DNA of 35,228 nucleotides from positions 1-35,228 of the forward strand of contig WQZD01000028.1 in the NCBI GenBank assembly GCA_009780915.1, given 5' to 3'. Each line of letters starts with the position of its first letter. The first letter of the stretch is position 1. The translations under genes were made by a program, and so were the position numbers. This stretch comes from Propionibacteriaceae bacterium. GTDB lineage: Bacteria; Actinomycetota; Actinomycetes; Propionibacteriales; Propionibacteriaceae. The notes beneath the pieces were generated by a model that worked only from the letters and a program-made list of their open reading frames with translations, had not been told where the DNA came from and ran no database searches. Shown piece after piece: positions 1 to 35,228 of the stretch.

Positions 1-1
1 A

Positions 2-94
2 GAAATCTCCATGCGCCGACTCATCCACACCCTCACCACCGACACCACCCAGCCCGCCCAGCCGATCACCACACCACTCCCCATCGCCGCCTGA
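2..94 (+). CDS. C-terminal fragment of an unidentified protein, possibly a transposase
   Basis: An open frame enters from the left window edge and stops with TGA at 92-94. The 30 visible residues (EISMRRLIHTLTTD, then a Pro/Thr-rich end) are very GC-rich in codon use. The following gene is much richer in A/T, so a boundary lies close to position 95-105. The basic helix and Pro/Thr tail recall ends of actinobacterial transposases, but too little is visible to name a family. If it is a transposase, the insertion may have removed the 5' part of the calpain-like gene. Confidence 0.35.
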   Translation, partial: EISMRRLIHTLTTDTTQPAQPITTPLPIAA

Positions 95-105
95 AACTAC
101 ACCAC

Positions 106-855
106 ATGACGGGACTTGACCAGGAGATTCTGGAGTTGGTCATGAAGTCACGGCCGCTACCACCAGACATCCTGAAGAATGATCACTTGGACGCCCGTAA
201 GGTGAGCCAAGGGCATTGGGGTGATTGTGCATTTGTTGTGACGATCAAGGCGGCTATGGGGACCGATACGGGTCGCGAATTCCTGCTCCAGGGTGTACGA
301 GAGGACCCTAATGGGGGATACCAAGTTCGACTGTGGGATAAAGGCAAACCGGAGTGGGTGGCGGTCAAAGCAGCATTGGGTGAGGGGGTGACGACAGATG
401 GTGTACCTGGTGGAGTGGGGATTCCAGCGCTATATGAGGCTGCGCTCTTGCAGAGGTTCGGCGCGGTTCCAGTCAACGGCACTAGTATACAAGATATTGC
501 AGAGAAGATCCTGGACCGGTCGACCACTGGATCGTCTGCTGTAAATATCGACACAGCAGTCAAGGGCGGCAACCCCGTCATTGCACTGAGTATCAATCCC
601 CCAGGAAACACATCTCGAGTCATGCCGGTGGTGATCAGATCTGGTCCGGGGCCCGATGCACTTGCTTGGAGTGCACAAATTCCATGCGGTCACGGTTATG
701 AGGTACTCGAGGTGACGCCCACTCAGGTTGTTCTAAGAAATCCTGCCGGAAAGGACAATAGGTTTGATGGGGCTGCGACCAACTCGAGCGGTGGTTTTTA
801 TATCGACCGTTCGGACTACTATGGCCTGTTCTGGGGCCAAGTGGAGATTCACTGA
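106..855 (+). CDS. Calpain-like (C2 family) cysteine protease domain protein, possible type VII secretion effector
   Basis: The 249-residue protein has the calpain catalytic layout. A QGHWGDCAF motif near residue 36-44 supplies the Cys, GHGYEVLEV near residue 195-205 supplies the His, and LRNPAG shortly after supplies the Asn. Between them, the segment GIPALYEAALLQRFG matches the family's 'WPALLEKAYAKLYG'-type helix. There is no signal peptide. ATG 106 has no clear ribosome site, whereas ATG 142 has GGAG at 132-135 and may be the true start. The gene lies just upstream of two WXG100 genes, which suggests type VII export or a toxin role; that is inference. Bacterial calpain-like toxins usually carry an N-terminal delivery domain. 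None is present here, and a foreign-looking fragment ends at 94, so the gene may be 5'-truncated. Confidence 0.7.
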   Translation: MTGLDQEILELVMKSRPLPPDILKNDHLDARKVSQGHWGDCAFVVTIKAAMGTDTGREFLLQGVREDPNGGYQVRLWDKGKPEWVAVKAALGEGVTTDGVPGGVGIPALYEAALLQRFGAVPVNGTSIQDIAEKILDRSTTGSSAVNIDTAVKGGNPVIALSINPPGNTSRVMPVVIRSGPGPDALAWSAQIPCGHGYEVLEVTPTQVVLRNPAGKDNRFDGAATNSSGGFYIDRSDYYGLFWGQVEIH

Positions 856-1147
856 CGGTTCCCAGGGAGAGCTCAGGGCGCTTGAATGTCTTTCATTAGA
901 CTGTGCGCCGACATTGTGATCATTGGATCAACTCCGTGAGAGACCTCTGGTACCTGTGTTGACAGTGGTATGGACTATAGAAGGGCATGGGATTCTAGTC
1001 CCATGGCGTTAGGCAACGAAGCTCGGTACGGTGGAATCACCGATCATTAGAGATGGCTACACAGTCAGGTAATGAGGTGACCATGGATCGGTAAGTCATT
1101 TTCATCGACGTGCACGATGGAAGTCTCATACTATTGAGAGGTGTGTT

Positions 1148-1975
1148 ATGGATACAGTAAATGTCTCATTCGCCCAGGCGGGTGAATTTGCCACAGGATC
1201 GTCAGGTTTCAAAGGGGCTGACGTCCAAGCGCTCAAGTCACTTGCGGATTATCTCACCAAGACTCTGACTCCGGCGGTTGAGGGAGCCTTCAATGGTGCT
1301 TGTAATCTAATTGCGAACACCTCCTGGTCGGGCGCCGATACGAAAGCCTGGGAGCAGCAGTGGTCGACAATGACGAGTGAGATCGCGAAACTTGTTGGGA
1401 ACGTCCTGGATGACATGAAGAAGAAGCTGACCGATGAGGCAACAAGCCAAGAGCAGGCATCCAGTGTTGCAGGGTCTAAGGGTACGACATCGGCTAAGCC
1501 CGCCGCGGCTGCGACTCAGGCGAAACCGAGTGGTGGTGGCAATGGTGGTGGCAATAGCGGTGGCACTGGTGGTGGCAAGTCCTCTGACGCCAAGCCGGCT
1601 GATGCGAAAACCGATTCGAAGTCCAATCCACTCCAGTCCATCGCGGACCTGCTGAAGGCTGCTGCGCCTCTGGCTAATCCACAGGCGACGAACCCTGCCA
1701 CAACCACGCCGGCTGCGACAACACCGACAGCGACCACTCCGACGACGACCCCGACCACCACGCCGACGACCCCGCCCCCCGGGCACCATCATCACCACTG
1801 GACTCCTACGACGGACTCGACTGCAACCACGGATTCGACCGCGACGACGAACACGTCCACGACCACAGATTCGTCCACACCGGTGCCTCCACCGCATCCT
1901 CCCCACCACTATCACGACCACCATCATGACCATACGTCAGCGAATCCGACACCACTGACGGGTCCACTGTTATAA
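1148..1975 (+). CDS. WXG100-type (ESAT-6-like) protein with a long low-complexity, His-rich tail
   Basis: Residues 1-110 form a helical hairpin of the WXG100 type. The turn motif NTSWSGAD lies near residue 60, followed by a second helix ending in charged residues. The remainder is low complexity: an Ala/Lys/Gly-rich linker (about 115-150), a helix-like stretch (about 158-178), a Thr/Pro/Ala-rich region, and two His clusters (GHHHHHW and a final HPPHHYHDHHHDH-type stretch near 255-265). The AG-rich GAGAGGTG at about 1136-1143 serves ATG 1148. The first helix and turn match the next gene (GF.G..., AFN.A, W.G.D), so the two are paralogues. The family is exported by type VII systems, but no secretion machinery is in view. 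The His tail suggests metal binding, which is inference. Confidence 0.75.
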   Translation: MDTVNVSFAQAGEFATGSSGFKGADVQALKSLADYLTKTLTPAVEGAFNGACNLIANTSWSGADTKAWEQQWSTMTSEIAKLVGNVLDDMKKKLTDEATSQEQASSVAGSKGTTSAKPAAAATQAKPSGGGNGGGNSGGTGGGKSSDAKPADAKTDSKSNPLQSIADLLKAAAPLANPQATNPATTTPAATTPTATTPTTTPTTTPTTPPPGHHHHHWTPTTDSTATTDSTATTNTSTTTDSSTPVPPPHPPHHYHDHHHDHTSANPTPLTGPLL

Positions 1976-2068
1976 AGGTGCGGGCTGTGATGACTCACAC
2001 CGTATCCCGAATTAAGAACACAGAAACACCATTTTGCGAGAAAACTCGCCCTTTCACGGAGAAATGAC

Positions 2069-2392
2069 ATGACGCTCAGCTTCAAACCAAGCAATCCCAC
2101 TTTTGCCCCTGGTATATCAGGATTTAACGGTATGAATGTTCCCAGGGGACAAGACTTGTCTAAGTACATCAAGCAAACTCTGGCCACTCAAGTGACAGAG
2201 GCATTCAATGCCGCTTCAAAGAAGATTCCCGAGACTCACTGGGTTGGTACTGATGCCACCCAGACTGCGGCAGCGTGGCGGGACATGCTCAACAAGGTCG
2301 CGGCTACAATGAACAATAATTTGGGGTCTTTGGCTCAAGTGCTCGACAAGAACATTCAGGACCAGATAACTGCTTCTTCCAAGGCAGGCTGA
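2069..2392 (+). CDS. WXG100 family (ESAT-6-like) protein
   Basis: At 107 residues this is the normal size for a WXG100 protein. Two amphipathic helices flank a turn, THWVGTDA, near residue 55-62. It shares with its upstream neighbour the pattern GF.G near residue 15-18, L..Y...TL, AFNAA and W.G.D, so it is the short partner of a paralogous pair. ESAT-6/CFP-10-type proteins usually work as dimers and carry export signals for type VII secretion. The start at 2069 is preceded by ACGGAGAAATGAC, a good ribosome site. A 93-bp gap separates it from the upstream WXG100 gene, and both probably form one transcript. It ends 76 bp before the convergent ATPase gene. Confidence 0.75.
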   Translation: MTLSFKPSNPTFAPGISGFNGMNVPRGQDLSKYIKQTLATQVTEAFNAASKKIPETHWVGTDATQTAAAWRDMLNKVAATMNNNLGSLAQVLDKNIQDQITASSKAG

Positions 2393-2468
2393 TGCATGCG
2401 GCGGTGCTATCGGCCCGGCGTCTTACAAGGCACAGGTGTCGAACGGAACGGGGAATGTCACGACCCCA

Positions 2469-3746
2469 TCACGCCTCCAGCTTGTCGAATGGTACGACTA
2501 CGACGCCGTCATCACGTCGATGGGCGAAACTGCCCGTGCCTGTCAGTACCACCAAAGCCGCGGGTGCTTGTTCGCCGGCGGCTTGCATTTTGGCCGACAA
2601 AGCCAGCAATGACCGCGCTGCCACGTCTTCCTGTGCGGCACCGAATTTGATCTCAATGGCCATCCAACGGCGGTCAGGCGTTTGGATAATGGCGTCGGCC
2701 TCCAGTTCTGACTCGTCATGGTAATGGAAGACATCGGCACCCGAGACGGCCGCATAAACAGACAGGTCACGCAAACACAGATTCTCAAACAATAACCCGG
2801 TCGTCTTGAGATCTGCCAAGAGGCCGTCGACGCTGGCGCCGATGGCGGCTGCCGCCAGCGATGGGTCGCACAGAATGCGTTTCGGACGTTGCCGCAGTCT
2901 CACAGGCGAACGTAACGCTGGCGACCAGGCTGGGATCTCTTTCAGGACATGTAGCCGTCGCAGCACATCCACATAATCGGCGACCGTTCGTGTCGAGGCC
3001 ATCCCGCCATCGCTTGCCGCCATATCGCGGGTGAGAGTGGTGTTGGCTACGACCGTTGCGGTGGATCGGGCCAAAGCGGCCAGTAAAGCGGTCACCCGGA
3101 CGGGGTCTCGTCGCACGGCGTCGATGACCGTGACATCAGTGAAGGCGATGGATCGCACATAGTCCGCAGCTACTCTGGCCGCGTCTGTCAGCGGCAGATC
3201 AATGGTGGCCGGCCAGCCGCCACGTACGATCATCTGGGTGACGTCCTTCGGTGTCCAAGCGCCCGGTAATGCCATCGGAGTATCACCCCGCAACAAGCCG
3301 GCAAGCGATACGCCGCCGCCAGCCAACCCGGCCTCGCTCGCCGTCATAGGCCACATGCTGACGCGCGCCACACGGCCAGTGCCCGAATGCGAGACAACGC
3401 CGTCGCGCGGCGTGGCTGAACCAGTCAGTAGATACTGCCCAGGTCCCGGCCTACGATCAACCGCCATACGGACAGCGTCCCAGAGCCCGGGCGCATCCTG
3501 CCATTCATCGATCAGCACCGGTGGTGGCCCGTCGAGCAACGACAACGGATCGGACGCGGCCAAACGGCGGGTCAGATAGCCACCAGTCGGGTCGGACACC
3601 CAAATGGCCGATTGGGCATGGGTCATGCCCGTCCAGGTTTTACCACACCACTTCGGCCCCTCGATCAGCACAGCGCCGGAGGCTGACAGCGCAGCCGAAA
3701 CAGCCGCGTCAATCAACCGGGGCTTGTATGAACCAGGCGTCTGCAC
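2469..3746 (-). CDS. AAA family ATPase with DUF4143 domain
   Basis: The 425-residue protein has an N-terminal AAA_14 ATPase with a Walker A motif GPKWCGKT (residues about 30-37), a Walker B motif VLIDEWQD (about 76-83) and a sensor-like LLTGSAT. A C-terminal DUF4143 domain follows. It carries a nuclease-like D...EIK arrangement (ADAIIQTPDRRWMAIEIK, about 348-365), as is common in this family. The start is GTG 3746, supported by GGAGGTG on the minus strand just upstream (plus 3750-3756). Family members are widespread orphan ATPases of uncertain function, and some have been proposed as mobile or defence-related. The gene is monocistronic and convergent with the WXG100 genes. A perfect dyad at 3823-3839 lies in its upstream region. 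Confidence 0.85.
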   Translation of the reverse strand: MQTPGSYKPRLIDAAVSAALSASGAVLIEGPKWCGKTWTGMTHAQSAIWVSDPTGGYLTRRLAASDPLSLLDGPPPVLIDEWQDAPGLWDAVRMAVDRRPGPGQYLLTGSATPRDGVVSHSGTGRVARVSMWPMTASEAGLAGGGVSLAGLLRGDTPMALPGAWTPKDVTQMIVRGGWPATIDLPLTDAARVAADYVRSIAFTDVTVIDAVRRDPVRVTALLAALARSTATVVANTTLTRDMAASDGGMASTRTVADYVDVLRRLHVLKEIPAWSPALRSPVRLRQRPKRILCDPSLAAAAIGASVDGLLADLKTTGLLFENLCLRDLSVYAAVSGADVFHYHDESELEADAIIQTPDRRWMAIEIKFGAAQEDVAARSLLALSAKMQAAGEQAPAALVVLTGTGSFAHRRDDGVVVVPFDKLEA

Positions 3747-3822
3747 GTCACACCTCCGATCTCAAGCCCATCGTAGTTCACGTTAGCCACGATGTCTAAT
3801 TCCTGTTTCCACTGATGCTAAC

Positions 3823-3839
3823 TTCACGTTTTACGTGAA
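3823..3839. promoter_or_regulatory. Perfect dyad, possible operator of the DUF4143 ATPase gene
   Basis: TTCACGT-TTT-ACGTGAA is a perfect 7-bp inverted repeat with a 3-bp centre, located about 77-93 bp upstream of the ATPase start. It has no T-run and sits in a short A/T-rich patch, so an operator is more likely than a terminator. The rest of 3747-4010 shows no convincing gene. Confidence 0.4.
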
Positions 3840-4017
3840 TTTCCGGTCATGCCGTTGGGCGCGCGGCATCGGATCATAGCCATTCAGGACGGGCGTCTCC
3901 GACTCCGACGCCTCGACTACAAACGGCAACCGGCCATGCGCCAGCACAGCCCGAACCGCCCGACGTAGCAACATCCTGTGGTACCTTGAGGCACATCGCA
4001 GACAGATAGAAACAACA

Positions 4018-4050
4018 AACTCCTTGTCAAATCATGTCTGACAAGGAGTT
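4018..4050 (-). terminator. Rho-independent terminator of tRNA-Leu
   Basis: On the minus strand a perfect 12-bp stem (AACTCCTTGTCA / TGACAAGGAGTT, arms 4039-4050 and 4018-4029) encloses a 9-nt loop. It is followed by a T-rich tract (TTTGTTGTTT, plus 4011-4020). It begins just 7 nt after the tRNA 3' end. Confidence 0.85.
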
Positions 4051-4056
4051 TTAGTG

Positions 4057-4142
4057 TGTCCGAGAGAGGACTTGAACCTCCACAGCCTATAACGGCCACT
4101 AGCACCTCAAGCTAGCGCGTCTACCTATTCCGCCACCCGGAC
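4057..4142 (-). tRNA. tRNA-Leu (anticodon GAG)
   Basis: The 86-nt class II tRNA is read on the minus strand. The acceptor stem is GTCCGGG / CTCGGAC with discriminator A. The anticodon stem CTAGC/GCTAG encloses loop TTGAGGT with anticodon GAG, which reads CUC/CUU. A long variable arm precedes the T arm with GGTTCAAGTCC. The CCA end is not encoded. A strong terminator follows. tRNA genes are common integration sites, but I see no duplicated 3' end in this window. Confidence 0.95.
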
Positions 4143-4272
4143 AAGGTGTTGAATACCAGAGGGAAACTATACCAAGTCTTGCCCGTCATGGCGATTCAGG
4201 GCTGTGGAGTCGGTGTGATGGGGCTGTGGAGGGGTCTGCCGACGGGCCTGTGACACGGGTAGGATGCCAATC

Positions 4273-5583
4273 ATGAACCCCGACGCGCGTGCTGAAGCTG
4301 TGAGTTTCACGTCTGACCTGATCAGGTTCGACACCTCGAATTATGGTCCGGGCCACGACGGTCCGGGTGAGCGGGACGCGGCCGAGTACATCGCCGAGAA
4401 GCTCGCCGATGTGGGGATCGAGGCACAGATCCTGGAGTCCCAGCCTCGGCGCACCACGGTCGTGGCCGCGTGGGAGCCTGAGGGCTGTGACACCAGCCTG
4501 CCACCGCTGCTCATCCACGGCCACACCGATGTCGTGCCGGCCATGGCGGACGAGTGGTCCGTCCATCCTTTCTCGGGAGAGGTCGCGGACGGGTACGTGT
4601 GGGGGCGCGGGGCCATCGACATGAAAGACTTCGACGCTGTCGCCTTGGCCGTGGTGCGGGACAGGGTACGCACGGCGCGAGCGCCCCGGCGTCCCGTACG
4701 CCTGGTCTTCACCGCCGACGAAGAGGCCGGTGGCCCCCTGGGCGCGGTGTGGCTGGTGCGCAACCACCCCGAACTGGTCGCGGACTGCACGCAGGCCATC
4801 GGGGAGGTGGGCGGGTTCTCGCTCACGGTCAACGATCGGCGCCTGTACTTGATCCAGACCGCGGAGAAGGGCCTGGCCTGGATGAGGTTGATCGCCGAGG
4901 GCACGGCTGGACATGGGTCGATGCGCAATGCGGACAACGCCGTGACCGAACTCGCACGCGCCGTCACGCGCTTGGGCGAGGTGGAATGGCCGACACGCCT
5001 CCACCCGGCGCAACAGGGATTCCTGGACGCCGTGGGAGAGGCGCTCGGGGCACCCATCGCGACAGACTCGGTGGAGGAGACGCTGACCCGGCTGGGCTCG
5101 ATCTCGCGCATGGTGGGGGCGACGATGAGCCACACGATCAATCCGACGATGTTGGACGCGGGGTACAAGGCCAATGTCATCCCACGCCTCGCGACGGCCA
5201 CGGCCGATGGCCGCTACCTTCCCGGGCGTCGGGACGAGTTCCTCGACACGGTGCGCGAGGTGATCGGGGCCAAGGTGCGCATGGAGATCCTGCACGAGCA
5301 GACCAGCGTGGAAGCCGAGTGGGGGACGGCGCTGACCGAGGCGATGGCCACGGCCATCCGCGAGTTCGACCCCGGTGCCGAGGTGACGCCGTACATCCTG
5401 TCGGCTGGGACGGACGCCAAGGCCTGGTGCGAGCTCGGCATCCAGTGCTATGGGTTCGTGCCCTTGAGGCTGCCCGCCCAGTTCGACTTCGTGGGCATGT
5501 TCCACGGGGTCGACGAGCGGGTCCCGGTGGAGTCCCTGGAGTTCGCGGTGGACGTCTTCGACCGTTTCCTCGACCTGGCCTAG
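4273..5583 (+). CDS. M20 family metallopeptidase (dipeptidase/deacylase type)
   Basis: The protein has the M20 dinuclear-zinc fold. HGHTDVVP (residues about 81-88) supplies the first His and Asp. GRGAIDMKD (about 115-123) supplies the bridging Asp, TADEEAGG (about 151-158) the general-base Glu and metal Glu, and a final MFHGVDE near residue 410 the last His. A dimerisation domain lies between about 190 and 320, and the length of 436 residues is normal. AGGA at 4261-4264 fits ATG 4273 (8-nt spacing) better than ATG 4264, which it overlaps. The enzyme hydrolyses a peptide or acyl-amino acid bond in the cytoplasm; the exact substrate (dipeptide, acetylornithine or succinyl-diaminopimelate type) cannot be read from the sequence. 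It is a single gene, convergent with the alcohol dehydrogenase gene. Confidence 0.9.
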   Translation: MNPDARAEAVSFTSDLIRFDTSNYGPGHDGPGERDAAEYIAEKLADVGIEAQILESQPRRTTVVAAWEPEGCDTSLPPLLIHGHTDVVPAMADEWSVHPFSGEVADGYVWGRGAIDMKDFDAVALAVVRDRVRTARAPRRPVRLVFTADEEAGGPLGAVWLVRNHPELVADCTQAIGEVGGFSLTVNDRRLYLIQTAEKGLAWMRLIAEGTAGHGSMRNADNAVTELARAVTRLGEVEWPTRLHPAQQGFLDAVGEALGAPIATDSVEETLTRLGSISRMVGATMSHTINPTMLDAGYKANVIPRLATATADGRYLPGRRDEFLDTVREVIGAKVRMEILHEQTSVEAEWGTALTEAMATAIREFDPGAEVTPYILSAGTDAKAWCELGIQCYGFVPLRLPAQFDFVGMFHGVDERVPVESLEFAVDVFDRFLDLA

Positions 5584-5604
5584 CCGTCCGCGGGGAGCCG
5601 GTCG

Positions 5605-6732
5605 CTAGATGAGGTAGCGGAGCAATAGTTCCAAATCATTGGCCGTGGCGGCACGCGGATTGTCGGTCGTGCAGGTGTCCGCCAGCGCTGTGGCGGCGAG
5701 GGATGGGATGGCGGCCACGAACTCGTAGGGGGCCACCCCTAGATCGGTGATCCTCTCGGGGATGTCCAGGTCCCGGCGCAGGTGCTTGATGAGGCCGACC
5801 AGTCCGAGGACCTGGTTACGGGTGGTGGCGGAGGTGGCGCCCAGGGTACGGCCCAACTGGGCGTACCGGGACGCCGTCGGGGTGGGTGGAAGCTTTGACA
5901 CGCGCAGGTCCTCGGCGTTGAACTCGATCACCCACGGCAGGATGAGGGCGTTGAGTCGGCCGTGCGGCACATGGAAGACACCTCCGATGGCGTGGGACAG
6001 CGAGTGGACGATGCCGAGGCCGGCGTTCTCGAAAGCCATTCCGGCAAGGGACGACGCATTGTGGACGCGCTCGCGGGCCTCCAGGTCGTCGCCGTCGACG
6101 TACGTGATCGGCAGGTACTCGAAGAGCAGTTGCAGCGCCTTCTCGGCCATGGCGTCGGAGAAGTCCGTGTGCCGACGCGAGACGTACGCTTCGACGGCGT
6201 GGGTCAGCGCGTCCATCCCCGTGTCGGCGGTCAGTTTCGCGGGAGTGGTCCGTACGGCCTCGGGGTCGAGGATCGCCACGTCGGGGTACATGTCGTCCGA
6301 GGCCAATGCGATCTTGGTCTGGGTCTCCTCGTTGGTGATCACGGCGTACGAGGTCATCTCGGACCCGGATCCGCTGGTCGTGGGGATGGCGATGAACTCG
6401 ACGCGGTCCAGGTGTTGTTCCACGGCAATCTTGTTGATGGCCTTCGCCGCGTCGATGGACGAGCCCCCTCCCAGGGCGATCAGGACCTGTGGCCGGGCGT
6501 CGAGGAAGCTGGTGAACCCGTCGGCGACGACCTCGATCGTGGGATTCGGCCGCACCCGGTCGAACACCGTCACCCTCGCGCCCCGCAGGGCGTCGACCAC
6601 GTGTCGCATCACGTCCGTGGTGGCCATGAAGGCGTCGGTGACGATCAGCACGGACGCGTGCGCGTGGCGATTGAGGTACGCCAGCGAAGCCGTCCCGTAA
6701 TAAATCTCAGTTTTGATGTGGAATCTAGTCAT
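5605..6732 (-). CDS. eutG: Iron-containing alcohol dehydrogenase (EutG/PduQ-like)
   Basis: The 375-residue protein belongs to the group III (iron-dependent) alcohol dehydrogenases. It has a GGGSSIDAAKAI nucleotide-binding motif near residue 90, TTSGSGSEMT near residue 125, and the metal-binding run GLGIVHSLSHAIGG...HVPHG near residue 245-270. It would reduce acetaldehyde to ethanol and regenerate NAD+ for the microcompartment aldehyde dehydrogenase. The frame is open further upstream, but the family start (MTRFHIKTEIYYG) is ATG 6732, with AGGAGGG on the minus strand at plus 6743-6749. It is divergent from the eut operon and shares its control region. A EutG/PduQ role is inferred from context; no clear encapsulation helix is seen. 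Confidence 0.85.
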   Translation of the reverse strand: MTRFHIKTEIYYGTASLAYLNRHAHASVLIVTDAFMATTDVMRHVVDALRGARVTVFDRVRPNPTIEVVADGFTSFLDARPQVLIALGGGSSIDAAKAINKIAVEQHLDRVEFIAIPTTSGSGSEMTSYAVITNEETQTKIALASDDMYPDVAILDPEAVRTTPAKLTADTGMDALTHAVEAYVSRRHTDFSDAMAEKALQLLFEYLPITYVDGDDLEARERVHNASSLAGMAFENAGLGIVHSLSHAIGGVFHVPHGRLNALILPWVIEFNAEDLRVSKLPPTPTASRYAQLGRTLGATSATTRNQVLGLVGLIKHLRRDLDIPERITDLGVAPYEFVAAIPSLAATALADTCTTDNPRAATANDLELLLRYLI

Positions 6733-6803
6733 TGATCCTGGACCCTCCTGCGTCGTCAGCGCCATGCTGGCGACGTACGCGGTGAACGAGTCATCTTGGC
6801 ACC

Positions 6804-6832
6804 AGCATAGGGCGACATTTGTTCTATAGCAA
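6804..6832 (-). promoter_or_regulatory. Candidate sigma-70-type promoter of the alcohol dehydrogenase gene
   Basis: On the minus strand TTGCTA (plus 6827-6832), a 17-bp spacer and TATGCT (plus 6804-6809) make a plausible -35/-10 pair 71 bp before the start codon. A GAGTC pentamer lies just downstream, at 6788-6792. Confidence 0.5.
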
Positions 6833-6912
6833 GTGCTAACACAATACATTCCTGAACTAATTAGCCATCGGGCGTCAGGACGTGGGTCCTGCAGTTCGAG
6901 CCCGAGATCCAC

Positions 6913-6952
6913 GAGTCCTCGGTGAGTCCGTGAGCGACTCGAATATCGAGTC
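6913..6952. promoter_or_regulatory. Phased GAGTC/GACTC array, candidate regulator-binding region
   Basis: Four pentamers occur at 6913-6917 (GAGTC), 6924-6928 (GAGTC), 6936-6940 (GACTC) and 6948-6952 (GAGTC), with starts 11, 12 and 12 bp apart. The last two form a perfect 7-bp dyad, GACTCGA-ATA-TCGAGTC (6936-6952). Five further copies lie in the same intergenic region, at 6788, 6968, 7020, 7047 and 7152. The array sits about 65-105 bp upstream of the candidate eutB1 -35 box, where an activator would bind. Confidence 0.5.
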
Positions 6953-7017
6953 AATAGGAGACAATCAGACTCTAAGATGTCGGAGTTTGCGTGAAGAAAT
7001 AGGTTGTGAGACGTTTC

Positions 7018-7046
7018 TTGACTCCGCGTGGTCGGAGTGCTAGCGT
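7018..7046 (+). promoter_or_regulatory. Candidate promoter of the eut operon
   Basis: TTGACT (7018-7023), a 17-bp spacer and TAGCGT (7041-7046) resemble a housekeeping promoter. A short inverted repeat, ACTCCG...CGGAGT (7021-7026 and 7033-7038), lies across the -35 end and spacer. GAGTC-type pentamers overlap both ends (7020-7024 and 7047-7051), as expected of a regulated promoter. Confidence 0.5.
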
Positions 7047-7051
7047 GAGTC

Positions 7052-7300
7052 TCGCGAGGGTGACACTGCACAGGTGCAGTTGCATTCGAGCATCATGAGG
7101 ACAAGGGTCAACGAGGGGGTTGCGTTCTCATGGTTGTCGATTCACTGGGGTGAGTCGAAAAGGGTAGTGACACAAATCGAGGGTGGATAAATCATTAGCA
7201 ATTGTCGACGGTAGGCCGTCGGCCATTCTTATGACCCTTCTATACGGATATTAGTTTAATCAATCAGCGTAATGTCGACGACAAAAGGGAGTGATTCTTT
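7052..7300 (+). promoter_or_regulatory. Long structured 5' leader of eutB1
   Basis: If transcription begins near 7053, the leader is about 250 nt and carries no gene. It contains two perfect short stems: ACTGCAC-AG-GTGCAGT (7065-7080) and CGACGG-TAGG-CCGTCG (7206-7221). Neither is followed by a T-run. I find no B12-box-like GCCACTG and no paired EutV-type antiterminator hairpins, so any RNA control would be of another type. Confidence 0.3.
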
Positions 7301-8668
7301 GTGAAACTCAAAACAACGCTATTGGGCAATAGTTATAACTTCCGGGATGTGAAAGACGTCCTGGCCAAGGCCAACGAGCTGAAGTCTGGCGACCAGTTGG
7401 CGGGCATCGCCGCAGAGACCGCACAGGAGCGCGTCGCTGCCAAAGTCGTGCTGGCCAATCTCTTGGTCTCCGACGTGCGCAATTCGCCCGTGGTCCCGTA
7501 CGAACAAGACGAGGTCACTCGCATCATCCAAGACGATGTGAACGAGCGGGTCTACGAGTCGATCCAGAACTGGACGATGGCGGAACTGCGCGAGTACATC
7601 CTGGACGACGCGACCAGCACATCCGACATGCGGCGGCTGTCACGCGGCCTGACCAGCGAGGTCGTCGCCGGCGTCGCCAAACTGATGAGCAACCTCGACC
7701 TGATGATCGGCGCCAAGAAGTGCGTGGTCACCGCGCACTGCAACACCACCATCGGAGGTGACGGAGTCTTCGCCACACGGTTGCAGCCCAACCACGCCAC
7801 GGATGATCCTGACGGCGTCCTGGCCTCGTTGATGGAGGGACTCGCCTACGGCGTCGGAGACGCGGTGATCGGCTTGAACCCGGTGGAGGACTCTGTGGCC
7901 AACACCACGCGCATCCTCAACCTTTTCGAGGATTTCAAGCAGAAATGGAAGGTCCCCACGCAGGTGTGCGTGCTCGCCCACGTCACCACGCAGATGGAGG
8001 CCATCCAGGCCGGAGCGCCCTCGGACTTGATCTTCCAGTCCATCGCCGGCTCCCAGCTGGGCAACGAGGCGTTCGGCGTCACCACGCAGATGCTCCAAGA
8101 CGCCAAGGACCTGATGTTCTCTCGTGGCACATGCACCGGGCCGAACGTCATGTACTTCGAGACCGGGCAGGGCTCCGAGCTCAGCTCCGACGCCCACCAC
8201 GGCGCCGACCAGGTCACGATGGAGGCCCGCTGCTACGGGCTGGCGAAGAGGTACGATCCGTTCCTCGTGAACACCGTGGTCGGTTTCATCGGCCCGGAGT
8301 ATCTGTACGACTCCAAGCAGGTCACCCGCGCCGGGCTCGAGGACCATTTCATGGGCAAGCTGACCGGCATCCCCATGGGCTGCGACGCCTGCTACACGAA
8401 CCACATCAAGGCCGATCAGAACGACATCGAGAACTTGTCGGTCCTCCTGGTCGCGGCCGGATGCAACTACGTCATGGGCGTGCCCCACGGCGACGACATC
8501 ATGCTCATGTACCAGTGCACGGGCTACCACGAAGCCGAGAGCATCCGTCAGCTCTTCGGCAAGTCCGCCATCCCGGAATTCAACCAATGGATGATCGACC
8601 TGGGTCTGATCACCCCCGACCGCAAGTTGACGTCTCGCTTCGGCGACGCGTCGATCTTCCTTCAGTGA
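7301..8668 (+). CDS. eutB: Ethanolamine ammonia-lyase large subunit (canonical copy)
   Basis: The 455-residue TIM-barrel catalytic subunit of adenosylcobalamin-dependent ethanolamine ammonia-lyase makes acetaldehyde and ammonia. The sequence aligns by eye to E. coli EutB from the first residue without net gaps (MKLKTTLLGNSYNF). The substrate-contacting residues known from the E. coli structure are all present: Arg and Gln in TRLQPN, Asn in GLNPVED, Glu287 in YFETGQGS, Phe in VGFIGPE, and Asp362 in MGCDACYTNH. The start is GTG 7301, with GGGAG about 9 nt upstream. It opens the plus-strand operon, followed 16 bp later by eutC1. A second, divergent copy lies at 17097-18470. Confidence 0.97.
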   Translation: MKLKTTLLGNSYNFRDVKDVLAKANELKSGDQLAGIAAETAQERVAAKVVLANLLVSDVRNSPVVPYEQDEVTRIIQDDVNERVYESIQNWTMAELREYILDDATSTSDMRRLSRGLTSEVVAGVAKLMSNLDLMIGAKKCVVTAHCNTTIGGDGVFATRLQPNHATDDPDGVLASLMEGLAYGVGDAVIGLNPVEDSVANTTRILNLFEDFKQKWKVPTQVCVLAHVTTQMEAIQAGAPSDLIFQSIAGSQLGNEAFGVTTQMLQDAKDLMFSRGTCTGPNVMYFETGQGSELSSDAHHGADQVTMEARCYGLAKRYDPFLVNTVVGFIGPEYLYDSKQVTRAGLEDHFMGKLTGIPMGCDACYTNHIKADQNDIENLSVLLVAAGCNYVMGVPHGDDIMLMYQCTGYHEAESIRQLFGKSAIPEFNQWMIDLGLITPDRKLTSRFGDASIFLQ

Positions 8669-8684
8669 GGGCAAGGAGTGAGAA

Positions 8685-9557
8685 ATGAACGAAGCAGAAG
8701 TCAAGCGTCTCGTACGCGACGTGCTCGCCGGCCTGATGTCCAGTGACGCCACGACGGCCACGCCAACCACGTCAACCACGGGCCCCATGGTCGATCCCGG
8801 CGAGGCGCCGGACGTCACCGCGGTGTCCACGAAAGAGGAGTTCTTCGTGCCCCATCCTCACGATCGTGAGGGGTACATGGCCATGAAGCAGTCGACCGTC
8901 GCCCGCCTGGGCGTGTGGCGGGCCGGAGCACGGTACAACACCTGGTCGATGCTGCATTTCCGTGCCGATCACGCGACCGCGCAAGACGCCGTCTTCATGG
9001 ACGTCGACCCCGAGTGGGCGCCGTCCCAGGGGTTCGTCTGCGGCCAGACCGTGTGCCAGAGCAAGGACGAGTTCTTGACCCGTCCCGACTTGGGCCGCAA
9101 GCTCGACGACGAGACGAAGGCCCTGTTCGCCAAGCAACTGACGAGAGGCGCCAAGGTCACCATCATGGTGGGCGACGGCCTGTCCAGTTCGGCGATGGTG
9201 AACATCCCCGAGGTCCTGCCGGCCATCAAGCAGGGTTTGAAAGGTTTCGGCATCGACGTCGGACCGGTCCCGTACATCAAGTACGCCCGTGTGGGCGCGA
9301 TGGACGACCTCGGCCCGCTGATCGACTCCGAGGTGGTCGTCCTCTTGATCGGTGAACGGCCCGGGCTGGCCACCGGCGAGTCGATGAGCGCGTACATGGC
9401 GTACAAGCCCAATCCCGACCGTCCCGAGAGTTGGCGCACCGTGGTGTCCAACATCTATCGCGGGGGCACACCCCCTGCCGAGGCGGGCGCGCATATCGCC
9501 ACCATCGTCAAGCGCATGCTGGACGAGAAGGTGTCCGGTGTCGATCTTCGGATGTGA
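8685..9557 (+). CDS. eutC: Ethanolamine ammonia-lyase small subunit (canonical copy)
   Basis: The 290-residue protein is EutC, which with EutB binds adenosylcobalamin. Family landmarks are RAGARYNT, FRADHATAQDAVF, DGLSSSAM, GERPGLATGES and VVSNIYRGGTPPAEAGA. Residues 1-20 (NEAEVKRLVRDVLAGLM) form an amphipathic helix, followed by a Thr/Pro-rich linker. This matches the encapsulation signal reported for EutC N-termini in other microcompartments. AAGGAG with 7-nt spacing supports ATG 8685. It pairs with eutB1 immediately upstream. Confidence 0.97.
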   Translation: MNEAEVKRLVRDVLAGLMSSDATTATPTTSTTGPMVDPGEAPDVTAVSTKEEFFVPHPHDREGYMAMKQSTVARLGVWRAGARYNTWSMLHFRADHATAQDAVFMDVDPEWAPSQGFVCGQTVCQSKDEFLTRPDLGRKLDDETKALFAKQLTRGAKVTIMVGDGLSSSAMVNIPEVLPAIKQGLKGFGIDVGPVPYIKYARVGAMDDLGPLIDSEVVVLLIGERPGLATGESMSAYMAYKPNPDRPESWRTVVSNIYRGGTPPAEAGAHIATIVKRMLDEKVSGVDLRM

Positions 9558-9590
9558 CATCGCAGGCATATCGGACTCATGGAGGTGAAC

Positions 9591-11057
9591 ATGGACAATC
9601 TCGACAAAGATCTCGCGAGCATCCAGCAGGCTCGGACATTGATCCGCGCCGCGAAGGTGGCCCAAGAGCGACTGGCGACCTACACGCAAGACCAGGTCGA
9701 TCGGATCTGCCTGGCCATGGCCCAGGCCGGTTTCGCCCACGCGGGCGACCTCGCCCGTGCCGCGGTCGAGGAGACGGGCATGGGGCGGGTCGAGGACAAG
9801 ACCTTGAAGAACCAGTTCGCCACCGACGCCGTCTGGCAGGCCATCAAGGACATGCGCACAGTCGGTATCATCGCCGAGCATCCCGAGCGCGGGGTCACCG
9901 AAGTCGGTGTTCCCCTGGGCGTGATCTCGGCGTTGATCCCGACGACGAATCCCACGTCGACGGCGATGTTCAAGTCGATCATCGCGGTCAAGGCGGGCAA
10001 TGCCCTCGTCGTCTCCCCCCATCCGTCGGCCAAAGCGTGCACGAAAGCGGCGGTCGATCTGATGGCGCAGGCCGGACGGGACGCGGGACTGCCGGAAGGC
10101 GCCCTCGGGTGTATGGCTGAGCCCACCGTGGACGCCACGAACACGCTGATGACCCATCCGGACGTCGCTCTGATCCTGGCCACCGGAGGCGGCGCCATGG
10201 TGAAGGCGGCGTACTCCTCGGGCAAGCCCGCGATCGGGGTGGGCCCCGGCAACGGCCCGGCGTACATCGAACGCACGGCCGACATCCCGACGGCTGTGCG
10301 CCGGATCCTCGACTCGAAGACCTTCGACAACGGAACCATCTGCGCCTCGGAGCAATCGGTCGTCACGGAGGACGTCATCGCCGACCAGGTGATCGCCGAG
10401 TTCACCAAGCAGGGCGGGTACTTCATGGCGCCTGCGGAGAAGGCGGCCGTGGGGGCGATCCTCATGCGGGCGTCGGGCACCATGAATCCGGCGATCGTCG
10501 GCCAGACCGCTGTGTGGATCGCCGAGATGGCAGGAGTCAGCGTGCCGCCCACGACGCGGGTCCTGATCGGGGTCGAGACCGAGGTGGGGGACAAGTACCC
10601 CTACTCGCGGGAGAAGCTCTGCCCTGTGCTCGGCTTCTACACGACTCCCGATTGGCACAGCGCCTGTGAGCTGTCGATCCGGATCCTCAAGCACGAGGGC
10701 GCCGGACACACGATGACCATCCACTCCCGAGACGAGTCGGTCATCAAAGAGTTCGCTCTGAAGAAACCGGTGTCACGTCTGCTGGTCAACACCGCCGCCT
10801 CCCTGGGGGGAGTCGGCGCGACCACCGGACTGTTGCCGTCGCTCACCTTGGGGTGCGGGGCTGAAGGCGGCAACGCGTCGTCGGACAACATCAGCCCCCT
10901 CAACCTGATGAACATACGCCGGGTGGCCCGAGGACAGGTCGAACTGAGCGACCTGCGTGTCGAGCCCGAACCCGACCCTCGCTCTTCCTCAATCGACACC
11001 GAACGGCTCGTTCGGATGGTCATCGAACGATTGATGGGAGATGGACGTATGACATGA
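9591..11057 (+). CDS. eutE: Acylating acetaldehyde dehydrogenase with C-terminal encapsulation helix
   Basis: The 488-residue CoA-acylating aldehyde dehydrogenase converts acetaldehyde, NAD+ and CoA to acetyl-CoA. Visible motifs are SALIPTTNPTST (about 106-117), ATGGGAMVKAAYSSG (about 197-211), GVGPGN, and the catalytic Cys251 in TICASEQ. The enzyme is an EutE/PduP relative. The last about 20 residues (DTERLVRMVIERLMG) form an amphipathic helix after a Pro/Glu/Ser-rich linker. This looks like an encapsulation peptide at the C-terminus, whereas E. coli EutE carries one at the N-terminus. GGAGGTG at 9581-9587 overlaps an upstream ATG (9579) and points to ATG 9591. Confidence 0.95.
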   Translation: MDNLDKDLASIQQARTLIRAAKVAQERLATYTQDQVDRICLAMAQAGFAHAGDLARAAVEETGMGRVEDKTLKNQFATDAVWQAIKDMRTVGIIAEHPERGVTEVGVPLGVISALIPTTNPTSTAMFKSIIAVKAGNALVVSPHPSAKACTKAAVDLMAQAGRDAGLPEGALGCMAEPTVDATNTLMTHPDVALILATGGGAMVKAAYSSGKPAIGVGPGNGPAYIERTADIPTAVRRILDSKTFDNGTICASEQSVVTEDVIADQVIAEFTKQGGYFMAPAEKAAVGAILMRASGTMNPAIVGQTAVWIAEMAGVSVPPTTRVLIGVETEVGDKYPYSREKLCPVLGFYTTPDWHSACELSIRILKHEGAGHTMTIHSRDESVIKEFALKKPVSRLLVNTAASLGGVGATTGLLPSLTLGCGAEGGNASSDNISPLNLMNIRRVARGQVELSDLRVEPEPDPRSSSIDTERLVRMVIERLMGDGRMT

Positions 11058-11132
11058 CGGGCAGGGAAAACACGAATCACCACACCACACATTCATCATC
11101 AACAACACACAACCACGTAAGGAGTACACAAA

Positions 11133-11435
11133 ATGGCCGAAAATAACAGTTTCAGCATCGCGCTGGGGATGGTCGAGACCAAAGGATTGGTCGCATCGAT
11201 CGAGGCAGCCGACGCCATGGTCAAGGCAGCTAACGTCACATTGATCGGGAAGGTCCATGTGGGCGGCGGCCTGGTCACCGTCATGATCAGGGGCGATGTG
11301 GGCGCCGTGAAGGCCGCCACGGATGCCGGCGCGGCGGCCGCCGATCGCATCGGCGACCTGGTCAGCGTCCATGTCATCCCGCGTCCCCACAGCGAAGTGG
11401 AATTCATTCTGCCGACCTTGAAGACGACCGACTGA
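11133..11435 (+). CDS. eutM: BMC-H hexameric shell protein (EutM/PduA-like)
   Basis: The 100-residue single BMC domain protein is very close in pattern to Eut[21 protein letters not shown] at residues about 12-31, a pore loop KVHVGGGLV near 45-53, [18 protein letters not shown], and the end [11 protein letters not shown]. Hexamers tile the microcompartment facets and their central pore passes small polar substrates. AAGGAG with ideal spacing precedes the start. The upstream 65 nt are rich in A and C and almost free of G, hence unstructured, and a strong hairpin follows the gene. Both suit high expression of a major shell protein. A close paralogue with a long tail lies at 20193. Confidence 0.95.
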
Positions 11436-11454
11436 TCGGAACGTCCACGTGGGT

Positions 11455-11490
11455 CTGGCCTGACCAGCGCCTCGCGCCCGGTCAGGCCAG
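11455..11490 (+). other. Strong intercistronic stem-loop between eutM and eutT
   Basis: A perfect 11-bp stem (CTGGCCTGACC at 11455-11465, GGTCAGGCCAG at 11480-11490) encloses a 14-nt loop with no T-run after it. It is better explained as an mRNA-stabilising or processing element, or a partial attenuator downstream of the shell gene, than as a full terminator, since the operon continues. Confidence 0.6.
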
Positions 11491-11535
11491 GCTCACCACA
11501 CCCAACTTTCGACATCCACGAGGAGGTGGACGGGC

Positions 11536-12381
11536 ATGGCACTGGTGACTGAATCGACACTGCGCGAGCAGTTCTGTAATCCCGCCGCGCTGGCCGGCAC
11601 ACGATACGAGGCGCCGGCGGGCACGGTGGTGTCCCCGGCGGCCCGGGCGTGGCTGATCGACCAGAGAATGGACCTGGTGATCGGCGGCAAGGTGATCTTC
11701 GCGGCCCCCCGCTGCGATCGGGTGGTGGTCGACCAGGTCAAGCCTGAGCCGGTCGCCGGAGCGCCCTCGCTCCCCGATGACCCGGGAGCGACGCAGGTCC
11801 CCGCGTCGGCGCTGCCGGCGTTCACCCGTCCCGAGCTCTTCGACGTCGTCGACGGCAGCCAGCTCGCGGACAAGCCCGAGCATCTCACAGCCCTGCGCGG
11901 CAACCTCCTCGTGCCGAAGGGCCATCCCCAGATCCGATTCAGGGGATTGCTCGACTCCTTGGAGGCGGAGATCCTGGTCGCCCAAGTGGAGTTCCTCCGT
12001 GAGGGGTCCACCGCCGGTGTGGCCGATCTGGGCGAGGTCTTGCGCTATGTCAAGAACATCCTGCGCAGCGAGGTCCTCGACCAGCCCTTCGGCCACGTGG
12101 CCCTCTTCGGCTTCGACGACGAGGAACTGCGGCGCCGCTCGCACCACCCCAAGGATTATTACGGCATCCCGCACTTCGCCACATCGGCGGAAGACGGCCT
12201 AGGGGTCGTCCTCCTGAACCGGTTGCGGACGAAGGTCCGCGAAGTGGAACTGGCGGCCTACGACGCGTTCGCCGTCGGCGGCACCCAACCCCCCACGCGG
12301 ATCGACCTGATCCGAGCCCTGAACCGGCTGTCCTCAGCCGTGTACATCATGATGTTCAAAGCAAAGATTAAGGAGTACTGA
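11536..12381 (+). CDS. eutT: Corrinoid adenosyltransferase EutT
   Basis: The 281-residue protein makes adenosylcobalamin for EutBC. The C-terminal half carries the EutT/PduO-type signature: FRGLLDSLEAEIL, LLNRLRTKVREVE and ALNRLSSAVYIMM. The N-terminal third has the EutT layout, with a SPAARAWLIDQRMDLVIGG segment. The CCxxC metal motif known before the 'KP..LT.L' segment in the enterobacterial enzyme is absent. At the equivalent place (residues about 100-118) there is no Cys. This resembles metal-site variation among EutT proteins and may change metal use. The stop overlaps the pduL start (TGATG at 12379-12383). Confidence 0.88.
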   Translation: MALVTESTLREQFCNPAALAGTRYEAPAGTVVSPAARAWLIDQRMDLVIGGKVIFAAPRCDRVVVDQVKPEPVAGAPSLPDDPGATQVPASALPAFTRPELFDVVDGSQLADKPEHLTALRGNLLVPKGHPQIRFRGLLDSLEAEILVAQVEFLREGSTAGVADLGEVLRYVKNILRSEVLDQPFGHVALFGFDDEELRRRSHHPKDYYGIPHFATSAEDGLGVVLLNRLRTKVREVELAAYDAFAVGGTQPPTRIDLIRALNRLSSAVYIMMFKAKIKEY

Positions 12382-13004
12382 TGATTGACGAGCTGATCGA
12401 TCGGGTCTACGCCGACGTGGCCTTCCGCCTCAGTCGCCCAGTTGTCGAACTGGAAGCCTCGGGGCGCCATCTCCATCTGTCCCGGGCCGACGCCGACCAG
12501 CTGCTCGGCCCCGGCGTCCCCCTGACTCCCGTCCACGACCTGAGCCAGCCCGGCCAGTACACCTGCGCCGAGCGCATCCGCGTCATCGGCCCCAAGGGGG
12601 AGTTCCCCTCCCTGGTCGTCGTCGGGCCTGAGCGGGCCCAGAGCCAGATCGAACTGTCCCTGACCGACGCCAAGGTCCTCGGAGTCACCGCGCCGGTACG
12701 CCTGTCGGGCGACCTGGCGAAGACTCCCGGGGTGACGCTGGTCGGCCCGGCCGGGCGCGTCGACCTCACATCGGGGGTCATGATCGCGCAACGCCACATC
12801 CATATGGACCCCGCGTACGCCTCCCTCCACGGCATCCGGGACCGACAGGTCGTGTCGGTACGGGTCTGGGGCGACCGGGGCATGACCTTCCACAACGTCA
12901 TCGTGCGACTGTCTCCCGACTTCGCCACCTATATGCACATCGACTACGACGAGGCCAACGCCTGCGGATTCCGCGCAGGGATGCTCGGCACCGTCATCAT
13001 CTGA
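12381..13004 (+). CDS. pduL: Phosphate propanoyl/acetyltransferase, PduL type
   Basis: The 207-residue protein is a PduL-type (PTAC) phosphotransacylase, which converts acetyl-CoA to acetyl phosphate and releases CoA inside the shell. Two beta-barrel halves are marked by ASGRHLHLS (about 31-39) and RHIHMDP (about 139-145), and by YMHIDYDEANAC near the end. The His residues bind the two zinc ions in the family. Residues 2-18 (IDELIDRVYADVAFRLS) form an amphipathic encapsulation helix as in known PduL proteins. The start overlaps the eutT stop by one base, implying translational coupling. It replaces the EutD enzyme of enterobacterial eut operons. Confidence 0.93.
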   Translation: MIDELIDRVYADVAFRLSRPVVELEASGRHLHLSRADADQLLGPGVPLTPVHDLSQPGQYTCAERIRVIGPKGEFPSLVVVGPERAQSQIELSLTDAKVLGVTAPVRLSGDLAKTPGVTLVGPAGRVDLTSGVMIAQRHIHMDPAYASLHGIRDRQVVSVRVWGDRGMTFHNVIVRLSPDFATYMHIDYDEANACGFRAGMLGTVII

Positions 13005-13046
13005 CAGGCACGCGGGGTCGGCCCCCGCACACAGAGAGGAAAGACC

Positions 13047-13508
13047 ATGGACAACGAAAAACTCATAGACGCTGTCACGAGAATCATCATGGAGCGTCTC
13101 GCCGAATCCGGTTCCTGCCACGACTCGGCGGCCACGTCGGTCGTCACCTTTGGCGACGTGCCCGAATGCCTGGTGAGTGAAGGCTTCACGTCACGCCAGG
13201 GGTCGAGCGCATCGGACACCGACGGCGCAGACTTCATCGTGCTCACGCAAGCGGCGTTCCGCGCCTTCCATGGGGGAGCCATCCCCGCAGGATTGGCGGG
13301 TGTGGCGGCGACGCCGTCCGAGGTCGGCGCCAAGTCGTGCTGCGCGGGCGCCGTCGTCGACCTGACGGGAAAGAAAGTCATCTCCGAGAACCAGGTCCGT
13401 GGACTGAACATGCCCACCGGCTGGGTCGTCAAGGTCGACGGCAACGCCATCGTGACCGCCCTGGCGCGTGACTATGTCATCAGCCATGGCGGAAAGATCG
13501 TCAGCTGA
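13047..13508 (+). CDS. PduM-like microcompartment accessory protein
   Basis: This is a 153-residue protein. Residues 2-20 (NEKLIDAVTRIIMERLAE) form a typical amphipathic targeting helix. The C-terminal part (VVDLTGKKVISENQV, then AIVTALARDYV..HGGKIV) resembles the end of PduM (LVTALARE...), a protein needed for shell assembly in Salmonella. It also resembles the uncharacterised 'ethanolamine utilization protein' family found in non-proteobacterial eut operons. No catalytic motif is visible; the middle is Gly/Ala-rich with a CC pair near residue 98. It has a good AGAGGA ribosome site and sits between pduL and pduS. Its function is unknown. Confidence 0.55.
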   Translation: MDNEKLIDAVTRIIMERLAESGSCHDSAATSVVTFGDVPECLVSEGFTSRQGSSASDTDGADFIVLTQAAFRAFHGGAIPAGLAGVAATPSEVGAKSCCAGAVVDLTGKKVISENQVRGLNMPTGWVVKVDGNAIVTALARDYVISHGGKIVS

Positions 13509-13527
13509 CGAGAGGGATAGCACGCAC

Positions 13528-14862
13528 ATGAGTCTCGAGCAGCAAGTCTTCACCGCCGGGGTCGTCGGAGCCGGGGGCGCCGGCTTCCCGACGTACAAGA
13601 AACTGACCCCGGGCGCCGACATGCTCATCGTCAACGCGGCCGAATGCGAGCCCCTGTTGGCGTCGGACCGCTACCTCATGCGTCATCGCGCCGCCGAGGT
13701 CGTCGCGGGGGCGCGAGCCGTGGCCGACGCCTGCCAGATCCCGCAGATCGTCATCGGGACCAAGTCGCACTACACCCGGGAGATCGCCGCGTTGCAGGCG
13801 GCCATCGCCGACCAGGGGAGCGCGATCCGCATCCATGGCGTCGACTCCTTCTATCCCGCCGGCGACGAACAAGTACTGATCTTCGAGGTCACGGGCCGCA
13901 GCGTCCCTCCCGGAGGGCTGCCGGGGGACGTGGGCGCGATGACCATCAACGTCACGACCGCTGCGAACATCGCCGCGGCCATGGCGGGCACCCCCGTCGT
14001 GCGGCGCCTGGTGACGGTGACCGGCGAGGTGTCCCGGCCTGTGGTGGTCGACGCTCCCGTGGGCGCCACGGCGGCCGACCTGATCGGCGCCGCAGGGGGT
14101 GCCACGGTCGATCCGTACGTGATCGTCCGCGGCGGGCCGATGATGGGCAAGCTGGTCGACGGCTCACACGCGGCCACAGTGGGGTACGGCAAGGCCGACG
14201 GGGGGCTGATCGTGCTGAGCGCCGACCATCCCTTGGTGCGGTTCGTCGCCAAGCCTGTGGACCGGGCCCTCAACGAGACCAAGTCGATGTGCATCCAGTG
14301 CCAGATGTGCACGCAGTTGTGCCCGCGCTACCTGATCGGCCACCAGATACGCCCGCACCGGGTGATGCGGGCCCTCCAGAACGGGATCGACGACGCGTTG
14401 ACCGACGCCTTGCTCTGTTGCGAATGCGGGATCTGCGAGCTGTACTCATGCCCCATGGGCCTCAGCCCGCGCAAGATGAACGTCTACGTCAAGGGGATGT
14501 TGAGGGCGCAGGGCGTGACCGTCGACGACCACAGCGTCCATCCCGCCCAGACCGACGAGCGGGCGTATCGCAGGATCGCCCAGTCCCGGTTCATCGACCG
14601 CTGGAAGCTGGGGGCGTACCCCACGTCCATCGAGGACTGTGTACGGCTCGACCCCGACGAAGTGCGGTTGCCCACCCGTCATGGCGTGGGCATGGCGGCC
14701 CGTCCATGCGTCGCCGTGGGGGACCGCGTCGCTGTGGGCGACACCGTCGCACAAGTGGACTTCGGGCAGGTCGGAGCGCCGGTCCACGCGTCCATCGACG
14801 GGCGTGTCAGCGAGGTCGACGACGCCCACATCACGATCCTGCGGGAAGAGAGGCCATCATGA
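13528..14862 (+). CDS. pduS: PduS-like cobalamin reductase / RnfC-type electron carrier
   Basis: The 444-residue protein has an RnfC/Nqo1-like N-terminus. The Gly-rich VGAGGAGFPTYKK motif (about 12-24) suggests flavin/NADH binding. Two 4Fe-4S motifs follow: Cys255-x2-Cys258-x2-Cys261-x3-Cys265-Pro, and Cys297/298-x-Cys300-x2-Cys303-x4-Cys308-Pro. A C-terminal sandwich-hybrid domain ends the protein. PduS reduces cobalamin for adenosylation in propanediol microcompartments. Here it would serve EutT or transfer electrons through PduT, whose gene overlaps by 4 bp (ATGA at 14859-14862). The frame is open up to 13468, but ATG 13528, with AGAGGGA upstream, gives the family N-terminus. PduS is not part of the classical enterobacterial eut operon. 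Confidence 0.9.
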   Translation: MSLEQQVFTAGVVGAGGAGFPTYKKLTPGADMLIVNAAECEPLLASDRYLMRHRAAEVVAGARAVADACQIPQIVIGTKSHYTREIAALQAAIADQGSAIRIHGVDSFYPAGDEQVLIFEVTGRSVPPGGLPGDVGAMTINVTTAANIAAAMAGTPVVRRLVTVTGEVSRPVVVDAPVGATAADLIGAAGGATVDPYVIVRGGPMMGKLVDGSHAATVGYGKADGGLIVLSADHPLVRFVAKPVDRALNETKSMCIQCQMCTQLCPRYLIGHQIRPHRVMRALQNGIDDALTDALLCCECGICELYSCPMGLSPRKMNVYVKGMLRAQGVTVDDHSVHPAQTDERAYRRIAQSRFIDRWKLGAYPTSIEDCVRLDPDEVRLPTRHGVGMAARPCVAVGDRVAVGDTVAQVDFGQVGAPVHASIDGRVSEVDDAHITILREERPS

Positions 14863-15407
14863 TCACCAGTATCGGGCTCGTGGAGCTGACGTCCATCGCC
14901 AGAGGGGTCGAGACCGCCGACGCCATGCTGAAGGCCAGCGACGCCGCCTTGGCTTTCGCCAAACCGGTCTGTCCGGGCAAGTTCATCATCTTGATCCACG
15001 GTGACGTCGGCTCGGTGAACGAGTCGATGACGGCGGGTCTGGGGGTCGGCGCCGACAAGGTGGTCAATCACCTGGTGATTCCCCGCGTCCACCCCGACCT
15101 TCTCGCGGCCATGAACGGCGTGTCGGCGGTCGGGCCCGTCGAGGCGCTGGGCGTCGTGGAGTTCTTCGACATCGCGTCGGCGATCATCGCCGCCGACGCG
15201 GCCGCCAAGGCTGGACGGGTGACCTTGATCGAGGTGCGTCTCGGCTTGGGGATCGGGGGGAAGAGCTTCTTCAAGCTGTGCGGTGAAGTGGCCGATGTGA
15301 AGGCCTCCGTGGGGGCGGCGATGTCCGCCCTGGGTTCGCGCGGACAGGTGGTGTCCAGTTGTGTCATCCCCGCCCCGGACCCCGTGTTGTTCACAGAGAT
15401 GATGTGA
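14859..15407 (+). CDS. pduT: PduT-like BMC-T shell protein with Fe-S site
   Basis: The 182-residue protein has two BMC domains: GLVELTSIARGVETADAML at the start, and ALGVVEFFDIASAIIAADAA near residue 94-113. This is the PduT size and layout. Cys38 in AKPVCPGKF is at the position of the Cys that holds the pore 4Fe-4S cluster in the PduT trimer. It would pass electrons across the shell, probably with PduS, whose stop codon overlaps this start. The correct frame is only this short segment of a longer open frame that begins inside pduS; the earlier part is an antisense-like artefact. Confidence 0.92.
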   Translation: MITSIGLVELTSIARGVETADAMLKASDAALAFAKPVCPGKFIILIHGDVGSVNESMTAGLGVGADKVVNHLVIPRVHPDLLAAMNGVSAVGPVEALGVVEFFDIASAIIAADAAAKAGRVTLIEVRLGLGIGGKSFFKLCGEVADVKASVGAAMSALGSRGQVVSSCVIPAPDPVLFTEMM

Positions 15408-15424
15408 GGGGGTGTCCGCGAGCC

Positions 15425-15634
15425 ATGGGTAGTCTGATTCTCGCACTGGTGTTCTTCGCCAGCGGCGCCACCTTCCTCAAGAACTCACGCCCTTCTCAAT
15501 CGGGCGGCTCGACGCCGTCCCGAGGCCTGGCAGCGATGCCGGCGAAGAGGAAATCAATCCTGGGAGGGTTCCTGCTGGTGGTTGGCGTGCTAGTGCTCGG
15601 GTACTGGCTCGTGAGCATCGTGAGCGGGGGGTAG
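15425..15634 (+). CDS. Small membrane protein of unknown function
   Basis: This 69-residue protein has two hydrophobic segments: residues 3-16 (SLILALVFFASGAT) and 44-65 (KSILGGFLLVVGVLVLGYWLV). A Ser/Pro/Arg-rich loop separates them. The ATG at 15425 follows GAGGGGG with about 11 nt. It lies 17 bp after pduT and 102 bp before eutH, in the same direction. I recognise no family. Its position suggests a role with the transporter or simply a resident small gene. Coding status is moderately supported by the clean membrane pattern. Confidence 0.5.
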   Translation: MGSLILALVFFASGATFLKNSRPSQSGGSTPSRGLAAMPAKRKSILGGFLLVVGVLVLGYWLVSIVSGG

Positions 15635-15736
15635 TGGTCGAGATGACAAGCGAACATAGTCGAACTTCAACCGTCGACCGGCAACGACGCCGACGACGAG
15701 ACAAAGCATAACTGGCAAAAAGGAGAAGTGATAAAC

Positions 15737-17029
15737 ATGGGAAATGTTAGTCAAATAATCATCTACATCATGTTGCTGTTCATGGTGATCGGCGTCATTG
15801 ACAAGGTGTTTTTCAGTAATAAGTGGGGGTACGGGGCCAAATTCGAAGAAGGCATGGAAGCCATGGGCGTGCTCGCGCTCGCCATGGTCGGCATCATGTG
15901 CTTCGCCCCCGTGCTCGGTGACTGGCTCAAGGGCCCCGTGGGCGCCGTGTTCGGGGTGATCGGGGCGGACCCAGCCATGTTCGCCGGCTCTCTGCTGGCC
16001 AATGACATGGGAGGCTTCCCCCTCGCGGGGGCTATGACGAGCGACCAGGGGATCCACATCCTGTCCGGTCTGTTCATGGGCTGCATGATGGGCGCGACCA
16101 TCGTCTTCTCGATCCCCGTCTCGCTGGGGATCATCGACAAAGAGGACCGCCCCTTCCTGGCCCGTGGCATGCTGGCCGGTTTCATCTCCATCCCCTTCGG
16201 CGTCTTCATCGCTGGCGTGATGTACATGATCAGCTTCAACAGCACTGCTGTGGGCATGGCAGACCCCCTCACCGTGGGCAAGATCCTCATCAACCTCGTC
16301 CCCTCGGCCGTGTTGGCCATCCTGATGGCCGTGGGCCTCGCGCTCATCCCCAATGGCATGATGAAGGGGTTCAACGTCTTCGCGATCTTCATCTCGGGCG
16401 CCATCACCCTGATGCTGTGCCTGGCCATCCTCAACAAGTTGGGCCTGCTGCTCGGCTCGGCCGGCGAGAACGGCTCCTCGCTCGTGAGTTGGATCCCCTT
16501 CGTGGGCGCCGAGGGGTCGCAGACGGACATCCAGATGGCCCCCATCGGGCCTCAGCTGGAGACGGCTGGCATCATCGCCATCACGTTGGCGGGCGCCTTC
16601 CCCTTCGTCCACTTCATCACCACGGTGCTGAACAAGCCCGTCGCGGCCCTGGGCCGTCTCATGGGCGTCAACGAGAACTCGGCCGCCGGCATGATCGCCG
16701 CCCTGGCCAACAACATCCCCATGTTCGGGACGATGAAAGACATGGACAAGCGGGGCAAGGTCGTCGCGGTGGCCTTCTCCGTGTGCGCGTCCTTCGCCTT
16801 GGGCGACCACCTCGGCTACGCCGCTGGTGTGGCGCCTGACGCGATCTTCGCCATGGTCGTCGGCAAGTTGTGCGGTGGCGTCATCGGCATCTTCGTCGCG
16901 ATCCTGTTGGCCGTGCGCGGCCTAGAAGTGATCAAGGGGCATCGCCACGGACTGCCCGACGACGGTTCGGCTGGCGCCGACCTGTCGATCGGCGCCGATG
17001 CGGCCTCCGAGGGACAGGCGAGCGTCTGA
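15737..17029 (+). CDS. eutH: Ethanolamine transporter EutH
   Basis: The 430-residue polytopic membrane protein has about ten hydrophobic segments. Family landmarks are IGVIDKVF, FEEGMEAMGVLALAMVGIM, SLLANDMGGFPLA, LANNIPMFGTMKDMDKRG and FALGDHLGYAAG. EutH imports ethanolamine and matters most at low substrate or low pH. AGGAGA at 15721-15726 has 10-nt spacing to ATG 15737 but only 1 nt to GTG 15728, so 15737 is chosen. The C-terminal tail is hydrophilic and acidic. It separates the first enzyme/shell block from the second eutBC pair. Confidence 0.96.
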   Translation: MGNVSQIIIYIMLLFMVIGVIDKVFFSNKWGYGAKFEEGMEAMGVLALAMVGIMCFAPVLGDWLKGPVGAVFGVIGADPAMFAGSLLANDMGGFPLAGAMTSDQGIHILSGLFMGCMMGATIVFSIPVSLGIIDKEDRPFLARGMLAGFISIPFGVFIAGVMYMISFNSTAVGMADPLTVGKILINLVPSAVLAILMAVGLALIPNGMMKGFNVFAIFISGAITLMLCLAILNKLGLLLGSAGENGSSLVSWIPFVGAEGSQTDIQMAPIGPQLETAGIIAITLAGAFPFVHFITTVLNKPVAALGRLMGVNENSAAGMIAALANNIPMFGTMKDMDKRGKVVAVAFSVCASFALGDHLGYAAGVAPDAIFAMVVGKLCGGVIGIFVAILLAVRGLEVIKGHRHGLPDDGSAGADLSIGADAASEGQASV

Positions 17030-17096
17030 TCCGGGCATGGCGGCGCCGATCCGCGCCGCCGCTCGGAGACGCTGGAGGACTCACGAAGGAGAAGAC

Positions 17097-18470
17097 ATGT
17101 CACCGACGTTGACGACGACGTTGCACGGCAACGTCTACACGTTCGCGGATCTCAAGGAACTCTTCGGCAAGGCCAATGAGGAGAAGTCTGGTGATCACCT
17201 GATCGGCATCGGCGCGACGACCGTGACCGAGAGGATCGCCGCCAAGATCGTGCTGAGCAATCTGAGGTTGTCAGACATCCGCGAGAACCCGCTCATCCCG
17301 CCCGACGAGGACGAGGTGTCCCGGGTGATCGAGGAGAACACCAATGAGACGGTGTATCAGAGCATCCGGTCCTGGACGGTGGGCGAGTTGAGGGACTGGC
17401 TGCTGAGCCACCAGACCACGACGAGCGACATCGAGACGGCACGGCGCGGGCTGACAGCGGAGATGGTCGCCGCCGTGGCGAAACTGATGAGCAGCGCGGA
17501 CCTGGTCTACGGCGCGTCGAAGATGCGCGTGACCGGCAAGTGCCGGTACGAGATCGGCAAGCCGGGCACCCTGTCGTACCGCGTCCAGCCCAACCACCCC
17601 AAGGACGATCCAGCCGGGATCCGGGCGAGCCTCTTCGAGGGATTGTCGTACGCCTCCGGCGACTGCGTCCTCGGGGTCAACCCGGTCGAGGACACGGTGG
17701 CCAACACCACCAGGATCCTCGACACGTTGTACGAGGTGATGGAGGATCTGAGGGTCCCCACGCACATCTGCTGCTTGTCCCATGTGTCCACGCAGATGGA
17801 AGCGGTCGAGAAGGGCGCCCCTTCGTCGATGTTCTTCCAATCGGTGGCCGGAACCCAGGACGCGAACACCGACTTCGGCGTCACTGTCGACCTCCTGGAT
17901 GAGGCGTTCGCCCTGATCAGGAAGAAGGGCCTGTGCGCGGGGCCGAATCTGATGTACTTCGAGACCGGCCAAGGCTCCGAGGTGTCCATCGGAGCGGACC
18001 ACGGCGTGGACGAGATGACCCTGGAGGCGCGTACCTATGGCTTCGCCAAGCGGTACTCGCCGTTCATGGTGAACAACGTCTCCGGGTTCATCGGGCCCGA
18101 GACGATCTATGACGGCAAGCAGATGATCCGGGCCAACCTGGAGGACCATTTCATGGGCAAGCTGACCGGCCTGCCGATGGGCATGGCGCCCTGCTACACC
18201 AATCACACGGGCATCGACCAGAACGATCAGGAGATCGCGACGATGCTGCTCGCCATGGCAGGGGCCAACTATTACATGGGAGTCCCCGGTGGCGACGACA
18301 TCATGTTGAGCTACCAGGACACCAGTTATCACGACGATGCGACGTTGAGGGAGTTGTTGGGGCTGACCCCGGCCCCTGAGTTCTTCGTCTGGGCCCAGGA
18401 ATGGGGCATCCTGGACGACCGCGGCCGGTTGACCGCCCGCGCTGGCGACGCTTCCATGTTCACGAGATGA
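17097..18470 (+). CDS. eutB2: Second, divergent EutB-family lyase large subunit
   Basis: The 457-residue EutB paralogue is collinear with EutB1 over its whole length (two extra N-terminal residues). It keeps Arg/Gln in YRVQPN, Asn in GVNPVED, Glu289 in YFETGQGS, Phe in SGFIGPE and Met in NYYMGVP. The position of E. coli Asp362 is Ala364 (codon 18186-18188), in MGMAPCYTNH instead of MGCDACYTNH, and the neighbouring Cys is Met. Asp362 contacts the substrate in the E. coli enzyme, so activity or substrate range probably differs. GAAGGAG supports ATG 17097. It is paired with its own eutC2, so it is a second enzyme rather than a decayed copy. The frame is intact. Confidence 0.95.
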   Translation: MSPTLTTTLHGNVYTFADLKELFGKANEEKSGDHLIGIGATTVTERIAAKIVLSNLRLSDIRENPLIPPDEDEVSRVIEENTNETVYQSIRSWTVGELRDWLLSHQTTTSDIETARRGLTAEMVAAVAKLMSSADLVYGASKMRVTGKCRYEIGKPGTLSYRVQPNHPKDDPAGIRASLFEGLSYASGDCVLGVNPVEDTVANTTRILDTLYEVMEDLRVPTHICCLSHVSTQMEAVEKGAPSSMFFQSVAGTQDANTDFGVTVDLLDEAFALIRKKGLCAGPNLMYFETGQGSEVSIGADHGVDEMTLEARTYGFAKRYSPFMVNNVSGFIGPETIYDGKQMIRANLEDHFMGKLTGLPMGMAPCYTNHTGIDQNDQEIATMLLAMAGANYYMGVPGGDDIMLSYQDTSYHDDATLRELLGLTPAPEFFVWAQEWGILDDRGRLTARAGDASMFTR

Positions 18471-18483
18471 AGGAGGGTGGACG

Positions 18484-19368
18484 ATGAACCAGACGTATGA
18501 CGAATCCGACATCAAGGCGATGGTGAGCCAGATCCTGGCCACCATGGTCGGGACTGATCCGACATCCCCGTCGTCGGCGCCTGTGGCGTCGCCGGGGGTC
18601 CCGGCGACCACCTGGATGTGCGACGACCAGACGACCGCCGAGCAGATGCTCGCCGTGCCCGACCCCGTCGACCGCCAGGCTCTGGTGGAGATGATGCGGG
18701 CCACCTCGGCTCGTATCGGGCGATGGCGGGCCGGGCCTCGGCCCACCTGCGCCTCCCTGTTGCGCTTCCGGGCGGACCACGCCGCCGCCATGGACGCCGT
18801 CTTCAACGACGTGTCGACCTCGTTGATGGAGTCCCTGGGCCTGTGCTGCGTGCAGAGCGAGGCGGGGGACAAGGCCGCGTACCTGATGGATCCCGCCATC
18901 GGAGCGCGTTTCTCGTCCCAGACGGCGAAAGAGATCTCGGACCGCTGCGCCCATGGGGCGCAGGTCCAGATACTGGTGTCCGACGGACTGTCCTCCACAG
19001 CGGTGGAGGCCAATCTGGCGGATCTGCTTCCAGCGTTGCTCCAGGGCCTGAAGCGCCATGGGTTGACGGTGGGGACGACCATGTTCGTCCGATACGGGCG
19101 AGTGCGCGTCATGGACGAGGTCAGCGCCCTGCTGACCCCCGAGGTGACGCTCATCCTGCTCGGTGAACGCCCTGGGTTGGTGACCAACGAGTCCTTGAGT
19201 TGTTATATGACGTACAAGGGCTATCCAGGGGCGCCAGAGAATATTCGTACGGTGGTGTCGAATATTTATCGCATGGGAACACCACCAACCGAAGCGGGAG
19301 CCTATATCGCCGACATCGCCAAGAAGATGATCGAGGCCAAAGTCAGCGGTATGGATCTCAAACTATGA
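18484..19368 (+). CDS. eutC2: Second EutC-family lyase small subunit
   Basis: The 294-residue EutC paralogue has the same landmarks as EutC1: RAGPRPT, FRADHAAAMDAVF, DGLSSTAV, GERPGLVTNES and VVSNIYRMGTPPTEAGA. The N-terminal helix YDESDIKAMVSQILATMVG is a predicted encapsulation signal followed by a Pro/Ser/Ala linker. The middle differs from EutC1, with more Cys residues (SLGLCCVQSE) and TCASLL instead of NTWSML after the RAGPR motif. AAGGAGGGTGGACG precedes ATG 18484, 13 bp after eutB2. It probably forms a separate complex with EutB2. Confidence 0.95.
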   Translation: MNQTYDESDIKAMVSQILATMVGTDPTSPSSAPVASPGVPATTWMCDDQTTAEQMLAVPDPVDRQALVEMMRATSARIGRWRAGPRPTCASLLRFRADHAAAMDAVFNDVSTSLMESLGLCCVQSEAGDKAAYLMDPAIGARFSSQTAKEISDRCAHGAQVQILVSDGLSSTAVEANLADLLPALLQGLKRHGLTVGTTMFVRYGRVRVMDEVSALLTPEVTLILLGERPGLVTNESLSCYMTYKGYPGAPENIRTVVSNIYRMGTPPTEAGAYIADIAKKMIEAKVSGMDLKL

Positions 19369-19525
19369 CAGGTCAAGTCGTGTCCCGACCGTCCCTGCCG
19401 GTGGCGATCCTCACCGATCGTCCCCGCCAGGGGCTGTGGGGGCAGGTCCCCAGGAGTCCATCCGACCGAGACGATGGGCTTCGCAAGTATATGAGAACAG
19501 ATGTCAACGAGGAGGTTGTCAGCTC

Positions 19526-20179
19526 ATGATTAATGATCCATTGAAAGCCACGATACTGAGCACGAAGATCATTCCCAGGGTGAACGAGGAACTGAAAGCG
19601 TCACTCGAACTGCCCGCCGACCATCACGCCATCGGGTTGTTCACGGCGGACATCGACGATGTCGCGTACACCGCGTTGGACGAGGCGACGAAGAAAGCCG
19701 ACGTCAAGGTCGCGTACGCCAAGTCCTTCTATGGCGGCGCCGCCAACGCCAACACCAAGTTGGCCGGTGAGATCATCGGGATCATCTCGGGACCCAATCC
19801 CGCGGAGATCCGGGCGGGGCTCGACGCGATCTATGCCATGGTGGAAAACGAGGCATGGTTCTATAGCGCCAACGAGGATGACAGCGTGTGTTACTACGCC
19901 TACTGCATCTCGCGCAGCGGTTCCTACCTCTCCGAGGTGGCGGGAGTCCCCGAAGGGACGGCCATCGCCTATCTCATCGCGCCGCCTGAGGAGTCCATTT
20001 ACGGGCTCGACGCAGCCCTGAAGGCCGCCGACGTCACTCTGAGCGCCTTCTACGGGCCTCCGAGCGAGACGAACTTCGGCGGCGGGCTCTTGACCGGCGA
20101 GCAGAGCGCCTGCAAGGCGGCCTGCTTGGCGTTCGCCGAGGCCGTCAAGTCGGTCGCCGCGAACCCCACCGAGTACTGA
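19526..20179 (+). CDS. eutL: BMC-T shell protein EutL
   Basis: The 217-residue double-BMC shell protein matches EutL through its full length: MINDPLKATILSTKIIPRVN at the start, SFYGGAANANTKLAGEIIGI near residue 66-85, YYAYCISRSGSYLS, and ETNFGGGLLTGEQSACKAAC near the end. EutL trimers have gated pores and bind ethanolamine, which lowers pore opening. GAGGAGG at 19509-19515 with 10-nt spacing fixes the start, although the frame is open to 19436. The 157 bp upstream, after eutC2, hold no gene but contain several G/C-rich short repeats that could fold. Confidence 0.95.
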   Translation: MINDPLKATILSTKIIPRVNEELKASLELPADHHAIGLFTADIDDVAYTALDEATKKADVKVAYAKSFYGGAANANTKLAGEIIGIISGPNPAEIRAGLDAIYAMVENEAWFYSANEDDSVCYYAYCISRSGSYLSEVAGVPEGTAIAYLIAPPEESIYGLDAALKAADVTLSAFYGPPSETNFGGGLLTGEQSACKAACLAFAEAVKSVAANPTEY

Positions 20180-20192
20180 GTCGCATCCGGTC

Positions 20193-20774
20193 ATGGACGC
20201 AATCGGAATGGTGGAGACCAGGGGGCTGGTCGCGTCGGTCGAGGCTGCCGATTCCATGGTCAAAGCGGCCCAGGTGAGCCTGGTCCGCAAAGACCATGTC
20301 GGCGGTGGCCTCGTGACCATCGTCGTGACGGGCGATGTGGGGGCGGTGAAGGCATCGGTGGACGCCGGGGCGGCCGCCGCGTCACGAGTCGGTCGCCTCG
20401 TCAGCACCCACGTGATCCCTCGCCCGGATGGGGCGGTGCAGGAGATGCTGACGCGCTCCGGTGCGGTGCTCGGAGGCCTCCAGCCGCCGAGCGGGGACGC
20501 GCCGGCCGAGGCGGCCGTGGAGACCAGCCACGTCATGGAGCACCCAGACGTCGAGTCGGACGACTTCGACGACGGGGATGACGAAGTGGGGGACCAGGAC
20601 GCCGTGGATGTGCCTGCGGTTCTGAGCGAAGAGGCGTTGGAAGCCATGTCGGTGGTCCACTTGAGGACCCTCGCCAGGGCGGAGTCCGCCTTCCCGATGG
20701 CCAAGGCCCAGGTGCGATCAGCTCGCAAGGAAGAGCTGATCGAGGAACTGGTCCGTATCTATCGGACTCGCTGA
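20193..20774 (+). CDS. eutK: BMC-H shell protein with acidic linker and Rho-N/SAP-like C-terminal domain (EutK/PduK-like)
   Basis: Residues 1-90 are a BMC domain nearly matching the 11133 shell protein ([43 protein letters not shown]), so the two arose by duplication. A disordered linker follows, with the acidic stretch ESDDFDDGDDEVGDQD (about 112-127). The last about 45 residues (L..MSVVHLRTLARAE...ARKEELIEELVRIY) look like a Rho-N/SAP-type helical module. E. coli EutK likewise has a C-terminal helix-turn-helix thought to bind nucleic acid. A role linking shell and nucleic acid or cargo is inference. The ribosome site is weak; the start is 13 bp after eutL. Confidence 0.85.
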   Translation: MDAIGMVETRGLVASVEAADSMVKAAQVSLVRKDHVGGGLVTIVVTGDVGAVKASVDAGAAAASRVGRLVSTHVIPRPDGAVQEMLTRSGAVLGGLQPPSGDAPAEAAVETSHVMEHPDVESDDFDDGDDEVGDQDAVDVPAVLSEEALEAMSVVHLRTLARAESAFPMAKAQVRSARKEELIEELVRIYRTR

Positions 20775-20790
20775 GCGAGCGGGGCGAGTG

Positions 20791-21612
20791 ATGCTGTCGG
20801 ATTCCACGATCCTCACGTTGAACGGTTCCGTGGCGGCCTTGCGCCACACGGGACAGGTGGACGCGGGCGCGTCGCTGAAGTGCGGAGTCGATCTGGGGAC
20901 GGCCTCGATCGTCGAGGTCGTTCTCACGGGTGACGGCAGGCCGGTGGCCTGCGAGATCCAGCCGTGCCAGATAGCCCGGGACGGACTCGTCGTGGACTAT
21001 TTCGGGGCCATCCAGATCGTCAAGAGGCTCACCGACTCGTTGAGGCGGCGTCTGGACCGGCCCATCGAGCAGGCGGCCATCGCCGTGCCTCCCGGCACGT
21101 CGGCACGCGACTGTGGCACGCATCGGCATGTCGTGGAAGCGGCTGGCCTGGAGGTGGCCGCCATCGTGGATGAGCCCACGGCGGCCAACTCGGTCCTCGG
21201 AGTGGTCAACGGGGTCGTGGTCGACATCGGAGGTGGAACCACCGGGTTATCGGTCTTCGAAGATTCCAAGGTGGTCTACGTCGCCGACGAGGCCACCGGC
21301 GGAACCCATATGAGCCTGGTCCTGATGGGGCGTTTCGGCCTCACCTTCGACGAGGCTGAGAAGTTCAAAGCGGACCCGGACAGGGTCGCGGAAGTGAAGG
21401 AAGCGGTACGACCGGTGGCCGAGAAGATGGCCACCATCGTGGGCCGACACCTCGCGGGAGGCCACGTCGAGAACGTGTGGCTCGTCGGGGGTTCGGCTGG
21501 ACTGGACGGCATGGAGGAGATCTTCGCCGATCACCTAGGCGTCCCGGTCCACAAGCCGCCGCATCCGATGATGGTGACTCCCGTGGGGATCGCCATGAAC
21601 CAACCTAGTTGA
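20791..21612 (+). CDS. eutJ: EutJ, DnaK-like ATPase/chaperone
   Basis: The 273-residue actin/Hsp70-fold protein matches EutJ. CGVDLGTASIVEVVL (about 30-44) is the phosphate-1 loop, DEPTAANSVLG lies near residue 130, VVDIGGGTTGLSVF (about 143-156) is phosphate-2, and WLVGGSAGL near 230 is the adenosine motif. EutJ is proposed to assist folding or assembly of microcompartment enzymes; its exact task is not established. GGGGCGAG precedes both GTG 20788 and ATG 20791, and I take the ATG. Only 13-16 bp follow the eutK-like stop. Confidence 0.92.
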   Translation: MLSDSTILTLNGSVAALRHTGQVDAGASLKCGVDLGTASIVEVVLTGDGRPVACEIQPCQIARDGLVVDYFGAIQIVKRLTDSLRRRLDRPIEQAAIAVPPGTSARDCGTHRHVVEAAGLEVAAIVDEPTAANSVLGVVNGVVVDIGGGTTGLSVFEDSKVVYVADEATGGTHMSLVLMGRFGLTFDEAEKFKADPDRVAEVKEAVRPVAEKMATIVGRHLAGGHVENVWLVGGSAGLDGMEEIFADHLGVPVHKPPHPMMVTPVGIAMNQPS

Positions 21613-21622
21613 GGAGGTAGCC

Positions 21623-21922
21623 ATGCTCGTGGGCACGGTGATAGGAAATGTGTGGGCGACAAGGAAGAACGAGGAGCTCAGCGGATGCAAATTGATGATC
21701 GTCGATCCGCTGCGGTTCCCCGGCCGTGCGCGGGCGTACCCCATCGTCGCCGTCGACCAGATCGGCGCCGGCGTGGGTGAGACGGTCTTGGTCGTGTCGG
21801 GCAGCTCTGCCCGGATCAGCGTCGGGTCGGGGGATCTCCCCATCGACCATGTCATCGTCGGCGTCGTGGACGAGGTCGATCTGGCTGACGAGAGCCAATG
21901 GGCCGACGACGGCCCCCAGTAG
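21623..21922 (+). CDS. eutN: BMC-P pentameric vertex protein EutN
   Basis: The 99-residue CcmL/EutN family protein begins MLVGTVIGNVWATRKNEELS and has LMIVDPL near residue 24. A DQIGAGVGETVLVVSGSSAR run follows at about 49-68, and VIVGVVDEVD at the end. Pentamers of this family close the vertices of the shell. GGAGGTAGCC gives a strong ribosome site, and the start lies 10 bp after eutJ. It is the only vertex protein in the window. Confidence 0.96.
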   Translation: MLVGTVIGNVWATRKNEELSGCKLMIVDPLRFPGRARAYPIVAVDQIGAGVGETVLVVSGSSARISVGSGDLPIDHVIVGVVDEVDLADESQWADDGPQ

Positions 21923-21960
21923 TGATGAAGGACAACCAGTGAAGAAGGATGGAACCCCCT

Positions 21961-22419
21961 ATGGTCATCAATGAAGATATCTTAGTGCGCATCATTCGCG
22001 ATGTGATCGAAGAGCAGGCGGGCGCCCTTCCGCGGGACGCGGGCGCCCCACGATGGAAGGACGCCTCGGGCGTGATCGGCATCGATCCCACGAGGATCCC
22101 CACCGAGGATTTCCCCTTTCCCATCGAGTCCCCGCCGTCGAGCGTACGCCTGGTCGACGTGGTGAGCCTGGAGGAGAGCCCCCGGCTCGGCTGCGGGATC
22201 ATGGAGATGGACCACACCAGTTTCGAGTGGACCCTGAAGTACGACGAGATCGACTACGTCATCGAGGGCACTCTGGAACTGATCATGGATGGTCGTCCCG
22301 TGAGGGCTGAGAAGGGGCAGATCCTGTTCATCCCGAAGAACACGACCCTGCGCTTCTCCACGCCTGACACGGCGCGTTTCCTGTACGTCTGTTACCCGGC
22401 GAACTGGGCCGACCAGTGA
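21961..22419 (+). CDS. eutQ: EutQ, cupin-type acetate kinase-like protein
   Basis: The 152-residue protein has the EutQ cupin domain: [33 protein letters not shown] near residue 83-103, and [14 protein letters not shown] near 117-130. EutQ of Salmonella has acetate kinase activity and is needed for anaerobic use of ethanolamine. The N-terminal helix [18 protein letters not shown] looks like a microcompartment targeting peptide. AAGGA at 21945-21949 favours ATG 21961 over ATG 21949, which overlaps it. It lies in the shell block between eutN and eutS. Confidence 0.93.
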
Positions 22420-22429
22420 GGGGCCTGTC

Positions 22430-22798
22430 ATGGTGAGCGCCATGGATCAGGACAAACAACGCATCATCCAGGAGTTCGTTCCTGGCAAACAGGTGACGCT
22501 GGCTCATCTGATCGCCAACCCCGTGGACAACCTCACGACCAAGTTGGGGCTGGTCAAGGGTGAGCGCGAGGGCGCCAACGCCATCGGCATCTTGACGATC
22601 ACCCCGTCGGAGGCGTCCATCATCGCCGCCGACGTGGCCACGAAAGCGGCCATGGTCGAGATCGGTTTCGTGGACCGGTTCTCAGGGGCGGTGCTGATCA
22701 CCGGGGACGTGCAGGCGGTCGAGTCGGCCCTCAAGGCGGTCCTCGACCTCCTGGGCGCCCGCATGGGGTTCGCGCCCACGGCGATCACCCGGTCCTAG
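22430..22798 (+). CDS. eutS: BMC-H shell protein EutS
   Basis: The 122-residue circularly permuted BMC protein of the EutS/PduU family begins with [19 protein letters not shown], almost identical to the E. coli EutS start. It continues with [20 protein letters not shown] and [20 protein letters not shown]. EutS hexamers are bent and are thought to shape shell edges. GAGGGG with 6-nt spacing supports ATG 22430; an in-frame ATG at 22442 gives the more usual N-terminus and cannot be excluded. The start is 11 bp after eutQ. Confidence 0.95.
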
Positions 22799-22816
22799 GC
22801 GAGGCGGTGATCGTAG

Positions 22817-23275
22817 GTGAAGGAGACGATATTGATGGGGATGAGCGGATGCGGCAAGACCACCTTGATCCAGGCGCTCATGGGCGAGGCGTTGCGCTAC
22901 GCCAAGACCCAGACGATTCAGCGTCATCTGACGTTCATCGACACCCCGGGGGAGTACATCGAGAGGCGGTACTTGTACCGTGCCCTGATCGTGACGGCGG
23001 CTGACGCGCAGATGATCGGGCTCGTGCAAGAGGTGGGACGGGAATCCAGCTGGATCCCGCCGGCCTTCGCGACCACCTTCGCCAAGCCGGTCTTCGGGGT
23101 GGTCTCCAAGATCGACATGGCCGGCGACCGGTGGGACATCGCGCATGCGCGTGAGGCGTTGGAACGGGCGGGGGCCGACCCGGTGTTCGAGGTCTCCGCG
23201 ACCGAGGGGGTCGGCCTGGACGCGTTGTGGGCCTTCCTCGACGACGGTTCACCTGACGTAGGGGTGTCGCCATGA
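22817..23275 (+). CDS. eutP: EutP/PduV small P-loop protein
   Basis: The 152-residue Ras-like P-loop protein has Walker [11 protein letters not shown] (about 8-17), switch-like [12 protein letters not shown] (about 40-51) and SKID near residue 96 as the NKxD-type motif. EutP of Salmonella has been reported to have acetate kinase activity, and PduV relatives associate with the shell exterior. The start codon is GTG 22817, giving MKETILMG, which fits the family start. The stop overlaps eutA by 4 bp (ATGA at 23272-23275). Confidence 0.9.
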
Positions 23276-24702
23276 AGGACCAGCTCCTGTCCGTCGGGAT
23301 CGACGTGGGCACGACCACGTCGCAAGTCGTGTTCTCTGTGATCACGATCGAAGACCTGTCCTCCGGATTCACCGTGCCACGTGTGGAGATCGTCGGCAAG
23401 GAGATCGTCTATCGCTCGGACATCCACTTCACGCCCCTGCTCTCGCCGACGAGGATCGACTCGGCGGCGTTGCGCGAGGTGGTCGAGTTGGAGTATCGCA
23501 TGGCGGGGGTGAACCCTCACGAGGTCAAGACCGGCGCTGTGGTCATCACCGGGGAGACGGCCCGCAAAGACAACGCCGACGAGGTGGCCCGGTACCTCTC
23601 CGACTTGGCTGGAGACTTCGTGGTGGCCACGGCCGGACCGACTCTGGAGAGCGTGCTCGCCGGTCGCGGCGCCGGGGCCGACGTGTACTCGCGCCAGCAC
23701 TCGACGGCCGTCGCCAACTACGACATCGGCGGGGGGACCAGCAACTTCGTCCTCTTCGACCACGGGGAACCTGTCAGCGCCAGTTGCCTGGACATCGGCG
23801 GTCGGCTGATCCGGGTGGATCGTACCCAATCCCGCGTGACCTACATCGCGGAGAAGATCGCCGAGTTGTGCGCCGATCGGGGCATCCGGATCGCGGTGGG
23901 CGACCGTGCCGACCCGGACACCCTGGCCCAGGTCGCCCAAGCCATGTGCGAACTCCTGGAGATGAGCCTGGGCCTGCGTCCGAAATCGGCGTTCTATCCC
24001 AGGATCCTGACCGAACCGGGCCGCGACGTCGTCATTCCGAAGCCCCTGAGCCACCTGATGTTCTCCGGCGGGGTGGCCGACTGCGTCCTGCAGTCCCCGG
24101 AGGATCCCTTCGCGTATGGCGACCTGGGCGTGTTCTTGGGGCAGGCCATCCGCGAGTCCGTCCTCCTGCGGGCGGTGCCCCGGGTGTCGGCGGTCGAGAC
24201 CATCCGTGCCACCGTGGTGGGGGCTGGCACCCACATCACCAAGCTGTCGGGGTCCACCATCGAGTACGACCCCTCTCTGTTGCCGATCAAGAACCTCCCG
24301 GCGTTGAAGCTGACCGCCGACGAGGAGGCGGACCCCCTCGCGATGGCACGGGCCATCTCCGAGCGGCTGGACTGGTTCTCCCTCGACGGGCGACCTCATC
24401 CGGTGGCGATCTCGTTCGTCGGTCCGGTGAGTCCCACGTTCGCGCGTGTCCAGCAGATGGCCGACGCTATCGTCACCGCCGTCGCCCCCGTCACGGCCCA
24501 GGGCGTCCCTCTGATCGTGGTCACGGAGTCCGATCTGGCCAAGGTCCTCGGCCAATCGATCCGCGCCCGACTGGGGGGAGCGGGGCGGTTCATCTGCATC
24601 GACTCCGTCGCCGTCCATTCCGGAGACTATGTGGACATCGGCGCCCCGGCGGCCGGCGGTGCCGTCCTCCCCGTCGTGGTCAAGACCCTGGTCTTTCGGT
24701 GA
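23272..24702 (+). CDS. eutA: Ethanolamine ammonia-lyase reactivating factor EutA
   Basis: The 476-residue actin-fold protein opens with [15 protein letters not shown] (phosphate-1) and has [15 protein letters not shown] near residue 149-163 (phosphate-2). It releases damaged cobalamin from EutBC at the cost of ATP so that fresh adenosylcobalamin can bind. [20 protein letters not shown] near residue 87-106 is typical. It is the last gene of the operon here, overlapping eutP; no clear terminator follows at 24703-24748. In many eut operons eutA precedes eutB, so the order here is rearranged. A single EutA would have to serve both lyases. Confidence 0.95.
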
Positions 24703-24748
24703 CCGGGTGGGGAATATGAGGTGGGGTACGGGCTGATGGCGGCACTAC

Positions 24749-25414
24749 TCATGATTGCTGAAGTGGGATGATTGTGCACGCGGTTGCTTCAGGGTCACTG
24801 AGGCTGACGCCACCTGGCAACACAATCTGAGTCGCATCCGATGATGAGTATGAATATGTGCCGGTGTTATCAGGGGCCATGGTGGATGAGTTGAAAGACA
24901 TCCCTTCCGTTGACATAAGGTTTGAATAGTCCTGCCCGGTGAAGCCGCTTGGCACGAGTCCTTTACGAACGAGACACGCGGCTACCAAGGTGTTCCAGTC
25001 TTGGTTGTTTGGATTGGTGAATTGGTCAACGTATAGCTGCATGATGGGACCCATCCACGCATCGAGACACTGTTGCTGCGCTCCGCTCTGTGTTCGGGTC
25101 AGCACGCCCATAATGGTTAACTCATCCAATCCCCACTCGTTTGTTCCGTATGAAGCATTAATGCCAGCACTCAACAGACAACCGATTGTGTGTTGCTCGG
25201 CATCTTTTAGGTCAGCTGAAGTAATCTGGCCCGATTGAAGAATGGACCGAACATAGTCTGACTGAGCATCATGAATGGCGACCGCGTACTGGGACGCATA
25301 CGGTCCGGGTTGTTGTGCGGCTTGTGAGCAGCCGCACAACAACGCTATCGAAAGCAGAATGACGCACAAAGATCTCAAGGTGCGAGATGCTGGCATCAGT
25401 TGGGTAATAACCAT
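24749..25414 (-). CDS. Putative lipoprotein of unknown function
   Basis: The protein is about 221 residues. A lipoprotein signal peptide is clear: SLCVILLSIALLCGC, with the lipobox Cys near residue 29. The mature part is helical at first (YVRSILQSGQITSADLKDAE) with later Cys residues (IGCLLSAG, QQQCLDAW, VAACLVRKG, ATACTI) that could form two disulfides, and a Ser/Tyr-rich segment follows. I recognise no family. ATG 25414 lies 4 bp after the stop of the secreted protein gene upstream, so translation is probably coupled. ATG 25396 is an alternative. Its placement suggests an immunity or receptor role for the secreted partner, which is inference. Confidence 0.65.
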   Translation of the reverse strand: MVITQLMPASRTLRSLCVILLSIALLCGCSQAAQQPGPYASQYAVAIHDAQSDYVRSILQSGQITSADLKDAEQHTIGCLLSAGINASYGTNEWGLDELTIMGVLTRTQSGAQQQCLDAWMGPIMQLYVDQFTNPNNQDWNTLVAACLVRKGLVPSGFTGQDYSNLMSTEGMSFNSSTMAPDNTGTYSYSSSDATQIVLPGGVSLSDPEATACTIIPLQQS

Positions 25415-25418
25415 GTTG

Positions 25419-25760
25419 TCACAATACAACGGTGAAACCGGCCTGATAAGCGAATGATGTTGAAGGGCGGCTTGCCGTCGACGAGCCGCTGGTAATCGAC
25501 GCTCCATTAGCGGTTGTTATCTGCGTGGTGTTGTCGGACGCATAGTACTTAATCCATGGGTACGCATGAGCTCCTCCATAGCAGGAAACGCCCGAAATTG
25601 TTGAAGTGGTTGTTCCGGTAGTCCAGGTTCCTGAGCAGCCCGATGAACTCCCAGTCTTATCGATGGGGTCCGCTAAGGCGGTGGGCATCCCGGCCAGCCC
25701 AAGCCCAACTGACATACTTAGCGCCAAGAATGTGGCGCTTATTGCTGTTTTGATCTTCAT
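25419..25760 (-). CDS. Small secreted protein, possible bacteriocin-like peptide
   Basis: The 113-residue protein has a textbook signal peptide (MKIKTAISATFLALSMSVGLG..., cleavage after ALA near residue 30). The mature chain is about 83 residues, rich in Ser/Thr/Gly/Tyr, with two Cys (SGCSG and VSCYGG) and an AYPWIKYYASDN segment. Size, signal and neighbours (divergent adaptor, ABC ATPase and MacB-like permease genes) recall lactococcin-972-type loci. Direct sequence similarity is too weak to assert, however. GAGGAGACAAC precedes ATG 25760. It is followed by a lipoprotein gene 4 bp later. Confidence 0.6.
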   Translation of the reverse strand: MKIKTAISATFLALSMSVGLGLAGMPTALADPIDKTGSSSGCSGTWTTGTTTSTISGVSCYGGAHAYPWIKYYASDNTTQITTANGASITSGSSTASRPSTSFAYQAGFTVVL

Positions 25761-26192
25761 GTTGTCTCCTCATTGAGTGTTGATCCATGATACTGGCCTC
25801 CAGTGAAGGCACATTGCATGGCTAGTGATAAGCAATGCTAGCGGTGCGATACCCTTAGTCAAGGCGGCAATGTGCGTCTCCAGGAATCTCAAAAAATTGG
25901 TGCTTGTTGACACATAATGACAGCAAGATAAGGACCTACGAAGTTTCACTGACACATGTCGATAATGAGTCCTGAACACGGATCAAGTCGCATAGGCAGT
26001 GTATCCTAGTGGAGCAGATGAGAAGGTAGCAGAGTTGCTGGGCTGTGAGTGCTCAACTTCTGGATGTGAAAGACTCGTTGCGGTTGTCATTCATTCGACT
26101 GGTAGTTGGAGCAGGCATGGGAGGCAGGGGATGGACGAGGTGATTAATGTGGGTCGTACGCTCATGGCTGTTGACATGAATGGGGGTGTTCG
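25761..26192. other. Divergent intergenic region with no gene
   Basis: These 432 bp separate the secreted-protein pair (minus) from the exporter operon (plus). They are A/T-rich relative to the core and must hold both promoters. TTGACA occurs at 25907-25912 on the plus strand but without a convincing -10 box at 16-18 bp. I see no RNA gene, repeat or long dyad. Confidence 0.4.
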
Positions 26193-27275
26193 ATGTCTGA
26201 AGCACTAGAGAGAGGGGCATCTGATGCGCCGATGGTCGGGCATGGTCGCGTGAATCGGCGGGTATTGGCATCAATGCTGACCGTTGGTGTGGTGGTATGC
26301 CTGGCCGTCGGGTTGAGCGCAGGGTTGTTCATTGCCCGGTCGCCAGCTCCGAATGCGGTGGCTGTACCAACTGGATCGGCGATTGTTGGGCTGGTGCCAC
26401 AGCCATTTTCTGATCAGATCAGTGTGCAAGTTGATGCCATATTGACCCAGGCGCGTTCATTGGCTTCGGCGGCGTCGGGCATGGTGCGGGCCTCCTCTTG
26501 CACGCCTGGTAAGGCAATCAACTCTGGCGATGCGGTTTTTGTTGTTGATGATCGGGTTGTGGTGGGGTTGCATCTCGATGCGCCGTTGTGGCGAGACCTG
26601 GCTATTGGGGCTCGGGGTGGCGATGTGACGGATGTCCAAAACGAGTTGGTACGGATGGGTTACCACACCCCAGTCGATGGGGTGTATTCCCAATCGACTG
26701 CGGCTGCGATGGCCAGAATGTGGGTGGCGGCGGGCGCGTCAAGCCAAGGCACGCTTCCACTGGCCCAGATCATGTGGATGCCTGAAGTTTCGGAGACGCC
26801 GAGTGTGTGTGCTCAACAGGTCGGTGACGTTCGGGGCAGTGGTGACGTGGTGTTCACCGCCGGTGGGCAGCTTGAAGAGCTCATAGTCCACTGGCCAGAC
26901 GGCGTGTGGCCCGGTGAGCGGGTGGTTAGCTTAGGGGCTGGGGTGACTGCTCCAGTTGGTGGCGATGGAATGATATCTGATTCGACCTTTCTGGCTGCAT
27001 ACACGAGAACTCGTGGTTATGTTCAGTGGCTGAGCGATGGTGCTAACGCGTTAGCAGTGCAAGCACAGCTGGCATCTCCGATTCAGGTGGTGGCTGTTCC
27101 ACCGGCTGGGCTGTATGACGTGCAGGGCGAGGACGCCTGTCTGGTTGACGGGATGAACACTTCTCTGGCGGTGCGGATCGTCGCGTCCCAGCTGGGCGAA
27201 ACATTTGTGACGGGGCAGATCTTGCCCACTCAGGTCATCTCACCAGCGCCAAGGGATGCGCCGTCATGCAGGTGA
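26193..27275 (+). CDS. Membrane-anchored peptidoglycan-binding adaptor of an ABC exporter
   Basis: The 360-residue protein has an N-terminal membrane anchor at residues about 24-49 (LASMLTVGVVVCLAVGLSAGLF). An extracytoplasmic region contains a peptidoglycan-binding type 1 domain near residues 135-180 (ARGGDVTDVQNELVRMGY, VDGVYSQSTAAAMARM). The rest resembles a MacA/HlyD-like adaptor with a split beta domain. GGGGGTG gives a good ribosome site for ATG 26193. Its end overlaps the ATPase gene by 10 bp. Such adaptors work with MacB-like permeases to move peptides or drugs across the envelope; binding to the wall would position the exporter. Confidence 0.75.
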   Translation: MSEALERGASDAPMVGHGRVNRRVLASMLTVGVVVCLAVGLSAGLFIARSPAPNAVAVPTGSAIVGLVPQPFSDQISVQVDAILTQARSLASAASGMVRASSCTPGKAINSGDAVFVVDDRVVVGLHLDAPLWRDLAIGARGGDVTDVQNELVRMGYHTPVDGVYSQSTAAAMARMWVAAGASSQGTLPLAQIMWMPEVSETPSVCAQQVGDVRGSGDVVFTAGGQLEELIVHWPDGVWPGERVVSLGAGVTAPVGGDGMISDSTFLAAYTRTRGYVQWLSDGANALAVQAQLASPIQVVAVPPAGLYDVQGEDACLVDGMNTSLAVRIVASQLGETFVTGQILPTQVISPAPRDAPSCR

Positions 27276-27880
27276 AGCTGACTGGTATTTCGCACGTGTT
27301 TCCTGGCACCAGTGATTTGTTTCACGGGTTATCACTGACGCTGACAGGTGGCGAGTTGGTCGCGTTGACGGGCCCCTCTGGATCTGGAAAATCCACACTG
27401 TTGTCGTTGTTGGCTGGTTGGGAAGCCCCCACGAAAGGTGTGATCGCCTGGGATGGTGTCAGGACGGTTGGCTGGGTGTTTCAAAACCCGTTCGGGGTGC
27501 CCGGACGCAGTGCGGTTGATCACGTGGCCCTGCCGCTGCTGGCTCACGGCGTCAACCGCAAGGATGCCACATGCCAGGCGATGGAGCTGCTGGAGCGTTT
27601 CGGGTTGGTTGCGCTGGCCAGGCGTGATTATGCGATGTTGTCTGGTGGTGAGGCGCAGCGTCTGATGCTCGCGCGCGCAGTTGCCAAGCATGCGGATTTA
27701 TTGTTGGTGGATGAACCGACGGCTCAGCTCGATCCGACCGCTTCAGACACGGTCAACCGTGTGTTGGCGCAGGTGACGGATGGGACGATGATCACCGTGG
27801 TCGCCACACATAATCCTGAAACGGCGGCCGCTTGCGGCAAAATCATTGATCTGATTCACCAGCCAGGCGTGTTGCCATGA
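27266..27880 (+). CDS. ABC transporter ATP-binding protein (LolD/MacB ATPase type)
   Basis: The 204-residue nucleotide-binding domain has all motifs: Walker A GPSGSGKSTL (about 36-45), Q-loop GWVFQNP near 70, signature LSGGEAQRLMLARA near 127-140, Walker B LLLVDEPTAQLD near 148-159, and H-loop VVATHN near 182. It is short, as in the LolD/MacB class. It overlaps the adaptor gene (10 bp) and the permease gene (ATGA at 27877-27880), so the three are translated together as one exporter. Confidence 0.92.
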   Translation: MQVKLTGISHVFPGTSDLFHGLSLTLTGGELVALTGPSGSGKSTLLSLLAGWEAPTKGVIAWDGVRTVGWVFQNPFGVPGRSAVDHVALPLLAHGVNRKDATCQAMELLERFGLVALARRDYAMLSGGEAQRLMLARAVAKHADLLLVDEPTAQLDPTASDTVNRVLAQVTDGTMITVVATHNPETAAACGKIIDLIHQPGVLP

Positions 27881-29010
27881 GTAAGAATGCCCGTACTGTG
27901 TTTGCCCCATCGCAAGGAGATTCGCCAGCATTGTGGATTATCCTTGACGAGGCGTGGCGGAACCTGACCAGTGGTGTGACACGCGGGTTTGTTTTCGCAT
28001 TGGTGTTTTGGTTGTTTTGCGGTGGTTCGGCTGTGGCGCAGGCGCGTATTGTCGTTGGCCTGATTCAGGAAGCCACCATGTTTCGGCAGTCGGGGGCTGC
28101 TGTATGGATCATGTCACAACCCTACGGTGTCAACGGTGCTCAATGCGACAGGTTGGCTAGTCTGCCCGGTGTTGTCGCTGCTGGTGCGATACGTGGCGGG
28201 CCCACGGTGACATTGGCTGTATTGCCATCAACTCCTATCGCCACCTGGGAAATCACTCCCGGTTTCCCGAGTTTGTTCAATATGGCCGACAGCGACAGTG
28301 ACGGAGTGTGGTTGTCTGATGATCTTGCTGGCCGTGCGGGTGTCGCCACCATCGCTGACATGGTCCCGCTAGCGGATGGCACGAATGTGCATGTGGCTGG
28401 GGTATACGCATATCCACCAGATGGGCGGTTGCCCATATTGAGTTACACGATCGCCGCCCCCGTGATGTCGGACCAGCCGTTCGACCAATGCTGGGTGGAG
28501 GCATGGCCCCAGCCCGACAAGGCTGCAACAGTCCTGCCACTTGCCCTACTGCCAACCGTCACTGGCGTGAACGTGCAATCACCGGCTCCCACAACCACTC
28601 AATTGAACAGCACTCACGGTACTAGTTTTGATGCGCCCACCAAGTTTGCGAATCTGCCGCTGCTGCCAATTAACCTTGCGTCCATACTGATCGGTGCGAC
28701 TCTCGGATTTACGGCCATCCGATCCCGACGCCTCGAACTGGCCTGCGACTTACACATGGGCCTGGCGAGAAGCGCGGTTAGCCTGCAAATTCTTATTGAA
28801 ACCCTCATGTGGACAGCCATTGCCGTCATTGCGGCACTACCCGCCTGTGTCGTTGCAGCGATCATTCACGGCCCCCCCGATTATTGGTCAGCCCTGTACC
28901 CGGGGCTGCGAAGCTTAGTCGCAGCCGGCGTGGCCGCCCTTATCGGCGCCTTGGTGGCCATGACACTCATCCGCGAAAACCACCTGTTCCGCTACTTCAA
29001 ACATCGCTGA
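27877..29010 (+). CDS. MacB/FtsX-like ABC permease
   Basis: The 377-residue protein has the FtsX topology. One transmembrane segment lies near residue 37-57 (RGFVFALVFWLFCGGSAVA), followed by an extracytoplasmic domain of about 200 residues. Three more membrane segments lie near 268-285 (LASILIGATLGFTAI), 310-332 (MWTAIAVIAALPACVVAAII) and 345-365 (SLVAAGVAALIGALVAMTL). It pairs with the ATPase and adaptor. The substrate is probably the divergent small secreted protein or an antimicrobial; this is inferred from position only. Confidence 0.75.
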   Translation: MSKNARTVFAPSQGDSPALWIILDEAWRNLTSGVTRGFVFALVFWLFCGGSAVAQARIVVGLIQEATMFRQSGAAVWIMSQPYGVNGAQCDRLASLPGVVAAGAIRGGPTVTLAVLPSTPIATWEITPGFPSLFNMADSDSDGVWLSDDLAGRAGVATIADMVPLADGTNVHVAGVYAYPPDGRLPILSYTIAAPVMSDQPFDQCWVEAWPQPDKAATVLPLALLPTVTGVNVQSPAPTTTQLNSTHGTSFDAPTKFANLPLLPINLASILIGATLGFTAIRSRRLELACDLHMGLARSAVSLQILIETLMWTAIAVIAALPACVVAAIIHGPPDYWSALYPGLRSLVAAGVAALIGALVAMTLIRENHLFRYFKHR

Positions 29011-29133
29011 CCACTATTGATTCACATCCCGGATCGAAAGGCACCGACCACCCCCTCAGTTTCTTCAAGGCAGCCCTCGAAGCGGAGAATATGAGAGAAT
29101 AGCCCCATTCACCTCTTGACTCCAAGGACGTCC

Positions 29134-30956
<1,823 letters not shown>

Positions 30957-30960
<4 letters not shown>

Positions 30961-32084
30961 CCTGGACCGACGTGGGGCTGTACATCCACATCCCCTGGTG
31001 TCGAGCCCGATGCGGGTATTGCGACTTCAACACGTACGTGTTGCCCGAGGACGGCCGCTCCGACGTGGTCGACCCGTACCTGCGGGCCGTGTGCGAGGAA
31101 CTGGAGATGGCCTCACGCCGTCTGGGTGAGTCCCGCGTCGCGACTGTGTACGTGGGTGGGGGCACGCCGACCATGATGTCGGGCGAGGAGTACGCGGTGA
31201 TCATGGACGCCGTGACGAGGAACTTCCAGGTCGTGACAGACGCCGAGATCACCACCGAGGCCAACCCCGAGACGCTGACCCCGCGGCTCCTGGAGCAGAT
31301 CCGCGGCATCGGGGTGAACCGGCTCTCCCTCGGCATGCAGTCGGCGGTGGGACACGTCCTGGCCAGCCTGGATCGCGCGCACACTCCCGGGCGGGTGGCG
31401 CAGGCCGTGGCATGGGCGAGGTCCGCCGGGTTCGACAACCTGTCGCTGGACCTCATCTACGGCACGCCGGGGGAGTCGCTCGCCGAGTGGGAGACCACCC
31501 TGGACGCCGCCCTGGCTCTCGCCCCCGAGCACGTCTCCGCGTATTCCTTGATCGTCGAGGACGGCACTCCCCTGTCCAGGCGCATGGCGGCGGGCGAGCT
31601 CCCGTGCCCCGACGACGACGACCTGGCCGACAAATACCTCATGGCCGACGCCACGCTGGCAGCCGCCGGGCTGGGATGGTACGAGGTCAGCAACTGGGCG
31701 CTGCCCGGACGTGAGTGCCGCCACAACATGGCGTACTGGCGCTCGACTCCCTGGTGGGGGATCGGCGCCGGCGCCCACTCCTTCCACGACGGGGTGCGGT
31801 GGTGGAACCACCGGCGCCCCGCCACGTACATCGCCCATGTCGCGCAAGGGTCGCCCGTGGAAGGCTCGGAGCGTCTGTCCGCGGATCAGGCCCGCGTCGA
31901 GGCCGTCATGCTGGGGCTGCGCCTGGCCGAGGGCATGGACGAGTCCCTGCTCACCGACACGGAACGGGCTCGCGCCCAGGCGTACGTCGACTCCGGGCGT
32001 CTCGTCCGTCACGACGGCCGGCTGATGTGCTCTCTGGAGGGTCGGCTGATCGCGGACGGCATCGTGCGCGAGATCCTCGACTAA
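30957..32084 (+). CDS. hemW: Radical SAM heme chaperone HemW
   Basis: The 375-residue HemW/coproporphyrinogen-III-oxidase-like protein has the radical SAM motif [13 protein letters not shown] (Cys near residues 15, 19 and 22), the [11 protein letters not shown]-binding motif near 62, [18 protein letters not shown] and YEVSNWA. HemW carries heme to target proteins rather than making it. The single-Phe DFNTY form, with the HNMAYW motif near residue 258, matches HemW. It overlaps lepA by 4 bp (ATGA), the usual actinobacterial gene order. Confidence 0.95.
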
Positions 32085-32115
32085 AGCAAAGATGTGTTGG
32101 CTATGCTAGGGTGAT

Positions 32116-32823
32116 GTGGTGGCTGGCAAGAAAGAGACCTTCGACGCGCAGGCGGGTGGTGCGCCCACACGACGCCGACGGGGGCGTCGTGTGGTCATGA
32201 CCATCCTGGCGCTCATCGTCCTCGTGGCAGCCTCCCCGTTCATCGTGGTCGGGGCGGTCAGTTCCAACCGCATCTTGTCTGTCGCCGATGTCGCCCCGCA
32301 CGACGTGGCGATCGTGTACGGCGCAGGCCTGGCCATGGGCAACAAGCCCAGCCCTTATCTGGCGGCCCGCCTGGCCGTCGCCCGGGATCTGTACCTGGCG
32401 GGCAAGGCGAAGGTCATCCTCGTCTCGGGGGACAACCTCACCCCGTATCACAACGAGCCGGCCGCCATGGCGGAATGGCTGGTCGAGCAGGGGATCCCGG
32501 AGTCCAAGATCGTGCAGGACTTCGCGGGCGAGGACACGTACACGACCTGCGTGCGGGCGCGGGTGATCTTCGGGGTGTCCTCGGCGATCCTCGTGTCACA
32601 GACGTACCACCTTCCCCGTGCGGTGACCACGTGTCGCCTGGTCGGGCTGGACGCCGTGGGCGTGGGGGACGACACCGTCAAGGCGAACGACCCGGGCAAG
32701 TGGGCGTCGTACCAGGTGCGCGAGGCCTTCGCCGACGTGAACATGCTCTGGCAGGTGATCACCCGCCGCACGCCGATCCTGGGCGCCTACGAGCCCGGCG
32801 TCGATCACGCCCTGGGGCGGTAG
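32116..32823 (+). CDS. SanA/YdcF-like DUF218 membrane-anchored protein
   Basis: The 235-residue protein has an Arg-rich N-terminus and one membrane segment at residues about 26-50 (VVMTILALIVLVAASPFIVVGAV). A DUF218 domain follows, with AIVYGAG near 71, GKAKVILVSGDN near 102, NEPAAMAEWL near 118, and VSQTYHLPRAV near 163. SanA/ElyC-type proteins affect envelope permeability and vancomycin resistance in other bacteria, but the enzyme reaction is unknown. The start is GTG 32116 (or GTG 32119). A TATGCT-like box lies just upstream at 32102-32107, so the transcript may be nearly leaderless. Confidence 0.85.
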   Translation: MVAGKKETFDAQAGGAPTRRRRGRRVVMTILALIVLVAASPFIVVGAVSSNRILSVADVAPHDVAIVYGAGLAMGNKPSPYLAARLAVARDLYLAGKAKVILVSGDNLTPYHNEPAAMAEWLVEQGIPESKIVQDFAGEDTYTTCVRARVIFGVSSAILVSQTYHLPRAVTTCRLVGLDAVGVGDDTVKANDPGKWASYQVREAFADVNMLWQVITRRTPILGAYEPGVDHALGR

Positions 32824-33127
32824 ACGTTTTCAAATCAACACTGGTTTAGCGGGTTGGATTCGTGTTAGGGACTTTCTGGCTAGGGCTCTACCCATCCGTG
32901 AAATAGGTGATTGCCACCATGATTAACGAGAATATCTTGTCTCTTTAGAGGTGGGTGCGTACATGGATGTAGGGTATGGGAATTCATCGTTTGCAACAAG
33001 ACCGCCGAGTGGATAGCATAGTGACTGCAAGATACTAGCATGGATGCATATTATCCAGTGCAGGTATAGGCCATCGTTGAAATAATGCTAGTTTCCCCCG
33101 ACATGGCTGCCGGGGGTTGGAAAGAAT
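32824..33127. other. A/T-rich intergenic region with possible promoter and leader hairpin
   Basis: This gap of about 300 bp holds no convincing gene. TGCAAG (33026-33031), a 17-bp spacer and TATTAT (33049-33054) form a weak plus-strand promoter candidate. A stem CCCCCG/CGGGGG (33095-33100 and 33111-33116) ends just before the ribosome site of the secreted protein gene and could limit its translation. Confidence 0.35.
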
Positions 33128-33706
33128 ATGTCTATATTGCGTGAATCTACCGTTCTGAGGCGCTTCACCCTTACGGTCGTGTCCGGTTTTGTGGCGGCGT
33201 CTTTATGCCTCTCGGTAGCGGCTACTGCTGAAGCCAAAACTTGCAACAGAGGAATTGCTAGCAATACATCATGTACCATATCGGCTATTGGTACTGTGGC
33301 ATACACGCCTCCAGGCGGGACAAAGGCGAATCTAACAGATCAATTCAGTTCACATGTCTGGTGGACGACGACGTTCTGGTCGGTTTCGGTATCTGCCACA
33401 GGTAGTGCGAAATCGGCATGGCTGGGCTCCAAGCCGTATAATGCAACGAAGATGAGTTTAACGAATCAGGTGTCCACTTCAGGCATCGCCATTTCTGCGT
33501 CCGTGGGGTCGGGGGGTGCTGGGATTTCACTGAGTTCGTCAGGGAACACAGTGAAAATGACATCTTCTGCATCAAATACGTGGCAACTTAACCAGACTTA
33601 TTCCGGTGTCAAGTTTACGACCGTCTTCGGGATAACAAGCGCAAGTGAGCAGGCTACCGGGACATATACCTTTGGTTCGTCGTCGTATTTTCACACCGTG
33701 AGTTAG
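33128..33706 (+). CDS. Secreted Ser/Thr-rich protein of unknown function
   Basis: The 192-residue protein has a signal peptide (basic start, then FTLTVVSGFVAASLCLSVAATAEA; cleavage near residue 36). The mature chain of about 155 residues has two Cys close to its start (KTCNRG and NTSCTIS), probably a disulfide. It then has alternating Ser/Thr/Gly/hydrophobic residues typical of a beta-rich secreted domain and the repeat-like SSSGNTVKMTSSASNTW. I recognise no family. GGTTGGAAAG lies upstream of ATG 33128. A lipoprotein gene follows 18 bp later, the same pairing as at 25760-24749 on the other strand. Confidence 0.65.
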   Translation: MSILRESTVLRRFTLTVVSGFVAASLCLSVAATAEAKTCNRGIASNTSCTISAIGTVAYTPPGGTKANLTDQFSSHVWWTTTFWSVSVSATGSAKSAWLGSKPYNATKMSLTNQVSTSGIAISASVGSGGAGISLSSSGNTVKMTSSASNTWQLNQTYSGVKFTTVFGITSASEQATGTYTFGSSSYFHTVS

Positions 33707-33724
33707 TGGTGGTAACGGAAAGAA

Positions 33725-35188
33725 ATGACACTACTTCGCCTTCGGCACTCAGGCCCATCTGTGCTTCTCGCCATAGTTGTCGTACTGTCGTTGGCAGGAT
33801 GCGTGTCACCACATCCGCAAGCTATGGCTCCTGGTCATGTGGGTGATCCCGATAGCGTCATGCCATCAGTGGCTGGCACATGTGGAATGGTGAAGGAAGC
33901 TCTGACCGCTCTGTGGGCCCCGGATGTCGGGCTCCCTGCTGGGTATACTGACGTCAGTGACTTCACAAATTGGTCTCTCTATGACACGGCTTGGTCATTG
34001 AGGCTGGCGCAGGAACTGAAACTCAACGACGACTGGTTGGATGTGGGGGCTCTCATTGCTCGGTTGACGCCAATCTTGACGACTAAGCCGTCGGATTTCA
34101 TCGTCCTGGGTCTTTCGGAACTGCAGGCCACTATCCTCGCTGCTGATGCCCTGTATGTGATTGATCCAGGTTTTCGTGTCGACGACAACCTCTTTGATAG
34201 GTTCGCGATAGGCGGAGTCTATGCAGATAGCCCGGGTGGGGGGGAGGATTGGGACGCAACGGCTCTGATTGTTGCGTTTCAGATGCGGCATGCGTTGCCC
34301 ATTGACGCTCGTCTCGTACCGATGGTGCGAGAGAGGCTGGAATTTGTGGACTGGTTGCGAGACTTCTCAATGGAGGATCTCGCAGTGTTGCAAGTGGCGG
34401 CAGGTGTGCTCACTCCAGTGGAGCGACTCAGGCTGGCGGATCGTATGAGCGCCCTATTGACTAGGTGGGTTATCGAACTCAATGATTGGCCATTGTCTGG
34501 GGTGACGCCAGGGGTTTTTGTCGAGATCGACAGCATCTTCGAAGCATTTGGTGGCCAGTCTCGAAAGTTGCCTTTCAGGGGCTTCGAGTCTCTGCGAACT
34601 TCCACTGGTTACTATGGCCTGGTAGAAGGTGATCAATTTGGTGATCCACAGGTAACATACAATGTAGGATATTTGTTGGATTTGAATTCCGAAGATGTTG
34701 CTGATCGGTTTCGATTTGGTGGCCTTCCATGGGGGTGGATGTTTAATCAAAGTCCAGTTGCGCCAACCATTGAATCTGACTATTATGCCGCCGTGCTGGG
34801 TCTGGCGTGTGGGGTTGTAGTGCGCCTGTTTGACGAAGGGGGTCATACATTGCAGGGCCTTGCGCCCTCTATGTCAGGGGATGTGGTGACGGCTGGATCG
34901 ATGAGTAGATATTGTTGGCTTATGCGGATTGGCGGAGTTGCTGTCGATCAGGCAACGGCTTCAGTAATTCGGATGACAGGCCCAGCCCAAGTTGACAAGG
35001 AGATATCGCGAAGTGAGATTCTTGCCCGTGCTGATGTGGCTGCCATTTTGGATGGGTGCGGAGTCGATCTGTCGTCGAGTCTGCCAAATCTTAGTCATGA
35101 TGCTCCGGTCAAGTCCCCTCTGGTGGTGGACTTTCGTGTTTGGTCAACATGGCGGTTCGTCGAGGTTGGGCGGGGGCGGTGTCGGTGA
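33725..35188 (+). CDS. Large lipoprotein, possible alpha/alpha-toroid fold
   Basis: The 487-residue protein has a clear lipoprotein signal (SVLLAIVVVLSLAGC; lipobox Cys at residue 27). The mature chain is helical with repeated spacing of YDTAWSLRLAQEL (about 80), EDWDATALIVAFQMR (about 175), TYNVGYLLDLNSED (about 310) and ESDYYAAVLGLACGV (about 345). These resemble helices of the alpha/alpha toroids seen in terpene cyclases and prenyltransferases; the YDTAW string is typical of those. No DxDD or catalytic motif is evident, so the fold may be reused for binding. The extreme C-terminus (WRFVEVGRGRCR) is odd and may reflect a frameshift or a rearranged end. The last 40 bases of the window hold no feature. 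Confidence 0.6.
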   Translation: MTLLRLRHSGPSVLLAIVVVLSLAGCVSPHPQAMAPGHVGDPDSVMPSVAGTCGMVKEALTALWAPDVGLPAGYTDVSDFTNWSLYDTAWSLRLAQELKLNDDWLDVGALIARLTPILTTKPSDFIVLGLSELQATILAADALYVIDPGFRVDDNLFDRFAIGGVYADSPGGGEDWDATALIVAFQMRHALPIDARLVPMVRERLEFVDWLRDFSMEDLAVLQVAAGVLTPVERLRLADRMSALLTRWVIELNDWPLSGVTPGVFVEIDSIFEAFGGQSRKLPFRGFESLRTSTGYYGLVEGDQFGDPQVTYNVGYLLDLNSEDVADRFRFGGLPWGWMFNQSPVAPTIESDYYAAVLGLACGVVVRLFDEGGHTLQGLAPSMSGDVVTAGSMSRYCWLMRIGGVAVDQATASVIRMTGPAQVDKEISRSEILARADVAAILDGCGVDLSSSLPNLSHDAPVKSPLVVDFRVWSTWRFVEVGRGRCR

Positions 35189-35228
35189 GGCGTCTGGTGT
35201 GAGGAGTCCGTTGCGTTCGGCTGCGGCA

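Follow-up and report, generated by a model that had tools for sequence, protein, structure and literature searches.

Ethanolamine ammonia-lyase, EutBC (models NF011649 and NF003971, domain PF06751, structures 3abo and 2qez), is the closest described relative of the enzyme analysed here. We take 3abo to be the E. coli enzyme, in which the pocket residues named below, Asp362 included, presumably touch the substrate; Arg160, Asn193 and Glu287, together with Gln162 and Phe329, are assumed here to hold the hydroxyl and drive the radical chemistry, and Asp362 to hold the substrate amine. The E. coli enzyme also accepts 2-amino-1-propanol, slowly. The open-licence literature, outside which most subscription papers lie, yielded nothing usable on the substrate role of Asp362. 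Choline trimethylamine-lyase, CutC (TIGR04394), is a glycyl radical enzyme whose protein family and radical source are unrelated to those of EutBC; its overall reaction, from choline to trimethylamine and acetaldehyde in a compartment, is the one that we propose below for a EutB paralogue. In Pelobacter carbinolicus, EutB-EutC fusions are duplicated, and one of the two EutBC copies has been suggested as a possible choline trimethylamine-lyase distinct from the ethanolamine lyase, according to PMC3543383; by the same account, the pair of paralogues resembles the arrangement described here, whereas the fused subunits, the lack of eutA and the other transporters do not. Choline demethylation in E. 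limosum, as described in PMC12155760, depends on the kinase MthK, on a transporter of the EamA/LicB-like kind and on MthB, a member of the MttB superfamily, and leaves dimethylaminoethanol. That system removes a methyl group with the C–N bond to the ethanol carbon unbroken, unlike the reaction proposed here.

The stretch of DNA analysed (the window) comprises 35,228 nucleotides of a Propionibacteriaceae contig (WQZD01000028.1) and carries a BMC locus at 7301–24702 with two lyase pairs, eutB1C1 (7301–9557) and eutB2C2 (17097–19368); all genes given here lie on the forward strand. The window genome (2.78 Mb, 45 contigs) has exactly two EutB matches, EutB1 and EutB2. EutB1 (455 aa; 7301–8668) is an ordinary, Asp362-bearing large subunit that scored 675.5 bits against NF011649 (cut-off 554), and is followed by eutC1 (8685–9557; NF003971, 270.8 bits against a cut-off of 230) and by an EutE-type acylating acetaldehyde dehydrogenase (9579–11057; TIGR02518, 702.6 bits against 620.1); the scan of 20 locus genes brought up no second enzyme of this kind. 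Also present as single copies among these 20 were an EutT-like corrinoid adenosyltransferase (11536–12381; NF011595, 123.7 bits, below the cut-off of 226) and an EutD/PduL-type phosphotransacylase (12381–13004; NF011652, 236.5 bits, over 209; NF040837, 268.1 bits, below 315). The scanned genes further include one EutH-type carrier, directly upstream of eutB2 (15728–17029; best match NF011666, 405 bits, below 482), and one EutA lyase-reactivating factor, the sole one in the locus (23272–24702; NF007992, 609.7 bits against 598), as well as the shell vertex protein EutN (21623–21922; PF03319), EutQ (21949–22419; PF06249) and EutP (22817–23275; PF10662). Five BMC-domain shell proteins (PF00936) were given the labels EutM-like (11133–11435), PduT-like (14859–15407), EutL-like (19526–20179), EutK-like (20193–20774) and EutS-like (22430–22798); the PduT-like and EutL-like proteins each have two BMC stretches, and the EutK-like protein has a C-terminal extension. 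An RnfC-like flavoprotein (13468–14862; TIGR01945, 234.3 bits, below 245.95) and an actin/Hsp70-fold protein (20788–21612; PF11104, PF06723, PF14450 and PF00012) are labelled PduS and EutJ here.

The eutB2 gene (17097–18470) starts with an ATG preceded by AAGGAG and encodes a 457-aa large subunit of the ethanolamine ammonia-lyase family, with scores of 621.7 bits against NF011649 (cut-off 554) and 648.6 bits against PF06751 (cut-off 25); its partner eutC2 (18484–19368; NF003971, 268.6 bits against 230) lies 13 bp downstream. EutB2 resembles ethanolamine ammonia-lyase in whole-length homology, catalytic residues, EutC, EutA and compartment, but differs from it in lacking Asp362, in 18 other type-specific columns, in an added Asp406 and in falling on a separate side of the tree. 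The in-frame translation of 18168–18206 is GLPMGMAPCYTNH, in which the motif MGMAPCYTNH (18177–18206) begins at residue 361. A sequence-only reading of the window had claimed that EutB2 has no equivalent of Asp362, and alignment bears this out: the Asp of PDB chains 3abo_A and 2qez_A faces Ala364 of EutB2 (codon 18186–18188). EutB1, which is identical to EutB2 at 254 of 457 aligned positions (56%), has MGCDACYTNH beginning at residue 359, so that its Asp is residue 362, just as that reading had it. The equivalents of Arg160, Gln162, Asn193, Glu287, Phe329 and Met392, also said to be kept, are all retained in EutB2. We rejected a sequencing or frame error, because the eutB2 ORF is intact and such triplets recur in other proteins: of 132 rows, 22 have MAP, counting that of the window, and 12 have IAP. 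Residues are given below in E. coli numbering.

EutB proteins were gathered by searching genomes with EutB2 or PF06751. The genomes comprised 57 relatives, 198 members of the family, 396 of the phylum and five named genomes; two sets around a Lachnospiraceae MAG, with 398 genomes from its phylum and 299 from its family; and 35 genomes from an Actinomycetota family. A further 14 named loci were added. The matches fetched gave 132 distinct near-full-length proteins, 131 unfused and one EutB-EutC fusion (L016, a Desulfosediminicola protein). Matches fetched and read at residue 362 are part of all matches; those unread include the second EutBs of G631, G751, G914 and several Propionibacteriaceae, the third of G728, and that of G968. 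Residue 362 is Asp in 95 of the 131 unfused proteins and another residue in 36 (35 Ala and, in L173_7769, one Gly, counted as Asp-less), a ratio that is no frequency, since similarity to EutB2 guided the choice of most loci. Pro follows residue 362 in 34 of the 36 Asp-less proteins. An M-A-P subfamily, whose existence the sequence-only reading had raised, is indeed present, but the motif is not confined to M-A-P: the Asp-less triplets are M-A-P or I-A-P in 34 proteins and V-A-Q and M-G-C in one each, and the fusion has I-S-P.

Masking this triplet left the 36 Asp-less and the 95 Asp-type proteins on opposite sides of a single branch in an unrooted tree (UFBoot 100, SH-aLRT 99, 200 of 200 bootstrap trees). 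The fusion was omitted from the masked tree because of its long branch; in a quick tree it fell among the Asp-less rows, with a support of 26. EutB2 falls on the Asp-less side and bears the group signs 362A, 376Q, 379A, 327S and 406D. Asp-less EutBs occur in Propionibacteriaceae (five relatives at 79–88% identity and ten at 59–62%), in two other Actinomycetota families and in Bacillota, a spread that led us to reject a one-species quirk; in G904, both EutBs are Asp-less (locus G904:C90 included). We conclude that the Asp-less EutBs are a large, coherent and conserved sub-family.

Comparison of EutB2 with four relatives gave pairwise dN/dS values of 0.095–0.173; another Asp-less pair gave 0.15, and two Bacillota pairs gave 0.042–0.044. 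The overall range of 0.04–0.17 in seven Asp-less pairs indicates purifying selection, the ratios being rough given dS of up to 1.05; an Asp-type comparison pair gave 0.186. Arg160, Gln162, Asn193, Glu287 and Phe329 are invariant in all 36 Asp-less and all 95 Asp-type proteins. An EutC of its own lies beside the Asp-less EutB in most loci, with none called beside it in G564. Nine genomes, some of them incomplete MAGs, have an Asp-less EutB as their sole EutB match (G095, G107, G199, G966, G806, G678, G773, G667 and G1328, the last 73% complete), and shell genes and EutA are present in the locus of several of these, for example G678, G667 and G095. We rejected decay in view of the purifying selection and the single, fully supported tree split. 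The earlier suggestion of an altered function rather than decay is well supported by the conservation of the group and of its catalytic residues, with the low dN/dS, and with the retention of EutC and of Asp-less EutBs as sole copies. A difference in function between the EutB2 sub-family and the Asp-type enzymes is likely.

Defining a type-specific column as one with an overlap of <0.15 and with one side >60% uniform, we found that 19 columns split Asp-less from Asp-type proteins (159, 294, 304, 311, 322, 325, 327, 334, 345, 361, 362, 363, 376, 379, 380, 385, 388, 406 and 412). Eighteen of these, 362 included, lie within residues 287–412 (binomial 1.5e-9 against an even spread, for columns that are not independent). 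Besides 362, then, 18 columns changed type, 17 of them within 287–412, and 4, 7 and 10 of the 18 are within 3, 5 and 8 residues, respectively, of a presumed active-site position (p = 0.086, 0.011 and 0.003). Coupled changes in the Asp-less group include T325N, V327S/T, Y334T, I376Q and L379A/G. The sequence-only reading had described one contact lost from an otherwise intact pocket; the loss of Asp362 and the retention of the named residues stand, whereas the intact pocket does not, given the 18 further columns that changed type.

One of these columns gains an acidic residue throughout the group: residue 406 is Asp in 36 of 36 Asp-less proteins (Asp408 of EutB2; codon 18318–18320) and in 0 of 95 Asp-type proteins. 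It is preceded by Tyr404 in all 131 and by Gln405 in 130 of 131. Other acidic gains in the Asp-less group are at 304 (31/36) and 412 (30/36). Asp406 could reach the pocket as a relocated carboxylate that restores the lost charge, and is a candidate for the substitute acidic side chain that the sequence-only reading had named as counting against it. However, the fusion L016 carries the group signs 325N, 327T, 334T, 363P, 376Q and 379A, yet has Ser362 and Val406, indicating that the swap from 362 to 406 does not hold throughout the wider group.

The neighbours of Asp-less EutBs in Bacillota include genes for methylamine metabolism. Of 16 Asp-less loci in Bacillota, seven had MttB-family genes in their fetched surroundings (G966, G678, G773, G706, G732, G667 and the V-A-Q locus of G904), with no MttB within the stretch fetched for the other nine. 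Near Asp-type loci they were present in 0 of 39 cases, or in 1 of 39 if that of G690, 9.6 kb off at the edge of its stretch, is counted (Fisher 5.6e-5 or 3.8e-4, respectively, uncorrected for kinship, with MttB probes that were themselves derived from Asp-less loci and with fetched lengths that differ because some contigs are short). The seven MttB-bearing loci all fall in one branch of 13 rows and are not phylogenetically independent, and the methylamine gene of G732 is assignable to neither lyase, because an Asp-type lyase lies ~3.5 kb from the Asp-less one. The MttB genes of G706, G966, G678 and G667 contain an in-frame TAG, and one was seen in that of G904 too; the two pieces in G706 match positions 2–313 (397.8 bits) and 319–469 (213.1 bits) of TIGR02369, neither reaching the 525 bits set for the whole protein. 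In G966, pylS (425.7 bits against 178.15) and pylB (575.1 bits against 348.2) lie 3–5 kb from the Asp-less EutB, adjoined by a gene for a PylD-N domain protein.

In G706 and G667, the Asp-less EutB has as neighbours a choline-kinase-family protein (PF01633, 80.7 against 29), an APH-family kinase, an EamA transporter, an MttB-like protein and a HAD hydrolase. A similar kinase/EamA/MttB-superfamily set serves phosphocholine demethylation by MthB and MthK of E. limosum (PMC12155760), the two sets being likened by gene family. Choline-kinase-like genes also lie near the Asp-type loci of G690 and G891, which have canonical residues (with EamA in G690 and PylB in G891); thus, choline-type neighbours can accompany an ordinary ethanolamine enzyme.

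At the level of whole genomes, MttB and MtbB families were both commoner in Asp-less Bacillota. MTTB-family matches were found in 12 of 14 Asp-less Bacillota genomes, 11 of 40 genomes treated as Asp-only, 0 of 11 that lack an EutB match and 2 of 15 Actinomycetota genomes; PylS exceeded its cut-off in 10 of 14, 4 of 40, 0 of 11 and 0 of 15, respectively. These two counts cover 80 of 89 genomes, the nine omitted having no EutB match. A second set of 80, in which genomes lacking an EutB match numbered 4 instead of 11 and 7 others were added, was used for the dimethylamine methyltransferase MtbB, over its cut-off in 7 of 14 Asp-less Bacillota, 3 of 40 Asp-only and 0 of 18 Actinomycetota genomes, and for CutC, over its cut-off in 1 of 14, 2 of 40 and 0 of 18. 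All of these counts are uncorrected for kinship, and 39 of the 40 Asp-only genomes were read at 362 (G968 being unread). Per-genome counts came from full genome tables, those of PylS and CutC over cut-off from rows reaching well below the cut-off; the genome-wide sets do not include G703 and G1035, where the matches were fragmentary, or G975, where the match was weak.

Searches of the window genome found neither MttB nor MtbB, nor any PylS above its cut-off, nor CutC (TIGR04394, 0 matches). No choline gene was recognised near EutB2 or near the EutBs of its Propionibacteriaceae relatives, few of whose neighbours were covered by a family scan, and no methylamine-family genes were recognised near EutB2 in the Actinomycetota members. 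Given that the window genome is without methylamine genes and that none were recognised in the Actinomycetota neighbourhoods, an N-methylated substrate for EutB2 would be carried over from one Bacillota branch. We also considered genes downstream of the Asp-less genes in G083 (a GntR-type regulator, a flavin amine oxidase, DHDPS, a sodium:alanine symporter and Fe-ADH) as substrate hints; no pathway follows from them.

The reading that we favour, at a little under an even chance, is that EutB2C2 is an AdoCbl-dependent amino-alcohol lyase that cleaves an N-methylated ethanolamine to acetaldehyde and a methylamine, with activity, substrate and amine all predicted. The wall that holds the substrate ammonium would have been rebuilt through the loss of Asp362, mostly to Ala-Pro, with coupled changes, while the residues for the hydroxyl and for radical chemistry (Arg160, Asn193, Glu287, Gln162 and Phe329) are unchanged. 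The rebuilt side would most likely admit N-methyl groups: hydrogen would be taken from the carbinol carbon as usual and the methylated amine then expelled, so that choline would give trimethylamine and acetaldehyde, or dimethylethanolamine would give dimethylamine and acetaldehyde. EutB1C1 would take ethanolamine. Acetaldehyde from both lyases, probably packed in the same shell, would pass to the single acylating dehydrogenase and the EutD-type enzyme, and EutA would be common to the same compartment. For the sub-family as a whole, that the functional difference lies in an N-methylated substrate is plausible but short of an even chance. We give slightly less credence again to the broadest form of the proposal, in which Asp362-less EutBC would be a B12-dependent choline/N-methylethanolamine lyase family that bears no relation to CutC. 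Distributed across Actinomycetota and Bacillota and, in some Bacillota, coupled physically to pyrrolysine-type methylamine methyltransferases, it would supply trimethylamine or dimethylamine under anaerobic conditions, a role so far unrecognised.

The aldehyde dehydrogenases bear on the product. A single acetaldehyde-type dehydrogenase for two lyases fits ethanolamine plus an N-substituted ethanolamine better than it fits a C-substituted one. In seven of seven further loci, most of which hold an Asp-type EutB too, the acetaldehyde model TIGR02518 was the best for the aldehyde dehydrogenase, over its cut-off in three. The dehydrogenase of G095, where the Asp-less EutB is alone, scored 566.9, below the acetaldehyde cut-off of 620.1. 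None was called in the stretches fetched from G966, G806, G678, G773 and G667, whose EutBs are Asp-less only, and these stretches may cut the loci.

The main rival explanation, which we regard as unlikely, is that EutB2C2 is still an ethanolamine lyase whose carboxylate has shifted from 362 to 406, making it an isozyme that differs in its kinetics, regulation or packing. The strict distribution of Asp406, immediately after Tyr404 and Gln405, is consistent with such a shift, as is the fact that EutB2 and EutB1 have the locus, EutH, EutA and the aldehyde dehydrogenase in common; a basic ethanolamine enzyme would also explain why nine genomes have only an Asp-less EutB. However, the fusion with Ser362 and Val406 argues that the swap is not universal, far more columns changed than a swap requires, and a second lyase for the same substrate within a single compartment would need explaining.

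A carbon-substituted amino alcohol (2-amino-1-propanol, 1-amino-2-propanol or serinol) as the substrate of EutB2C2 seems to us improbable. Room for the extra carbon would come from Asp362Ala and Leu379Ala/Gly, and the smaller side chains of L379A/G, Y334T and V327S/T, together with the slow use of 2-amino-1-propanol by the E. coli enzyme, point in this direction. Such a substrate would leave the methylamine neighbours unexplained, and the locus has a single aldehyde dehydrogenase, an acetaldehyde-type enzyme. The aminotransferase and 1-amino-2-propanol dehydrogenase of the Aut compartment, as given in PMC6620236, are absent among the 20 genes scanned at 7301–24702. Very improbable, in our judgement, is a catalytically dead or weak EutB2 whose role beside EutB1 is structural or regulatory. 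The residue presumed to hold the substrate amine is lost and EutB1 is present in the same locus, as such a role would predict, but full conservation of Arg160, Gln162, Asn193, Glu287 and Phe329, purifying selection and the company of an EutC in most loci (G564 apart) argue against it, as does the occurrence of Asp-less EutBs as sole EutB matches in genomes with a shell and EutA locus.

Searches of the open-licence literature, outside which most subscription papers lie, turned up no title that connects EutBs without Asp362 with choline or with methylated ethanolamines; the nearest is the suggestion for Pelobacter (PMC3543383) noted above. If the N-methyl reading is true, genomes without CutC could form methylamines from choline, which would matter for how trimethylamine arises in animals and how methanogens obtain methylamines. 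Predictions of ethanolamine use based on EutB could err for the Asp-less group, because NF011649 calls EutB2 an ethanolamine ammonia-lyase over its cut-off. The Asp-less group also offers a natural experiment on the role of the 362 carboxylate in B12 radical deamination.

Plasmid records with an EutB match numbered 149, all at <60% identity; residue 362 is unread in these, and they have no bearing on the Asp-less group. Among the named relatives closest to EutB2, most come from MAGs of Propionibacteriaceae, and we read the isolate names of these closest relatives as those of termite-gut genomes.

Variant motifs were seen among EutB proteins that lack Asp at position 362 (E. coli numbering). 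The EutB of locus L204 (G904:C90; 9855-11213, minus strand) reads MGVAQCYTNH, a different kind of Asp-less EutB in which Ala is followed by Gln, replacing Pro; this gene sits within a compartment locus, about 3 kb from a TAG-containing MttB gene. The EutB of locus L173 (G706:C18; 7793-9151, plus strand) has Gly at 362, in the motif LGMGCVYTNH, and its genome holds four EutB matches. The EutB-EutC-length fusion of Desulfosediminicola flagellatus (L016; 9935-12127, plus strand) carries Ser362 and Val406, and shares the remaining marks of the Asp-less group. By eye, the genes downstream of this fusion resemble a TRAP-type transporter.

Choline-kinase-like genes adjoin the canonical, Asp362-bearing EutB compartment loci L186 (G690) and L197 (G891), the former additionally with an EamA gene and the latter with PylB. 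An ethanolamine-type compartment locus, L166 (G966:C4; 1846-19800), is flanked by MttB genes and by the pyrrolysine genes pylS, pylB and a PylD-like one, and a CutC match above the cut-off lies about 36 kb from it.

In the window, a Pfam scan of the 153-aa protein encoded at 13047-13508 (plus strand) returned no match; its position, between EutD/PduL-type and PduS-like genes, is kept in the relatives G004, G007 and G013. Judged by eye, two small adjacent proteins of 275 and 107 aa (1148-2392, plus strand) resemble secreted proteins of the WXG100 type.
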